DNA of 64,000 bases, taken from assembly GCF_900182955.1 (NCBI RefSeq), contig NZ_FXUL01000004.1:1-64000 (forward strand), written 5' to 3'. The notes under the pieces are model-generated. The model was not told where the DNA came from, ran no database searches, and worked only from the letters and a program-made list of their open reading frames with translations. The translations under genes and the position numbers were made by a program. Of the stretch, positions 1 to 64,000 are shown one piece after another. This DNA is from Noviherbaspirillum suwonense (lineage in GTDB: Bacteria; Pseudomonadota; Gammaproteobacteria; Burkholderiales; Burkholderiaceae_D). How positions within the stretch are numbered: position 1 is the stretch's first letter; every line of letters begins with the position of its first letter.

Positions 1-70
1 GTCTGCGCCGCTGGACCCCGGTAATGACTTCCACTTGCTGATTTCTTCCCGAAGGCATAGGTCTATCCAT
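1..70 (-). CDS. IS66-type TnpA (orfA), N-terminal fragment cut by the window edge
   Basis: Read on the minus strand from an ATG at 68-70, the 23 visible residues include VEVITGVQRRR. This resembles the start of the small DNA-binding orfA protein of IS66-family elements, which usually continues with a helix-turn-helix. The gene runs off the left edge, so it may be intact or broken. A possible element terminus (GTAAAC on the minus strand, 91-96) lies just upstream, as IS66 ends commonly start GTAA. The identification rests on a short stretch and is tentative. Confidence 0.45.
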   Translation of the reverse strand, partial: MDRPMPSGRNQQVEVITGVQRRR

Positions 71-126
71 AGCAGTATTCCTAGTCGTTAGTTTACGGAA
101 TACCGACGGCCCGGGGAATCATGGGG

Positions 127-256
127 CTACTTCACGGTCATCAGTTGCTGTCCGAGATCATCTTCAGCAAGCTGCTCTCCCAACTCATGCTCCATCCCCG
201 TAATCTGTTTGCTGAAATACGTGTAATGCGCCTGCAAGCGTTCAAGTTTTGATACC
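127..256 (-). pseudogene. IS110-family transposase fragment
   Basis: The minus strand encodes about 43 residues (SKLERLQAHYTYFSKQI ... DDLGQQLMTVK) matching the coiled-coil linker that precedes the C-terminal transposase domain of IS110-family DEDD transposases. The frame stops at 127 and the rest of the gene is missing on both sides. It abuts an IS5-family remnant on the opposite strand, so this is debris from insertion into older insertions. Confidence 0.55.
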
Positions 257-259
257 AGC

Positions 260-518
260 CCTGCTGGCGATAGTCGTGCACACCGCTTGGCCTTGGAGCA
301 ACGCGGCATTGACCACCAAATTGCCAAACGCCGAACTGCGCATGGCAGCAATCTTGGCAAGACCCGACGGGTGGTTGGACGCACTACCGCTTGGTTGCAT
401 CAATTTCGGCGACTGTGCGTACGCTACGAACGACTGCCCTCATTCATGAAGCATTCTTTCACTTGGGCTGCGCCCCTATTTGTTGGCGCATTTGAAAAAC
501 TCATTTTGTTAGATGCTC
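260..518 (+). pseudogene. IS5-family transposase C-terminal fragment with one element end
   Basis: Codons for DSRAHRLALEQRG followed by AKRRTAHGSNLGKTR and AWLHQFRRL are the C-terminal third of an IS5-family (IS427-like) DDE transposase, including the region of the catalytic Glu. The same protein sequence, slightly diverged, is encoded on the minus strand in the IS at 14793-15672. The fragment finishes in the terminal inverted repeat (about 492-518, ending gatgctc), which matches that other copy. The 5' two thirds are missing, replaced by IS110 debris, so it cannot transpose by itself. Confidence 0.75.
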
Positions 519-872
519 TTAATGTTTTTTCCTTACTTAGCGTTGACTTTTACTATTAAGCACACACTGAGCGGTGCTTTACCAGTTTCTGCAACAGCTT
601 TCGGCATAAATCAAACGACCATCCGTACAAGATATACCAAGCTATTTTTGTGCCGTCGCCGCACCGACTATAGTTGGAGTTTACTAGTCCCCAAAGCACC
701 TGGCACTTTTATATAACTTTGATGTAGCACAATTTAACAATTCTTTGGCGGGTCAAGATTAGTGCAGGCGGTAGATATTTAGTCGGTTCAGCTACGTAGT
801 GCTCGTTGTAAGGCGCAGGCACGATAACGTAAATTAGGCATTGCATAAGTCAAGATTAAGGAGACAGTTGTT
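519..872. other. Non-coding stretch between IS fragment and first island gene
   Basis: About 350 AT-rich bases with no ORF resembling a known protein. The only recognisable signal is a good ribosome binding site (aaggagac) directly before the gene at 873. The promoter of that gene must lie here, but no convincing -35/-10 pair could be picked out. Confidence 0.5.
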
Positions 873-1976
873 ATGGTTAAAAAAAATCCAATTGACAACA
901 GAAACCGGCAGTTCTCGGATGTAGTGCCACCACAGTCTACGCTAGTTCGCAAACTTACCAATCGAGGATCCCCGCCGCCTCAAAATCTTGGCCCGCTCCA
1001 AAATCTTTTAGGAATATGGACTGCGAACGGAACTGGATGGAACATGATTGCACTACCGTTCCATAATTCTCTACCGTCGCCTGCAGGGTTCAAATTCAGA
1101 GTACTGATGAATCAGTATAATGAAGAACTTCGCTTTACTTTTGTGGACGATGATGTGCCGAATCGAGGTTTGTTAAGGTCTGGAGATCCCAATTTTGATC
1201 AATTTGTAGTAACAGTTGATTATCAACAGAAAATCGCTCAGGTCGTGGCGGAAGACCGACCAGTGAGCGATGACGCAGGTGGGACCGGTCTGCCGATCCA
1301 TCACGAACCCGGATTATGGTTATACATGAAGAATCGTAGATCAAAAGACGATCGAATTAGAGATAACACTGTGACAGAAGATGAAATTGATGTTGCGCGA
1401 CTTGCATCTATTCCCCATGGAAATTCCGTTCTGGCGCTTGGAAAATCTGAACTACATAAAGGCATGCCGGCAATTCCACCAATTAGCGGATTGCCTTTAG
1501 GTCGATTTGAGGATGTCAGTACTCCGGATTATGATTTTAAGTCTGATCCGTATTTCGCACCTTACAAGCATTACATCGATAACCCTTTCATGGGAAACGT
1601 CACAGTTCCTGGTTTTCCTGGATTCAGTCCGGATGACATGAACAAGATTCTTAGGTTTGCAAACCAAGGTGTCAATATAGTTAAGACGACAACTTTAACT
1701 GTAGATTCTACTCGAAGGACCGGTGGAATAACGAATGCTCCATTTTCTGTAAGAGAAGCCGAAGCAGTCAGCATGAAATCAACTTTTTGGATTCAAGAGC
1801 TCGCTGAAGTTGACCAATTTGGCAATCCAAAACTGAGGCTCCAATATTCTCAAGTTGTCATGTTAGATTTCTTCCACCCTCGTGAAGATGAATCGCCAGG
1901 ACGGAATGCTTGGCCACATATCAGTGTTGCGACCTTAGAAAAGGTACCGGCAGAATATGCGCTCGTGTCATCGTAA
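873..1976 (+). CDS. Lipocalin-like / putative haem-binding beta-barrel protein, island-encoded
   Basis: This 367-residue soluble protein has no signal peptide or membrane segment. The block LGPLQNLLGIW with the following G-T-G-W-N (residues 39-57) resembles the opening strand of nitrobindin/lipocalin-like haem-binding barrels, which typically start with a 'PL-x-LxGxWxGxGxN' pattern. Further in, a SIPHGNSVLALG segment also recalls that group. A plausible haem ligand cannot be assigned by eye. The start is supported by the aaggagac ribosome binding site. The gene stands alone between IS remnants and is AT-richer than the core genome, as are the other island genes. Its link to the quinoprotein-like operon is by neighbourhood only, and the family call is tentative. 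Confidence 0.45.
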   Translation: MVKKNPIDNRNRQFSDVVPPQSTLVRKLTNRGSPPPQNLGPLQNLLGIWTANGTGWNMIALPFHNSLPSPAGFKFRVLMNQYNEELRFTFVDDDVPNRGLLRSGDPNFDQFVVTVDYQQKIAQVVAEDRPVSDDAGGTGLPIHHEPGLWLYMKNRRSKDDRIRDNTVTEDEIDVARLASIPHGNSVLALGKSELHKGMPAIPPISGLPLGRFEDVSTPDYDFKSDPYFAPYKHYIDNPFMGNVTVPGFPGFSPDDMNKILRFANQGVNIVKTTTLTVDSTRRTGGITNAPFSVREAEAVSMKSTFWIQELAEVDQFGNPKLRLQYSQVVMLDFFHPREDESPGRNAWPHISVATLEKVPAEYALVSS

Positions 1977-2095
1977 CGGAAGCGACATCCGTTCCTCCTA
2001 CCTTACATAATAAGGTTGTGCAATTCATATTTGAAGCCGTTCTTGTCATAGAAATCATCGCTAAATCGTCAATTCTATTTCTAATTTAGGTTTAA

Positions 2096-2580
2096 TCATA
2101 GAAACACTTCCGTGTAAAACCAAGGGCTTAAATATCGGGCAACTAATCTCAAGCGTGGCAGCATCAATACCGAGGTGGATCTTGCGTCACTGGTGCCGGT
2201 GATCGGCGCCGTGCATTTTGTACTCCACTCACCTTTGTACAGCAACTTGATACCAGTGCTATCGACCAGCAAATGCAGACTGGTTACGGTAGGTGGTGCG
2301 ACTTCAATAGTGACTTGCCTAATGTCTTTTGCCCCCGGCTCACGGTACTGTAGTCGGAAACAGGCGAGGCCAGGCCTGCAAGGCCGAGCGGGCTTCGCCA
2401 CGCCCATTGTTGTTGATGAGGCAAGCTGAACGGGCGCTTGATGCTCAGGCAAAACTGGATCGCTTCGTCACTGAAACTCGCACTGCTGCCGCGCTTGCCG
2501 TTTGCCTAGCCATCCCAGTTCATGGCGTAATCGACCCTGATCAACCGCGAGCCGCGCGATTTTAACGCCACGCTGTACGC
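2096..2580 (-). pseudogene. Degenerate IS5-family (IS903-like) transposase
   Basis: On the minus strand the translation gives RLIRVDYAMNWDG, an in-frame TAG, then SSASFSDEAIQFCLSIKR, and after a frame change LHLLVDSTGIKL (around the first catalytic Asp) and GEWSTK. These are hallmark blocks of IS903-type transposases ('SDEAIQ', 'DSTGLKI'). At least one stop codon and two frameshifts break the gene and no intact C-terminus is present. It is a different IS5 subgroup from the copies at 260-518 and 14793-15672. Confidence 0.7.
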
Positions 2581-2997
2581 TCTCCGGTTCGTCGTTCAGT
2601 ATTCCAAGAGGGGCGGGTTGCATGCGCTCAGCATATCCAAGCCGCAGCCTATGGGCTGGACGGCATGATTTGCTTAACAAAACCCTTTAACATCATTTTC
2701 TCGCAAAAAAACGTTGTAAAAGAAAACTGAGGAACAAGCGTCCTAATTCGGCTTTTTTATGGATGCATAAATAACAAAACCATGTTAAGAAAAATATAAC
2801 AACAATCAAACTAAGTGTTTCACAGCCCGTTAAGCGTTGCCTGCTGTAATACCCTTCAGTCCAAGTTTTTGACTGACATCAAAATATGCAAGAAAAGAAA
2901 GAGCATTCTGAAAATACCATGAACGGCATCGCGGTTACGGCATGGCGAAACTTTTACAGCGAGAGACTAAATTTCGACATCTATCCAAGGAAGAATT
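2581..2997. other. AT-rich non-coding region upstream of the trypsin-like protease
   Basis: About 415 bases with no recognisable gene. The part next to the IS903-like remnant (2581-2690) may be more of its eroded end. A ribosome binding site (aaggaag) sits seven bases before the ATG at 2998. No clear promoter or terminator was identified. Confidence 0.45.
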
Positions 2998-3981
2998 ATG
3001 TCTAACGATAAAGACTTAGAAGGCGTTGACCATGAGGAATTACTTAAGGTGATTCGCTCACGGAACAAACCGCAAAAAGAAAACGGAAGTAGTACGGCTC
3101 TTACAAAAGAGAAAAATATAGCTGCGTCCGACATTCCAACGTTGTTGAAGGCGCTTAAAGCAAAGCAAAAAGTCATTTATGGCGTGGACGATCGCAAAGA
3201 CATGTATGAGGTGTCTGAAAAGAAATTTTTAGTTGACGCGGATAGCGTTGTAGCTTTATTCAAAGAAGACAAGGTCTTGGATAATTCAAACGGGACATCC
3301 ACGCTTATCACCGAAAGTTTCGGCATCTCCCATAACTTATGCAAAGAATCTAATGTGGCATTTTTTGATCAGCCAACAGGTGCTTTCTGCACGGGATTTT
3401 TGGTGGCTCCAGATATAATCGCTACAGCCGGACATTGCGTAACGACGAGCAATGTATCATCTATTAAATTTTTGTTCGGCTTTCGCGAAGCTATAAAGGG
3501 AAAACCGGAGACGGTTATTAATAATATTGAAATATATACGGGTACCGAAGTCATTGATATCAAAAACACACCAGATGCCGCAGATTGGGCGCTTATTCGT
3601 CTAGATCGTAGGGTAGAAAATCACCCTGTCGTTAAAATTCGTAGGAGTGGTAAAATACCAGATGGTCAATCCGTGCACGTCATTGGGCATCCCTCTGGAC
3701 TACCGGCAAAATTCGCTGACGGTGCCTTAGTTCGTGAAAATACACAAAACGAATATTTTGTCGCAAACCTCGATACTTTTGGTGGAAATTCCGGCTCACC
3801 CGTATTTAACAGTGACACCCACGAAGTTGAAGGAATACTCGTTCGCGGCGAGGCCGATTTTGAAACGCGTGGGACCTGCCTCATCCCGCTAGTCTGCCCA
3901 ACGACAGGCTGCCAAGGGGAACACTGCACACGAACAACCGAGTTTGGGCATTTGCTTACAAAAGAAGATAATCCTGGGTAA
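2998..3981 (+). CDS. Trypsin-like (chymotrypsin-fold) serine protease
   Basis: This 327-residue protein carries a full catalytic triad in family context: His146 in TAGHC, Asp196 in DAADWALIRL and Ser265 in GGNSGSPVF, with the usual spacing of V8/trypsin-like endopeptidases. Residues 1-115 form a charged N-terminal extension with no obvious signal peptide, which may be a propeptide or regulatory region. The C-terminus is Cys-rich (C294, C300, C305, C310), perhaps disulfide-bonded. There is no visible export signal, so either the protein acts in the cytoplasm or it uses an unrecognised route. It sits in the island near a subtilase and a CTQ-type maturation operon. A role in processing a product of that operon is a guess. 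Confidence 0.75.
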   Translation: MSNDKDLEGVDHEELLKVIRSRNKPQKENGSSTALTKEKNIAASDIPTLLKALKAKQKVIYGVDDRKDMYEVSEKKFLVDADSVVALFKEDKVLDNSNGTSTLITESFGISHNLCKESNVAFFDQPTGAFCTGFLVAPDIIATAGHCVTTSNVSSIKFLFGFREAIKGKPETVINNIEIYTGTEVIDIKNTPDAADWALIRLDRRVENHPVVKIRRSGKIPDGQSVHVIGHPSGLPAKFADGALVRENTQNEYFVANLDTFGGNSGSPVFNSDTHEVEGILVRGEADFETRGTCLIPLVCPTTGCQGEHCTRTTEFGHLLTKEDNPG

Positions 3982-4075
3982 CCAGCTAAATGCGGACAAG
4001 CGGTTGTGAGATCATACTCAGACGGTTAGTAATTATTAATAATTGGCCCGTACAAATTAAGCTTTAAAATTTGGA

Positions 4076-4131
4076 GGCAGCCGCAATCCTTCGGTAAGTT
4101 GTTAACCGGATCGTTGCGGTAGTACGCTGCC
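4076..4131. repeat. Imperfect long hairpin in a non-coding region
   Basis: GGCAGC (4076-4081) pairs with GCTGCC (4126-4131) and CCGCAA (4081-4086) with TTGCGG (4114-4119), with bulges between. The inner part can pair CGGT (4092-4095) with ACCG (4105-4108). It could be a structured RNA, a recombination site or an eroded IS end. It is not followed by a T-run, so a simple terminator is unlikely. Confidence 0.4.
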
Positions 4132-4601
4132 TGAAAGGCTGAAAGAAAACAAGCAGAAAAACGTTAAAACGGGGCAAGTACAGCTTTGTTAGACATATTT
4201 TCAATGTTGCTCGCGTAGAAATTGGTCGAACTCTTTTTAGGGAAAATTGCTAGCAGTCAAATAGTTTAGAGCGCGTGCCCAATTTAGTAAAATAAAACAC
4301 GAAACGACCCACTGAAATTTATAGAAAAGGAAAAGCGGTTGTTTCCAAGTCCGAACGTGAAGTCAATCAGAGATTTGACGGCGATCATAATAGCAATGTG
4401 GGGATATCTATTATTCGACTCCAACAGATGAATTGAATTTATATGATGCCAGTCCTCAATTGCCATCTTCCGTTGCACGATTTGGAATCTCAGTTAATAA
4501 CAGTCGTGCGTAGAAGCAAATCAATCAACGAAATAATGAAATTTTTTCGGTCTTGCTCAAACGTTGAATCTGCTAACTGCAGAAACTATTTTTTAAAAAG
4601 C

Positions 4602-4623
4602 AATCCGCCACAGCGGGTTTTTT
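4602..4623. terminator. Intrinsic terminator, probably bidirectional
   Basis: A 7-bp stem (AATCCGC / GCGGGTT, one T-G pair) with loop CACA is followed by TTTT on the plus strand and preceded by an A-run, giving a T-run on the minus strand. No intact gene lies immediately upstream on either side, so what it terminated is unknown. Confidence 0.6.
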
Positions 4624-4952
4624 CTATTCAATGTCGTGGAAGTAACGAGCTAACTTTTCAACTCACTTTAAGAATTATAGAATTTTCTGGTCAGAAGTTT
4701 GAGTTTCACTCATTAGAAATAGAACAGTGACCCTAAAAACAAATTGCATTCGATGCAGTCAGAGTCGATTATATGCAGATCTGCAGTCACAGCACTGGCA
4801 AACTTCATACCAAATCGTTGGAAGAAGACCCGGCTGTTATAGGTCATTCGGCCTGCTAAGATTTTTCTCCTATTGCAGTAAATGGCCCTGAAAGTTTGCG
4901 CGGCAGAACGCTGACAGGTCATCGGATTGGATAAAGTAAACGTTAAGGGAGA

Positions 4953-5085
4953 ATGACTACAAGCTACCTCCCTTACGACCCGCAGCAGCAGATGCTGTTG
5001 CCTTACGTCTTGCAAGAGTGGCTGCCCGAAGGGCATCGAGCTTATTACATCAGCGATACGGTGGGCACTCTGGACTTGACTTCTT
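4953..5085 (+). pseudogene. IS1182-family transposase, N-terminal fragment
   Basis: From an ATG with ribosome binding site aaggga, the translation MTTSYLPYDPQQQMLLP followed by LQEWLPEGHRAYY is the characteristic N-terminus of IS1182-family transposases. Homology stops around the codons for TLDL (about 5084), where the sequence changes into an IS3-family element on the other strand; a TAG follows a few codons later. Only about 44 of roughly 450-500 expected residues remain. Confidence 0.75.
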
Positions 5086-5858
5086 CGAGATTGTCAAACA
5101 GGTAGTGTGCCAGCAAGTCATTCCGGACTGTGCGGTTGTACCGTTCGATAGGCATTCTGCCGTAACTTATAGGGTTGGACGAATTCGATCTGAATGCCAC
5201 GCCGGCTTGCCCATGACATGAGAGCGCCGCTGACCTATTCAGGGCCGTTATCGCACCGAATCCTTTCGGGATGCCCTCGCCATTCCATGATGCGTTCTAG
5301 CGATCGGATCATCCGCTCGGACAGCAGCCAGAAGCCGACTTCGATTTCCAGGCCTACCCAGTTGAAATCATCAATCACATTGCACAGCCGGATACTGCGG
5401 CCGTTGACCAATTGGTCGTGCATGAAGTCAATCGACCAAACTTGATTGTCCGCCGTTGGCTCGGCCAGTGGCTTAGGCTTCTCCCGCACCAAGCGTTTCT
5501 TCGGCTTGATACGTAGATTTAGTTCCAATTGTTGATATATCCGATAGACACGTTTGTGATTCCAACGGTAACCCTTGACGTTATGTAGGTACTGGAAGCA
5601 CAAACCAAAGCCCGAGTTACGCTGGTTGGTCGTCAGGCAAATCAGCCAGTCGCCAATCTCACTGCTCTGCGACGACAGCTTGGCCTCATGCCAATAGCAG
5701 GTCTGACCAATGCCGAACGCCTCCCATACCGGCCGGATGCTGATTCCTTTGTCTCTTACTGCCTGTTGCGCCATTTCCCGCCGTCGAGATGGCGCTACCA
5801 CTTTTTTTTGCATGGCCTCAGCGATGATCTCTGCCTCCAGATGCTCCTCTTCGTACAT
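5085..5858 (-). pseudogene. IS3-family transposase orfB, broken
   Basis: The minus strand encodes the HTH_21-like region and the DDE integrase core ([38 protein letters not shown]) of an IS3-family orfB. An in-frame TAG follows GPE at about 5232. The next blocks (SGALMSWASRRGIQIEFVQP, then in another frame RNDLLAHYLFDNLEEV) show at least one further frameshift. The end joins the IS1182 fragment near 5085 and its terminal inverted repeat is missing. The transposase should be inactive. Confidence 0.8.
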
Positions 5859-5895
5859 CTTCTTCAGCCGCCGATTCTTCTTCCAACTCCTTCAT

Positions 5896-6060
5896 TCACC
5901 CCATCAAGGTGGCATCCATGCCGCCGAACTTATTGCGCCAGCGATAGAACAATGCTGACCTGATGCCTTGCTCTCGGCACAGTTCTGAAATTGGAGTGCC
6001 GGCTTCTGCCTGTTCGAGAATGGTAATGATCTGGCTTTCCGAAAAGCGCGACTTCTTCAT
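5896..6060 (-). pseudogene. IS3-family orfA
   Basis: MKKSRFSESQIITILEQAEA and GIRSALFYRWRNKFGGM form the helix-turn-helix orfA typical of IS3-family elements. The frame ends early at a TGA (5896-5898). The expected leucine-zipper continuation (MKELEEE) follows in the next codons but is then frameshifted before orfB. It is the upstream partner of the broken orfB at 5085-5858 and was once joined to it by programmed -1 frameshifting. It lies just downstream of the convergent end of the subtilase gene. Confidence 0.75.
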
Positions 6061-6139
6061 GTACAACTTCCCCGTTTCTAATTGGAGAAAACTCTACTTT
6101 CAAATCCGCTTACTTTTCCGAGGTTACCTTGGTACGAAA

Positions 6140-7432
6140 TTATGGCGCTTTTACCATCCCGGCACCTACATCAAAAACATCGAAGCCTTGCACCAAATCT
6201 GTCGTAGTGGCTGAACCAATTATTTTACTCGTCAGCAAAAGACCATTAAACATGCCCTCTGTTTTCAACTTTTCTGCCCAAAGCGCTCCAATACCAGCTA
6301 CATGAGGAGCCGCCATACTCGTACCACTTAGCTTATGTCGCCCGCCGCCTAATTTTGATGAAACAATATCGAACCCGGGCGCGCAAATGTTCGGGCCAGT
6401 ATTTGAAAATGGAGCAACCGCATACCTACGTCGGCCCTCCGTATAAATTGGCATAAAAGCGCCAACAGAAATCACACTTTCTGCTGCGGCGGGCGGAGAC
6501 ACCGCAACCTCGAAATTAGAATCAATTTGCCTCTCGCTCTCGTTACCTGCAGATGCAACTATGATAGTCGGATTTCCTAAACCAGCCCGTGCCTTGATGA
6601 ACGCCGCCATTTTATCAAAAAGATTTATGTTTGCTCTGTAGGCTTCAAGTGCCCTCGAAAAAGCGATCTGTTTCGGCAGGCCGTTGCGTTCTAATTCAAG
6701 GGCCAAAGCTGGGAAATCAAAGCCAACAGACATACAAATGATCGTCGCTCCTCGTTCAGCTGCCCAATACATGGCGTTTAAAACATTTTCACTAGACGCC
6801 CCGTCTTTGCCGATCACCTTAGCAATTAACGCAGTTTGTACGCCTGGTGCTACTGAAATTCTAGAGCCCTCGTGTGCCCTGCCAAAAATTATTCCAGCAC
6901 AATGGGTTCCATGTCCATCAGTATCGCCATTTCCTTCACCAGTGAAATCATTCTCTATAATGTCAATACCTTTAAAATCCTCGTGTTTGGCATCAATCCC
7001 GCTGTCAAGAACCGCTACAGTAATACCTTGACCTGTGTATTTTGATGTGCCAGCACCAGTCGCCTCTATTCCCCATTCAAAAAAATCATGCTTCCTTGCT
7101 GAAAGCACTTTTCCGGGCGACTCAATACTAGCAGTAAACCTTTTTATTTGTGCTTTTGTCAACGGTCGAAGAAGTTTCATAGGCATGTCTGGCGCAATTG
7201 CAAGAACACCCGGATCCCTTGCAAGAATGCCGAGTTTAGACCTTGGGATCATCTTGGTTTCAACCGCAATCCTGTCGTCAGCGAGTAAAGGAGAAGCTGC
7301 TGAAATCAAAACTTGTCCTACGTTACCCTTGAAAAACTGAGTCTCACTAGGTAATGAAAACGAGGGTCCAGAAAACATGTTATGTTTAAAAGCAGGTTTT
7401 AAGCGCAAAATAATATGACTAGTTTCTTTCAT
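6140..7432 (-). CDS. Subtilisin-like (S8) serine protease
   Basis: This 430-residue protein (start at ATG 7430-7432; an upstream TTG at 7444 is possible) has the complete subtilase signature: Asp143 in AVLDSGID, His174 in DGHGTHCAG, oxyanion Asn297 in ASAGNES and Ser372 in SGTSMAAPHVAG. Residues 1-115 resemble an inhibitor-type propeptide (VLAIAPDMPMKLLRP). No signal peptide is visible, so it is probably an intracellular subtilase. It is divergent from the quinoprotein-like operon across about 550 bases. In the quinohaemoprotein amine dehydrogenase (Qhp) system a subtilase, QhpE, removes the leader of the cofactor-bearing subunit. An analogous role here is an inference from context. Confidence 0.85.
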   Translation of the reverse strand: MKETSHIILRLKPAFKHNMFSGPSFSLPSETQFFKGNVGQVLISAASPLLADDRIAVETKMIPRSKLGILARDPGVLAIAPDMPMKLLRPLTKAQIKRFTASIESPGKVLSARKHDFFEWGIEATGAGTSKYTGQGITVAVLDSGIDAKHEDFKGIDIIENDFTGEGNGDTDGHGTHCAGIIFGRAHEGSRISVAPGVQTALIAKVIGKDGASSENVLNAMYWAAERGATIICMSVGFDFPALALELERNGLPKQIAFSRALEAYRANINLFDKMAAFIKARAGLGNPTIIVASAGNESERQIDSNFEVAVSPPAAAESVISVGAFMPIYTEGRRRYAVAPFSNTGPNICAPGFDIVSSKLGGGRHKLSGTSMAAPHVAGIGALWAEKLKTEGMFNGLLLTSKIIGSATTTDLVQGFDVFDVGAGMVKAP

Positions 7433-7985
7433 TCCATACCCCAAGTCAACTCTTTAAACAACTGATAACATAAAGAGAGCATCGTGCGAGTAGAAGATGT
7501 TCGCAATTAATTGCTCATCCTGCACCGACCGCTGCAAAATTAAGTCCGAAGTTTTATTGATAGTGTGTGCGTCTATAAATCAAACCTTAATGCTCGTTTT
7601 GTATAAATTCACCATTAGAAGCAGGGTTGCAGCTTCACGCGCCGATCAGCACAAGTAGGACCGCAATACAAAAATGAATGATGTGCCGATATCATAAGCA
7701 TGATTTGTGGAATATCAAAGTCGAGCACAGGTTAAGGATTCTAATAAGGGTTCGGTACTCGAGATTTGACGAAACAGAGTAGCTGTCAAGCCGTCCTCGA
7801 CCAATGACCATCACCACACTTTCAAAAATGGATTAATGCATTATCGGTTTTTTAGAGGGAATGGGATTCTTCTAACTTATGTTCGCAGCGCTTTCATAGG
7901 TACGAGATTCAGCACAAACGAAACTTGCTATTTGGAAAATAATTCTTGTTAATAAACTAGATTTAAACATGCAAGGATATAACTT
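7433..7985. other. Divergent intergenic region between subtilase and the CTQ-like operon
   Basis: About 550 AT-rich bases without a plausible gene. It must contain the promoters of the minus-strand subtilase and the plus-strand operon. AaGGAt before the ATG at 7986 is the operon's first ribosome binding site. No unambiguous promoter pair or operator palindrome could be assigned by eye. Confidence 0.5.
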
Positions 7986-9437
7986 ATGAGAGCTCGAACT
8001 CGACGGCAAATTCATTTGCTAATAGATCAAGACATTGGTCAATTAGTCTTGAAACACGGTTTGAATAAAGAGAGTAGTTTAGACGACAGGTCGCAACGTT
8101 TTCCTTCGGAGTTTGGTGCGCACCAATACGTGGTTATGTTACTGCACGTTGCGGCCGAAATTGAGCACATGCTAATGGTTCAATACCTTTATGCAGCTTA
8201 CTCGCTAGGGGGCGATCAAGTTCCAGAACGGTATAGAAGAAAAGTTGCATCATGGCAATCAACGATCCTTGGAATAGCGAAAGAGGAAATGGCACACCTC
8301 ATGACTGTGCAAAACGTGCTGCGGTGTATCGGGGGACCGCTAAATTTCGACAGGGAAGATTACCCATCTTATTCAGAACTGTACCCATTTCCTTTTCTTC
8401 TAGAGCCGCTGACACGTACCTCACTTGCAAAATATGTTTATGCTGAAGCGCCTGATCCCGATAGCTGGAGTGGGCAAGAGGCAGATGAGATAAGGGAAAT
8501 TATCCAAGATGGAGATGGCACTCCCTATCTAAATCGCGTCGGTAAGGTTTATAAGGAGATTATTGACATAATCCAAGACGAGCATGCTCTAGAAGACAAA
8601 TACTTTAGAGACACTACGCATTCTTTCCAAAGTAACTGGGATGAATGGGGAAGAGGATATGCAAACGGTGAAAGACGTAATCCGGAAGCACAAGATCCAG
8701 AGGGATCTCCTAGCCTGATCCTACGTCCGGTTTCTTCCCGTTCCGATGCAGTTTCTGCTTTAAATGCAATTGCAGTGCAAGGGGAAGCCAATTCCGTGAA
8801 TGCTTCTGAGGCAAAATCACACTTTGCTAGATTTCTTAATATATACCGGGATTTTCCGGACAGAAAAGACTGGATCCCAACAAGAAATGTAGTAATCAAT
8901 CCATCGGTGTCACCCGTAGACTTAAGAAATTCCGACACCAATCAACTGCCGACAAGCACGATTACACATCCAATAAGCAAGCTTTGGGGCAACCTTTTTA
9001 ATATTCGCTACCGCATTCTCCTCTCGAGTTTAGCTCATAGCTACGATTACCGTAATGACACCTCAATGTCGAGTTCAGTATCACCTCGAGGACTTTTAAT
9101 TCATACAACATTTGGGGAAATGTACAACATTCGCTCGATTTCCGGAATACTGATTCAGTCTCCAGTGTCTACAGACAATGACCAAGAGATGGCTGGGCCA
9201 CCTTTTCAAATGCCGTACACACTAACACTGCCTCATGATCCGGTTGATCGATGGGCTCTTTATCTCGACCTATTTAGCGCTTCGATTGATATCTCATTCC
9301 GTTTGAAAAAAGTCGTAGACGCGCGCCATCGGAGCTTTTTAGATGTACTTATCTCCACTGACCAGAAAGCCTTGACGAAAATTGAAGCTTTGATCAATAG
9401 CTTGATAACAGTATCTCGTACGACTGACCTAACTTAA
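7986..9437 (+). CDS. Ferritin-like domain protein (VioB/iminophenyl-pyruvate dimer synthase-type domain)
   Basis: First gene of the five-gene operon, 483 residues. Residues about 44-125 match the ferritin-like domain found in VioB/RebD-like proteins: HVAAEIEHMLMVQYLYA (Glu58, Glu60, His61) and AKEEMAHLMTVQNVL (Glu100/101, His104) give the two E-x2-H-type helix motifs of a four-helix di-metal bundle, followed by the conserved IGGPLNF. The C-terminal half (about 230-483) is not recognised. A metal-dependent oxidative role, or electron or oxygen handling for the downstream quinoprotein-like partner, fits the fold but is not shown. Its stop is 16 bases before the next start. Confidence 0.7.
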   Translation: MRARTRRQIHLLIDQDIGQLVLKHGLNKESSLDDRSQRFPSEFGAHQYVVMLLHVAAEIEHMLMVQYLYAAYSLGGDQVPERYRRKVASWQSTILGIAKEEMAHLMTVQNVLRCIGGPLNFDREDYPSYSELYPFPFLLEPLTRTSLAKYVYAEAPDPDSWSGQEADEIREIIQDGDGTPYLNRVGKVYKEIIDIIQDEHALEDKYFRDTTHSFQSNWDEWGRGYANGERRNPEAQDPEGSPSLILRPVSSRSDAVSALNAIAVQGEANSVNASEAKSHFARFLNIYRDFPDRKDWIPTRNVVINPSVSPVDLRNSDTNQLPTSTITHPISKLWGNLFNIRYRILLSSLAHSYDYRNDTSMSSSVSPRGLLIHTTFGEMYNIRSISGILIQSPVSTDNDQEMAGPPFQMPYTLTLPHDPVDRWALYLDLFSASIDISFRLKKVVDARHRSFLDVLISTDQKALTKIEALINSLITVSRTTDLT

Positions 9438-9453
9438 ACTACTGGTGACGAAC

Positions 9454-10839
9454 ATGGCTATTGTAGGACTTCGGCTACTACCGTCGATGGCGATTGGACG
9501 ATTTGGCTCATCGGAACATCCTCTTGAGGCGTACGAATTACGCTTCGACGAAAATGATCCGTTGGGTTACCGGAAGATTGTTCCAAAGACGACGTTTAAC
9601 ATTGACCATCAGACCGGCGAAGTAATAAACGCATATATACCGCGTAATATAAAGTTTAGAGACGGCTTTCAAATACGCCCTGTTGCGCCTTTTATAGAAG
9701 TTTTCGCGCTTATTTCGGACGGGACATTGGTGCCGCTTACATACTCGCTGCTCGAAGCAGAGGGTCTTGGGTTACAAAATATCGAGTGGAATGTTAACGT
9801 TGGCAACTTGAAAGTATTTCGCCAAACTGGCGATCAAAATGATAAGGTTCTTAGCAAGACAGGATCTTTTAATGATTTTGAACTGCATAAGCTTAACGGA
9901 ATATGCGCCAATTTTTTGGAAGGCAAATCTATTGATTTCGGAAGTGTAAGGTTTATAAAACCGACGCTAAAATTTCCAGAGATCCGTTTAAGATTTATCC
10001 CTCCAGCGGGTCTTGTCTACGGCTCCAGTACGCTGCGATATAACATGGATGAAAATAAAGATGTCATAGATCCGGTTTTTGTAGGTAAAGAAGAAAGGAT
10101 CGTCTATGACACATCGCGAGGTAAATGGCGTGGGTTTGGTAAAGATAATGAAGCGTCGTCCACCCATCATCCGACCAGCCCTGGCGACATTTACCATGGA
10201 TACTGGCCGGACTGGAATGGGCGGCCCATTAGTTGGGGTTATTTAGATGATGTATGCGACGGGCCCGTTACGATAAAGCTTTCACGTAATGATGGAACTA
10301 CACTTCGTGCGCAAGCTTGGATTAGCTCAGCCATGCCTACATTTGCGCCCGATTCGCTCCCCCTTAGGACCGTTGCCGATGAACTTGAGCAGCTTATTTT
10401 GGGTCCTGATGTGGCGGATGAAGAAGTATCAATTCAGTCGGCCGCTGAGATTGTACGCCGAGCACTTGAGTCAATTCGCTTCATGAACACAACGGTTATG
10501 AACGGCAATGTGGTCAGTGGAAGGTCAAATATTGCGCGAACATTAGGTACGCAAGATACAAGCAACTTTGGCCGAGAGTATGAACCGATTATGGCTCAAT
10601 CACTAGTAGACAATTTCGGGGTGATTGCTTTGCATGAACGCATCTACTCTTCTCTCCTAAGCGGCTCGGCGCCGTGGTTTGCCGATGTATTGCGACGGCC
10701 AGAAGAGGTCGGTGATCTTAGCGATAAGGGTAGGAGGAAAATGCCACCTATGTTACGAGGCGCGGATGGTCGCGCGCTTACCTTGACCAGACGACAAATC
10801 AGCCAGGTGGTTAGGGCTGCAGTGCGCGGACTACTTTAG
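9454..10839 (+). CDS. LodA/GoxA-like protein, N-terminal part of a split CTQ oxidase
   Basis: 461 residues from ATG 9454, with GGTGA as ribosome binding site; a GTG at 9445 is an alternative. Landmarks of the LodA/GoxA family appear in order: LLPSMAIGRFGSS (family pattern 'P-x-IGIARxGxS'), a QIRPVAPFIEVF block ('KRQAARFRVF'), IEWNVNVGNLK ('WTVHLANKKA'), LDDVCDGPVT ('YDDTSDGPVTA') and a C-terminal segment MPPMLRGADGRALTLTRRQ ('MP-x-L ... LTLTPTQY'). The protein ends there, before the region that carries the cofactor in LodA. That region is encoded by the next gene, 14 bases downstream. Together the two proteins are about 730 residues, close to a full-length LodA. No signal peptide is visible. 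I infer that the two associate. Confidence 0.7.
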   Translation: MAIVGLRLLPSMAIGRFGSSEHPLEAYELRFDENDPLGYRKIVPKTTFNIDHQTGEVINAYIPRNIKFRDGFQIRPVAPFIEVFALISDGTLVPLTYSLLEAEGLGLQNIEWNVNVGNLKVFRQTGDQNDKVLSKTGSFNDFELHKLNGICANFLEGKSIDFGSVRFIKPTLKFPEIRLRFIPPAGLVYGSSTLRYNMDENKDVIDPVFVGKEERIVYDTSRGKWRGFGKDNEASSTHHPTSPGDIYHGYWPDWNGRPISWGYLDDVCDGPVTIKLSRNDGTTLRAQAWISSAMPTFAPDSLPLRTVADELEQLILGPDVADEEVSIQSAAEIVRRALESIRFMNTTVMNGNVVSGRSNIARTLGTQDTSNFGREYEPIMAQSLVDNFGVIALHERIYSSLLSGSAPWFADVLRRPEEVGDLSDKGRRKMPPMLRGADGRALTLTRRQISQVVRAAVRGLL

Positions 10840-10853
10840 CAGCGATAGGATAA

Positions 10854-11669
10854 ATGAAAATGGATCCAAAAATCGAACCAAAGAACCGTATGGCACAATT
10901 GTTGCACCTTTCCGCTGGAAATCCAGCAAGTACTCTGCCGACATCTACGATTTCAAATTGTTTCCCTGGACTAGAGTATGACTTCAAGAATTTTTGGCGA
11001 CGTGCATTCGTTGGGATAGTTATGTTAGAAGGCGATAATTATGTATCTGAAGTTACGGACACAAATTATGCTGGGCTAAAGTCGCACCGTTTGCTCAGAG
11101 TTGATGATATCGACATAGTTGTTCCAGTTTTCGGGCCTCGGATTCCGGAGGGTCGTGCGGTGCTCCTTCCTTCTTATGAAAATCCCGGTCTAGTAGCGAT
11201 AGAATGGTCCAACGCATTAGCATATGCCATGCAAAATCAAGGGAAAACTGTAAAGTGTTTCTTTAGTATTGAGGAGGAGGAGCTTCCAGTCCCTTTGCCC
11301 GCTGACTCTAACGCACTTCTTGAAGTTGAAATGGTGGTTCGCGTAATGTTTGAAGATGAGTCGGGCGAATTTGCCCATGAATTACTGGAACCAGGCGAAT
11401 TAACTCAAGGTCTGTGCTCCCCATGGCAACATGACTACCGTGAATGTTCTTGCTACTACTGGCCAGCAAGCCGCCCTGACTTCGTGAATGTAGTTCCTGC
11501 CGAAAACGGAAGAAGTCGTGGCGATAATTGGATTTCACGCAACCGAACAGGGGAATATATTTTAGATGACAGAAAGGACAGTCGCTTGGTAACTTATGAT
11601 GAACTATTCCAAAGGTGGGAAGAGATGCTCCGCTTCCAAGTTGAAGGAAAAGATGGAGAGGAGACTTAG
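10854..11669 (+). CDS. LodA/GoxA-like protein, C-terminal cofactor-bearing part of a split CTQ oxidase
   Basis: 271 residues. SNCFPGLEYDFKNFWRR (35-51) matches the 'FPGLEFDxRN' block of LodA-like oxidases. GELTQGLCSPWQHDYREC with a following WPASRPD (181-209) matches 'GDLTxxMxxPWQADFxxC ... WWPAQRPD'. LodA forms cysteine tryptophylquinone from a Cys four residues after a catalytic Asp, plus a Trp near the C-terminus. The equivalents here would be Asp194, Cys198 and Trp255 (FQRWEEMLRF). Additional cysteines are C36, C135, C188 and C200. Expected chemistry is oxidation of an amine or amino acid with O2, but the substrate cannot be read. The stop is two bases before the radical SAM gene, so the two are translationally close. 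Confidence 0.7.
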   Translation: MKMDPKIEPKNRMAQLLHLSAGNPASTLPTSTISNCFPGLEYDFKNFWRRAFVGIVMLEGDNYVSEVTDTNYAGLKSHRLLRVDDIDIVVPVFGPRIPEGRAVLLPSYENPGLVAIEWSNALAYAMQNQGKTVKCFFSIEEEELPVPLPADSNALLEVEMVVRVMFEDESGEFAHELLEPGELTQGLCSPWQHDYRECSCYYWPASRPDFVNVVPAENGRSRGDNWISRNRTGEYILDDRKDSRLVTYDELFQRWEEMLRFQVEGKDGEET

Positions 11670-11671
11670 CA

Positions 11672-13054
11672 ATGTTAAACGAGCATCCTGTAATCCGGGT
11701 TCGGAAAGCTAGTAAAGAAGAATTACAAACATCCCAGAGCGTGAACAGCTGCAAATCGAGACATGCACACTGGCAGAGATATGGAGGTCAAGGCCAGCTA
11801 CTTGTTGTTAATGGTACCCAGTTATTCGACGTCGATGATGAGATACTGGATAGGCTAGATGTGGCAGCTCAAAATGGCGATCAAGCAGTTGAGGATGTCC
11901 TGCGTAACTTAAATCTTCTTACTCCTCCGCTGATTACTGATGAACCGCTTACTAATCCTAAGCTTCGTGCGTTATCGCTAGCGGTTGCTCAAAAGTGCAA
12001 TATGGGCTGTTCCTACTGTTACGCGAGTCAGGGCAATTTTGGTAGCGATGATAAAAGCATGACATGGGACACAGCGCGGAGAGCCGTAGATCTTTTATTT
12101 GAGGACATTAAAGCAGGCGAAAATGTTAATCTTGCTTTCTTGGGAGGTGAGCCGCTTTTTAACCGCGTTGTCATCCAGGCTGTTACTAAATACGCTGCGA
12201 ATCTTGCCGAAAAGCGTGGAGTGAAAGCTGGTTTTTCGCTCACGACGAACGGCACACTTCTTAACGACAATGATGCATCATTTTTTGAAGAGTATGGCTT
12301 CGCCGTAACTATAAGTTTAGACGGCTTAAAGGAAGAGCATGATAAGCGAAGGACTTTTAAAAATGGCAAGGGCAGTTTCGATCAGATTATCAAGCGTGTA
12401 GAACCTTTGCTTTCGTTACAAAATCGAATGCAAGTGTCGGTGCGAGCTACTGTCTGTCCTGGTAACACACGTCTCAAAGAAGCGGTAAATAATTTTCTTG
12501 ACGTTGGATTCCACTCGGTTGGGCTTTCGCCGGTCCTTCACTCTCCAGATGGGATTGGCGAAATGACCCAAGCTGACTTCGATCAACTTCTTGCAGAAAT
12601 GATAGATTGCGGACATGAGTTTGAATTAAGAACATTACGAGGCAATCAATACGCTTTTAGCAATATTATCAATGCACTCAATGAGATCCACAGGGGCACT
12701 CATCGACCATATCCCTGTGGTGCCGGCGCGGGATACCTAGGCGTGTCTGCGGATGGCAATCTTGCCGCGTGCCATAGGTTTGTCGGAGACCCGATAGGAA
12801 AAATGGGGAGTTTAGAAGACGGTATTGATGAGACAAAACGTAATATTTGGCTTGCTACCAGACACGTCCATAAACAGATGCCATGCACCAACTGTTGGGC
12901 TCGCTATCTTTGCTCCGGTGGCTGCCATCATGAAGTAATTGCCCGAGGGCGACCAGCATGTGATTTCATCCGTGGTTGGCTTGAATATTGTTTGCAGGCC
13001 TATGGGAGACTTTCGTCACTGCAACCTGACTGGTTTAATTATCCTAGCCGGTAA
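11672..13054 (+). CDS. QhpD-type radical SAM/SPASM peptide maturase
   Basis: 460 residues. The 4Fe-4S/SAM motif is C109-x3-C113-x2-C116 (KCNMGCSYCYA), followed by AFLGGEPL, SLTTNGTLL and ISLDG, the usual radical SAM core strands. A Cys-rich SPASM region follows (C349, C367, C405, C408, C414, C418, C430, C440), indicating auxiliary Fe-S clusters. Core and spacing closely resemble QhpD, the enzyme that forms Cys-to-Asp/Glu thioether crosslinks in the small subunit of quinohaemoprotein amine dehydrogenase. Here no QhpC-like subunit and no c-type haem (CxxCH) protein is present, so the likely substrate is the Cys-containing LodA-like protein encoded two bases upstream. That assignment is inference. 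Confidence 0.85.
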   Translation: MLNEHPVIRVRKASKEELQTSQSVNSCKSRHAHWQRYGGQGQLLVVNGTQLFDVDDEILDRLDVAAQNGDQAVEDVLRNLNLLTPPLITDEPLTNPKLRALSLAVAQKCNMGCSYCYASQGNFGSDDKSMTWDTARRAVDLLFEDIKAGENVNLAFLGGEPLFNRVVIQAVTKYAANLAEKRGVKAGFSLTTNGTLLNDNDASFFEEYGFAVTISLDGLKEEHDKRRTFKNGKGSFDQIIKRVEPLLSLQNRMQVSVRATVCPGNTRLKEAVNNFLDVGFHSVGLSPVLHSPDGIGEMTQADFDQLLAEMIDCGHEFELRTLRGNQYAFSNIINALNEIHRGTHRPYPCGAGAGYLGVSADGNLAACHRFVGDPIGKMGSLEDGIDETKRNIWLATRHVHKQMPCTNCWARYLCSGGCHHEVIARGRPACDFIRGWLEYCLQAYGRLSSLQPDWFNYPSR

Positions 13055-13068
13055 GTAAACTGAATTGG

Positions 13069-14487
13069 ATGACAATGCAAGGTTTTGATGTTTGTGTTAT
13101 TGGCGGTGGCCCCTCCGGCTGCATTACTGCTCTTAGCCTTGCAATTCGTGGAGTACATGTCTGTGTGATTGAAAAATACGTGCCTTCGGACGCCCGTTCA
13201 TTCGAATCACTTACCGACGGGATTTGGCCAGTCCTCGACGCTATTGGAATACGCGAATCGTTCCTAAAAGCTGCGCTGTTGAACTTTAGTCCCAAAATTG
13301 TTCTTTGGGAGAACGCCGCCGAGCCTGATGTTAATTTCTTCAATAACGACGTCAGCATGATTGTCGATCGCTCCCGATTTAATGAATTTTTTTTAAAGTC
13401 ACTTCAGGATTTTGGTGTGGCAGTGTTTCGCCCGGCAATTGTCACCCGAACTAAGTATTCGACACTTGGATGGGAAGTGGATCTATCGGTTTACGGAAAA
13501 AGTTCGCGAATTTCTAGTCGATTTGTTGTTGACGCATGCGGAAAGAGCGGTTTCTTACCTCAAAAGAAAACACGTAATTCACCGCGAACGATAGCGCTTT
13601 GTGGAACGCTTCAGAATTCAGACAGTTCACCTATGACGTACGTTGAGGCTTTTCCGCAAGCTTGGTGTTGGGGTAGTTCGCTTCCTAATAAGGGACTTAC
13701 CGTAATGATGTTCTCCGATTCTGATACCTTTAATTTGTCCTCAAAGAGAGAAATAGAAGAGAAATGGCGGTCAGCCCTATCTCAGTCAAAGTTTTTTTCA
13801 AAGTTTTCCAGCTGTCCTTTGTCACAAAATTTAATTCTGCGAAATGCGACAGCTTATTGCGTCGCCGATCCGCTGCAGGACAGTTATATTAAGGTAGGAG
13901 ATGCTTCTTTTAGCTTAGATCCATTGTCGTCTAGCGGGGTAGAGAAGGCAATGCATACTGGATTAACGGCAAGTGCAGTTATTCGTACGATATTAAATAA
14001 GCCGGCGCGTTTGGATTTGTGCAAAAAGTTTTACTGTGATTACCAATCTGAAACTATTGCAATGCATATTTTTTGGGCGACCAGCTCGTATGCGAAGGTG
14101 AAACGTTTCGATGAATCTCCATTTTGGAAGTCGAGATCCGTTTCCCATATTCGTGCCATCGCGCCTCGCCAAAACGATATCGAATTTGGAAAAGTATGTG
14201 ATATAAAAAATGACACTTTTTTTCAGTTTTCAAAAAACACAAAGTTTGAGAAAAGGCCATGTATTATCGATAGTATGGTTTGTGAAAATACTGTTCTGGT
14301 TCACCCCAATTTGGCTCGTCCCATTGCTTTTGTGAGCGGTGTGGACGTGGATCGTCTTTTCCCGCGTTTTACGGACCGTATCAATGCGATAGGACTGCTA
14401 CGTTATTGGGCGGAAAATTTTCCTTCTGTGAACGGTGTGCGAACAGCCGCCTGGCTTTTAACGAATCAAGTTATGGAAGTCAGTTAA
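13069..14487 (+). CDS. LodB/QhpG-type FAD-dependent oxidoreductase
   Basis: 472 residues, last gene of the operon. The N-terminus has a Rossmann FAD motif (GGGPSG, Gly12/14/17, with Glu35 at the end of strand 2). GDASFSLDPLSSSG (277-290) is the second FAD-contacting motif of the halogenase/monooxygenase group containing LodB and QhpG. Those proteins hydroxylate the Trp precursor during CTQ formation in LodA and QhpC. The tryptophan-halogenase Lys and WxWxIP signatures were not seen, so chlorination is unlikely. Context next to the split LodA-like pair fits a cofactor-maturation role. An alternative start is ATG 13075. Confidence 0.8.
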   Translation: MTMQGFDVCVIGGGPSGCITALSLAIRGVHVCVIEKYVPSDARSFESLTDGIWPVLDAIGIRESFLKAALLNFSPKIVLWENAAEPDVNFFNNDVSMIVDRSRFNEFFLKSLQDFGVAVFRPAIVTRTKYSTLGWEVDLSVYGKSSRISSRFVVDACGKSGFLPQKKTRNSPRTIALCGTLQNSDSSPMTYVEAFPQAWCWGSSLPNKGLTVMMFSDSDTFNLSSKREIEEKWRSALSQSKFFSKFSSCPLSQNLILRNATAYCVADPLQDSYIKVGDASFSLDPLSSSGVEKAMHTGLTASAVIRTILNKPARLDLCKKFYCDYQSETIAMHIFWATSSYAKVKRFDESPFWKSRSVSHIRAIAPRQNDIEFGKVCDIKNDTFFQFSKNTKFEKRPCIIDSMVCENTVLVHPNLARPIAFVSGVDVDRLFPRFTDRINAIGLLRYWAENFPSVNGVRTAAWLLTNQVMEVS

Positions 14488-14614
14488 CTAGTCGTCCATG
14501 CAAATCTCTAAAAGCCTTTTGACCACAAGGAGTTAGCCGCTAGTTCTCTGATCCTGATCCCTAAGAACTAGCATAAGCCCTAGTGAAACCTGAGGGAGAT
14601 GGGGAGCATTGCAG

Positions 14615-14720
14615 ATGGCAACTGACGATTTTTTCCGAGCCAGGCGCGACCAGATGGTCGATTTGCGACATCCGCTTTCCGTATTGGCAGGCCGGCTGCA
14701 GGGGTGGCTCCGGAAATTCG
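14615..14720 (+). pseudogene. IS5-family transposase N-terminal fragment
   Basis: From an ATG with ribosome binding site ggggag, MATDDFFRARRDQMVDLRHP and LSVLAGRL match the N-terminal domain found in one group of IS5-like transposases ('DDFFRARLDQMIDLRHPLAVLA'). Homology is lost soon after and the gene stops by about 14760. It is truncated directly before the next IS. Confidence 0.6.
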
Positions 14721-14792
14721 AACAGTTGGATAATTGGAGACCTTGCGGTGAGATAACCTGAGTTCTGTGGACATTCCCGTTTGATAAACTAA

Positions 14793-15672
14793 GAGCGCCT
14801 AACAAAATGAGTTTTTCAAAATGCGCCAGCAAATAAGGGCGCAGCCTAAGTGAAAAAATGCTTCTTGAATCGAGGGCAGTCGTTCGTAGCGTACGCGCAG
14901 TCGCCGAAATTGATGCAACCAGGCGATCGTGCGTTCAACGACCCATCGGGTCGTGCCAAGATTGCTGCCATGCGCCGCTCGACGCTTGGCAATTTGGTGG
15001 CCGATGCCGCGTTGCTCCAGTGCCAAACGATGGGCGCGACTATCGTAGGCACGATCGGCTTGAACGGACTTGGGCTTTTTCAACGGCCACCCGCGTTTTC
15101 CTCGAATTGGGTAGACGCCATCGACCAATGGCAGGAGCTGCGTGACATCAGGCCGGTTAGCCTTGGTCAGAATGACATTGACCGGGATGCCTTGCGCATC
15201 GACGAGCAAAGGGTGCTTGCGGCTCGCCTTACAGCGAATGGTTGGGTTCGGTCTAGTTTTTTCCGCCATGCCCAGCCCGTACCGATGAACTGTCGGCAAC
15301 GACACGGGAGAAATCGAGCTTGTCGGCGCCACGCAGTTTATCCGGCAGCACACGGTGCAGCTTGCGCCACACTCCGGCCTTTTGCCAGGCATGCACCCGG
15401 CGCCAGCAGGTCAAACCGGAGCCGCACCCCATTTCTTGGAGCAGCATTTACCATGGAATTCCCGACTGCAAAACAAACAGGATGCCCGTCAGGACGCGCC
15501 TATCGTCCAGCGGCTTGCGGCCAGGAGGCGTCCTGCGCCGCCGCCTGACTGGAAGCAGTGGCTAGACTATTTCCACAATGCATCATCAACCAGTTCGCGT
15601 GCCATATTGCCTCGCCACGATATATATCGACGAGTTGCTATGACAGTAAAAATCCCATTTTGTTAGATGCTC
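14793..15672. mobile_element. IS5-family (IS427-like) insertion sequence, complete in length but decayed
   Basis: The ends form imperfect inverted repeats: gagcgcctaacaaaatga at the left and its near-complement (cccattttgttagatgctc) at the right. A 3-bp duplication TAA (14790-14792 and 15673-15675) flanks the element, as expected for this group. Length is 880 bp. Its transposase is disrupted (see the pseudogene inside). A fragment of a close relative in the opposite orientation sits at 260-518, so the two bracket most of the island. Confidence 0.8.
14821..15604 (-). pseudogene. IS5-family (IS427-like) transposase, multiply interrupted
   Basis: Starts at ATG 15602-15604 (MARELVDDALWK), hits TAG at 15567-15569 and after a frame change continues GRKPLDDRRVLTGILFVL. 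It meets TAA at 15448-15450, then continues EMGCGSGLTCWRR, VVADSSSVRAG, and in the next frame DAQGIPVNVILTKANRPD, ADRAYDSRA and WVVERTIAWLHQFRRL. The DDE residues are recognisable. One frame change could be the normal programmed frameshift of this group, but the two stops mean it is inactive. Confidence 0.8.
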
Positions 15673-15990
15673 TAAGACAAATCGCCTCGGCTTATTGCGC
15701 CCACCCAGGCCGACACGCTTTAGCGTTTATTTCAATAACCAGATGACGCTTGAAAAAATATAAATATGCAGTCAAGTGCGTATTATGAAGCAACTACATC
15801 ACGTTATATACCATTGTTTTTTATTGCTAACTCAGTCAGTCAGTCAGTTAGGGTACAATTTTTACCTGTCATAAGGGTTCGAGTCCCTCTGGGCAGGCCA
15901 GGCTCCCGCTTTCATTCGTTCATCCTCCCGGCACTTCTGTTATTTCCGTCATTGGCGCGCCATCGATTGCGCCTTTGTCATCCGGCATGC
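15673..15990. other. Island-to-core transition without genes
   Basis: Composition changes here from AT-rich island DNA to GC-rich core. It contains a run of four CAGT units (15833-15848) and a tRNA-3'-end-like remnant (15866-15900). No ORF is convincing. Confidence 0.55.
15866..15900 (+). repeat. tRNA 3'-end-like remnant, candidate attachment site
   Basis: GGGTTCGAGTCCC (15875-15887) has the sequence of a T-arm with loop TTCGAGT, and the segment closes with a CCA at 15898-15900. There is no matching 5' half upstream, so it is not a functional tRNA. Integrating elements commonly leave such a duplicated 3' end at their border, and it lies exactly where the base composition changes. No integrase gene is seen in the window. 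The parent tRNA was not identified. Confidence 0.5.
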
Positions 15991-16209
15991 TCATCCGGAT
16001 TTTTGCCGGCCCGGCGGATTCCTGAACGGCACGTCGCTGCGCGCTGCAACGACCGCGTCCGGCGCGCATTCCTGCAGGTCGCGCAACCGGCGATTGATCT
16101 CGCTGAGTCTCAGGAATACTTCCCGCTTTTCATCGAACAGCGACCGTGCCTGGCTGTAGGCGTCAGTCATCCGTATTTGTTCAACCTGCAGATAGCGATC
16201 ATTTGCCAT
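15991..16209 (-). CDS. Small hypothetical protein
   Basis: 72 residues, start at ATG 16207-16209 with a ggtggag ribosome binding site. It is hydrophilic and probably largely helical (SQARSLFDEKREVFLRLSEI), ending in a basic, Pro-rich tail. No family is recognised. It is the first gene on the core side of the boundary, so it could belong to either part, though its GC-rich codon use points to the core. Confidence 0.5.
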   Translation of the reverse strand: MANDRYLQVEQIRMTDAYSQARSLFDEKREVFLRLSEINRRLRDLQECAPDAVVAARSDVPFRNPPGRQKSG

Positions 16210-16368
16210 TGTGCGAACTCCACCAATTTGGTTCCATGGGATAGGCCCAAGTATAAATGGTGAGTTTATCAATAGATTGTGCAAATTCAAGCGGGATAAA
16301 TTATAGAAAATAAGTATCAAAACGATTAAGAATACTTATTGCGAGGCGGGTATCCCGCTGCCTGCCGC

Positions 16369-16782
16369 TCAGGCGATGGCAGCCTGGTCGAGGTAGAAGG
16401 TGCGACGCCATTCAAGCGCCTGCTGGGCATGATAGGTAAGCAGATCGTGCAGTATCTGCGGGTCGGCGCTGACCAGCTTCAGCGTGCTGATCAGGACGAT
16501 ACGACCAGTCGCCGGCGCCATGCTGAAAGCAGCGCTTCCGCTGGCCAGCTGCAGGTAATTGGCATTGAGCAGCTGCCTGTAAATGTCGGCGCCGCCTGCC
16601 TCGGGAACGAGGCCGAAGTCGATATAGCAATGCAGGGTGTCCGGCCTGAGGGCATGGAGATGGATCAGCGTGCAGTCGATGCCATCGACGCGGAAGGAAG
16701 CACCATCGGCAATGGCCCCGGCGTGACCGTGGCCGGCGATCCTGCAAAATTCCTGTACGAGCCTGCGATAAGCTTGTTGCAC
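16369..16782 (-). CDS. CesT/Tir-chaperone-like protein (type III secretion chaperone fold)
   Basis: 137 residues with the small acidic alpha/beta layout of class I type III secretion chaperones: a helix (YRRLVQEFCRIAG), a beta section (ASFRVDGIDCTLIHLHA, LHCYIDFGLVPE), a helix (IYRQLLNANYLQL), further strands (AAFSMAPATGRIVLISTL) and a C-terminal helix (ALEWRRTF). No secretion apparatus or effector is nearby. Related orphan CesT-like proteins occur in Burkholderiales, so it may have a secretion-independent role. No catalytic motif is expected. Confidence 0.6.
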   Translation of the reverse strand: MQQAYRRLVQEFCRIAGHGHAGAIADGASFRVDGIDCTLIHLHALRPDTLHCYIDFGLVPEAGGADIYRQLLNANYLQLASGSAAFSMAPATGRIVLISTLKLVSADPQILHDLLTYHAQQALEWRRTFYLDQAAIA

Positions 16783-16908
16783 CAGTTCTCCGTAAGGCCG
16801 CTGTCGGATGCAACGAGATAACGATGCAACGATGCAGCGTCATGCGTTGGGAGTCTCTTGGTTACTGGCATCTGCGATCGGTTCCAGCGATGCAGGGAAG
16901 GCCCGCTG

Positions 16909-17352
16909 TCATAAGGCCGCGCCGCATTCGGCATCGTGGCGTTCCGCCTTGCGGCGCGCGGCTCTCCTGATGGCCTCGGTTTTCGCGGAAATGGTTTTCG
17001 ACACCGATGCCGCATCCTCGGCGCTCCATTTCCTTTCCAGTTCCAGGCGCACGCATTTCTTTTTGTCGGCCCGTGCCGCCTTGTCCTTCCTGTCTGCGCG
17101 CTGCTCGCGTTCACGGGAAGCCCGTTCGGCATCGCGGGCTTTCTCGATGGCGGCAAGCTGCCGCCGCTCCTTGTCCACCTGCTGCCTGGCGCCCGCCGCG
17201 TCGATGGACGGCGGCGGAGGAGGGAGCACGACCTGCGCTGCGCCGCAGGGAACGTCGCTATAGGTGACGTGGTCTTGCGACACGCATTTATAGACGGCCA
17301 TGGCGGGCATCGCTACTGCCATCAGCAGGGACAGCAGTATCGTATGTCGCAT
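16909..17352 (-). CDS. Secreted DUF4124-type protein
   Basis: 147 residues. A clear signal peptide (MRHTILLSLLMAVAMPAMA) precedes VYKCVSQDHVTYSDVPCG, the short beta-rich DUF4124 motif with its two cysteines. The remainder is a highly charged Arg/Lys/Glu/Ala helix (about 55-140), probably a coiled coil. Predicted location is the periplasm or cell envelope. Function is unknown. Confidence 0.75.
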   Translation of the reverse strand: MRHTILLSLLMAVAMPAMAVYKCVSQDHVTYSDVPCGAAQVVLPPPPPSIDAAGARQQVDKERRQLAAIEKARDAERASREREQRADRKDKAARADKKKCVRLELERKWSAEDAASVSKTISAKTEAIRRAARRKAERHDAECGAAL

Positions 17353-17370
17353 GGCAGCCTCGTTGTCCGG

Positions 17371-18777
17371 TTAGAGCACCTTCCCCGGGTTCATCAGGTG
17401 GAGCGGATCGAGCGCATCCTTGATCACTCCCATCAGACGCAGCTCGACCGCCGATTTGTACTGCTTGATCTCTTCGCGCTTCAATGCGCCCAGCCCATGC
17501 TCGGCCGAGATCGAGCCGTGGAAGCGATGCACGCTGTCATGCACGACCTGGTTGACTTCGTGCTGCCGTTCCATGAAGTCGTCCGCCGGCATGTCGACCG
17601 GCGGGGACACGTTGTAATGCAGGTTGCCGTCGCCCAGGTGGCCGAAGGTGACCATCCTGATGCCCGGAAACCGGTCCGCCAGCAGCGCGTCGGTTTCGTG
17701 GATGAAGTCGCCGATGCGCGAGATCGGCACCGACACGTCATGCTTGATGTTCTTGCCTTCGTCCGCCTGCGCGAGCGTGATGTGCTCGCGGATGTCCCAC
17801 AGCGCGCGCGACTGGGCGATCGAGCCCGCGACAACCGCGTCCTGTATCGTTTCCTCTTCCAGCGCGCCGGTGATCAACGACTCCAGCATTGCCATCGCAT
17901 GTTCTTCGGACTCGCTGTCGGATAGCTCCAGCAGCACGTACTGCGGATAGGGCTGCGGAAACGGAGCGTGCATTTGTGGGTAATGTTTGGCAACCAGTTC
18001 CAGGCAAAATTGCGACATCAGCTCGAAGCCGGTCAGCGTCGCGCCGCATTGCTGCCGGGCCAGCGTCAGCAGCTTCAGCGCGGCATCCGTGGTCTGCATC
18101 GCGGCGAGGGCGGTCAGCGTTGCCTTGGGACGGGGGAAGAGCTTGATGACGGCGCCGGTGATGATGCCCAGCGTGCCTTCGGCGCCGATGTACAGGTCGC
18201 GCAGGTCGTAGCCGGTATTGTCCTTGCGCAGGCCGCGCAGCCCGTTCCAGACTTCGCCCTGCGGCGTCACGACTTCCAGTCCCAGGCACAGTTCGCGCGT
18301 GTTCCCGTAGCGCAGCACGCCGGTGCCGCCGGCATTGGTCGACAGGTTGCCGCCTATCGTGCAGCTGCCTTCCGCGCCCAGCGACAGCGGGAACAGGCGG
18401 TCGCGCTCGTCGGCCGCCTGCTGGATATTCGCCAGGATGCAGCCGGCGTCGACGGTCATCGTGTTGTTGACCAGGTCGATGTCCCTGATCCGGTTCATGC
18501 GGCCGAGCGACAGCACCACCGCGCGGCCGCTCAGGTCCGGCACGCTGCCCAGCACCAGGCCGGTGTTGCCGCCCTGCGGGCAGATGGGCACGCCGGCGTC
18601 GACGCAAAGGCGCACCAGCGCGGCGACTTCTTCCACCGAGCCGGGACGCAGTACTGCCTGCGCGCGGCCGGTGTAACGGCGGCGCCAGTCGACCAGGTAG
18701 GAAGCCATGTCGGCTTCGTTGGTGATCACGTGGGAAGCGCCTATCGCCTCCCGGCACAAATCGAGAAAATTATTCAT
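17371..18777 (-). CDS. FAD-binding oxidoreductase, D-2-hydroxyacid dehydrogenase type (GlcD/D2HGDH-like)
   Basis: 468 residues. The N-terminal half is an FAD PCMH-type domain (ICPQGGNTGLVLGSVPD, GCTIGGNLSTNAGG-like block, GAEGTLGIITGAVIKLFP). The C-terminal half is the FAD-oxidase C domain with GHLGDGNLHYNV and SAEHGLGALKREEI, the metal and substrate binding region of D-lactate and D-2-hydroxyglutarate dehydrogenases. It should oxidise a D-2-hydroxyacid, passing electrons to an unidentified acceptor; which acid cannot be decided from sequence alone. The start overlaps the stop of the upstream DUF2069 gene by eight bases, indicating co-transcription with it and wrbA. Confidence 0.85.
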   Translation of the reverse strand: MNNFLDLCREAIGASHVITNEADMASYLVDWRRRYTGRAQAVLRPGSVEEVAALVRLCVDAGVPICPQGGNTGLVLGSVPDLSGRAVVLSLGRMNRIRDIDLVNNTMTVDAGCILANIQQAADERDRLFPLSLGAEGSCTIGGNLSTNAGGTGVLRYGNTRELCLGLEVVTPQGEVWNGLRGLRKDNTGYDLRDLYIGAEGTLGIITGAVIKLFPRPKATLTALAAMQTTDAALKLLTLARQQCGATLTGFELMSQFCLELVAKHYPQMHAPFPQPYPQYVLLELSDSESEEHAMAMLESLITGALEEETIQDAVVAGSIAQSRALWDIREHITLAQADEGKNIKHDVSVPISRIGDFIHETDALLADRFPGIRMVTFGHLGDGNLHYNVSPPVDMPADDFMERQHEVNQVVHDSVHRFHGSISAEHGLGALKREEIKQYKSAVELRLMGVIKDALDPLHLMNPGKVL

Positions 18778-19173
18778 TGATGGATTCCGATGCTTTCTTG
18801 ATGACCTGCTTCGCCAGCGTCTTCGCGGCTTTCTTGTAGGGCCGCAGGTAGAGCAGGCTGCAGAGGAAGAAGATGCCTACCAGCGCGATTTCCGCGTAGG
18901 CCAGCCAGGCCGACACGCCGGTGTCGGTGTAGGCGCGCACGCTGCCTTCGGCCAGGTAGATGAGGATCAGCATCGACGACCATTGCAGCGTATAGATGTC
19001 GCGCTTGAGGATGCCGCGCAGCGGCAGCAGCAGCGGGATGACCTTCAGCACCAGCCACGATCCGTTCGGCCGCAGCGGCGCGAGCACCGTTTCCCATGCG
19101 ACGCACAGCACGATCAGCGCGACCAGGCTGGCGACCGCGCCGATGTAGAAATTTCTTTGGGCAGGACTTTCCA

Positions 19174-19174
<1 letters not shown>
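18770..19174 (-). CDS. DUF2069 inner-membrane protein
   Basis: 134 residues with about four hydrophobic segments (IGAVASLVALIVLCVAW, LKVIPLLLPL, MLILIYLAEG, AEIALVGIFFLCSLLYL) and a basic C-terminal tail, as in the DUF2069 family of small membrane proteins that follow wrbA in many betaproteobacteria. The start codon overlaps the stop of wrbA (ATGA). Function unknown. Confidence 0.8.
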
Positions 19175-21119
<1,945 letters not shown>

Positions 21120-21226
21120 ATGACGGCCGCGACGGCCCCGGCCTGCAGGCGCTGCGCATGCCTGCTGCGCGCAGCCACCGCGGCGGCGGACGCCAGGCGC
21201 CCGTTACCGGCGCGAACCGGTCGTGC

Positions 21227-22036
21227 TCAAAGCTCGGTGGCGAATCCGTAGAGCGCGTCCAGCACCGCGTCCGGCTGCTCCGTCATCAGCGCATGGCCGG
21301 TGGCGGCGACCTCGATGCTGCGCGCATGCAGGATGGATTCCTTGATCATCCGCGCAGCCTTCGGCGGCGTCATCATGTCGCGCTGGCCCAGCAGCAGCAG
21401 GGTGGGGCAGGTCACCCGCGCCGCCGCCGCTTCGCCGCCGGCATAGCTGTTGCAGACCGAGAAATCCGTGTGGAACAGGTGTTCCGGGCCGCGTGCGGCG
21501 ATGCGCTGCATCAGCCGGCGCGAGCCTTCCATCACGTTGAAGCCGGGCCCCGGGCTGGACGGCTTCGGCGACATGGTCGAATGCGACCAGATGTTGACCA
21601 TGTCGATGGCCCGCTGCTCGTCGTCCCGCGCCGCGCCCAGCAGCGCGTCGGATACGCGCATCGGATAGGCCGTGCCGACCATCGCCAGCTTGCTGACCCG
21701 CGCCGGCACCGCGCCGGCGGTCTCCAGCGCCGCCAGCGAACCCATGCTGTGGCCGATCAGCAGCGCCCGCTCGACGCCGGCGGCGTCCAGCAGCGCCAGC
21801 AGCCAGGCGCTGATCGCCTCGATGCTGGTCAGCGCCGGCCCCGCACTGCGCCCGTGGCCCGGCAGGTCCACCGCCAGCACGTTGTAGCCATGGTGCGCGA
21901 AATAGCGCGTCTGCAGACCCCAGACCGAGTGGTCGTTCTGCGCGCCGTGGATGAACACCGCGGTCGGCTGCGACGGCTTGTACGGCTTGCCGCCGGTGTA
22001 GCAGTAAGCGCGCTTTCCCTCTACCTGGTAATCCAT
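21227..22036 (-). CDS. Alpha/beta-hydrolase
   Basis: 269 residues. The alpha/beta-hydrolase fold is shown by the HGAQND oxyanion strand, the DLPGHGRS turn, nucleophile Ser in GHSMGS, Asp in LGQRDMMTPP and His in ATGHALM. Such proteins cleave esters, lactones or C-C bonds; the substrate is not predictable. It directly follows metY (one base between stop and start), so the two are probably co-transcribed. Confidence 0.85.
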   Translation of the reverse strand: MDYQVEGKRAYCYTGGKPYKPSQPTAVFIHGAQNDHSVWGLQTRYFAHHGYNVLAVDLPGHGRSAGPALTSIEAISAWLLALLDAAGVERALLIGHSMGSLAALETAGAVPARVSKLAMVGTAYPMRVSDALLGAARDDEQRAIDMVNIWSHSTMSPKPSSPGPGFNVMEGSRRLMQRIAARGPEHLFHTDFSVCNSYAGGEAAAARVTCPTLLLLGQRDMMTPPKAARMIKESILHARSIEVAATGHALMTEQPDAVLDALYGFATEL

Positions 22037-22037
22037 G

Positions 22038-23348
22038 TCAGCGTCCCTTCTGCGAGGCTTTCAGGCCGCGCGACAAATCGTCGATCAGGTCGTCGGCATC
22101 TTCCAGGCCGACCGACAGCCGTATCGTGCCCTCGGTGATGCCGGAGGCGGCAAGCTGTTCCGCCGGCACCCGGAAATGGGTGGTCGAGGCCGGGTGGATC
22201 ACCAGCGACTTCGCATCCCCGACGTTCGCCAGGTGGGAGAAAATGTTCAGCGCCTCGACGAAGCGCCGTCCGGCGGCCCGGTCGCCGCGGATGCCGAAGG
22301 AAAACACCGCGCCGCAGCCGCGCGGCAGCAGCTTCTGCGCCAGCGCATGGTCCGGGTGGTCGGGCAGGTCGGGGTAGGACACCGACTCCACCGCCGGATG
22401 CGCGGCCAGGAACTCGACCACGCGGCGCGCATTGGCCACGTGCTTTTCCATGCGCAGCGGCAGGGTCTCGATGCCCTGCAGGATGGCGAACGCATTGTGC
22501 GGGCTCATCACCGCGCCGAAGTCGCGCAGGCCTTCGCGCCGCGCGCGCAATGCGAACGGCGCGACCGTCGATTCCTCGGAGAACACCATGCCGTGAAAGC
22601 CGTCGTACGGCTCGCACAGTTCCGGAAAGTTGCCGGTCCGGTCATGCGCCGCCTGCCAGTCGAAGGTGCCGCCATCGACCAGCAGGCCGCCGACCGCGGT
22701 GCCGTGCCCGCACAGGAACTTGGTCGCCGAATGAAACAGCAGGTCGGCGCCGTGGTCGAACGGGCGCAGCAGCCAGGGCGTGGTGAAGGTCGAGTCCACC
22801 ATCAGCGGCAGGAAATGCTCATGGGCCACCTCGGCCACGCGCGGGATGTCGAGCACGTCGAGGCCGGGGTTGCCCAGCGTCTCGGCGAACAGCACCTTGG
22901 TGTTGGGCCGGATCGCATTGCGCCAGGCGTCGATGTCGCGCGGGTCGACGAAGGTAGTGTCGATGCCGAAGCGCTTCATCGTATAGCCGAGCAGGTTCTG
23001 CGAGCCGCCGTACAGCGCGCGCGACGCCACCACGTGGGAGCCGGCGCCGGCGATGGTGGCCAGGCCCAGGTGCATCGCGGCCTGGCCGCTGGCCACGGCG
23101 ATGCCGGCGACGCCGCCCTCGAGCGCGGCGATGCGTTCTTCGAGCACCGCGTTGGTCGGGTTGGAAATGCGCGAGTAGACATGGCCCGAGCGCTCCATGT
23201 TGAACAGCGCCGCGGCATGGTCGGAGTCCTTGAACACATAGGACGTGGTCAGGTAGATCGGGGTGGCGCGGGCGCCGGTCGCGGGGTCGGGCACGGCGCC
23301 GGCATGCAGCGCCAGCGTGTCGAAACCCGGGTATCTGGGATCGCTCAT
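22038..23348 (-). CDS. metY: O-acetylhomoserine sulfhydrylase-type PLP enzyme
   Basis: 436 residues from ATG 23346-23348 (MSDPRYPGFDTLALHAG). PLP-binding features of the Cys/Met metabolism family are present: YSRISNPTNAVLEERIAALE, SGQAAMHLGLATIAG, DSTFTTPWLLRPF, and the Schiff-base Lys210 in SATKFLCGHGT. Length and the long C-terminal domain fit MetY, which makes homocysteine from O-acetylhomoserine and sulfide. A second enzyme of this superfamily lies at 45190-46434. Confidence 0.88.
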   Translation of the reverse strand: MSDPRYPGFDTLALHAGAVPDPATGARATPIYLTTSYVFKDSDHAAALFNMERSGHVYSRISNPTNAVLEERIAALEGGVAGIAVASGQAAMHLGLATIAGAGSHVVASRALYGGSQNLLGYTMKRFGIDTTFVDPRDIDAWRNAIRPNTKVLFAETLGNPGLDVLDIPRVAEVAHEHFLPLMVDSTFTTPWLLRPFDHGADLLFHSATKFLCGHGTAVGGLLVDGGTFDWQAAHDRTGNFPELCEPYDGFHGMVFSEESTVAPFALRARREGLRDFGAVMSPHNAFAILQGIETLPLRMEKHVANARRVVEFLAAHPAVESVSYPDLPDHPDHALAQKLLPRGCGAVFSFGIRGDRAAGRRFVEALNIFSHLANVGDAKSLVIHPASTTHFRVPAEQLAASGITEGTIRLSVGLEDADDLIDDLSRGLKASQKGR

Positions 23349-23479
23349 GGCTGTCTCTCTCCTTGTTGATTGCCGGGCATCGTAGCAGTTAAGGCCGGGC
23401 CGGGCCACCGCGGGCGCGCTGGATTTTTCAGACCGCATACGCTACATTGCGTTAGGCAAAACTACAACGGGCGGCGGAG

Positions 23480-23926
23480 ATGAAAGTTTCGGAAATTCTC
23501 AAGGTCAAGGGTGACATCCTCTATACCGTCACCCCTGAAAGCTCGCTGCAGCAGGCCATCGCCACCATGGCGGAAAAGGATATCGGCTCCCTGGTGGTCA
23601 TGGAGTTCGGCGAACTGGTCGGCATGCTGACCTTCCGGGAAGTGGTCAAGGCCATCCACGGCAACCAGGGCTCGGTCGGCGCCGGCACCGTGCGCAAGCA
23701 CATGGACGACCACCCGATCACGATCACGCCCGACACCGACATCAACGAAGTGCGCCGCCTGATGCTGGAGCGCCATGCGCGCTACGTGCCGGTGGTGGAC
23801 GCCAAGACGCTGCTGGGCGTGATTTCCTTCTACGACGTCGCCAAGGCAGTCTTCGAAGCGCAGAGCTTCGAGAACAGGATGCTCAAGGCATATATCCGCG
23901 ACTGGCCCAGCGAGGGAGACGAGTAG
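23480..23926 (+). CDS. Tandem CBS-domain protein
   Basis: 148 residues made of two CBS domains (about 5-62 and 72-130), recognisable from LQQAIATMAEKDIGSLVV and INEVRRLMLERHARYVPVVD. CBS pairs bind adenine nucleotides and usually sense energy state. There is no attached catalytic domain. A strong terminator follows at 23946-23987, so it appears monocistronic. Confidence 0.88.
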   Translation: MKVSEILKVKGDILYTVTPESSLQQAIATMAEKDIGSLVVMEFGELVGMLTFREVVKAIHGNQGSVGAGTVRKHMDDHPITITPDTDINEVRRLMLERHARYVPVVDAKTLLGVISFYDVAKAVFEAQSFENRMLKAYIRDWPSEGDE

Positions 23927-23945
23927 GGCCTGTCATGCCCCGATC

Positions 23946-23987
23946 AAGCCGTTCATGGCGCGCAAGCACACCATGAACGGCTTTTTT
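23946..23987 (+). terminator. Intrinsic terminator after the CBS gene
   Basis: A perfect 13-bp stem (left arm aagccgttcatgg at 23946-23958, right arm at 23971-23983) with a 12-base loop, followed by TTTTTT. Confidence 0.9.
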
Positions 23988-24045
23988 AATGCGCTGCCGG
24001 TATTCTCCGGCCAGCGGCTTATCCGCACGAACGACAAGGAGACTT

Positions 24046-25038
24046 ATGCATATCGCCATCATCGGCGCCGGCCTCGCCGGTCTTTGCTGCGCGCGTGAAC
24101 TGCAGGCGGCGCGCCATACCGTGACCCTTTACGAAAAGCATGGCGACGCGGGCGGCCGCGCCCGGACCTGCGAGACCGAGGTCGGCGGACTGGACTTCGG
24201 CGCGCAGTATTTCACCGTGCAGAGCGATGCCTTCAAGAAGCGCACCGCCGCCTGGCGCAAGGCGGGATGGGTCGCGCCCTGGAGCGGCAAGCTTGTCAGC
24301 CTGGAGGACGGCAAGGCCCGTCCATCCGGCCGCGGCCAGCAGCGGCTGGTCGGCGTGCCCGGCATGGGCTCGCTGGCCGGGCAGCTGGCGCTCGGGATGG
24401 ATGTGCGGATGGGGCAGCGGGTCAACCGCATCGAGCCGCACGGCCAGCAGTGGCTGCTGTCGGTCGAGGCCGAGACCGTGCCCATCGCCGCCACCGCCGG
24501 GCCGTTCGACGCGGTGATCCTTGCCATCCCGTCCGACCAGGCGACGCTGCTGCTGGAGCCGGCGCCCGAACTCGCCGCGCAGACCGCGCAGATGCACATG
24601 GCGCCCTGCTGGTCGCTGATGATGGCGTTCCAGGACACGCTGGGCCTGTCGTACGACGGCGCCTGGGTCCGCGGCGGCCGGCTGGGCTGGATCGCGCGCG
24701 ACGCCTCCAAGCCGCAGCGCCGGCCCGGCGAACACTGGATCGCGCACTCGACGCCGGAGTGGGGCGCCGAGCACCTGATGGACGACCCGGAGCGGGCGAA
24801 GGAAAAGCTGCTGAAGGCGTTTCACGAGGTGACCGGCTCGGCGGTGCAGCCGGTCTATGCCGCGGTGCACCGCTGGCCGTATGCGCAGGCGCTGCAGCCT
24901 TTGCCCGGGCTGTTTCTATGGGACGAGGCGCGCCGCATCGGCGTCTGCGGCGACTGGTTTTCCTGCGGACTCGAGGGCTGCGGCCGGATCGAAAACGCCT
25001 GCCTGAGCGGGACGGCGATCGCGGAGGCAATCGCCTGA
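24046..25038 (+). CDS. Renalase-like FAD-dependent amine-oxidase-fold protein
   Basis: 330 residues from ATG 24046, preceded by aaggaga. The dinucleotide motif GAGLAGLCCARELQ at residues 7-20 and GGRARTCET identify the FAD-binding Rossmann fold; GGLDFGAQYFTV is typical of bacterial renalase-like proteins. The C-terminal GVCGDWFSCG and GCGRIENACLSG close the FAD site. Bacterial renalases oxidise isomeric forms of dihydro-NAD(P). That activity is plausible here but not proven. Confidence 0.8.
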   Translation: MHIAIIGAGLAGLCCARELQAARHTVTLYEKHGDAGGRARTCETEVGGLDFGAQYFTVQSDAFKKRTAAWRKAGWVAPWSGKLVSLEDGKARPSGRGQQRLVGVPGMGSLAGQLALGMDVRMGQRVNRIEPHGQQWLLSVEAETVPIAATAGPFDAVILAIPSDQATLLLEPAPELAAQTAQMHMAPCWSLMMAFQDTLGLSYDGAWVRGGRLGWIARDASKPQRRPGEHWIAHSTPEWGAEHLMDDPERAKEKLLKAFHEVTGSAVQPVYAAVHRWPYAQALQPLPGLFLWDEARRIGVCGDWFSCGLEGCGRIENACLSGTAIAEAIA

Positions 25039-25062
25039 GCTAGAATTCGAGTTTGATTTCCC

Positions 25063-25092
25063 GCCGGCATCTTCTGTGCCGGCGTTATTTTT
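25063..25092 (+). terminator. Intrinsic terminator
   Basis: Stem GCCGGCA / TGCCGGC (25063-25069 and 25077-25083) with a 7-base loop, followed by gTTaTTTTT. It lies between the renalase-like gene and the MFS-acyltransferase gene. Confidence 0.75.
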
Positions 25093-25102
25093 AGCCCGGA
25101 CC

Positions 25103-26989
25103 ATGCAAAAAAACAGCCAGTTCGCCCTGCTGCGCCAGCGCCGCTTCGCGCCATTTTTCTGGACCCAGTTCCTGGGCGCGTTCAACGACAACGTGTTCAA
25201 GACCGCGCTGCTGACCATCATCACCTATGACGCGCTGACCTGGACCACGACCGATGTCGGCCTGCTCAACAACCTGATCCCCGGCCTTTTCATCCTGCCT
25301 TTCCTGCTGTTCTCGGCCACGGCCGGGCAGCTTGCCGACAAGTTCGAGAAATCGCGGCTCACGCGCTTCGTCAAGCTGCTCGAAATCGCGATCATGCTGG
25401 TCGCCGCCGCCGGCTGGCTCACGCACAGCCTGTGGCTGCTGGTGGCGGCGGTGGTCGGCATGGGCCTGCACTCGACGCTGTTCGGCCCGGTCAAGTATGC
25501 CTACCTGCCGCAGCAGCTGAAGGCCGAGGAACTGGTCGGCGGCAACGGCGTGATCGAGATGGGCACCTTCGTCGGCATCCTGCTCGGCGAAGTGCTGGGC
25601 GCGGTGCTGGTGCTGCACAAGCCCTGGGGCGTGCACCTGGTCGCATTCGGCACCATCGCCATCGCCGTGCTCGGCTGGCTGACCAGCCGCGGCGTGCCGC
25701 TGACGCCGGCGCCGGCGCCCAACCTGCGCATCAACTGGAACCCGCTGACCGAGACGGTGCGCAACATCGGCCACACCCGCCAGAACCGCACCGTGTTCCT
25801 GTCGGTGCTGGGCAACTCCTGGTTCTGGTTCTACGGCGCGATCCTGCTCGCCCAATTTCCGCTGTATGCCAAGAATTACCTGCATGGCGACCATGGCGTG
25901 TTCGTGCTGCTGCTGACCGTGTTTTCGCTGGGCATAGGCGCCGGCTCGCTGCTGTGCGAGCGGCTGTCCGGGCACAAGATCGAGATCGGCCTGGTGCCGT
26001 TCGGCGCGATCGGCCTGTCGGTGTTCGGTTTCGATCTGTTCCTGGCCAGCCTGTCCTACGTGAACACCGAACTGGTCGGCGTGCAGGACTTCGTCGCGCA
26101 GAAAGGCAGCTGGCGCATCCTGTTCGACTGCGTTTTCATCGGCGTATTCGGCGGCTTCTATATCGTTCCGCTGTTCGCGCTGATCCAGACCCGCACCGAC
26201 CCGGCCCACCTGTCGCGCACGATTGCCGGCATGAACATCATGAATGCGCTGTTCATGGTGACCGCGGCGCTGGTGGCGATGGTGCTGCTGGGCATGGGCC
26301 TGTCGATTCCGCAGATCTTCATGGTGACCGCGCTGATGAACGCGGTGGTCGCGCTCTACATCTTCCTGCTGGTGCCGGAATTCCTGATGCGCTTCTTCGC
26401 CTGGATGCTGATCCACACGCTGCACCGGGTCGAGGCGGTGGACGCCGACCGCATCCCGGAAGCCGGGCCGGCGGTGCTGGTCTGCAATCACGTCAGCTAC
26501 ATGGATGCGCTGGTCATCGCCGCCGCCAGCCCGCGGCCCATCCGCTTCGTGATGGATCATCGCATCTTCGGCATCCCGGTGATTTCCTGGCTGTTCCGCG
26601 CGGCCAAGGCGATCCCGATCGCGCCGGCCAGGGAAGATGCGAAGCTGATGGCACAGGCCTACGACCAGATTGCCGCGGCGCTGGAAGAGGGCGATCTGGT
26701 CTGCATCTTCCCGGAAGGCAAGCTCACCCGCGATGGCGAGATCGACGCGTTCAGGAGCGGCGTCCAGCACATCGTCGCCCGCACGCCGGTGCCGGTGATC
26801 CCGATGGCGCTGCGCGGCCTGTGGGGCAGCCTGCTGACCCGCGGCGACGGCAACCCGTTCGAGCGTTCGTTCCGGCGCGGGCCCTGGTCGCGGCTGTCGC
26901 TGTCGGTCGGCGAGCCGCTGGCGCCGGCCGAGGTCACGCCGGACGCGCTGCGGCGGCAGGTGCTGGCGCTGCGCGGCGACTGGAAGTAG
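25103..26989 (+). CDS. MFS transporter fused to 1-acylglycerol-phosphate acyltransferase (LplT-PlsC-like)
   Basis: 628 residues from ATG 25103. Residues about 10-425 form a 12-helix major facilitator domain with the LplT-like GAFNDNVFK motif in helix 1. Residues about 435-628 are a PlsC-type acyltransferase with NHVSYMD (H-x4-D catalytic pair) and FPEGKLTRDG. The fusion corresponds to the separate lysophospholipid flippase LplT and acyltransferase Aas of enterobacteria, without the acyl-ACP synthetase part. Likely role: bring lysophospholipid to the inner leaflet and re-acylate it. Confidence 0.85.
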   Translation: MQKNSQFALLRQRRFAPFFWTQFLGAFNDNVFKTALLTIITYDALTWTTTDVGLLNNLIPGLFILPFLLFSATAGQLADKFEKSRLTRFVKLLEIAIMLVAAAGWLTHSLWLLVAAVVGMGLHSTLFGPVKYAYLPQQLKAEELVGGNGVIEMGTFVGILLGEVLGAVLVLHKPWGVHLVAFGTIAIAVLGWLTSRGVPLTPAPAPNLRINWNPLTETVRNIGHTRQNRTVFLSVLGNSWFWFYGAILLAQFPLYAKNYLHGDHGVFVLLLTVFSLGIGAGSLLCERLSGHKIEIGLVPFGAIGLSVFGFDLFLASLSYVNTELVGVQDFVAQKGSWRILFDCVFIGVFGGFYIVPLFALIQTRTDPAHLSRTIAGMNIMNALFMVTAALVAMVLLGMGLSIPQIFMVTALMNAVVALYIFLLVPEFLMRFFAWMLIHTLHRVEAVDADRIPEAGPAVLVCNHVSYMDALVIAAASPRPIRFVMDHRIFGIPVISWLFRAAKAIPIAPAREDAKLMAQAYDQIAAALEEGDLVCIFPEGKLTRDGEIDAFRSGVQHIVARTPVPVIPMALRGLWGSLLTRGDGNPFERSFRRGPWSRLSLSVGEPLAPAEVTPDALRRQVLALRGDWK

Positions 26990-27075
26990 GCGCCCGAAGC
27001 CGTCGCCGATGCCAGCGCGCCCGGCCGCGCTGGTAAAATCGCTCGCTTCCGCTCAACCTTTCCCCTGGCGACATC

Positions 27076-28179
27076 ATGGCTGGCAATACACTCGGCACAA
27101 TTTTCACGGTCACCACGTTCGGCGAATCCCACGGTCCTGCGATCGGCTGCGTCATCGACGGCTGCCCGCCCGGCCTCGAACTGTCCGAAGCGGACATCCA
27201 GCCCGAACTGGACCGCCGCAAGCCCGGCACCTCGCGCCACGTGACCCAGCGCAAGGAGCCGGACACCGTCGAAATCCTGTCCGGCGTCTATGAAGGCCGG
27301 ACTACCGGCACGCCGATCGCGCTGATGATCCGCAACCAGGACCAGCGCAGCCATGACTACGGCAATATCGTCGAGACCTTCCGGCCCGGCCATGCCGACT
27401 ATGCTTACTGGCACAAGTACGGCATCCGCGACCCGCGCGGCGGCGGCCGCTCGTCGGCGCGGCTGACGGCGCCCGTGGTCGGCGCGGCAGCCATCGCGAA
27501 GAAATGGCTGAACCAGCAATATGGCACCGTGTTCAAGGGCTGCATGAGCCAGCTGGGCGAGCTGCCGATTCCCTTCGTCGGCTGGGAACACGTGCCGGAC
27601 AACCCGTTTTTCGCCGCCAATCCAGGCATCGTGCCCGAACTCGAGGCCTATATGGATGCGCTGCGCAAGGCCGGCGACTCCTGCGGCGCGCGCATCGACG
27701 TCGTCGCGCAGAACGTGCCGGTCGGGCTGGGCGAGCCGATCTACGACAAGCTCGACGCCGAGATCGCCTACGCGATGATGGGCATCAACGCGGTCAAGGG
27801 CGTCGAGATCGGCGCCGGTTTCCGCTCGGTCGCGCAGAAGGGCACCGAGCATGGCGACGAACTGACGCCGCAGGGTTTCGCCAGCAACAACGCCGGCGGC
27901 GTGCTGGGCGGCATCTCCACCGGGCAGGACATCACGGTGTCGATCGCGATCAAGCCGACATCGAGCATACGCACCCCGCGCCACTCGATCGACAAGGCCG
28001 GCAACCCGGTGATGGTGGAAACCTTCGGCCGCCACGACCCCTGCGTCGGCATCCGCGCCACGCCGATCGCCGAGGCGATGCTGGCGCTGGTGCTGATGGA
28101 CCATGCGCTGCGCCACCGCGCGCAGTGCGGCGACGTCGTCGCCGGCACGCCGCCGATCCCGGCCGGCGCGGGCGGATAA
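27076..28179 (+). CDS. aroC: Chorismate synthase
   Basis: 367 residues, the usual bacterial length. Signature segments are [10 protein letters not shown] near the N-terminus, [19 protein letters not shown] in the middle and [12 protein letters not shown] near the C-terminus, which bind reduced FMN and EPSP. It catalyses the last shikimate-pathway step, the elimination of phosphate from EPSP, in the cytoplasm. It is followed by the leucine genes after 125 bases. Confidence 0.96.
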
Positions 28180-28304
28180 GGCCGGCGCCGGGGCGCTTGC
28201 CGCGGCGCCCCGGCGATGCCGGCCGGAACGGGCTGAATTCCCGATCTCTATGGCATAATCGCAGACTGTTTACCGACACCTGCGCGCTGCGCCTTCCCCC
28301 GACC

Positions 28305-29705
28305 ATGGCTCAAACTCTGTACGACAAACTCTGGGATTCCCACGTCGTTGATACTGGCGACGATGGCACCACGATGCTTTACATCGACCGCCACCTGCTG
28401 CATGAAGTCACCAGCCCGCAGGCGTTCGAAGGACTCAAGCTGGCAGGACGCCAGCCGTGGCGGCGCTCCGCCAACCTGATGGTTGCCGACCATAACGTGC
28501 CGACCACCGACCGTGCCGAAGGCATCGCCGATCCCACGTCGCGGCTCCAGGTCGAGACGCTGGACCAGAACGCCAGCACCTACAACCTGACCTATTTCAA
28601 CATGCGCGACCGGCGCCAGGGCATCGTCCACGTGATCGGGCCGGAGCAGGGCGCGACCCTGCCGGGCATGACCGTGGTCTGCGGCGACTCGCATACGTCG
28701 ACCCACGGCGCCTTCGGCTGTCTGGCGCACGGCATCGGCACCTCCGAGGTCGAGCACGTGCTGGCGACGCAGACGCTGCTGGGCAAGAAGTCCAAGGCGA
28801 TGCTGGTGCAGGTCGACGGCGCGCTGCCGGCCGGCGTCACCGCCAAGGACATCGTGCTGGCCGTGATCGGCAAGATAGGCACGGCCGGCGGCACCGGCTA
28901 TGCAATCGAATTCGGCGGCTCGACCATACGCGCGCTGTCGATGGAAGGCCGGATGACGGTCTGCAACATGGCCATCGAAGCCGGCGCCCGCGCCGGCATG
29001 GTGGCGGTGGACCAGACCACCATCGACTACGTCAAGGGCCGTCCGTACTCGCCGGTGGGTCCGCACTGGGACCGCGCGGTCGACTATTGGCGCACGCTGC
29101 AGTCCGACCCGGGCGCGCGTTTCGACCTGGTCGTCACGCTCAATGCGGCCGAGATCAAGCCGCAGGTCACCTGGGGCACCTCGCCCGAGATGGTGGTCGC
29201 CATCGACGGCCGCGTGCCCGATCCCGACAAGGAAAAGGATGCCGTGCGCCGCGACGCGATCGAGAAGGCGCTGGTCTACATGGCGCTGAAGCCGAACACC
29301 GCGATCGAGGACATCCGCATCGACAAGGTCTTCATCGGCTCCTGCACCAACTCCCGCATCGAGGACCTGCGCGCCGCCGCCGCCATCGTGCGCGGAAAGT
29401 TCCGCGCTTCCAACGTCAAGCTGGCAATGGTGGTGCCGGGCTCGGGCCTGGTCAAGGAACAGGCCGAGCGCGAGGGGCTGGACCGCATCTTCCGCGACGC
29501 CGGCTTCGAATGGCGCGAGCCGGGCTGCTCGATGTGCCTGGCGATGAACGCCGACCGGCTGGAGCCGGGCGAGCGCTGCGCATCGACCTCGAACCGCAAT
29601 TTCGAAGGCCGCCAGGGCGCCGGCGGACGCACCCACCTGGTCAGCCCGGCAATGGCCGCCGCCGCCGGCGTGATGGGCCACTTCGTCGACGTGCGCTCGC
29701 TTTAA
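28305..29705 (+). CDS. leuC: 3-isopropylmalate dehydratase, large subunit
   Basis: 466 residues from ATG 28305 ([15 protein letters not shown]). Aconitase-family features: [13 protein letters not shown], the first cluster Cys in [15 protein letters not shown], and the C-x2-C pair in [11 protein letters not shown], which bind the 4Fe-4S cluster. With LeuD it isomerises 2- to 3-isopropylmalate. A tata-like -10 (gcataatc near 28254) lies upstream, but no paired -35 is evident. Confidence 0.96.
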
Positions 29706-29735
29706 GCGGCAACAACGGAACAGAAAGCAAACGAC

Positions 29736-30383
29736 ATGAACAAATTCACCCTGCTCGATGGCCTTGTCGCCCCGCTGGACCGGGCCAATGTCGACACCGA
29801 CGCCATCATCCCCAAGCAATTCCTGAAGTCGATCAAGCGCACCGGCTTCGGCCCCAACCTGTTCGACGAATGGCGCTATCTCGACCATGGCGAACCCGGC
29901 ATCGACAACAGCAAGCGGCCGCTGAACCCGGACTTCGTGCTGAACCAGCCGCGCTACCAGGGCGCGTCCATCCTGCTGGCGCGCAAGAACTTCGGCTGCG
30001 GCTCGTCGCGCGAGCATGCGCCGTGGGCGCTGGACCAGTTCGGTTTCCGCGCGGTCATCGCGCCCAGCTTCGCCGATATCTTTTTCAACAACTGCTACAA
30101 GAACGGCCTGCTGCCGATCAAGCTGACCGAAGGCGAAGTCGACCAGCTGTTCAACGAGGTCAAGGCGTTTCCCGGCTACCGGCTGGTCGTCGACCTGGAG
30201 CAGCAGACCGTCTCGACGAAAAACGGCAGCAGCGTGTTTTCCTTTGATATCGACGCCTTCCGCAAATTCTGCATGATCAACGGGCTGGACGACATCGGCC
30301 TGACGCTGCAGAAAGCCGACAAGATCCGCGCGTTCGAGGAACGCCACCTGGCCGCGCAGCCCTGGCTGGCCAACACCATCTGA
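29736..30383 (+). CDS. leuD: 3-isopropylmalate dehydratase, small subunit
   Basis: 215 residues. The swivel domain shows [26 protein letters not shown] and [15 protein letters not shown], which form the substrate-binding loop. It pairs with LeuC directly upstream (30-base gap with gaacagaaag) and is followed 18 bases later by leuB. Confidence 0.96.
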
Positions 30384-30401
30384 CCTTCACGGAAAATTAC
30401 A

Positions 30402-31475
30402 ATGAAAATAGCAGTCCTGCCGGGCGACGGCATCGGTCCCGAGATCATCGAGCAGGCGGTGCGAGTGCTGCAATCGCTGGATGAACAGTTCGAACTGGAG
30501 ACCGCGCCGGTCGGCGGCGCCGGCTATGAGGCGCATGGCCATCCGCTGCCGGACGGCACGCTGAAGCTGGCGCAGGAAGCCGACGCGGTGCTGTTCGGCG
30601 CGGTCGGCGACTGGAAGTACGACACGCTGGACCGGCCGCTGCGGCCGGAACAGGCGATCCTCGGCCTGCGCAAGAACCTGAAGCTGTTCGCCAACCTGCG
30701 TCCGGCCATCCTGTATCCGGAACTGGCCGGCGCGTCGACGCTGAAGCCGGAAGTGGTGTCGGGACTCGACATCCTGATCATCCGCGAGCTGACCGGCGAC
30801 ATCTACTTCGGCCAGCCGCGCGGCGTGCGCATCGCGGTCGACGGCCCGTTCAAGGGCGAGCGCGAAGGCTTCGACACGATGCGCTATGCCGAGCCGGAAA
30901 TCCGCCGCATCGCGCATGTCGGCTTCCAGGCCGCGCAGAAACGCGGCAAGCGCCTGACCAGCGTCGACAAGGCCAACGTGCTGGAGACCTTCCAGTTCTG
31001 GAAGGACATCGTCACTGACGTCCACAAGGAATACCCGGACGTCGCGCTCGACCACATGTATGTCGACAATGCGGCGATGCAGCTGGTGCGCGCGCCGAAG
31101 AAATTCGACGTGATCGTCACCGGCAACATGTTCGGCGACATCCTGTCGGATGCGGCCGCGATGCTGACCGGCTCGATCGGCATGCTGCCGTCGGCCTCGC
31201 TGGACGCGGCCAACAAGGGACTGTACGAACCGTCGCACGGCTCCGCGCCCGACATCGCCGGCAAGGGCGTCGCCAATCCGCTGGCGACCATCCTGTCGGC
31301 CGCGATGATGCTGCGCTATTCGCTGGACCGCGCCGAACAGGCCGACCGCATCGAGGCGGCGGTCAAGAAGGTGCTGGCTTCGGGGCTGCGCACGCCGGAC
31401 ATTTACGAAGAAGGCACGACCCGCGTCGGCACCCGCGAAATGGGCGATGCGGTAGTCAAGGCGCTGGCCGCCTGA
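30402..31475 (+). CDS. leuB: 3-isopropylmalate dehydrogenase
   Basis: 357 residues. NAD-dependent beta-decarboxylating dehydrogenase with [10 protein letters not shown] at the start, [24 protein letters not shown] (metal-binding Asp residues) and [16 protein letters not shown] near the adenosine site. It oxidatively decarboxylates 3-isopropylmalate in leucine synthesis. It forms the leuCDB operon and is followed by asd 47 bases later. Confidence 0.96.
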
Positions 31476-31522
31476 CGATGCAGGGCAGCAAACAGTAATC
31501 AATACAATTCCGGGGAATAAAG

Positions 31523-32659
31523 ATGAAACTCGTAGGCTTGGTAGGTTGGCGCGGCATGGTGGGCTCGGTCCTGATGCAGCGCATGCAGGAAGAGGGCGAC
31601 TTCGCACAGATCGAACCGGTGTTCTTTTCGACATCGAACGCCGGCGGCCGCGCGCCGTCGCAGGCGAAGAACGAGACCGCATTGAAGGACGCCAACGACA
31701 TCGAGGCGCTGAAGAAGTGCGAGATCATCCTCACCTGCCAGGGCGGCGACTACACCAGCGAGATCTTCCCCAGGCTGCGCGCCGCCGGCTGGAACGGCTA
31801 CTGGATCGACGCCGCGTCGACCCTGCGCATGAAGGATGACGCGATCATCGTGCTCGACCCGGTCAACCTCGACGTGATCCGCACCGCGCTGTCGCGCGGC
31901 GTGAAGAACTACATCGGCGGCAACTGCACCGTGTCCTGCATGATGATGGGCCTGGGCGGCCTGTTCCAGCACGACTTGATCGACTGGATGACCTCGATGA
32001 CCTACCAGGCCGCTTCCGGCGGCGGCGCGCAGCACATGCGCGAGCTGCTGACCCAGTTCGGCTCCATCAACGCCGAAGTCAAGGCGCTGCTGGACGACCC
32101 GGCTTCCGCCATCCTGGAAATCGACCGCAAGGTGCTGGCCAAGCAGCATGCGATGAGCGCCGAGGAAACCCAGCAGTTCGGCGTGCCGCTGGGCGGCAAC
32201 CTGATCCCGTGGATCGACAAGGACCTCGGCAACGGCGTGTCCCGCGAGGAATGGAAGGCGGGCGCCGAGACCAACAAGATCCTCGGCCGCGGCGACGCCT
32301 TCGGCGCCGGCGCAAAGCCTGCCATCGCGGTCGACGGCCTGTGCGTGCGCATCGGCGCGATGCGCTGCCATTCGCAGGCGCTGACCATCAAGCTGAAGAA
32401 AGACGTGCCGCTGGACGAGATCAACGACATCATCGCCAGCAACAACCAGTGGGTGAAGCTGGTGCCCAACACCCGCGAAGCGTCGATGAAGGACCTGACT
32501 CCGGCCGCCGTCACCGGCAGCCTGACCATCCCGGTCGGGCGCCTGCGCAAGATGCAGATGGGCGGCGAATACCTGTCCGCCTTCACCGTCGGCGACCAGC
32601 TGCTGTGGGGTGCAGCCGAGCCGCTGCGCCGGATGTTGCGTATCGTCCTCGAGGCTTGA
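31523..32659 (+). CDS. asd: Aspartate-semialdehyde dehydrogenase
   Basis: 378 residues, the longer proteobacterial type. [18 protein letters not shown] is the NADP-binding loop, and [15 protein letters not shown] holds the catalytic Cys. It makes aspartate semialdehyde for lysine, threonine, methionine and diaminopimelate synthesis. The asd stop codon overlaps the -35 box of the fimV promoter. Confidence 0.95.
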
Positions 32660-32684
32660 CAAGCGCGGCCTCAGGTCGTAGATT
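32656..32684 (+). promoter_or_regulatory. Sigma-70-type promoter for fimV
   Basis: TTGACA at 32656-32661, a 17-base spacer, then TAGATT at 32679-32684. This is close to consensus and lies about 180 bases before the fimV start, leaving a long 5' leader. Confidence 0.7.
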
Positions 32685-32867
32685 GTGTTTCCTAAGCGCA
32701 ATGTCCGCCCGTCAGACCCCGGTAGCCGCCGGATATGACGGGCTTGCTTTATCCAGCCAGGGCGCCTGCTTGCAAGCGCCAGCGTCACGGTGATAAGGTG
32801 AAACTTCCCGATCGAAGCCACTTTGGTGCATTCCGGCAAAGCCGGATGTGCCGCGGAATGACCCTCT

Positions 32868-35720
32868 ATGCCCAAGAAAACGACTGAAAAAGACACCGGG
32901 AAACCGCATTCGAGAGCCTGGAAGGCGTTGGGGGCCGCAGTGGTGTCCGCCGCCATGCTGGGCAGCGCCGGCGCTGCAGGACTGGGTCAGCTGACCGTCC
33001 TGTCCTCGCTGGGGCAGCCGCTGCTGGCCGAGATCGAACTGACTTCGGTAAGCCGGGATGAAGCAGGCAATGTGTCGGTCAGGCTGGCGCCGGCATCGGC
33101 ATTCAGGCAGGCGAACATCGATTACAACCCGTCGCTGGCCAACCTGAGATTTGCGATCGAGCAGCGCGGGAACCGGCAGATCGTCCGCATCACGTCTTCT
33201 CAGCCGGTTAACGAACCTTTCGTCGATGTCTTGCTGGAAGTAAACAGCAATGGCAGTCGCCTGTTGCGCGAATACGTCGTGTTGCTCGATCCGGCCGGCA
33301 CCCGGCGCGCCCAGCCGGCCGAAACCGCGCCGGCCCCGGCGGGCAATCCGACTGCTGCTGCAGCGGCGGCTACGGCCGCCGCCGCGGCTGCCACCTCGAC
33401 GCCGGCTGCGCCGGCTAGACGGCAGGCGCCTGCCGCATCGGCGCCGGCAGCCCCGGCCCCAGCCTCGTCGTCGTCAGCCGACGCCGGCGCAGGCGGAAAT
33501 ACCTATCCGGTCAAGCGCGGCGATACGCTGGCCGAAATCGCCGGCCAGGTGAAACCGGAGGGCGTGTCGCTGGACCAGATGCTGGTTGCGCTTCAGCGCG
33601 CCAACCCGAATGCCTTCGTCGGCGACAACATCAACCGCCTCCGTTCCGGCCAGATCCTAACCGTGCCGGGCGCGGAAGCGGCGCGCGCGGTGCCCAGCGG
33701 AGAAGCCCGCCGCATCGTGGTCGCGCAGTCGGCCGACTTCAATAATTACCGCAACCGGCTGGCAGGGCAGGTTGCCGGCGCCGGCAGCGGCCAGGGCGAA
33801 GGCGGGCAGCTTGCGTCCGGCAAGATCACCGCGAAAGTCGAGGAACAGCGCAACCCGGCCGGCGACTCGCGCGACCGGCTGCAGGTATCCCGCTCGGGCG
33901 CGCCTGCCGGCGCCAATGCCGAGGAACGCATTGCGCAGGAAAAGGCGCTCGCCGAAGCAAATTCCCGCGTCAGGGAACTGGAAAAGACCGTAGGCGACTT
34001 GCAGCGCCTTCTGGAGATCCGCAACCGCGACCTCGCGGCAAGGCAGAACCAGGCGGCTGCAGTTGCAGGCACTGCGGCGACGACGCCGGCTGCGCCAGCC
34101 GCGACCGTTGCGCCGGCCGCAAGCCCGGCGCCTGCCGCCGAAGCCCCAGCACCAGCCGCAACGGCACCCGCACCTGCGCCCGCAGCGGTGACCGCCGCGC
34201 CCGCGCAACCGGCCCCGGCGGCTGGCGATGCCGCACCCAAGCCGGCCAAGCCGCGTCCGGTGGCTGTCACGCCGCCGGCGGCTGAACCCAGCCTGCTCGA
34301 AGACCTCACCGGCAACCCGGTGGTCCTGGGCGCATCGGCATTGCTGCTGGCCTTGCTGGCTGCGCTCGGCATCAGCCGTTCCCGCAAGGCCAAGAAGGCG
34401 AAGTCCCTGGGCGGCGCGAGCATCCTCCCGACTTCGACGCTGAAGACCAATACGCTGTTCGGCGCGGCCGGCGGCCAGAGCGTCGACACCAGCAACAGCG
34501 TGTTCAACTCGAATTTCTCCCCGTCCGCCAGCCAGCTCGACACCAATGAAGTCGACCCGGTGGCGGAAGCCGATGTCTATATCGCCTATGGACGGGACGC
34601 GCAGGCCGAGGAAATCCTGAAGGAGGCGCTGCGCACCCAGCCCGACCGCACCGCGGTGCGCGGCAAGCTGCTGGAAATCTATTCGTCGCGCAAGGACCTG
34701 CGCGCCTTCGAGACCACCGCGACCGAGCTGTTCAGCCTGACCAAGGGCGAAGGCGAGGAGTGGGCGCAGGCGGCCACGCTCGGCAGCGCGCTCGACCCGG
34801 CCAATCCGCTGTATGCATCGGCGAAGAAGCCGGTGGATGCGGCTGGTCCCGGCATGAGCACCGGCGCCGCAGCGACGGCAGCGGCGGTTGGCGCAGCCGG
34901 CATCGGCGCCGCCGCGCTCGCCGCAGCGCCGCATGCCCACAACGAAGACCACGACAACGACCTCGATTTCGACGGCCTGCTGAGCGCCACGAAACAGGTC
35001 GACGATACGCCGCACGAGCTGAAGCTGGACGACACGCCGCCCCCGGCGCAAGCACAGTCGCAGGCACAGGTGGACGAAGCGGCAACGCCTGCGACGGACA
35101 GCATCGTCGCCACGGACCTGCCTGACGACGCGCCGCTCGCCGCTTCCACGGCCCCGGCGCCCGTGCCGGCAGAGCCCGAGCCGGCATCCAACCTGCTCGA
35201 TTTCGATTTCGACCTCGACAGCTTCGGCAAGACCACGCCGCCGGTTGCGCCTGCCGCGCCTGCCGACTCCACGCTGGACGAGCATGCCGATTCCAGGCTG
35301 ATGGACTTCAGGCTCGATGACGACGACGTGCCGGCCGCCACGCCTGGCGTGCCAGCATCGCAACACGGCGAGCCGGCCGACGACGAGTCGTTCGCGCTGC
35401 TGGACCCGGAACCCGATGCGACGCAGCCGCACCCGGCAACCCTGGCAGATCAGCCGACGCCCGTGGATTTCGACCTGTCCGGCATCAGCCTCGACCTCGA
35501 TAGCCATGGCGCGGACAGCGAGGCGCTGCAGGACGTGCCGACGCTGGGCGAGCATGCGTATTCGAACACCGCCGAAATGGCCACCAAGCTGGACCTGGCA
35601 TCGGCCTACCAGGAAATCGGCGACCGGGAAGGCGCCCGGGAGTTGCTGGAGGAAGTGATCCGCGGCGGCGACACCGAGCAAAGCGAGAAGGCGCGCGGCC
35701 TGCTGGAAAAACTCGCCTGA
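32868..35720 (+). CDS. fimV: FimV/HubP-like polar inner-membrane protein
   Basis: 950 residues. A signal-like N-terminal segment precedes the FimV N-domain (LGQLTVLSSLGQPLLAEIEL). A LysM-like peptidoglycan-binding motif follows at about 210-265 (YPVKRGDTLAEIAG). Then come long Ala/Pro-rich linkers, a coiled coil (about 343-385), one membrane segment (VVLGASALLLALLAALGI, about 485-505) and an acidic cytoplasmic part with TPR-like segments. The end is the conserved FimV C-domain (KLDLASAYQEIGDREGARE). FimV proteins organise the cell pole for type IV pili and twitching. Confidence 0.9.
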   Translation: MPKKTTEKDTGKPHSRAWKALGAAVVSAAMLGSAGAAGLGQLTVLSSLGQPLLAEIELTSVSRDEAGNVSVRLAPASAFRQANIDYNPSLANLRFAIEQRGNRQIVRITSSQPVNEPFVDVLLEVNSNGSRLLREYVVLLDPAGTRRAQPAETAPAPAGNPTAAAAAATAAAAAATSTPAAPARRQAPAASAPAAPAPASSSSADAGAGGNTYPVKRGDTLAEIAGQVKPEGVSLDQMLVALQRANPNAFVGDNINRLRSGQILTVPGAEAARAVPSGEARRIVVAQSADFNNYRNRLAGQVAGAGSGQGEGGQLASGKITAKVEEQRNPAGDSRDRLQVSRSGAPAGANAEERIAQEKALAEANSRVRELEKTVGDLQRLLEIRNRDLAARQNQAAAVAGTAATTPAAPAATVAPAASPAPAAEAPAPAATAPAPAPAAVTAAPAQPAPAAGDAAPKPAKPRPVAVTPPAAEPSLLEDLTGNPVVLGASALLLALLAALGISRSRKAKKAKSLGGASILPTSTLKTNTLFGAAGGQSVDTSNSVFNSNFSPSASQLDTNEVDPVAEADVYIAYGRDAQAEEILKEALRTQPDRTAVRGKLLEIYSSRKDLRAFETTATELFSLTKGEGEEWAQAATLGSALDPANPLYASAKKPVDAAGPGMSTGAAATAAAVGAAGIGAAALAAAPHAHNEDHDNDLDFDGLLSATKQVDDTPHELKLDDTPPPAQAQSQAQVDEAATPATDSIVATDLPDDAPLAASTAPAPVPAEPEPASNLLDFDFDLDSFGKTTPPVAPAAPADSTLDEHADSRLMDFRLDDDDVPAATPGVPASQHGEPADDESFALLDPEPDATQPHPATLADQPTPVDFDLSGISLDLDSHGADSEALQDVPTLGEHAYSNTAEMATKLDLASAYQEIGDREGARELLEEVIRGGDTEQSEKARGLLEKLA

Positions 35721-35738
35721 AGCGGGTTTTCCTTGCCG

Positions 35739-35770
35739 AACGGGCGCAGCGCTGCTGTCGCCCGTTTTGT
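35739..35770 (+). terminator. Intrinsic terminator after fimV
   Basis: Stem AACGGGCG / CGCCCGTT (35739-35746 and 35759-35766) with a 12-base loop, followed by TTGT. The T-tract is short but the stem is perfect. Confidence 0.7.
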
Positions 35771-35820
35771 CATTAAAGGACGTACTCCAGTCCCGGTCCA
35801 CAACGCGCGACGAAACCCCG

Positions 35821-35925
35821 TAGGGTGCAATAAGCGCAAGCGCATCACACCATCACCATGCGTCGCGAACAGGCGACGGTGGTTGATTGGCCGGTGGTGT
35901 AATGCGCTGCGCTTATTACACCCTA
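35821..35925. repeat. Large imperfect palindrome (dispersed-repeat type)
   Basis: tagggtgcaataagcgca at 35821-35838 pairs with gcgcttattacaccct at 35910-35925, and the next bases (gcgcatcacacc / ggtgtaatgcgc) extend the stem. About 45 bases lie between the arms. Palindromes with a GGGTGCAATAAGCGCAGCGCATTRCACC-like core occur as dispersed intergenic elements in many proteobacteria, possibly non-autonomous mobile repeats. It fills the fimV-truA gap (35721-36130), where no gene is visible. Confidence 0.65.
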
Positions 35926-36130
35926 TGGAGCGGGACCGTCGATCTCATCCGGTACGGCATGAATCGGGATTGGTATAACCTTGCCCATCGCAACACCCTG
36001 AAATCACGGACGTCGCAGGACGCGGCAGGCGAAGCGCATTACGCAAGGCGAGGCGAATGTCGCGACCGCCGGAATCGCCAGCACGGCCCATCCCGTCGTC
36101 CGCCAGCCAACCAGACCCATCGGAACTCAT

Positions 36131-36919
36131 TTGAAACGCATAGCAATCGGCATCCAGTATGACGGCGCCCCATGGCAGGGCTGGCAGACCCAGCCGCACG
36201 GCCTGACCGTGCAGGATGCGCTGCAGGCCGCGATCCGGCAGTTCGCCTTGCAGGACATCCCGGTCCAGTGCGCTGGCCGCACCGACACCGGCGTGCATGC
36301 GATCGGCCAGGTCGCGCATTTCGACACCGACGTGGCGCGCACGATGCAGTCGTGGGTGCGCGGCGTCAATAACTTCCTGCCGCCGTCGATCGCCGTGCGC
36401 TGGGCGCAGGAAGTCGACGACGGCTTCCATGCGCGGTTCAGCGCCATCGGCCGCACCTACCATTACTACCTGTACAACCACCCGGTGCGCGCGCCGCTGC
36501 TGCATGGCCGCGCCGGCTGGGCGTTCCGGCCGCTGGATGCCGCCCGCATGCACGATGCCGCCCAGCACCTGGTCGGCCGCCATGACTTTTCGGCCTTCCG
36601 CGCGGCCCAGTGCCAGGCCAGTTCGCCGGTGCGCGACATGCATGCGATTTCGGTAGAGCGCAATGGCGACCTGCTGCGCTTCACGCTGACCGCGAACGCC
36701 TTCCTGCATCACATGGTGCGCAATATCGTCGGCTCGCTGATCGCCGTCGGCAGCGGCGTCCAGCCGCCGGACTGGATCGCCTGCCTGCTTGCCAACGGCG
36801 ACCGCAAGCTCGCCGCGCCGACCTTCATGCCGGACGGCCTTTACCTTGCGAACATCGATTACGGCCCCAACTGGCATCTGCCTGCCACCCCGATCACCCA
36901 ACCCGTATTCGCCCTATGA
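36131..36919 (+). CDS. truA: tRNA pseudouridine(38-40) synthase
   Basis: 262 residues. [16 protein letters not shown] opens the protein and [18 protein letters not shown] carries the catalytic Asp. [13 protein letters not shown] near the end is the conserved TruA closing motif. It isomerises uridines in the anticodon stem-loop. The stop overlaps the start of trpF by four bases (ATGA). Confidence 0.95.
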
Positions 36920-37623
36920 ACGCCATTTCCCATCCCGCGCGCACCCGGATCAAGCTATGCGGCCTGAAAGAGGCCGAGGACGTCCGCAATGCGGTCGCCG
37001 CCGGCGCCGACGCGATCGGCCTGGTGTTCTATCCGCCCAGCCCGCGCAACCTGACCCTGGCCCAGGCGGCGGCGCTGGCGGCGCTGGTGCCGCCCTTCGT
37101 CGCCACGGTGGGGCTGTTCGTGAACCCGACCGCGGCGCAGCTGCGGGAAGCCACGGATGCCGCGCGGCTGTCGCTGCTGCAGTTCCACGGCGACGAGACG
37201 CCGGCGCAGTGCCATGCGCTGGCGGCCGCGGTGAACCTGCCCTTCATCAAGGCGTTCCGGGTCCGTCCCGATACGAAACCCGATGATTTGTTAGAATACG
37301 ACTCCAATTGTCGCGCCGGCGGCCACCTGTACTCAGCCTTGCTGCTGGATACCTGGGTCGATGCCTACGGCGGTGGCGGAAAGGTTTTCGATTGGTCCCT
37401 CATCCCAGAAGAACTCGCGCCTCGGGTCGTTTTAAGTGGTGGCTTGAGCGTACACAACGCGACTGACGCGGTGCTGCGCGTTCGCCCTTACGCCGTCGAT
37501 GTCAGCAGTGGCATCGAACGCGAGAAGGGCGTCAAGGACGGCGAGAAAATGCGCGCTTTCGTCGCCGCCGTCCGCCTGGCGGATTACCGCCTCAGCCCAG
37601 CCCTACCTGAAGGAATAGCATGA
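36916..37623 (+). CDS. trpF: Phosphoribosylanthranilate isomerase
   Basis: 235 residues from ATG 36916. The TIM-barrel shows the N-terminal [11 protein letters not shown] with the catalytic Cys, [23 protein letters not shown], and [11 protein letters not shown] with [13 protein letters not shown] at the phosphate site. It catalyses the Amadori rearrangement in tryptophan synthesis. It overlaps both truA and trpB by four bases, so it is translationally coupled. Bases 37265-37310 are AT-richer than the surroundings and contain a TAGAAT, possibly an internal promoter. Confidence 0.94.
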
Positions 37624-38858
37624 CGACCCAGACCCAGACACGCCCGCCCGAAGGGCAGACCGAGCAATACAACCTGCCTGACGCACGCGGCCACTTCGGC
37701 CCCTACGGCGGCAGCTTCGTTTCCGAAACGCTGACGCATGCGCTGACCGAATTGCGCGAGGCCTATGCGCATTACCAGAACGACCGCGAGTTCATGGAGG
37801 AATTCCATTACGAGCTCAAGCATTTCGTCGGCCGTCCCAGCCCGATCTACCATGCCAAGCGCTGGTCCGAGATCGTCGGCGGCGCGCAGATCTATTTCAA
37901 GCGCGAGGACCTGAACCATACCGGCGCCCACAAGATCAACAACGTGATCGGCCAGGCGCTGCTGGCCAAGCGCATGGGCAAGCCGCGCGTCATCGCCGAG
38001 ACCGGCGCCGGCCAGCATGGCGTGGCCACCGCCACCATCTGTGCCCGTTTCGGCCTCGAATGCGTGGTCTACATGGGCAGCGAGGACACCCGCCGTCAGG
38101 TCCAGAACCTGTACCGGATGGAGCTGCTGGGCGCGAAGGTGGTGCCGGTGGAATCGGGCTCGAAGACCCTGAAGGACGCGCTTAACGAAGCGATGCGCGA
38201 CTGGGTCACCAACATCGAGAACACGTTCTACATCATCGGCACGGTGGCCGGCCCGCACCCTTACCCGATGATGGTGCGCGACTTCCAGTCCGTGATCGGC
38301 AACGAGTGCCTGACCCAGATGCCCGAAATGACCGGCCGCCAGCCTGACTACGTGCTGGCATGCATCGGCGGCGGCTCGAATGCGATGGGCATTTTCTACC
38401 CGTACATCGAGCACAAGGACGTGCAGCTGATCGGCGTCGAAGCCGCGGGCGACGGCATCGAGACCGGCCGCCACTCGGCGTCGCTGCTGGCCGGCACCGC
38501 CGGCGTGCTGCATGGCAACCGCACTTACCTGCTGCAGGACAAGAACGGCCAGATCATCGAGACCCACTCGGTGTCCGCCGGCCTCGACTATCCGGGCGTC
38601 GGCCCCGAGCATGCATGGCTGAAGGACATCGGCCGCGCGCAGTACGTCTCCATCACCGACGATGAAGCGATCGATGCGTTCCACAAGAGCTGCCGCATCG
38701 AGGGCATCATCCCGGCGCTGGAATCGGCGCATGCGCTGGCCTATGCGGCCAAGCTGGCCGCCACGCTGCCGAAGGACAAGACCATCCTGGTCAACCTGTC
38801 CGGCCGCGGCGACAAGGACATGCATACGGTCGCCGAACGCGACAGGCGCGCGCTGTAA
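37620..38858 (+). CDS. trpB: Tryptophan synthase beta chain
   Basis: 412 residues. [12 protein letters not shown], the PLP-binding Lys in [23 protein letters not shown], and the phosphate loop GGGSNAMG are all present. It condenses indole with serine to give tryptophan and acts with TrpA encoded downstream. Confidence 0.97.
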
Positions 38859-38937
38859 TCCGCTGTCCTTTCCGGCATCCGATATCCGTTAATCCCCCGG
38901 CCGGCGTTTTCGCCGGCTGCATGACTATAGGCAGGCC

Positions 38938-39762
38938 ATGTCCCGCATAACACCTACATTCGCCGCATTGGCGGCGCAAAAAAGAACCGCGCTGATCACC
39001 TTCATCACCGCCGGCGACCCGGCGCCCGAACTGACCGTGCCGCTGATGCATTCGCTGGTCGCCGGCGGCGTCGACCTGCTGGAACTCGGCGTGCCGTTTT
39101 CCGACCCGATGGCGGAAGGCCCGGTCATCCAGCGCGCCAGCGAGCGCGCGCTGAAGCACGGCGTCGGCACCACCGACGTGCTCGGCTACGTCCGTGAATT
39201 CCGGCGCACCAACAAGACCACGCCGGTTGTGCTGATGGGCTATGCGAACCCGATCGAATGCATGGGCCAGCAGGCCTTCGTCGACGCCGCGCACGAGGCC
39301 GGCGTCGACGGCACCATCGTGGTCGACTATCCGCCCGAGGAGTGCGAGGACTTTGCCCGGATGATGATGGAGAAGGGCATGGACAACATCTTCCTGCTGG
39401 CGCCGACCTCGACCGAGGAACGCATCCGCCAGGTCGCCAGGGTCGGCGGCGGCTTCAGCTACTACGTGTCCCTCAAGGGCGTGACCGGCGCCGGCAACAT
39501 CGACATCGACGACGTCAGCCGCCGCCTCGAGCATATCCGCGCCCATGTGAAGCTGCCGATCGGCGTGGGCTTCGGCATCCGCGACGCCGCCACCGCCAAG
39601 GCCATCGCGTCGGTCGCCGACGGCGTCGTGATCGGCAGCCGCATCATCCAGGAAATGGAGAAAGCGCCGCTGGACGAAGCGGTGGGCGTGGCCCATGCCT
39701 TCGTCGCCAGCATCCGCGCCGCCCTCGACGAGCAGAGCGCGGCGTCGGTCACGGCGGTGTAA
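38938..39762 (+). CDS. trpA: Tryptophan synthase alpha chain
   Basis: 274 residues. FITAGDP, the catalytic Glu in [16 protein letters not shown], the Asp in [13 protein letters not shown], and [13 protein letters not shown] at the phosphate site identify TrpA. It splits indole-3-glycerol phosphate and passes indole to TrpB. It lies 79 bases after trpB. Confidence 0.96.
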
Positions 39763-39853
39763 TATTGCCCCCTTGTGCGCGGGTGGTGGTTGCCGCGCCA
39801 TCCGGGGCATCCCAAGAACAGCACAATATTGAGAAGATTGAGAGAGGGTCGCC

Positions 39854-40726
39854 ATGAGCTGGCTAGAAAAATTGTTACCCCCGCGCATACAACGCACCGA
39901 CAGCGCCAACCGCAAGTCGATGCCCGAAGGTCTCTGGGTCAAGTGCCCGTCATGCGAAGCGGTGCTGTATCGCACCGACCTGGAATCCAACCTCCACGTC
40001 TGCCCCAAGTGCAGCCATCACCTGCGCATCCGCGCCCGCGAACGTCTGGACTCGCTGCTCGACCCGGAAGGCCGCTACGAGATCGGCCACGAGGCATTGC
40101 CGGTCGACACGCTGAAGTTCAAGGACAGCAAGAAATACCCGGAACGCCTGAAAGCCGCAATGGAAGCAACCGGCGAGACCGATGCGCTGGTCGTGCTGGG
40201 CGGCGCCATCATGACGCTGCCGGTGGTGGTCGCCTGCTTTGAATTCGAATTCATGGGCGGCTCGATGGGGTCGGTGGTCGGCGAGCGCTTCGTGCGCGGC
40301 GCGCAGATCGCGCTGGAGCAGAAGGTGCCATTCATCTGCATCACCGCCACCGGCGGCGCCCGGATGCAGGAAGGCCTGCTGTCGCTGATGCAGATGGCGA
40401 AGACCACGGCAATGCTGACCAAGCTGTCCGAAAAGAAGCTGCCGTTCATTTCCGTGCTGACCGACCCGACCATGGGCGGCGTTTCCGCGTCATTTGCCTT
40501 CATGGGCGACGTGGTCATTGCCGAACCGAAGGCGCTGATCGGCTTCGCCGGGCCGCGCGTGATCGAGAACACGGTGCGCGAGAAGCTGCCGGAAGGCTTC
40601 CAGCGCGCCGAATTCCTGGTGCAGAAGGGCGCGGTAGACATGATCATCGACCGCCGCAAGATGCGCGAGGAAATCGCCCGGCTGCTGGCGCTGCTGCAAA
40701 ACCAGTCCGCCGACGTGCTGGCCTGA
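39854..40726 (+). CDS. accD: Acetyl-CoA carboxylase carboxyltransferase, beta subunit
   Basis: 290 residues. The N-terminal four-Cys zinc ribbon (CPSC ... CPKC, about residues 35-57) is followed by the crotonase-like carboxyltransferase core with [24 protein letters not shown] and [13 protein letters not shown]-like segments. It acts with AccA to carboxylate acetyl-CoA for fatty acid synthesis. The trpA-accD-folC order is common in betaproteobacteria. Confidence 0.96.
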
Positions 40727-40743
40727 CAGCTGGCGCAGCCGCT

Positions 40744-40775
40744 GGCCCGGTCCTGTTTCCAGGCCCGGGCCTTTT
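40744..40775 (+). terminator. Intrinsic terminator after accD
   Basis: Stem GGCCCGG / CCGGGCC (40744-40750 and 40765-40771) with a 14-base loop followed by TTTTC. A short T-tract makes it moderate. Confidence 0.65.
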
Positions 40776-40806
40776 CATTTGAACACCCGTCTCCAGATAA
40801 GCCGAC

Positions 40807-42102
40807 ATGAACATGCCCACCAACCTCGCCGACTGGCTTGCCTACCTCGAAGCCCAACACCCGAAAGCCATCGACATGGGCCTGGAACGGGTTGCGCAGG
40901 TGCGCGACGCGCTCGGACTCCGCCTCGATTGCCCGGTCGTGACCGTCGGCGGCACCAATGGCAAGGGTTCGACCTGCGCGATGATGGAAGCCATCCTGCT
41001 GCAGGCGGGCTACAAGGTCGGCCTGTACACCTCGCCGCACCTGGTGCACTTCAACGAGCGGGCACGGGTGGCCGGCGAGATCGTCAGCGACGATGCGCTG
41101 ATCGAACAGTTCGCCGCGGTGGAAGCGGCGCGCGGCGATGTGTCGCTGACCTATTTCGAATTCACCACGCTGGCCATCCTGCGCCTGTTCGCACAGGCGG
41201 GGCTGGACGCGGTCATCCTCGAAGTGGGCCTGGGCGGACGGCTCGATGCGGTCAACGTGATCGACGCCGATGTCGCCGTCGTCACCAGCGTCGACATCGA
41301 CCATACCGAATACCTGGGCGTGACCCGCGAGCAGATCGGGTTCGAGAAGGCCGGCATCTTCCGCGCCGGGCGTCCGGCCATCTGCAGCGACCCGGTGCCG
41401 CCCCAATCGCTGATCGACCATGCTGAAAAGATCGGCGCCGACCTGTGGCTGCTGGGCCGCGATTTCAATTACTCCGGCGACAAGCAGCAGTGGAACTATG
41501 GCGGTCGCAGCGTGCGCCGCAATGCGCTGGGCTACCCGGGCCTGCGCGGCGCCAACCAGTTGCTCAACGCCTGCGCCGCGCTGGCCGCGCTGGAAGCCCT
41601 GCGCGACCGCCTGCCGCTGGGCGCACAGGAAGTGCGCAGCGGGCTGGCGATGGTCGAACTGCCGGGACGCTTCCAGGTCATGCCCGGCCGGCCCACGGTG
41701 ATCCTCGATGTTGCGCATAACCCACATGCGGCCGCGGCGCTGTCGCAAAATCTCGGCAACATGGGTTTCCATCCTTATACCTACGCGGTGTTCGGTGCGA
41801 TGGCGGACAAGGACATCGACGGGATCATTGCGCACATGAAACCGCTCGTTGACCACTGGTGCGTGACCGATTTGCCCCTGCCCAGGGCGGCCAGCGCCGC
41901 GCAGATTGCCGAAAAGCTGTCCGAAGCCGGCGTCGAGAGCGGCGCAGCGGACGCCGAACACAGCATCGCGACGTTCGCCAGCCCCGCCGAAGCCTATGCA
42001 AATGCGCGGAGCAGGGCAGGCGAGAATGATAGAATTGCTGTTTTCGGCTCTTTCCTTACCGTGGCAGGCGTGATCGCCGCGCGCAAATCCGAATATCACT
42101 GA
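40807..42102 (+). CDS. folC: Bifunctional folylpolyglutamate/dihydrofolate synthase
   Basis: 431 residues. VTVGGTNGKGSTCAMM is the ATP P-loop, followed by GLYTSPHLVHFNER, FEFTTLAILRLF, EVGLGGRLDAVN and DIDHTEYLG, all conserved in FolC. The C-terminal domain includes LDVAHNPHAA. It adds Glu to dihydropteroate and folates. Confidence 0.95.
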   Translation: MNMPTNLADWLAYLEAQHPKAIDMGLERVAQVRDALGLRLDCPVVTVGGTNGKGSTCAMMEAILLQAGYKVGLYTSPHLVHFNERARVAGEIVSDDALIEQFAAVEAARGDVSLTYFEFTTLAILRLFAQAGLDAVILEVGLGGRLDAVNVIDADVAVVTSVDIDHTEYLGVTREQIGFEKAGIFRAGRPAICSDPVPPQSLIDHAEKIGADLWLLGRDFNYSGDKQQWNYGGRSVRRNALGYPGLRGANQLLNACAALAALEALRDRLPLGAQEVRSGLAMVELPGRFQVMPGRPTVILDVAHNPHAAAALSQNLGNMGFHPYTYAVFGAMADKDIDGIIAHMKPLVDHWCVTDLPLPRAASAAQIAEKLSEAGVESGAADAEHSIATFASPAEAYANARSRAGENDRIAVFGSFLTVAGVIAARKSEYH

Positions 42103-42121
42103 CAGATTCAGCATCAATCGC

Positions 42122-43069
42122 ATGGGCTTGCTCTCATTCCTCCGTAAAAACAAGCAGGAATCGCGCTCCGACAGCACGTTCCAGAGTCGCGCAGAAGAGG
42201 ATTCGGACGCCGTCCGCAATCGTGGCAAGCGCAAGACAGGCAAGGAGCGCGGCAAGGCCCCGGACCCTGTGCTTCCCGAGAAAAAGCGCGCGCGTCGCCG
42301 GCTGGTCGGGGCAGTCGCCCTGGTGCTGGCGGCCGTCGTCGGCCTGCCGATGATCCTCGATTCCGAACCGAAGCCGGTCACCGACGACATCGCCATCGAC
42401 ATTCCTTCCAAGGACAAGCGCACGCAGGGCGGAACGGTCCGCAACGCGCCGCCGCCGGTAGCCAACGTCGCCAAGGCGCCGGTCGGCGTCGGGCTGGACA
42501 AGGACGAGGAAGTCATCGACCCCGCGACCTTGCCGCCGCCGGTCGACACCGGGCCGTCGACCGCCGCCCGCTCCGAAATGCCGCAACTGGTCAAGCCGGA
42601 ACCGCGGCCCAAGCCCGAAGCACGGGCCGAAGCCAAGCCGGAAAGCCCGCGCCCGGCCAAGCCCGAACACAAACCTGAACCCAAGACGGAATCGAAGCCG
42701 GAGCCGAAGGCCGAGCGCAAGACCGAGATCGCCCATGCCAAGCCCGTCGAGAAAGTCGATGAAGCCAGCCGCGCCAGGGCCATACTCGAGGGCCGGCCCG
42801 AGCCGAAGGCGGAAGCCAAGGCCGAACCCAAGAAGGATGGCGGCCGTTTCGTCGTGCAGGTCGCGGCGCTCGCCACCCAGGACAAGGTCGATGAATTGCA
42901 GGGCAAGCTGAAGTCGGCCGGCATTGCATCGTTCACACAGAAAGTTTCTACCGACGGCGGCAGCCGTACCCGTATCCGGGTCGGCCCGTTCAGCAGCAAG
43001 GAAGAAGCCGACCGCGTGCGGGCCAAGCTGTCGAAGATCGGGCTCGCAGGCACGCTGGTGCCGGCCTGA
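42122..43069 (+). CDS. SPOR-domain membrane protein (DedD-like)
   Basis: 315 residues. A basic cytoplasmic N-terminus precedes one membrane segment (LVGAVALVLAAVVGLPMIL, about 60-79). A long Lys/Pro/Glu repeat linker (about 155-235) follows, then a C-terminal SPOR domain (RFVVQVAALATQDKVDEL ... RTRIRVGPFSSKEEAD). SPOR domains bind denuded septal peptidoglycan, so a cell-division role at the septum is expected. It sits 19 bases after folC and just before cvpA. Confidence 0.88.
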   Translation: MGLLSFLRKNKQESRSDSTFQSRAEEDSDAVRNRGKRKTGKERGKAPDPVLPEKKRARRRLVGAVALVLAAVVGLPMILDSEPKPVTDDIAIDIPSKDKRTQGGTVRNAPPPVANVAKAPVGVGLDKDEEVIDPATLPPPVDTGPSTAARSEMPQLVKPEPRPKPEARAEAKPESPRPAKPEHKPEPKTESKPEPKAERKTEIAHAKPVEKVDEASRARAILEGRPEPKAEAKAEPKKDGGRFVVQVAALATQDKVDELQGKLKSAGIASFTQKVSTDGGSRTRIRVGPFSSKEEADRVRAKLSKIGLAGTLVPA

Positions 43070-43094
43070 AGCCGGTAACGGCGCGTGACTGGCG

Positions 43095-43583
43095 GTGACG
43101 CTCTTCGATTACCTGACCCTGTTCGTGCTGGTCGCCTCGATCGTGGTCAGCACCACGCGCGGCGTCGTGCGGGAGGTGCTGTCGCTGGCAAGCTGGGTGG
43201 CGGCATTCCTGGTCGCCAACATGTATGGCCAGACGCTGGCGGAATTATTGCCGGATGTCGTGCCAGGCGCGCTGACCAGGCTGATCATCGCATTCGTGGT
43301 GCTGTTCATCGGCACGCGCATGCTGATGGGCCTGCTGATACTGATGTGCGAATCGCTGATCAAGGCCAGCGGCCTCTCGTTCGTCGACCGCAGCCTGGGC
43401 AGCCTGTTCGGTCTCGCGCGCGGCCTGCTGATCGTGCTGGTGACCGTGATCCTCTGCGGCATGACCGCCATCCCGCAGCAGCCTTTCTGGAAAGATGCGA
43501 TGCTCAGCGTCTATGCCGAATCCGCCGCGCGCAGCGTCAAGCCTTTCCTGCCGGACGAATTTGCCCGGCATGTACAGTTTTGA
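43095..43583 (+). CDS. cvpA: CvpA-family membrane protein
   Basis: 162 residues starting with GTG. About four membrane segments are visible, with the conserved VVSTTRGVVREVLSLASW after helix 1 and FVDRSLGSLFGLARGLLIV. CvpA was named for colicin V production and is linked to envelope homeostasis. It directly precedes purF, the classical arrangement. Confidence 0.9.
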   Translation: MTLFDYLTLFVLVASIVVSTTRGVVREVLSLASWVAAFLVANMYGQTLAELLPDVVPGALTRLIIAFVVLFIGTRMLMGLLILMCESLIKASGLSFVDRSLGSLFGLARGLLIVLVTVILCGMTAIPQQPFWKDAMLSVYAESAARSVKPFLPDEFARHVQF

Positions 43584-43607
43584 ATTGTCTTAGTTAGGAG
43601 CTCCACC

Positions 43608-45125
43608 ATGTGTGGCATTGCAGGCGTCGTCTCCCAGAACCCCGTCAACCAGCTGATCTACGATGCGCTGCTGCTTCTGCAGCATCGCGGCCAGGATGCA
43701 GCGGGCATCGCAACCAATCAGGGCAACAAGTTCTACATGCACAAGGCCAATGGCCTGGTGCGGGACGTGTTCCGGACCCGCAACATGCGCTCGCTGCTGG
43801 GCAACATGGGCATAGGCCAGTGCCGCTATCCGACCGCCGGCTCGTCCAGCGAAGAGGAAGCGCAGCCGTTCTATGTCAATGCGCCGTTCGGCATCACGCT
43901 GGCGCACAACGGCAACCTGACCAACTGGGAGCAGCTGAAGATCGAGATGTTCCGCAACGACCGCCGGCACATCAACACCAATTCCGACTCCGAAGTGCTG
44001 CTCAACGTGCTGGCGCATGAAATCCAGCAGGCCACGCTCGGCTATTCGCTCGATCCGGCCGCGCTGTTCAAGGCGGTGGCATCGCTGCACCGCCGGGTCC
44101 GCGGCTCGTACGCGGTGGTCGCGCAGATCGCCGGCTTCGGCCTGCTGGCCTTCCGCGACCCCTACGGCATCCGGCCGCTGTGCCTGGGCGTCAACGAGAC
44201 CGACGCCGGCACCGAGTACCTGGTGGCGAGCGAATCGGTGGCGCTGGAAGGCCTGGGCTTCCGCTTCGTGCGCGACGTGATCCCCGGCGAGGCGATCTTC
44301 ATCGATGTCGACGGCAACATGACGAGCCAGCAATGCGCGGACAACCCGGTGCTCAACCCGTGCGCATTCGAATTCGTCTACCTGGCCCGTCCGGACTCGG
44401 TGATCGACGGCGCGTCGGTCTATCACTCGCGCCTGAAGATGGGCGAATACCTGGCCGACAAGATCAAGCGCGAATTCAGCACCGGCGATATCGACGTCGT
44501 GATGCCGATACCCGATTCGGCGCGGCCGTCCACCATCGAACTGGCGCTGAAGCTCAACCTCGACTACCGCGAGGGCTTCATCAAGAACCGCTACATCGGC
44601 CGCACCTTCCTGATGCCCGGCCAGGCGATACGCCGCAAGTCGGTGCGCCAGAAGCTCAATGCGATCGGATCTGAATTCAAGGGCAAGAGCGTGCTGCTGG
44701 TCGACGACTCCATCGTCCGCGGCACCACCAGCCGGGAAATCGTGCAGATGGCGCGCGACGCCGGCGCCCGCCGCGTGATTTTCGCGTCGGCCGCGCCGCC
44801 GGTGAAATTCCCGAATGTCTACGGCATCGACATGCCGACGCGCAGCGAACTGATCGCCTACGGCCGCACCGACGAGGAAGTGTGCCGCGAGATCACCGCC
44901 GACGCGCTGGTCTACCAGGACCTCGACGCGCTCAAGCGCTCCATTTCGGATGCCAACCCGTCCATCCGCCAGTTCGAGGCTTCCTGCTTCGACGGCAACT
45001 ACGTGACCGGCGACATATCGCGGGACTACCTGGACCGCATCGAATACGCGCGCGGCAATCCGGAACCCGCCAACGACGACATGGTGCGCTCGCAGCTCAA
45101 CCTGTCGCTGGCGCCGGCGGACTGA
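43608..45125 (+). CDS. purF: Amidophosphoribosyltransferase
   Basis: 505 residues. MCGIAGVVS supplies the N-terminal nucleophile Cys2 of a class II glutaminase with no propeptide. HRGQDAAGIA and LAHNGNLTNWE are glutaminase motifs, and VLLVDDSIVRGTTSREI is the PRPP-binding loop. It performs the first committed step of purine synthesis. Confidence 0.97.
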   Translation: MCGIAGVVSQNPVNQLIYDALLLLQHRGQDAAGIATNQGNKFYMHKANGLVRDVFRTRNMRSLLGNMGIGQCRYPTAGSSSEEEAQPFYVNAPFGITLAHNGNLTNWEQLKIEMFRNDRRHINTNSDSEVLLNVLAHEIQQATLGYSLDPAALFKAVASLHRRVRGSYAVVAQIAGFGLLAFRDPYGIRPLCLGVNETDAGTEYLVASESVALEGLGFRFVRDVIPGEAIFIDVDGNMTSQQCADNPVLNPCAFEFVYLARPDSVIDGASVYHSRLKMGEYLADKIKREFSTGDIDVVMPIPDSARPSTIELALKLNLDYREGFIKNRYIGRTFLMPGQAIRRKSVRQKLNAIGSEFKGKSVLLVDDSIVRGTTSREIVQMARDAGARRVIFASAAPPVKFPNVYGIDMPTRSELIAYGRTDEEVCREITADALVYQDLDALKRSISDANPSIRQFEASCFDGNYVTGDISRDYLDRIEYARGNPEPANDDMVRSQLNLSLAPAD

Positions 45126-45189
45126 TCACCGAGCCCGGGACCGTGCCAGCGCGGCCCCGGGCGCATCGAGCCTTAGCGAAATCCCACAC

Positions 45190-46434
45190 ATGAACGACAA
45201 ACGACAGTACGGCTTCACCACCACGATCCTGCACAGCGACCGCCAGAAGAACATCGAGCATGGCTCGCTGCACAAGCCCATCCATACCTCGGTGGCGTTC
45301 GGCTACAAGGACGCGCGTGAACTGGCTGCGGTGTTCCAGGGCCGGCAGCCCGGCTACCGCTACGGCCGGCAGGGCAATCCGACCGTGTCCGCGCTGGAAG
45401 ACAAGGTCAACAAGATGGAAAACGGCTACGGCACCATCTGTTTTTCCACAGGCATGGCAGCCATCGGCGCGGTAGCCCAGGCGCTGCTGCGGGATGGCGA
45501 CCACGTTGTATCGTCGGCTTTCCTGTTCGGCAACACCAACAGTCTGTGGCAGACGGTGGCCGCGCAGGGCGTGTCGGTTTCGATGGTCGACGCGACCGAT
45601 GTCGCCAATGTCGAGGCGGCGCTGACGCCGGCGACCCGCATCGTCTTCGTCGAAACCATTGCCAATCCGCGGACCCAGGTCGCCGACCTGGCGCGTATCG
45701 GCGCGCTGTGCCGCGAGCGGGGCATTCTCTACATCGTCGACAACACGATGACGTCGCCCTACCTGTTCCAGCCGAAATCGGTCGGCGCGGGCCTCGTGGT
45801 CAATGCGCTGACCAAGTCCATCGCCGGCCATGGCATCGCGCTGGGCGGCAGCCTGACCGACACCGGGACCTATGACTGGGCACGTTATCCGCACATCGCG
45901 GAAAACTACCGGAAATTCCCGCCGGTGCAGTGGGGCATGGCGCAGATCCGGGCCAAGGCCCTGCGCGACTTCGGCGGCTCGCTGGGGCCGGAAGCGGCGC
46001 ATCACATCGCGGTCGGCGCGGAAACCATGGCGCTGCGGCTGGAGCGGGAATGCGGGAATGCGCTGGCACTGGCGCGCATGCTGGAGGCGGACGAGCGGGT
46101 CGCGGCGGTCCATTATCCCGGCCTGGCATCCCACCCGCAGCATGCGCTGGCGGGCGAACTGTTCCGGGCCTATGGCAGCCTGCTGAGCTTCGAGCTGAAG
46201 GACGATATCGACTGCTTCGATTTCCTGAACCGGCTGCAGCTCGCGATCCCGGCCAGCAATCTCGGCGACACCCGGACGCTGGTGATCCCGGTGGCGCATA
46301 CGATCTTCTATGAAATGGGCGCGGAGCGTCGCGCCAGCATGGGGATCGCGGAATCGCTGATCAGGGTGTCGGTCGGCATCGAGGATACCGACGACCTGGT
46401 GGACGACTTCCGGCAGGCGCTGGCGCTGCAGTAA
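45190..46434 (+). CDS. Cystathionine gamma-synthase-family PLP enzyme (O-succinylhomoserine sulfhydrylase position)
   Basis: 414 residues. YRYGRQGNPTVSALEDKV, FSTGMAAIGAVAQALL, VDNTMTSPYLFQPKS and the PLP Lys in VNALTKSIAGHG place it in the Cys/Met metabolism PLP family. Betaproteobacteria usually have metZ (O-succinylhomoserine sulfhydrylase) after purF, and this gene occupies that place. Yet its sequence is closer to the broader cystathionine gamma-synthase/lyase-like group, so the exact reaction is left open. Confidence 0.8.
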   Translation: MNDKRQYGFTTTILHSDRQKNIEHGSLHKPIHTSVAFGYKDARELAAVFQGRQPGYRYGRQGNPTVSALEDKVNKMENGYGTICFSTGMAAIGAVAQALLRDGDHVVSSAFLFGNTNSLWQTVAAQGVSVSMVDATDVANVEAALTPATRIVFVETIANPRTQVADLARIGALCRERGILYIVDNTMTSPYLFQPKSVGAGLVVNALTKSIAGHGIALGGSLTDTGTYDWARYPHIAENYRKFPPVQWGMAQIRAKALRDFGGSLGPEAAHHIAVGAETMALRLERECGNALALARMLEADERVAAVHYPGLASHPQHALAGELFRAYGSLLSFELKDDIDCFDFLNRLQLAIPASNLGDTRTLVIPVAHTIFYEMGAERRASMGIAESLIRVSVGIEDTDDLVDDFRQALALQ

Positions 46435-46566
46435 TGCCCGTTTCCTGAAGGCCGGGACATCGGGCCGGCGGAGAACGTCCGATGCGGCAGGCCGGCTGGC
46501 GTGAAATCCACGGCCGGCGCGCAGCGCTGCGACGAGCAGCGCGTATTCCGGCAATGCGCCTTCGCT

Positions 46567-47172
46567 TCAGGGAACGATTTCCTTGGCCTGCTCGCGTTCC
46601 AGCCACTTCACCTTGATATTCGGCACATAGCTCTCGAACTGGTCCAGCAGCGCGGCCGCGTCCGGCGCATGCATCAGCAGCTGGGCATGATCGGCCCGCA
46701 CGAATCCCTCGTTCACGAGGTGGTTGGCAAAGCCGGTCAGCCCATCGTAGAACCCGTTCACGTTCAGCAGGCCGATCGGTTTCTGGTGCAGGCCGAGCTG
46801 CGCCCAGGTCGTCACCTCGAACAGCTCTTCCAGCGTGCCGAAACCGCCCGGCATCGCGATGAATCCACCGGCCAGTTCGGCCATCATGGCCTTGCGTTCA
46901 TGCATGTCCTTGACGATGTGCAGTTCGGTCAGGCCATGGTGGCCGAGTTCGCGCTTCATCAGCGCCTCCGGTATCACGCCGATCGCCCGGCCTCCGTTGG
47001 CCATGACTTCCTCGGCGATCGCACCCATCAGGCCGACATTGCCGCCGCCGTAGACAAGGCCGATATCGCGCCGGACCAGTTCGCGGCCCAGTGCGCGGGC
47101 AGCGTCTGCATAGGCCGGGGAAGCGCCGGCGGCGGAGCCGCAATAGACGCACAGTGTTGCTATTTTTTTCAT
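46567..47172 (-). CDS. LOG-family nucleoside-5'-monophosphate phosphoribohydrolase
   Basis: 201 residues from ATG 47170-47172. CVYCGSAAG at the start, GGGNVGLMG, the MHERKAMMAEL motif and PGGFGTLEE, which carries the catalytic Glu, define the LOG family. Members release free base from nucleoside monophosphates, including cytokinin precursors. Its start overlaps the stop of the TetR gene (ATGA), so the two are co-transcribed. Confidence 0.9.
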   Translation of the reverse strand: MKKIATLCVYCGSAAGASPAYADAARALGRELVRRDIGLVYGGGNVGLMGAIAEEVMANGGRAIGVIPEALMKRELGHHGLTELHIVKDMHERKAMMAELAGGFIAMPGGFGTLEELFEVTTWAQLGLHQKPIGLLNVNGFYDGLTGFANHLVNEGFVRADHAQLLMHAPDAAALLDQFESYVPNIKVKWLEREQAKEIVP

Positions 47173-47849
47173 GATGTCAGTTTTTCTGGAGGTCGCTTCG
47201 AGTACTCGTCGACCAGTTTGCGGAAAAGGGCGTGGGTGTCGCCGCGCAGGTAGGGACCGACGAGCGATAGCACTTGGTAACAGCCGCGCATCAATGCATC
47301 CGCCATGACCTGCTGCTCGGTGTAGCGGCGCGGGTTGAGCACGTATTCGTACGATAGCCAGTAGCTGGCCACCACGACCATGTTGGCCGACAGCGCCTCG
47401 ATTTCCTGGTCGCTGGCGTCGAGCGCGCCGTCGCTGCGCAGCCCGGCGCACAGCTGCCTCGCCACCAGCACCTTGTGCCGGTAGATCTGCTTGAACTGCA
47501 GTTCGAGCTTGCGGTTGCGCGAGAGCAGGTCGGACAGGTCGCGGTAGAAAAAACGGTAGCGCCAGACCAGTTCGAAGATCAGGTGCAGGTAAAGCCAGAC
47601 GTCTTCTATCGTCGGGCGCCGGTCTGCCGGCACCGACAGCATCCGGTTGATCTCATCCTCGAACTGCACGAAGATCGAGTCGACGATATCGTCCTTGTTG
47701 CGAAAGTGGTAATACAGGTTGCCGGGGGATATGTTGAGTTCTTCGGCAATGATGGTCGTCGTGATGTTCGGTTCGCCGAACTCGTTGAACAGGCGCAGCG
47801 ATGTTTCCAGTATCCGTTCGCGGGTACGGCGTGGCGCTTTTGCTTGCAT
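47169..47849 (-). CDS. TetR-family transcriptional regulator
   Basis: 226 residues from ATG 47847-47849. The helix-turn-helix is at about 12-58 (RERILETSLRLFNEFGE, ITTTIIAEELNISPGNLYYH, FRNKDDIV). The ligand domain resembles the TetR-like group with EDVWLYLHLIFELVWRYRF. It is coupled to the LOG gene downstream. Target genes are unknown, but self-regulation of the pair is likely. Confidence 0.88.
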   Translation of the reverse strand: MQAKAPRRTRERILETSLRLFNEFGEPNITTTIIAEELNISPGNLYYHFRNKDDIVDSIFVQFEDEINRMLSVPADRRPTIEDVWLYLHLIFELVWRYRFFYRDLSDLLSRNRKLELQFKQIYRHKVLVARQLCAGLRSDGALDASDQEIEALSANMVVVASYWLSYEYVLNPRRYTEQQVMADALMRGCYQVLSLVGPYLRGDTHALFRKLVDEYSKRPPEKLTS

Positions 47850-47944
47850 TGGCGGGAAACGTTCCTGAACTGTCCGGTAGGCCATAAGCATAGCATCGGA
47901 TCCGCCGTTCCCGAAGCCAACCCGGCGCCGGCCGCGCCGCTGCG

Positions 47945-48406
47945 TCAGGGCATGACGACGGTGTCGATCACATGGATGACGCCATTGTCGGCGGCCACAT
48001 CGCTCTCGATGACGTTGGCCTGGTCGACCGTGACCTTGCCGTTATCCGACTTCAGCGTGACGGGCGCGCCCTGCAGCGTGCTGGCCTTGCCCGGCTTGAC
48101 CTCGGCGACCAGCATCCGTCCCTGGACGATATGGTGGGAGAGCACGGCGGCCAGCTTCGCCTTGTCCTTGTACAGCGCATCCCAGCTCCCTGCAGGCAGC
48201 CTGGAAAACGCGCCATCCTCCGGGGCGAAAATGGTATACGGGCCGCCGGATTTCAGGCTGTCGTCGAGTCCCGAGGCTTTCAGTGCGGCGGTAAATGTGC
48301 GCAGATTGGTCGAACTCGCCGATTTCTCTACCAGGTCGGCTGCGCCGGCGGCATGCGCCAGTGTCAGCAGCAATATCGCTGCGCTTGTCTTCGAACGTAT
48401 CGTCAT
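47945..48406 (-). CDS. Secreted fasciclin-domain protein
   Basis: 153 residues. A signal peptide (ILLLTLAHAAGAA) is followed by one fasciclin (FAS1) domain with FTAALKASGLDDSL, GPYTIFAPEDGAF, LSHHIVQGRM and the closing NGVIHVIDTVVMP. FAS1 proteins are extracellular or periplasmic and often mediate adhesion. No partner is nearby. Confidence 0.88.
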   Translation of the reverse strand: MTIRSKTSAAILLLTLAHAAGAADLVEKSASSTNLRTFTAALKASGLDDSLKSGGPYTIFAPEDGAFSRLPAGSWDALYKDKAKLAAVLSHHIVQGRMLVAEVKPGKASTLQGAPVTLKSDNGKVTVDQANVIESDVAADNGVIHVIDTVVMP

Positions 48407-48569
48407 GTTTGGTCCTGATTTCGATGCTGTGGAGCATTGCGACGCAGTGCGCCGGATTGGCGAAAGCGTCAAGCTGTCTCCACTATGGTTGCCATACAAT
48501 CGAAAAGTTTCAACACAAGTGCGAGGGCATGCGCCAGATCGGCGCCCGGCGGCTCGCCAGATTCCCCGA

Positions 48570-48968
48570 ATGAAAACAGAAAACGCAGCGCTTCCGCTGC
48601 TCCGGATCGTCCTGTGGTCATGGCTGGCCGGCATTGCCTGCCTGTTCCTGGCCCTGCAGTTCAGTCCGCCGTGGTTCTCCATCGACGCGATGGGTGGCGC
48701 GCTGGTGACCGCGTTCCGCTCAAGCCTGCTGTATGTGCTGCCGCCGCTGCTGGCGCTGGCCGCATGGCGCTGGCGGCGCGGCCGGGTGGACCTGGCCGTG
48801 TCGGCGCTTGCGGCCCTGCTGTGGACGACGTTGACTGTCGGATGGTGGGCGATCCATTTCAATCCCTTCCCCTGGGCGGCAAGCCTGCGCAACATCATGC
48901 TGCTCCTGCCATCCATCCTGGTGCCGTGCCTGGTGTTCTGGCGCCTCGTCCGGCGCAAGCCGGGCTGA
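48570..48968 (+). CDS. Hypothetical four-helix membrane protein
   Basis: 132 residues with four hydrophobic segments (IVLWSWLAGIACLFLALQF, SSLLYVLPPLLALAAW, LAVSALAALLWTTLTVGWW, IMLLLPSILVPCLVFW) and a short basic tail. No family recognised. It is convergent with the lipase-like gene. Confidence 0.6.
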   Translation: MKTENAALPLLRIVLWSWLAGIACLFLALQFSPPWFSIDAMGGALVTAFRSSLLYVLPPLLALAAWRWRRGRVDLAVSALAALLWTTLTVGWWAIHFNPFPWAASLRNIMLLLPSILVPCLVFWRLVRRKPG

Positions 48969-48986
48969 CCGGCGCTACACACCGGC

Positions 48987-49916
48987 CTAGGCGGCCGAAC
49001 CGATCGCGTCGATAACGACCTGCTGCACCCGTGGGTGCAGGCCGAGCGCCACGTGGCCGATGCCGTTGAACTCGATATTGCGTGCACCGGGGAGGTGCGA
49101 CGACAGCTGCGGGGAAACGATATTGTCCTGGTGGGAAAAGATCGAGATGAAGAGCGGCCGCAATGCGGCATCTTCATCGCGGGCAAGGCTGTCCAGCCAG
49201 GCGCTGCATCGTCCGTTCTCGGCGTCGCCGGTCCACAGCATTTCCCTGACATTCTCGCCGGCGCCGAACCGGGCCAGCCCGGTGCCGCGATGCGGCGTGC
49301 CCAGCGTGACCACCCGCAGCACGCGTCGCGCCCCGTGGTCGCGCAGGTACGCGCGCGCGACCAGGCCGCCCATGCTGTGCGCGACGATGACGATCTGCTC
49401 GCGGCCGGTCTGCCGGCATATCTCCTCGATCCGCGCATGCAGCGCCGGCACGAACTGGTCGATGCTGGCGAGCATCGGCTCCAGGTCGATGCCATAGTGG
49501 CCGATGCCGGCGCGGGAAAGCGCACGGCTCATGAAGTGCCAATAACCGCTGTTGCAGCCGTAGCCGTGGACCAGCAGCACCGGCGCCGTGTCGGCTTCCC
49601 CAGGGCGGTCGCGGAAGGTGCAGAAGCCCATGGTCCAGGATGACGAGACCATCGACGCGCAATACTCGATTAAAAACAGGCGTAACGCAGCCAGCCGGCC
49701 AAGCCGATGGTCGAAGGGCGTTTCGCTGCGGTAGATCCAGGAGAGGCCGAAGTTGTTGGCGGTGATCGTCATGCGCACCAGCAGCACAATGGCGACCGCC
49801 AGCAGGGCCGCCGGCAGCTTGCCGTGCAGGCCCGCGTATCGCGTCAGCAGCAGGTAGATGCCGGCCGCGGCGAGCAGTTGTATTGCCAGGAGGATGCGGG
49901 TGACGCGAGCGACCAT
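48987..49916 (-). CDS. Membrane-anchored alpha/beta-hydrolase (lipase-like)
   Basis: 309 residues. Two N-terminal hydrophobic helices (ILLAIQLLAAAGIYLLL, LPAALLAVAIVLLVRM) are followed by an alpha/beta-hydrolase domain. It contains VLLVHGYGCNSGYW (oxyanion), IVAHSMGGLVARAYL (nucleophile Ser), LGTPHRGTG and a late GIGHVALGLH (His), the pattern of triacylglycerol lipase-like esterases. The active site probably faces the periplasm. Confidence 0.82.
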   Translation of the reverse strand: MVARVTRILLAIQLLAAAGIYLLLTRYAGLHGKLPAALLAVAIVLLVRMTITANNFGLSWIYRSETPFDHRLGRLAALRLFLIEYCASMVSSSWTMGFCTFRDRPGEADTAPVLLVHGYGCNSGYWHFMSRALSRAGIGHYGIDLEPMLASIDQFVPALHARIEEICRQTGREQIVIVAHSMGGLVARAYLRDHGARRVLRVVTLGTPHRGTGLARFGAGENVREMLWTGDAENGRCSAWLDSLARDEDAALRPLFISIFSHQDNIVSPQLSSHLPGARNIEFNGIGHVALGLHPRVQQVVIDAIGSAA

Positions 49917-49968
49917 GGCCAGTTATCGGGGACGATCGGTTATTGACAGTCTCAGCGTTCGGATTGTC

Positions 49969-50496
49969 TCAGCGTTGCCGGCCGCGCTTGCGCTTGCCCA
50001 GTTTCAGCGGCAGGCGCACCAGGCGGGTCCGGGCCAGCCTGTCATGCAGGAACTGGCGGTCCGGGCCAAGATACATCGTCAGCGCCCAGGCAACCATGCT
50101 CGCGGCCGGCAGCAGCACCAGCATCCAGCCCTTCGCATTGATCAGCCAGGCCAGGAGCAGGCCGGGAAGGAACCACATCCAGGCGAGCACATAGCGCAGC
50201 AGCGCCTGCCAGGCCGGCAGGTCTTTTCCATCCGTGCGTTCGACGCGGATGCGCCAGGTTTTCATCGCCAGCGTCTGGCCGCCATGCACCCAGAACCACG
50301 AGAAGTAGGCCGCCAGCACCAGGAATAGCCAGGTCTCCATCGCGCCGCGCAGGTAAAGCCCGTGGCGCTGCTGGGTCAGCGTCGAAAACAGGTAGCCGGA
50401 GATGAACAGGACGCCGAACAGCAGCATGGCCTCGTACACCATGCACGCCAGGCGCACCCTTAACGGGGGGATTGGATGCGGTTCCAAAATAGGCAA
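49969..50496 (-). CDS. RDD-family membrane protein
   Basis: 175 residues. It opens with PPLRVRLACMVYEAMLLFGVL and contains MKTWRIRVERTDGKDLP, typical RDD features, with about four membrane helices. Function is unclear in the family. It is the last gene of the run sigma factor, DUF3619, DUF3106, RDD, and its start is adjacent to the stop of the DUF3106 gene. Confidence 0.85.
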   Translation of the reverse strand: MPILEPHPIPPLRVRLACMVYEAMLLFGVLFISGYLFSTLTQQRHGLYLRGAMETWLFLVLAAYFSWFWVHGGQTLAMKTWRIRVERTDGKDLPAWQALLRYVLAWMWFLPGLLLAWLINAKGWMLVLLPAASMVAWALTMYLGPDRQFLHDRLARTRLVRLPLKLGKRKRGRQR

Positions 50497-51117
50497 CTAC
50501 TGAACGGCGGACGGCTGCGGCGGCGGCTGCCTGAGCACGGATTTCGATGGCGGGACGAGCTTGCTCTTGTCGTGCGCGGCGGGAGGCAGGTTGGTGACGC
50601 GCTTCCGGGCGGCCGCTTCTTCCACCAGCTTCTTCTTTTGTTCGTCGGAAAGCTGCTGGTACTCCTGCCACTGCGCGGTTTTCTGGTCCGGTTCCAGCTT
50701 CTTGGTCCGCGAATAGCTTTCGCGGGCAACCCGCCGTTCTTCCGGCGTCAGCTTGACCCATTCCCGCATGCGCTCCTGCATCCTTGCCTGCTGTTCAGGC
50801 GGAAGGCTGGAGTAGCGCTTGGTCAGTTCTATCCATTTCTTCTTGCGCGCGCCGTCCAGCCTGTCCCAGTCCGCGGCCAGCGGCGCGAGCGCCTGCTGCT
50901 GCGTCGGATTGAGTTCCGCCCACAGGGGTTTCGAAAGAGGGGCCTGTTTGGCCACGGCCGCCGGCTTGGCTGTCGCGGAAGCCTGCGCACCGACGCTGTG
51001 CGCCGACGACACGCTGCTCGTCAAAGCAATCACGCAGGCGATCACGCAGGCAGGCGCTGAAGCTGCGCGCCATGCGGAACGCGCCACGTCATTCGCCCTG
51101 TTGCGCAAGATAGGCAT
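50497..51117 (-). CDS. DUF3106-containing protein
   Basis: 206 residues from ATG 51115-51117 (an ATG at 51139-51141 would add eight). A signal-like N-terminus (ACVIACVIALTSSVSSAHS) precedes repeated W/L-P-x-E motifs (LWAELNPTQQQAL, MREWVKLTPEERR, WQEYQQLSDEQKK) characteristic of DUF3106. It is probably periplasmic. It overlaps the DUF3619 gene by 29 bases and is therefore coupled to it. Confidence 0.85.
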   Translation of the reverse strand: MPILRNRANDVARSAWRAASAPACVIACVIALTSSVSSAHSVGAQASATAKPAAVAKQAPLSKPLWAELNPTQQQALAPLAADWDRLDGARKKKWIELTKRYSSLPPEQQARMQERMREWVKLTPEERRVARESYSRTKKLEPDQKTAQWQEYQQLSDEQKKKLVEEAAARKRVTNLPPAAHDKSKLVPPSKSVLRQPPPQPSAVQ

Positions 51118-51499
51118 TAAATCCGTGGTCGAGATAGGCATTGAGCGGCAATTCGTCGGTCAGCACCATTGCGTCGATTTCTGCAAGATCGACGATGTGC
51201 TGTCTTTTCTCGGCTTGATACATGCCGACCAGGCTGGCGAACACGATGACGACAGGCAGCGCGACGCTCATGCGGCCGAGCCATGAAACCGGCCGGCTGA
51301 AGAAGCCTGCGCCATCGCTGCCATGCGCCGCTGCGAGACGCGGCAGAAGCACCCGGCGGCCGGTGTCCGGTTTCTTGCGGGAAAGCGCAAGCTGCCGCGC
51401 GGCCGCAAGGCGGCTGCCGGTAGCGGCAGGCAGTTGATCGAGATTTTCATTGAGCGCATGCCGGACCCGGTATGCGAAGTTGATTTCTTTGGCATTCAT
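51089..51499 (-). CDS. DUF3619 membrane protein, candidate anti-sigma factor
   Basis: 136 residues with one membrane segment (MSVALPVVIVFASLVGMY, about 79-96). The N-terminal cytoplasmic helices (INFAYRVRHALNENLDQLP) resemble the layout of anti-sigma factors. It starts inside the stop of the sigma factor gene (ATGA), the usual sigma/anti-sigma coupling. The DUF3619 label is from sequence resemblance; the anti-sigma role is inference. Confidence 0.8.
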   Translation of the reverse strand: MNAKEINFAYRVRHALNENLDQLPAATGSRLAAARQLALSRKKPDTGRRVLLPRLAAAHGSDGAGFFSRPVSWLGRMSVALPVVIVFASLVGMYQAEKRQHIVDLAEIDAMVLTDELPLNAYLDHGFNAYLAQQGE

Positions 51500-52065
51500 A
51501 AACGTATTCCTCTGGATTTCAGGGCATGAGCCAGGGTGTGTGTCGCTCGCGAGCAGTGGGTCTTTACGCTACCCTCCGAACATCCCATGATCGCGGCGGT
51601 TTCCGCGACGTCCATATCCTGCCAATAACGTAGAAGAAACGCTTCGCGTTGACGTCCGGGGAGTTTTTGTACTTCGTCGTCGATCGCGTTGAGCACCTGG
51701 TCGCGCGACACCTTGTCCTCGCTGGACTCGGCCGCCATGCTGCCTTCCTCTGCCTCGAAGGTTTCCAGCACGTCGTACTGGTCGCTGTCGTCGGCATTGC
51801 CCCGCAGTCCGGAAAACAGGGTCACCCAGGTGTTCCTGACCTTTTCGCGGCGAAAGTAATCGTGGATCGTGTTCTGGAGTATTCGCTGGAACAGCAGCGG
51901 GAGTTCGGCAGCCGGCTTGTCCCCGTATTTCTCCGACAGCTTGATCATCGCGTCCTGCACGATATCGAGTGCCGATTCGTCCCGCCGGACGGCAAATGCA
52001 GCCTGCTTGAACGCACGACGTTCGACGCTTTGGAGAAAGTCGGAAAGTTCTTTGTCGGAGGCCAT
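51496..52065 (-). CDS. ECF-type RNA polymerase sigma factor
   Basis: 189 residues. Region 2 is seen in LDIVQDAMIKLSEKYGD and NTIHDYFRREKVRN. Region 4 is LPGRQREAFLLRYWQDMDVAETAAIMGCS followed by GSVKTHCSRATHTL, with a helix-turn-helix. It heads an operon with DUF3619, DUF3106 and RDD genes and is likely self-regulated through the adjacent membrane protein. Confidence 0.9.
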   Translation of the reverse strand: MASDKELSDFLQSVERRAFKQAAFAVRRDESALDIVQDAMIKLSEKYGDKPAAELPLLFQRILQNTIHDYFRREKVRNTWVTLFSGLRGNADDSDQYDVLETFEAEEGSMAAESSEDKVSRDQVLNAIDDEVQKLPGRQREAFLLRYWQDMDVAETAAIMGCSEGSVKTHCSRATHTLAHALKSRGIRL

Positions 52066-52577
52066 TCGGTGCGACGCGCTCGTATTGCCGGCGCTAAGGG
52101 TGGAAAGGGTCGAAAACCCGGGACAGCCTGCTGATGCGGATTTGCAATGTTGCGCATGCTAGCAAAAAACACCCTGGTTGTCCGCTTTTTCTGGCTGAAA
52201 CGGGTGGCATTGCACCGGTTTTGTGAACAATTTGTCTTGACCAATAATGCATCACGCAGTACCTTATCGTTCCCCCGCAACTCGGGGTCGTTTGATGTCT
52301 TCCGGCGCGCGCCCCATGATGATGCCGCTGTCGAAGACGCGCTTCATTTGAAAGCTGTTTGCTCTAACCCGCGCCAAAAGCGCGAGAAACCCGCACAAGA
52401 ACCCAGAACCTCCGGCTGAACGAGTGGCGTTTAGCGCCGATTTGAACCGCATACAACCCTGCGCGACGAATCAGCGTGACCGCACAAGGAAGGGATGCCC
52501 CAGGACTGTTTCAACGGCGGTTTCGACAGGAGAGAGCATCCGATCAATCTCCAATGGGACCTTGAAAGGACTTGGTA
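52066..52577. other. Long leader region upstream of ilvB
   Basis: About 510 bases between divergent genes. It must hold the promoter of the sigma-factor operon and the promoter and leader of ilvBNC. A frame from ATG 52147 begins with Val/Leu codons (NTLVVRFFWLKRVAL), which would suit an attenuator peptide, but it has no evident ribosome binding site and no clear terminator/antiterminator pair was resolved. Confidence 0.4.
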
Positions 52578-54304
52578 ATGACCCAGGAAATACTCACCGG
52601 CGCAGACATCGTTGTCCGCTGCCTGGCCGAAGAAGGCGTGGAACACGTGTTCGGCTATCCCGGCGGCGCCGTGCTCTACATCTACGACGCTATCTTCAAG
52701 CAAGACAAATTCCAGCACATCCTGGTTCGCCACGAGCAGGCCGCCATCCATGCGGCGGATGCCTACTCGCGCAGCTCGACCAAGGTCGGCGTGGCGCTCG
52801 TGACATCCGGTCCCGGCGTGACGAATGCGGTAACCGGCCTCGCGACCGCCTACATGGATTCGATCCCGATGGTGATCATTTCCGGGCAGGTGCCGTCCAC
52901 GGCGATCGGCCAGGACGCGTTCCAGGAGTGCGACACCGTCGGCATCACCCGTCCCTGCGTCAAGCACAACTTCTTGGTGAAGGATGTGAAGGACCTGGCG
53001 ATGACGATGAAGAAGGCGTTCTACATCGCCACTACCGGCCGTCCCGGCCCGGTGCTGGTCGACATTCCCAAAGACATTTCGATGCACACCTGCGCTTACG
53101 AGTATCCAAAGGAACTCGAAATGCGCTCGTACAAGCCGGTGGACAAGGGCCATGCCGGCCAGATCCGCAAGGCGATGCAGCTGCTGCTGTCGGCCGAGCG
53201 GCCGATGATCTATTCCGGCGGCGGCGTCATCCTCGCCAATGCCTCGCCCGAACTGAACAAGCTGGTCGACCGCCTGGGCTTCCCGTGCACGAACACGCTG
53301 ATGGGCCTCGGCGCCTACCGCGCGTCGAGCGACAAGTTCGTCGGCATGCCCGGCATGCACGGGACCTATGAAGCCAATATGGCCATGCAGCACTGCGACG
53401 TGCTGATCGCCATCGGCGCCCGTTTCGATGACCGCGTGATCGGCAATCCCAAGCATTTCGCGTCGCATCCGCGCAAGATCATCCATATCGATATCGACCC
53501 GTCGTCGATTTCCAAGCGCGTCAAGGTCGACATCCCTATCGTCGGCAATGTGAAGGACGTGCTGCAGGAACTGCTGACGCAGATCGACGCCGCCGACGCG
53601 CAGGCGATCCGCCCGAATCCGGCGGCGCTGGCCAGCTGGTGGGTGCAGATCAACCAGTGGCGCGAGCGCGACTGCCTGAAGTACCCGACCTCGCGCGAAG
53701 TCATCAAGCCGCAGTCCGTGGTGCAGAAGGTATGGGAAGTGACGAACGGCGACGCCTTCATCACCTCCGACGTCGGCCAGCACCAGATGTGGGCGGCGCA
53801 GTACTACAACTTCGACAAGCCGCGCCGCTGGATCAACTCCGGCGGACTTGGCACGATGGGCGTCGGCCTGCCGTACGCAATGGGCGTGCAGATGGCCAAT
53901 CCCGACGCCACCGTCGCCTGCATCACCGGCGAGGCGTCGATCCAGATGTGCATACAGGAGCTCGCGACCTGCAAGCAGTATCACCTGACGCCCAAGATCG
54001 TCCTGCTCAACAACCGCTTCCTGGGCATGGTCCGCCAGTGGCAGCAGATCGACTACGGCTCGCGCTATTCCGAGTCGTACATGGATTCGCTGCCGGACTT
54101 CACGATGCTGGCCGAGTCTTTCGGCCACGTCGGCATGAAGATCGAGAACCCGAATGATGTCGACGGCGCGCTGCGCGAAGCATTTGCGATGAAGGACAGG
54201 CTGGTGTTCATGAACTTCATCACGGACCAGACCGAGAACGTCTGGCCGATGGTCAAGGCCGGCAAGGGCCTGACTGAAATGCTGCTGGGTTCGGAGGATC
54301 TGTA

Positions 54305-54305
<1 letters not shown>
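52578..54305 (+). CDS. ilvB: Acetolactate synthase, large subunit
   Basis: 575 residues from ATG 52578 with aaaggac upstream. EEGVEHVFGYPGGAVLY, the catalytic Glu in VRHEQAAIHAADAYSR, SGPGVTNAVTG, and the ThDP motif GEASIQMCIQELATCKQY (GDx-like with Glu) are present. It makes acetolactate and acetohydroxybutyrate. Its stop overlaps the ilvN start (TAATG). Confidence 0.95.
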
Positions 54306-55845
<1,540 letters not shown>

Positions 55846-55865
55846 CCTGGTCCAATCGACACAAG

Positions 55866-55894
55866 AAGCTGTGCCTTGTGCGCAGCTTTTTTTT
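55866..55894 (+). terminator. Intrinsic terminator of ilvBNC
   Basis: A 9-bp stem (AAGCTGTGC / GCGCAGCTT, one T-G pair) with loop CTTGT and a run of eight T. Very clear. Confidence 0.92.
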
Positions 55895-55915
55895 CGTCTG
55901 TATCAAGGAGTATCC

Positions 55916-56659
55916 ATGAAGAAGATTGCAGCATTGATCGCCGTCGCCGCGCTGGCTTCCCCAAGCTGGGCGCAGGCGCCGCAAAGTTTCCAGACCAGCG
56001 GCACGCTGGTGGTGGTGCCGGCTTCCGGCGAAGTGCGGCTTGCCAACGATGAAGCCGTGCTGACGCTGATGGTGGAAGAGCAGGACAAGGACAAGTCCGC
56101 CGCGGCGTCACGCGTGAACCAGAAAATGAAGCAGGGCGTCGACATCGTCAAGCGGCAGGATCCGTCCGCTGTCTTGCAGACGCGCGGCTATTACACCTAT
56201 CCGGTCTACCCTGAAAACCAGTCGCCCCGGGCGGCCGGCGCGCGCCTGCAGCCGGTCGGATGGCGGGTCGGCCAGTACCTGGATGCAACCACCACCAGCC
56301 TCGCGACGCTCCCGGCGACGGTGGCGGCCGCTCAGAAGGTGCTCGCGGTAAACGGGCTGCGTTTCGGCCTGTCGTCGGCGAGCGCGAAAAAGCTCGACGA
56401 GGAGCGGATCGCGGCAACCTATCGCAACCTCGGCGAGCGCATCGCGTCCATCTCGCGGGCCATGGGACGCAATCCCGCCGATGCGATCCTCGACACGCTC
56501 GATTTCGAGGGATCGGGCAATTACGTCCAGCAGGAAATGGCGCCGAAGATGATGCGTTCGGCGGCCGCCCAGGATGCGCAGGCGGTCGAGGAACCGAGTT
56601 TCGAGCCGGGCGAGACGACGCTGCAGATGCGCGCGGTGGGCAAGGTCCGATTCCGTTGA
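55916..56659 (+). CDS. SIMPL (DUF541) domain secreted protein
   Basis: 247 residues from ATG 55916 with aaggagt. A signal peptide (MKKIAALIAVAALASPSWAQ) is followed by a SIMPL domain: GTLVVVPASGEVRLANDEA, ASRVNQKMKQGVDIVK, and VQTRGYYTYPVYPE-like and QYLDATTTSLATLPATVAAA-like blocks. SIMPL proteins are periplasmic and of uncertain function, with several members tied to oxidative stress. Confidence 0.88.
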   Translation: MKKIAALIAVAALASPSWAQAPQSFQTSGTLVVVPASGEVRLANDEAVLTLMVEEQDKDKSAAASRVNQKMKQGVDIVKRQDPSAVLQTRGYYTYPVYPENQSPRAAGARLQPVGWRVGQYLDATTTSLATLPATVAAAQKVLAVNGLRFGLSSASAKKLDEERIAATYRNLGERIASISRAMGRNPADAILDTLDFEGSGNYVQQEMAPKMMRSAAAQDAQAVEEPSFEPGETTLQMRAVGKVRFR

Positions 56660-56819
56660 AGCGGGAAGGGTTACTTTTGGGCAGCGCTCGTCTAGAATAA
56701 CGACGTTTTATAATTGCCGCCGTAGCGTCATCGAACCCATGTGCGCATCTGTTGTCTGTTTCGCGGGCGCACGGTGCGACCATGCCGTACCGCTCGCATC
56801 TCACTGAAACGGAACCAAT

Positions 56820-57701
56820 ATGGGTACATTCAACCGGCGCAAGCCCAAAGGCAATGTCACGCAGTTTCCCAAGTCGCCGCGCTCGCTGCGCCACGGCCTG
56901 CGTCGCACGCCGCCGGAGGCGCCGGCCGAGGCCACCGTCATCCGGCGTCGCCGCGGCATCTATCTGCTGCCGAACGCCTTCACCACGGCGGCCCTGTTCT
57001 TCGGCTTCTATGCGATCGTGATGGCGATGAACCTGAGGTTCGACCAGGCCGCGATCGGCATATTCGCCGCAATGGTGCTGGATGCGGTCGACGGCCGCGT
57101 CGCCCGGCTGACCAATACCCAGAGCGAATTCGGCGCGCAGTACGACAGCTTGTCCGACATGGTGTCCTTCGGGGCCGCGCCGGCGCTGGTGATGTACGAA
57201 TGGTCGCTGCGCGGCCTGGGCAAGTGGGGCTGGCTGGCGGCCTTTGTCTACTGTGCCGGCGGCGCGCTGCGCCTGGCCCGGTTCAACACCAATATCGCCG
57301 TGGTCGACAAGCGCTATTTCCAGGGCCTGCCCAGCCCGGCGGCGGCCGCGCTGGTGGCCGGCTTCGTCTGGGTGATGGACGACCTGCGTTATGCGGGCGC
57401 CCAGCTCACCTGGGCCGCATGGGGCATCACGCTGTTCGCGGGCCTGACCATGGTGACCAACGTGCCGTTCTACAGTTTCAAGGACGTCAACTTCCGCAAG
57501 TCGGTGCCCTTCATCGCGGTATTCGTGATCGTGCTGCTGTTCGTCGCCGTGTCGAGCGATCCGCCCAAGGTATTGTTCGGCCTGTTCATCCTGTACGGCC
57601 TGTCCGGCTATGCGATCTTTTTCTGGCGCATGATCAAGGGCAAGCCGGTCAGCATCGTGCAGACCCGCCCGGAACACGACATCGCCGAAGATCACGACTA
57701 G
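56820..57701 (+). CDS. pssA: CDP-diacylglycerol-serine O-phosphatidyltransferase
   Basis: 293 residues, several membrane helices. The CDP-alcohol phosphotransferase motif D-G-x2-A-R-x8-G-x3-D-x3-D is complete in DGRVARLTNTQSEFGAQYDSLSD-type sequence (first Asp at about residue 95). It makes phosphatidylserine for phosphatidylethanolamine. A TATAAT-like box lies at about 56709. It is followed by leuA, as often in betaproteobacteria. Confidence 0.93.
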   Translation: MGTFNRRKPKGNVTQFPKSPRSLRHGLRRTPPEAPAEATVIRRRRGIYLLPNAFTTAALFFGFYAIVMAMNLRFDQAAIGIFAAMVLDAVDGRVARLTNTQSEFGAQYDSLSDMVSFGAAPALVMYEWSLRGLGKWGWLAAFVYCAGGALRLARFNTNIAVVDKRYFQGLPSPAAAALVAGFVWVMDDLRYAGAQLTWAAWGITLFAGLTMVTNVPFYSFKDVNFRKSVPFIAVFVIVLLFVAVSSDPPKVLFGLFILYGLSGYAIFFWRMIKGKPVSIVQTRPEHDIAEDHD

Positions 57702-57782
57702 CCTGCCGGACCGGCAGGCGCCATCATCATTATCCATCCAGACCCGACACCCGTCGTCACCGTCATCACCAGGAGAGCAGCC

Positions 57783-59330
57783 ATGGCCGCCAGCGCAGAA
57801 AAACTGATCATATTCGACACCACCTTGCGTGACGGCGAACAGTCCCCGGGCGCATCGATGACGAAGGACGAGAAGATACGCATCGCCCGCCAGCTTGAGC
57901 GGCTGAAGGTCGACATCATCGAAGCCGGTTTCGCGGCGTCGTCGCAAGGCGACTTCGAAGCCATCCGGGCCATCGCCGGCATCATCAAGGATTCGACCGT
58001 CTGCTCGCTGTCGCGCGCCAACGACCGCGACATTGCACGGGCAGCCGAAGCGCTGGCCGCGGCGCCGCGCAAGCGCATCCATACCTTCATCGCGACGTCG
58101 GCGCTGCACATGGAAAAGAAGCTGCGGATGACGCCGGACCAGGTGCATGAGCAGGCCAGACTGGCGGTGCGTTTCGCGCGCCAGTTCACCGACGATGTCG
58201 AGTTCAGCCCCGAGGACGGCAGCCGCTCCGACATGGACTTCCTGTGCCGTGTCATCGAGTCGGTCATCAAAGAAGGCGCGAGCACCATCAACTTCGCCGA
58301 CACGGTGGGCTACGGCGTGCCGGAACTGTACGGCCAGATGATACGCAGCCTGCGCGAGCGGATTCCCAACTCCGACAAGGCGGTCTGGTCCGTGCATTGC
58401 CATAATGACCTCGGCATGGCGGTGGCCAACTCGCTGGCCGGCGTGATGATAGGCGGGGCGCGCCAGGTCGAATGCACGATCAACGGCCTCGGCGAGCGTG
58501 CCGGCAATACCGCGCTGGAAGAGATCGTGATGGCGGTGCGGACGCGGCGCGACCACTTCAACCTCGACATCGGCGTCGATGCGTCGCAGATCGTGCCGAC
58601 TTCCAAGCTGGTCTCGCAGATCACCGGTTTCGCGGTGCAGCCCAACAAGTCGGTGGTCGGCGCCAATGCGTTCGCCCATGCGTCCGGCATCCACCAGGAC
58701 GGCATCCTGAAGGCACGGGACACCTATGAGATCATGCGCGCGGAAGACGTGGGCTGGACCGCCAACAAGATCGTGCTGGGCAAGCTGTCGGGCCGCAATG
58801 CGTTCAAGCAGCGGCTCGAGGAACTGGGCATCAAGCTCGAATCGGAGTCGGAAGTCAACGCCGCATTCGGCCGCTTCAAGGAGCTTGCCGACCGCAAGTC
58901 GGATATCTTCGATGAAGACATCATGGCGCTGGTGTCGGACGAGCAGCAGTCGCACGAGAACGAGCACTACCGGTATGTGTCGCTGTCGCAGCATTCGGAA
59001 ACCGGCGAACGTCCGGCGGCAGAAATCGTGTTCTCGGTCGACGGCAAGGAAGTCCGCTGCAGCGGGCAGGGCAACGGCCCGGTGGACGCGATCGTCAATG
59101 CGATCGAGTCGAATGCGCAGAGCGGCTGCGAGCTGCTGCTGTTCTCGGTAAACGCCATCACCACCGGCACCCAGTCGCAGGGCGAAGTGACGATGCGGCT
59201 TTCCAAGGCCGGACGCATCGTCAATGGCGTCGGTGCCGACCTCGACATCGTCGTGGCGTCCGCGAAGGCCTACCTGTCGGCGCTCAACAAGCTGCATTCC
59301 AAGACGGAGAAGCTCAATCCGCAGCTTTGA
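57783..59330 (+). CDS. leuA: 2-isopropylmalate synthase
   Basis: 515 residues. [15 protein letters not shown] is the conserved entry with the metal Asp, [16 protein letters not shown] supplies His residues, [17 protein letters not shown] is the second signature, and a C-terminal leucine-sensing LeuA allosteric domain starts at about 390. It commits ketoisovalerate to leucine, feeding the LeuCDB enzymes encoded at 28305-31475. Confidence 0.96.
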
Positions 59331-59488
59331 CGGGAATCCATTCGCGGGGCGAAAGACCGTACGGCAACATGGCGGCGCACTGATTTCGTGCTAAGGTTGT
59401 TGCCAGTTTATTACCGACTCGCCCCTGTGACTATTCCCTTGCCCACGCTTGCCGGTCTTCGGCGCCTGCGCGGGCAACAACGCTGCCT

Positions 59489-60793
59489 ATGACCCATATC
59501 GTAATTCTGGGCTGCGGCTTCGGTGGTCTCGAAGCCGCCCGCACCCTGGCGCGCGCCGACGTGCGCATCACGCTGATCGATCGCAGCAACCATCACCTGT
59601 TCCAGCCCCTGCTATACCAGGTCGCCACTGCCGGCCTGTCGGGACCGGCCATCGCCGCGCCGATCCGGCACATCCTGGCGCGCCAGCGCAATCTGACGAC
59701 GCTGATGGGATCGGTGACGTCGGTGGACACAAACCAGCGCACGGTCAGCCTTGCCGATGGCGATGTGATCGCCTATGACCACCTGATCGTCGCCACCGGC
59801 TCCACCCACAGCTATTTCGGCAACGACCAGTGGGCCGAGTTCGCACCCGGCCTGAAAACGCTGGGCGACGCATTCGAGATCAGGCGCCGCATCCTGATGA
59901 GCTTCGAGCGGGCCGAGCGGGAGACCGATGAGGCGGCGCAATCGGCCTGGCTGACCTTCGTCGTGGTCGGCGGCGGCGCGACCGGCGTGGAAATGGCGGG
60001 AACCATGACCGAGATTGGCCGCTATACGCTCAATGGCGAATACCGCCGCATCGATTCGCGCAGGGCCAGGGTCGTGCTGGTCGAAGGCAGCGACAGGGTG
60101 CTGCCGCCTTATCCGCCCGACCTGTCCGAAAAGGCCCGCCTGCAGCTGGTCCAGCTTGGCGTCGATGTGCGCACCGGCTGCAAGGTTACCGCGATCGATA
60201 AAGACGGGGTCACGTACACCGGTTCCAACGGGGAAGAGCGGCTCGCCGCGAAAACCGTCATCTGGTCGGCAGGCGTCGCCGCATCGCCCATAGGCAAGAC
60301 ATTGGGCGTGCAGGTGGATCGCGCGGGAAGGGTGCCGGTCGGGCCCGACCTGACCATTCCCGGCCATCCCGAAGTCTACGTGGTCGGCGACCTGGCTTCC
60401 GCGACATCGGACGGCAAGCCGGTGCCTGGCGTCTCGCCCGCGGCCAAGCAGATGGGCCGCACCGCGGCGCGCAACATCCTGCTGCGGATGCGGGGCAAGC
60501 CGCCGGAAACGTTCCACTACAAGGATTACGGGTCGCTGGCGACCATAGGACGCAAATCGGCAGTCGCGCAGGTCGGCAAGATCAAGTTCTCGGGTTTTCC
60601 CGCCTGGCTGTTCTGGCTTTTCGTCCACGTGTATTTCCTGATCGGCTTTCGCAGCCGGCTGATGGTGCTGACCGACTGGGCCTGGGCCTATTTCACCTTC
60701 AAGCGTAATGCTCGGCTCGTCGTCGGCACCGAGGAAGAGCCCGATGTGCTGGAGGGCGGCAGGCCGCGGCGACGCATCGACCAGCCTGGCTGA
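59489..60793 (+). CDS. Type II NADH dehydrogenase-like flavoprotein
   Basis: 434 residues. FAD Rossmann VILGCGFGGLEAARTL, a second NADH Rossmann VVGGGATGVEMAGTM, and VVGDLASATSDGKPVPG closing the FAD site. The C-terminal WLFWLFVHVYFLIGFRSR is the membrane-association region of NDH-2 enzymes. It should oxidise NADH and reduce quinone without proton pumping. Confidence 0.88.
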   Translation: MTHIVILGCGFGGLEAARTLARADVRITLIDRSNHHLFQPLLYQVATAGLSGPAIAAPIRHILARQRNLTTLMGSVTSVDTNQRTVSLADGDVIAYDHLIVATGSTHSYFGNDQWAEFAPGLKTLGDAFEIRRRILMSFERAERETDEAAQSAWLTFVVVGGGATGVEMAGTMTEIGRYTLNGEYRRIDSRRARVVLVEGSDRVLPPYPPDLSEKARLQLVQLGVDVRTGCKVTAIDKDGVTYTGSNGEERLAAKTVIWSAGVAASPIGKTLGVQVDRAGRVPVGPDLTIPGHPEVYVVGDLASATSDGKPVPGVSPAAKQMGRTAARNILLRMRGKPPETFHYKDYGSLATIGRKSAVAQVGKIKFSGFPAWLFWLFVHVYFLIGFRSRLMVLTDWAWAYFTFKRNARLVVGTEEEPDVLEGGRPRRRIDQPG

Positions 60794-60869
60794 AAGCGTT
60801 GATCGGCTGTTGCCATTACAATCAGCGTTTTTCAACCCCAGTCACCGCGACTGTTTTGATGGACATTCC

Positions 60870-61850
60870 ATGCGCGCTATAGAAATTACCAAGCCCGGAG
60901 CACCCGACGTACTGCAACTCTGCGAGCGGCCGATGCCGGTTGCCAATGCGGGCGAAGTCATCATCAAGGTCCATGCGGCGGGCATCAACCGCCCGGACGT
61001 GCTTCAGCGGACCGGCAATTATCCGGTGCCGCCCGGCGCGTCGGACTTGCCCGGCCTGGAAGTGGCCGGTGAGATCGTCGACGGCGACCTGGCCGGCAGC
61101 GGCTTTTCCAAGGGCGACATGGTTTGTGCGCTGGTGCAGGGCGGCGGCTATGCCGAGTATTGCGCGGCGCCCATCGCGCAGTGCCTGCCGGTGCCCAAGG
61201 GCCTGTCCGCGGTCGAGGCGGCATCCCTGCCGGAAACCTTCTTCACCGTGTATAGCAATGTGTTCGACCGCGCGCGCCTGAGCGAGGGCGAGACCCTGCT
61301 GGTCCAGGGCGGCACCTCCGGCATCGGCGTGACCGCCATCCAGCTCGCCACCGCGATGGGACACCGTGTGTTCGCCACCGCCGGCAGCGACGACAAGTGC
61401 CGCGCATGCGAATCGCTGGGCGCGGAGAAGGGCATCAATTACCGGACCGAGGATTTCGTCGAGGTGGTCAAGGCCGCCACCGGCGGCAAGGGCGTCGACG
61501 TGGTGCTCGACATGGTCGCCGGCGACTATCTACCGCGCGAAGTCAGCTGCCTCGCCGACGACGGCCGCATCGTGATCATCGCGCTGCTGGGCGGCGCGAA
61601 GGCCACCGTCAACCTGGGCGACGTGCTGCGTCGCCGGCTGACAATCACCGGTTCCACGCTGCGCCCGCGTCCGGTCGCCTTCAAGGCCGCAATTGCTGCC
61701 AGCCTGAAGGAAAAGGTCTGGCCTTTGCTTGAGTCGGGCAAGATCAAGCCGGTCATTTTCAAGACCTTCCCGCTGGCGCAGGCAGCCGAGGCGCATACGC
61801 TGATGGAGTCGAGCACGCACGTGGGCAAGATCGTGCTGCAGGTTATCTAA
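60870..61850 (+). CDS. NAD(P)H:quinone oxidoreductase, PIG3-type MDR family
   Basis: 326 residues from ATG 60870. It lacks zinc ligands and carries the medium-chain reductase motif GINRPDVLQRTGNYPVPPG, QGGTSGIGVTAIQLA (NADPH loop) and GKGVDVVLDMVAGDY. It resembles PIG3/QOR-like enzymes that reduce quinones by one electron. It sits between the NDH-2-like and tpiA genes. Confidence 0.88.
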   Translation: MRAIEITKPGAPDVLQLCERPMPVANAGEVIIKVHAAGINRPDVLQRTGNYPVPPGASDLPGLEVAGEIVDGDLAGSGFSKGDMVCALVQGGGYAEYCAAPIAQCLPVPKGLSAVEAASLPETFFTVYSNVFDRARLSEGETLLVQGGTSGIGVTAIQLATAMGHRVFATAGSDDKCRACESLGAEKGINYRTEDFVEVVKAATGGKGVDVVLDMVAGDYLPREVSCLADDGRIVIIALLGGAKATVNLGDVLRRRLTITGSTLRPRPVAFKAAIAASLKEKVWPLLESGKIKPVIFKTFPLAQAAEAHTLMESSTHVGKIVLQVI

Positions 61851-61860
61851 TAGCTGCCTG

Positions 61861-61899
61861 ACCCGGCTGGCGGCAGGCTCGCCAGCCGGGTCTCAATTT
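61861..61899. terminator. Hairpin, possible terminator
   Basis: A perfect 12-bp stem (arms 61861-61872 and 61880-61891) with loop gcaggct. The following ctcaatttg has only a weak T-tract, so termination may be partial. Confidence 0.55.
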
Positions 61900-61927
61900 G
61901 ACCGTCCCGGACGCGCCGCGCTAGAAT
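61898..61927 (+). promoter_or_regulatory. Sigma-70-type promoter for tpiA
   Basis: TTGACC at 61898-61903, an 18-base spacer and TAGAAT at 61922-61927, about 27 bases before the tpiA ATG. It lies directly after the hairpin that ends the upstream gene. Confidence 0.7.
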
Positions 61928-61953
61928 GACGGGTTATTGAAAATTCAGAAAAT

Positions 61954-62703
61954 ATGCGCCGCAAACTCATTGCCGGTAACTGGAAAATGAACGGCAGCCT
62001 CGCAGCCAACGCTGCGCTGCTATCCGACATCCAGTCCCACCTGACCTCTCCCTCCTGCGACGTGGCAGTCTGCGCGCCAGCGCCTTATCTCGAACAATGC
62101 CGCACGATGCTGGCCGACGGCGCCATCGCCTGGGGCGCGCAGGACGTGTCGGACCACGAGTCGGGCGCCTATACCGGCGAAATATCCGCAGCGATGCTGA
62201 CGGATTTCGACTGTGCTTACGTTATTACTGGCCATTCCGAGCGGCGCGCCTACCATGGTGAGAGCGATGCGCTGGTCGGACGGAAATCGGCGCGTGCGCT
62301 GGCTGCCGGACTGCGGCCCATCGTCTGCGTCGGCGAAACATTGGAAGAGCGCGACGCCGGCCAGACCGAGCTGGTCGTCCAGCGCCAGCTCGATGCGGTG
62401 CTGAAAGAAGTGGCAGACGCCGACCTGGTCCGGCTCGTCATCGCTTATGAGCCGGTCTGGGCAATTGGCACTGGCAAGACCGCGACGCCGCAGATGGCGC
62501 AGGATGTCCATGCTTTCCTGCGCGCCCGGCTGGCCGCGCGCCATGCCGCTGCCGCGACGCAGATCCAGATCCTTTACGGCGGCAGCATGAAGCCCGACAA
62601 CGCAGCCGACCTGCTGGCGATGGAAGACATCGACGGCGGACTCATCGGAGGCGCGGCGCTGAAGGCGGCCGATTTCCTCGCCATCATTCATGCAGCCGCA
62701 TAA
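61954..62703 (+). CDS. tpiA: Triosephosphate isomerase
   Basis: 249 residues. Substrate Lys in [10 protein letters not shown], catalytic His in [10 protein letters not shown], catalytic Glu in [16 protein letters not shown] (also the flexible loop 6), and [10 protein letters not shown] near the phosphate. It interconverts DHAP and glyceraldehyde 3-phosphate. secG follows 28 bases later. Confidence 0.97.
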
Positions 62704-62731
62704 CGTTTTATCCTAGAACTGGAATTTTTTA

Positions 62732-63106
62732 ATGAACACACTGCTTACCGTCATGATCGTCATCCAGGTGCTGTCCGCGCTGACGATCATCGGCCTGGTC
62801 TTATTGCAACACGGGAAGGGCGCCGACATGGGCGCCGCGTTCGGGTCCGGCGCTTCGGGCAGCCTGTTCGGCGCGACCGGCTCGTCCAACTTCCTGTCGA
62901 AGTCGACCGGTGTTGCCGCCGCGATTTTCTTTGGCGCGACGCTGGCGCTGGCCTTCCTCGGCAATCGTCCGGCATCGGTGACCGGGGGAGTGATGGACAG
63001 GCTGCCGGCGAGCACGGTGCCTGCGAACACCGCACCTGCCGCGCCGGCGCCGGTTGCGCCTGCCGCACCTGTCGAACAAGGCCAATCGGGCCAGATTCCA
63101 AAGTAA
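62732..63106 (+). CDS. secG: Preprotein translocase subunit SecG
   Basis: 124 residues. Two membrane helices (VMIVIQVLSALTIIGLVLL and VAAAIFFGATLALAFLG) flank the conserved cytoplasmic HGKGADMGAAFGSGASG, the SecG signature. An Ala/Pro-rich C-terminal tail makes it slightly longer than the E. coli protein. It is part of the SecYEG channel. Confidence 0.94.
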   Translation: MNTLLTVMIVIQVLSALTIIGLVLLQHGKGADMGAAFGSGASGSLFGATGSSNFLSKSTGVAAAIFFGATLALAFLGNRPASVTGGVMDRLPASTVPANTAPAAPAPVAPAAPVEQGQSGQIPK

Positions 63107-63184
63107 GAATTTATCGTTTTATGCAATTTCCGGGCGAAATCGTGCATTGAATAAAGAGTTCAAACCGGTTAAAATGCAGGGCTT

Positions 63185-63269
63185 GCCGACGTGGTGAAAC
63201 TGGTAGACACGCTATCTTGAGGGGGTAGTGGCGAAAGCTGTGCGAGTTCGAGTCTCGCCGTCGGCACCA
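63185..63269 (+). tRNA. tRNA-Leu, anticodon GAG
   Basis: An 85-base cloverleaf: acceptor GCCGACG pairing with CGTCGGC, D-arm with AACTGGTAGAC, anticodon stem CTATC/GGTAG around TTGAGGG (anticodon GAG), a long class II variable arm, T-arm GCGAG-TTCGAGT-CTCGC and an encoded CCA. The position between secG and nuoA is typical for the group. Confidence 0.95.
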
Positions 63270-63276
63270 AAATAAT

Positions 63277-63311
63277 AAAGCCAGCTGGGGACTTCCTTAG
63301 CTGGCTTTTTC
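63277..63311 (+). terminator. Intrinsic terminator after tRNA-Leu
   Basis: A perfect 10-bp stem (AAAGCCAGCT / AGCTGGCTTT) with a 12-base loop, followed by TT. It separates secG/tRNA-Leu from the nuo operon. Confidence 0.88.
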
Positions 63312-63391
63312 TCGAGAATGTTGTTTAGTTTGCAAGTGCGTTTGCAGCAGCCGCCTGTCAAGGCTGGACATTCATCATACGGCGACCCATC

Positions 63392-63751
63392 GTGAACCTC
63401 GAAAATTATCTCCCCGTACTACTATTTATCCTTGTCGGCATCGCCGTAGGCATTGCGCCGCAGGTGCTGGGGCGTGTCCTTGCACCCCATCGGCCCGACG
63501 TCCAGAAGAACTCTCCTTACGAATGCGGCTTCGAGGCATTCGAAGACGCGCGGATGAAGTTCGACGTGCGTTATTACCTTGTTGCTATTTTATTCATCCT
63601 GTTTGACCTGGAAACAGCGTTCTTCTTCCCATGGGGTGTCGCCATGCGCGACCTCGGCTGGCCTGGCTTCGTTACGATGCTGGTCTTCATCGCCGAGTTC
63701 GTCGTTGGCTTCTGGTACATCTGGAAGAAGGGCGCTCTGGATTGGGAATAA
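63392..63751 (+). CDS. nuoA: NADH-quinone oxidoreductase subunit A
   Basis: 119 residues from a GTG start. Three membrane helices and the conserved [20 protein letters not shown] loop with [15 protein letters not shown] identify NuoA of complex I. It is the first gene of the nuo operon, three bases before nuoB. Confidence 0.95.
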
Positions 63752-63754
63752 GCC

Positions 63755-64000
63755 ATGTCTCTTGAAGGTGTAATGAACGAAGGATTTGTCACCACCACGG
63801 CTGACAAACTGATCAACTGGACCCGCACCGGGTCGATGTGGCCGATGACATTCGGCCTGGCCTGCTGTGCAGTCGAGATGATGCATGCGGGCGCCTCGCG
63901 TTACGATCTCGACCGTTTCGGCGTCGTGTTTCGCCCCTCGCCGCGTCAGTCCGACGTGATGATCGTGGCCGGCACGCTGTGCAACAAGATGGCGCCCGCG
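63755..64000 (+). CDS. nuoB: NADH-quinone oxidoreductase subunit B, 5' part
   Basis: 82 residues before the window edge. [18 protein letters not shown] shows the paired Cys of cluster N2, followed by [18 protein letters not shown] and [19 protein letters not shown]. It is the N2-cluster subunit of complex I. The remainder lies outside the window. Confidence 0.96.

Follow-up and report, generated by a model that had tools for sequence, protein, structure and literature searches.

A five-gene operon in the window, by which we mean the whole 64,000-nucleotide stretch of Noviherbaspirillum suwonense DNA that was analysed, probably encodes a tryptophylquinone oxidase of the LodA/GoxA fold matured by QhpD/QhpG-type chemistry, judging from sequence comparisons. 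The operon consists of five intact open reading frames on the forward strand, separated by gaps of 2-16 bases (successively 7, or 16 if P2 starts at ATG 9454, then 14, 2 and 14). All five gave scores, in part below cut-off, with profiles of the gene types that an earlier note had assigned to them from the letters of the sequence, and that description held. The window starts at the contig start and contains a stretch of 46% GC as well as transposase frames. The features are as follows.

7986-9437, + strand: P1, ferritin-like protein (PF12902), 483 aa, intact open reading frame
9445-10839, + strand: P2, LodA/GoxA-like N-terminal part, 464 aa from GTG 9445 or 461 aa from ATG 9454
10854-11669, + strand: P3, C-terminal half of LodA type, 271 aa, containing the predicted cofactor core
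11415-11480, + strand: predicted cofactor core in P3 (Cys188, Asp194, Cys198, Cys200, Trp203, Asp209)
11672-13054, + strand: P4, QhpD-like radical SAM/SPASM enzyme, 460 aa
13069-14487, + strand: P5, QhpG-type FAD monooxygenase, 472 aa

P2 and P3 are best read as the two halves of a LodA/GoxA-fold oxidase. The kinship with LodA was recovered in part by the profiles: P2 scored 18.7 bits with Pfam LodA_N (cut-off 26.3) and P3 24.6 bits with LodA_C (cut-off 25; 25.2 bits for the same stretch in another run), and the profile-profile comparison of P3 with 17 LodA-like C-termini gave 96% and an E-value of 3.4e-9, which like our other profile-profile E-values refers to a single pairwise comparison. 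P2 matched the GoxA model at E 5.4e-8 over residues 265-325, its 31.1 bits being far under the equivalog cut-off of 750, and did not reach the NCBIfam LodA equivalog (18.8 bits, cut-off 600). The modelled fold of a relative with fused halves (locus L013) matched GoxA/LodA, with a structure model built from an alignment of 18 rows at pLDDT 58 and poor in the core region (pLDDT 26-44).

The core covers residues 188-209 of P3 and reads C188-x5-D194-x3-C198-x-C200-x2-W203-x5-D209. Asp194, Cys198 and Trp203 align with the cofactor residues Asp512, Cys516 and Trp581 of LodA and correspond to Asp33, Cys37 and Trp43 of QhpC, while the extra cysteines Cys188 and Cys200 sit where QhpD forms two of its three crosslinks in QhpC, the thioethers Cys27-Asp33 and Cys41-Asp49 (PMC8172795, PMC7876137). 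We thus predict Cys188-Asp194 and Cys200-Asp209 thioethers and a Cys198-Trp203 tryptophylquinone in P3. The full motif was present in 45/45 loci with a QhpD-like gene and in none of the 17 LodA-like loci without one inside the fetched stretch, although P3 itself served as the query for the same-family loci, those of type B and those on plasmids, which favours the motif (retrieval with P4 only gave 18 loci), and the P3 proteins of types A and B are related, so that these are not 45 independent events. Both acceptors, Asp194 and Asp209, were invariant at QhpC-like positions in all 45, and the 17 LodA-like loci had neither extra cysteine. Locus L018, on a cut contig, was left out of the motif and gene-order counts. 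In locus L073 a radical SAM frame of 65 bits lies several kb off, and locus L059 has a different radical SAM gene.

The resemblance to QhpC did not extend beyond this motif. P3 scored 15.1 bits with Pfam QH-AmDH_gamma (PF08992, cut-off 25), the profile-profile comparison with QhpC alone was not significant (1.7%, E 0.029) and revealed no further homology with the 4 QhpC rows available, and no counterpart of the third QhpC bond (Cys7-Glu16) was found in P3. The spacing from Cys to Trp is 5 in P3 and 6 in QhpC, and that from the second Cys to Asp is 9 and 8, respectively; the two QHNDH loci did not match the strict core pattern because of this different QhpC spacing. The whole genome G000 yielded no PF08992 match at E 1e-3. 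The absence of a QhpC-like small subunit claimed in the earlier note was therefore correct for a separate protein, yet P3 itself contains a core of QhpC type. CxxCH was absent from all five proteins, and its single occurrence in frames of at least 100 aa in positions 1-16500 is on the opposite strand within P3, in agreement with the claim that no haem protein of this kind is visible. A divergent S8 protease at 6140-7444 was rejected as a QhpE: it reached 29.8 bits with the QhpE model (cut-off 165), which was applied to this protease of the window only, and its relatives, sought in two locus sets at E 1e-3 and E 1e-6, were absent from other loci. In locus L109 an S8 peptidase is annotated about 3 kb past the flavoprotein gene. 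The operon is indeed not a standard quinohaemoprotein amine dehydrogenase.

P4 scored 324.7 bits with the QhpD model TIGR03906, under the cut-off of 453; QhpD-like proteins of the operon type scored 299-325 bits and QhpD-level proteins 640-780. Its PapB score (279.5 bits) was near that for QhpD, and these two were the best matches, with SPASM enzymes of several chemistries also scoring. All 10 cluster cysteines were retained in 32/32 type A, 3/3 type B and 3/3 QhpD rows aligned (L018, L020, L048 and L073 left out), and P4 was 52-60% identical to the P4 of other loci. In the radical SAM tree, computed without L020 and L048, the outgroup branches were very long and the closeness of types A and B to true QhpD was not separated. 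The enzyme of locus L102 scored at QhpD level (639.8 bits), and a pattern search found no QhpC there. A role in defence was rejected: PADLOC returned only viperin-type radical SAM matches for P4 (best 59 bits) and none for the other four proteins.

P5 passed the QhpG model NF049967 (335 bits, cut-off 240) and did not reach the maturase models of the LodB/GoxB type (139 bits for LodB and 114 bits, cut-off 400), so that of the LodB/QhpG-type assignment made earlier we retain the QhpG part. This call comes from one model, with no true QhpG scored alongside, and from a tree, computed without L020, in which one row on a long branch represents QhpG. The best PDB match was the peptidyl tryptophan dihydroxylase 7ctq (1.8e-20), and identity to the P5 of other loci was only 23-30%. 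The type B flavoproteins scanned scored far under the QhpG cut-off (84.5, 56.1 and 61.1 bits), and no flavoprotein was detected in locus L051. The maturation pair thus looks like QhpD plus QhpG rather than a LodB strategy with QhpD added: the earlier proposal that both strategies are combined stands for the LodA-type halves with a QhpD-type enzyme, but not for a LodB-based maturation.

The differences from QhpC leave some room for a LodA-type oxidase in which P4 makes another crosslink (from Cys to Tyr201 or Tyr202, or the Cys-Trp bond itself) and P5 acts like LodB, instead of CTQ with two Cys-Asp bridges. The region C-x-C-Y-Y-W of P3, against C-x3-C-W-W in QhpC, with spacing shifted by one residue at two places, and the scores of SPASM enzymes of several chemistries on P4 are compatible with this reading, which we nevertheless consider unlikely, given the invariant Asp acceptors and the best matches of P4, since QhpD and PapB both make Cys-Asp thioethers, linked at the beta-carbon in PapB/freyrasin (PMC8172795). 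Less probable still is that the extra cysteines form a metal site or a disulfide, P4 having another substrate and P2/P3 being matured by P5 alone. Cysteine pairs can bind metals, and LodA and GoxA depend on the flavoproteins LodB and GoxB, the first Trp hydroxylation being thought autocatalytic (PMC7876137); but P4 is accompanied by the cysteine pair in all 45 loci, in both gene orders, both cysteines are missing from the 17 LodA-like loci without a P4-like enzyme, and clustering of the flanks revealed no recurrent small precursor (frames of at least 90 aa; L020 left out).

P1 clearly belongs to PF12902 (113 bits, cut-off 22.3). Its candidate metal ligands are Glu60, Glu101 and His104, found in 37/37 type A rows, and Glu154 and His279, found in 36/37; all five were present in 6/6 type B and 2/2 LodA-associated rows. 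The ferritin-like gene seems integral to the unit because in type B this domain and the P3 half form one protein. In a sequence search of the PDB, P1 obtained nothing better than E 0.34. Its likeness to VioB, the iminophenyl-pyruvate dimer synthase (TIGR04492), is partial, limited to P1 residues 33-159 (3.3e-11) and, with 41.7 bits for a cut-off of 1250, far under the equivalog.

For the QhpD/QhpG-type maturation of a LodA/GoxA-fold oxidase, we infer the following scheme, including its bonds, step order, recognition of P3, substrate and role of P1. P2 and P3 would together form a quinoprotein oxidase of the LodA/GoxA superfamily, with the cofactor precursor in P3. P4 would join Cys188 to Asp194 and Cys200 to Asp209 via thioethers, as QhpD does on QhpC; P5 would next hydroxylate Trp203, twice if it is QhpG-like, and closure of the Cys198-Trp203 bond would yield cysteine tryptophylquinone. 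QhpC has a 28-residue leader peptide. Because the core begins at residue 188 of P3 and the unit lacks a protease of QhpE type, recognition of P3 by P4 presumably involves no cleaved leader. The substrate of the oxidase appears to be an amine or amino acid, and P1 may be a metal-binding protein that partners the mature oxidase, possibly handling its imine or hydrogen peroxide product. Tentatively, and with slightly more doubt than belief, the operon could represent a third tryptophylquinone class, in which a full-size LodA/GoxA-fold oxidase of one or two chains receives QhpC-type Cys-Asp bridges from a QhpD-like enzyme that requires no cleaved leader and is hydroxylated by a QhpG-type dihydroxylase, P1 being an integral catalytic subunit that consumes the imine and hydrogen peroxide produced by the quinone, as VioB is believed to do after VioA.

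The gene-neighbourhood survey revealed a conserved class, whose description as a characterised family was not found in the literature searched. Of 19 loci retrieved with P4 as the sole query, 18 showed the five-gene order, the 19th being L018, and this order recurs across many phyla. Plasmids from three phyla also carry relatives; P3 matched 19 plasmid records, of which 8 were opened. Full-length P3 was found in 1/247 Bacteroidota, 2/149 Acidobacteriota and 1/96 Verrucomicrobiota genomes sampled, counts that include the genome on which each search was centred; the family is therefore rare in these samples. In the plasmid records opened with annotation, both oxidase halves go under "hypothetical protein" at NCBI, and the flavoprotein is labelled either "tryptophan 7-halogenase" or "FAD-dependent monooxygenase", so that the oxidase class is hidden in public annotation.

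The earlier note had treated the two-piece oxidase as defining, which we did not confirm: P2 and P3 were fused in 18/18 loci of the first scan and separate in 14/14 same-family loci (same-family matches numbered 22; G202 was left out), with at least 2 changes within type A on a 34-locus tree and 3 in a 26-row count (L110 left out, L048 absent from its tree). The type B oxidase is likewise two-piece. Dyadobacter and Chitinophaga have the fused protein. In locus L110, P1 and P2 are partial; the locus may be degraded and was counted for P3 and P4. In the 14 same-family loci the two frames slightly overlap, either by TGATG preceded by AGGAG (8/14) or with a candidate P3 ATG 7-10 bases ahead of the end of the P2 stop (6/14), and the constant separation argues against a sequencing error. 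The P2/P3 junction of the window has a weak ribosome-site-like AGGAT and nothing stronger. That the island is decaying or misassembled, its split a frameshift artefact and its operon non-functional, is hardly credible: this weak site, the contig-start position, the 46% GC and the transposase frames would suit such a history, but the five frames are intact with conserved residues, and separate, slightly overlapping P2 and P3 frames are the rule in the same-family relatives.

With LodA/LodB (L-lysine 6-oxidase) and GoxA/GoxB (glycine oxidase) the operon shares the fold, as judged from L013, the Asp-x3-Cys and Trp cofactor residues and an adjoining flavoprotein maturase gene; unlike them, it adds two cysteines and a QhpD-like enzyme, its flavoprotein is QhpG-type, and its oxidase is under the equivalog cut-offs and often made of two chains. 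With QHNDH (QhpC with QhpD, QhpE and QhpG) it shares, with the spacing shifts given above, two of three crosslink residue pairs, the CTQ Cys and Trp, and also both enzyme types, whereas a separate QhpC, a CxxCH protein and a QhpE-level protease are lacking and the core lies inside an oxidase fold. The other QHNDH subunits are the di-haem QhpA and the beta-propeller QhpB. PapB, the radical SAM relative of P4 that matures the ranthipeptide freyrasin, acts on a small peptide, whereas P4 presumably modifies a large enzyme. Fungal group V LodA-like proteins also have ferritin-like neighbours, their lodA-like, lodB-like and PF12902 genes lying together (BMC Genomics 2015, PMC4417212); "Radical SAM" is absent from the main text of that paper.

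The tryptophylquinones of QHNDH and of LodA/GoxA have been presented as products of markedly divergent, convergently evolved strategies (PMC7876137). The operon family has features of both routes in one protein, which opens the relation between them to direct tests: what Cys-Asp bridges do to the formation of the quinone in an oxidase, whether double hydroxylation of the QhpG type replaces the supposedly autocatalytic first step of LodA, and by what means a large substrate is recognised by a QhpD-like enzyme. A mobile operon would connect two quinone-cofactor systems that have until now been presented as independent answers to one problem.

The window carries on its forward strand, at 7986-14487, five complete genes spaced 2 to 14 bases apart (7 bases between P1 and P2, or 16 if an ATG is taken as the start of P2). 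Profile searches identified P1 as a PF12902 ferritin-like protein, P2 as a weak LodA_N/GoxA match, P3 as a borderline LodA_C match that also touched the QHNDH gamma-subunit model, and P4 as a QhpD-like radical SAM/SPASM protein. The flavoprotein P5 passed the QhpG model (335 bits, cut-off 240) and scored 139 bits against LodB and 114 bits against GoxB (cut-offs 400 each). The five-gene operon of the earlier note stands. The GC content is 46% in positions 1-16000, at the beginning of the contig, versus 65% across the remaining window. The following features also lie in this stretch:

873-1976, forward strand: FMP-type heme-binding protein (NF040572, 284 bits, cut-off 150)
2998-3981, forward strand: trypsin-like protease
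5235-5858: IS3-type transposase frame, below the model's cut-off
6140-7444, reverse strand: divergent S8 protease, weak QhpE match (29.8 of 165 bits)
14799-15392: IS5-type transposase frame

Relatives of the heme-binding protein adjoin the ordinary LodA loci L074 and L056; relatives of the S8 protease were sought in the other loci and none was found.

A first scan of genome contigs with P4 alone gave 19 loci, 18 of which kept the order P1, P2/P3, P4, P5 (type A), counting L010 and L020, where the contig end cuts off P1 and P5, respectively; the remaining locus, L018, sits on a contig of 3.3 kb that carries just P4 and P5. By record title, the hosts were Bacteroidota genera and one Verrucomicrobiia, one Bryobacterales and one Gemmatimonadaceae genome. 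Within the window's own bacterial family, the P3 profile matched in 22 of 392 genomes, 15 of them (the window's counted) with a full P3 (E < 2e-124), and the gene order was identical in all 14 other full-P3 loci. With L099, type A numbers 34 loci before plasmids are counted. The radical SAM gene of L048 falls in two frames, and P1 and P2 of the plasmid locus L110 are present only in parts, possibly because of decay or sequence errors. Plasmid records gave 19 further P3 matches; the eight opened (from Mycetohabitans, Bradyrhizobium, Mesorhizobium, two Rhizobium, Embleya, Streptomyces, and Nostoc) comprised five type A or near type A loci, among them L105 and L109 with no adjacent P1 and L110 with its partial P1 and P2, and three loci of another arrangement, type B. 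When flanking frames of at least 90 aa were clustered for 33 type A loci with 15 genus labels, no cluster besides the five genes occurred in more than 5 of the 15 labels; the largest consisted mostly of frames antisense to P4 and the next of LysR-type regulators. The five genes are a conserved unit. We found no description of this operon among the literature matches listed for LodA/GoxA, CTQ, QhpD, and radical SAM maturation, most subscription journals lying outside the coverage.

Some neighbors recur near ordinary LodA loci. On its reverse strand (1620-4349), L109 encodes a ferritin-like protein of 909 aa, and relatives of the C-terminal part of this protein adjoin five such loci (L055, L056, L074, L076, and L101). 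Tyrosinase genes adjoin the operon in L105 and L109, in L105 together with a multicopper oxidase, and relatives of these proteins occur near L075 and L078. A similar tyrosinase/multicopper oxidase neighborhood has been reported for a Bradyrhizobium lodA operon (PMC4417212).

P2 and P3 are fused in 18/18 first-scan loci, whereas the window and all 14 same-family loci encode them as separate proteins. In the same-family loci the two frames overlap slightly, eight via TGATG and the other six with a candidate P3 ATG 7-10 bases ahead of the end of the P2 stop. The window copy branched outside the clade of its family relatives, which clustered with Bacteroidota to its exclusion (SH-aLRT 99 in one tree, bootstrap 100 and SH-aLRT 99 in another). 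Together with the GC difference and the IS3- and IS5-type frames, this placement points to a horizontal transfer of the window copy separate from that of its family relatives.

In type B, P2 and the radical SAM gene are followed by P3 fused to a ferritin-like domain. This arrangement was found in Pseudomonadota, Actinomycetota, and Cyanobacteriota, that is, in three same-family genomes (L051-L053) and on plasmids of Streptomyces, Nostoc, and Rhizobium (L106-L108); one genome, G312, carries both types. The ferritin-like domain of L052, the sole one scanned, scored 42.3 bits against PF12902 (cut-off 22.3), and the three plasmid proteins are called ferritin-like from their annotation. A weakly matching flavoprotein follows the type B genes in L052, L053, L106, and L108; L107 has an FAD-like frame upstream on the opposite strand, and no flavoprotein was detected in L051. 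The fusion to the quinone half argues that the ferritin-like domain works together with the oxidase. Five acidic/histidine positions, kept in 36 or 37 of 37 type A, 6/6 type B, and 2/2 LodA-associated sequences, fit a candidate metal site. The trypsin-like protease of the window shares 49% identity with a protease encoded immediately upstream of the Rhizobium sophoriradicis type B operon (L108) and 60% (over 124 residues, cut by the locus edge) with a protease encoded upstream of the Bradyrhizobium type A operon (L104); L108 and L104 also have a small protein and a C25 peptidase in common.

The three radical SAM and seven SPASM cysteines of P4 are kept in 32/32 type A, 3/3 type B, and 3/3 QhpD rows. 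Despite this, the P4 group scores separately, below the QhpD level: with TIGR03906 (cut-off 453), the seven type A members scored gave 299-325 bits and the one type B member scored 256 bits, against 640-780 bits for QhpD-level proteins. One Bryobacterales genome encodes proteins of both levels.

The best PDB match of P5 is QhpG (7ctq). In this alignment, of the residues listed in PMC7876137, Glu42 and Trp183 read as kept, Arg70 is replaced by Lys, and Arg47 and Arg314 are not kept; the kept pair is non-discriminating, since the LodB-like flavoprotein of L059 has a similar Glu and Trp. In the flavoprotein tree, all 34 type A rows grouped with the sole QhpG row, a very long branch, against 17 LodB and 2 type B rows (SH-aLRT 100). 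P5 identity between loci is only 23-30%. QhpD and QhpG are reported to modify QhpC within a ternary complex; both oxygens are added by QhpG, whereas LodB and GoxB meet a Trp that is already mono-hydroxylated (PMC7876137). As a QhpG-type flavoprotein, P5 would be expected to act in the QhpG way, adding both oxygens.

The earlier note had missed a key feature of P3, a core in which extra cysteines stand alongside the LodA cofactor residues. The C-terminal sequence reads ...GELTQGLCSPWQHDYRECSCYYWPASRPDFVN..., and Cys188, Cys198, and Cys200 are invariant in the family alignment (17 rows). The LodA cofactor residues align with this core: Asp512 and Cys516 of LodA fall within its motif PWQADFFNC, and Trp581 is the second of the two Trp residues in YWWPP. 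In LodA, Cys516 and Trp581 form the CTQ. The core is the same in both types.

The pattern C-x5-D-x3-C-x-C-x2-W-x5-D was present in 39/39 type A and 6/6 type B loci and in 0/17 LodA-like loci without a QhpD-like gene. Its 45 occurrences in 1.34 million residues of frames were all in P3, and five residue-shuffled passes gave none. A cysteine six residues ahead of the Asp is absent from all 17 LodA-like proteins (16 computed, L077 by eye), and the stretch between the CTQ cysteine and the Trp holds no cysteine in the 14 measured or, by eye, in the other three. In a phylum survey, LodA matched in 12 of 349 genomes, one being the window's; a flavoprotein was present at each of the 11 other loci and a radical SAM gene of the QhpD kind at none, L073 having a 65-bit radical SAM frame several kilobases distant. 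L059 and L100 are telling: their LodA-like proteins have the same short Cys-to-Trp spacing, next to ferritin-like and LodB-like genes, with neither a QhpD-like gene nor the extra cysteines (L059 carries a different radical SAM gene).

The core also resembles that of QhpC, as read from real qhp loci, in which, according to PMC8172795, the bonds are Cys37-Trp43 (CTQ), Cys7-Glu16, Cys27-Asp33, and Cys41-Asp49. In P3, one cysteine stands six residues ahead of the Asp, as in Cys27-Asp33, and the CTQ cysteine follows this Asp by four residues. A further cysteine, in the place of Cys41, precedes the Trp, and six residues past the Trp comes an Asp in the place of Asp49; a counterpart of the Cys7-Glu16 pair was sought in P3 and none was found. 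Ordinary LodA-like C-termini (17 rows) and QhpC (4 rows) have a short motif in common (profile E 1.7e-4, probability 49%), a sequence likeness hinting at a shared origin, or a strong convergence, of both CTQ sites.
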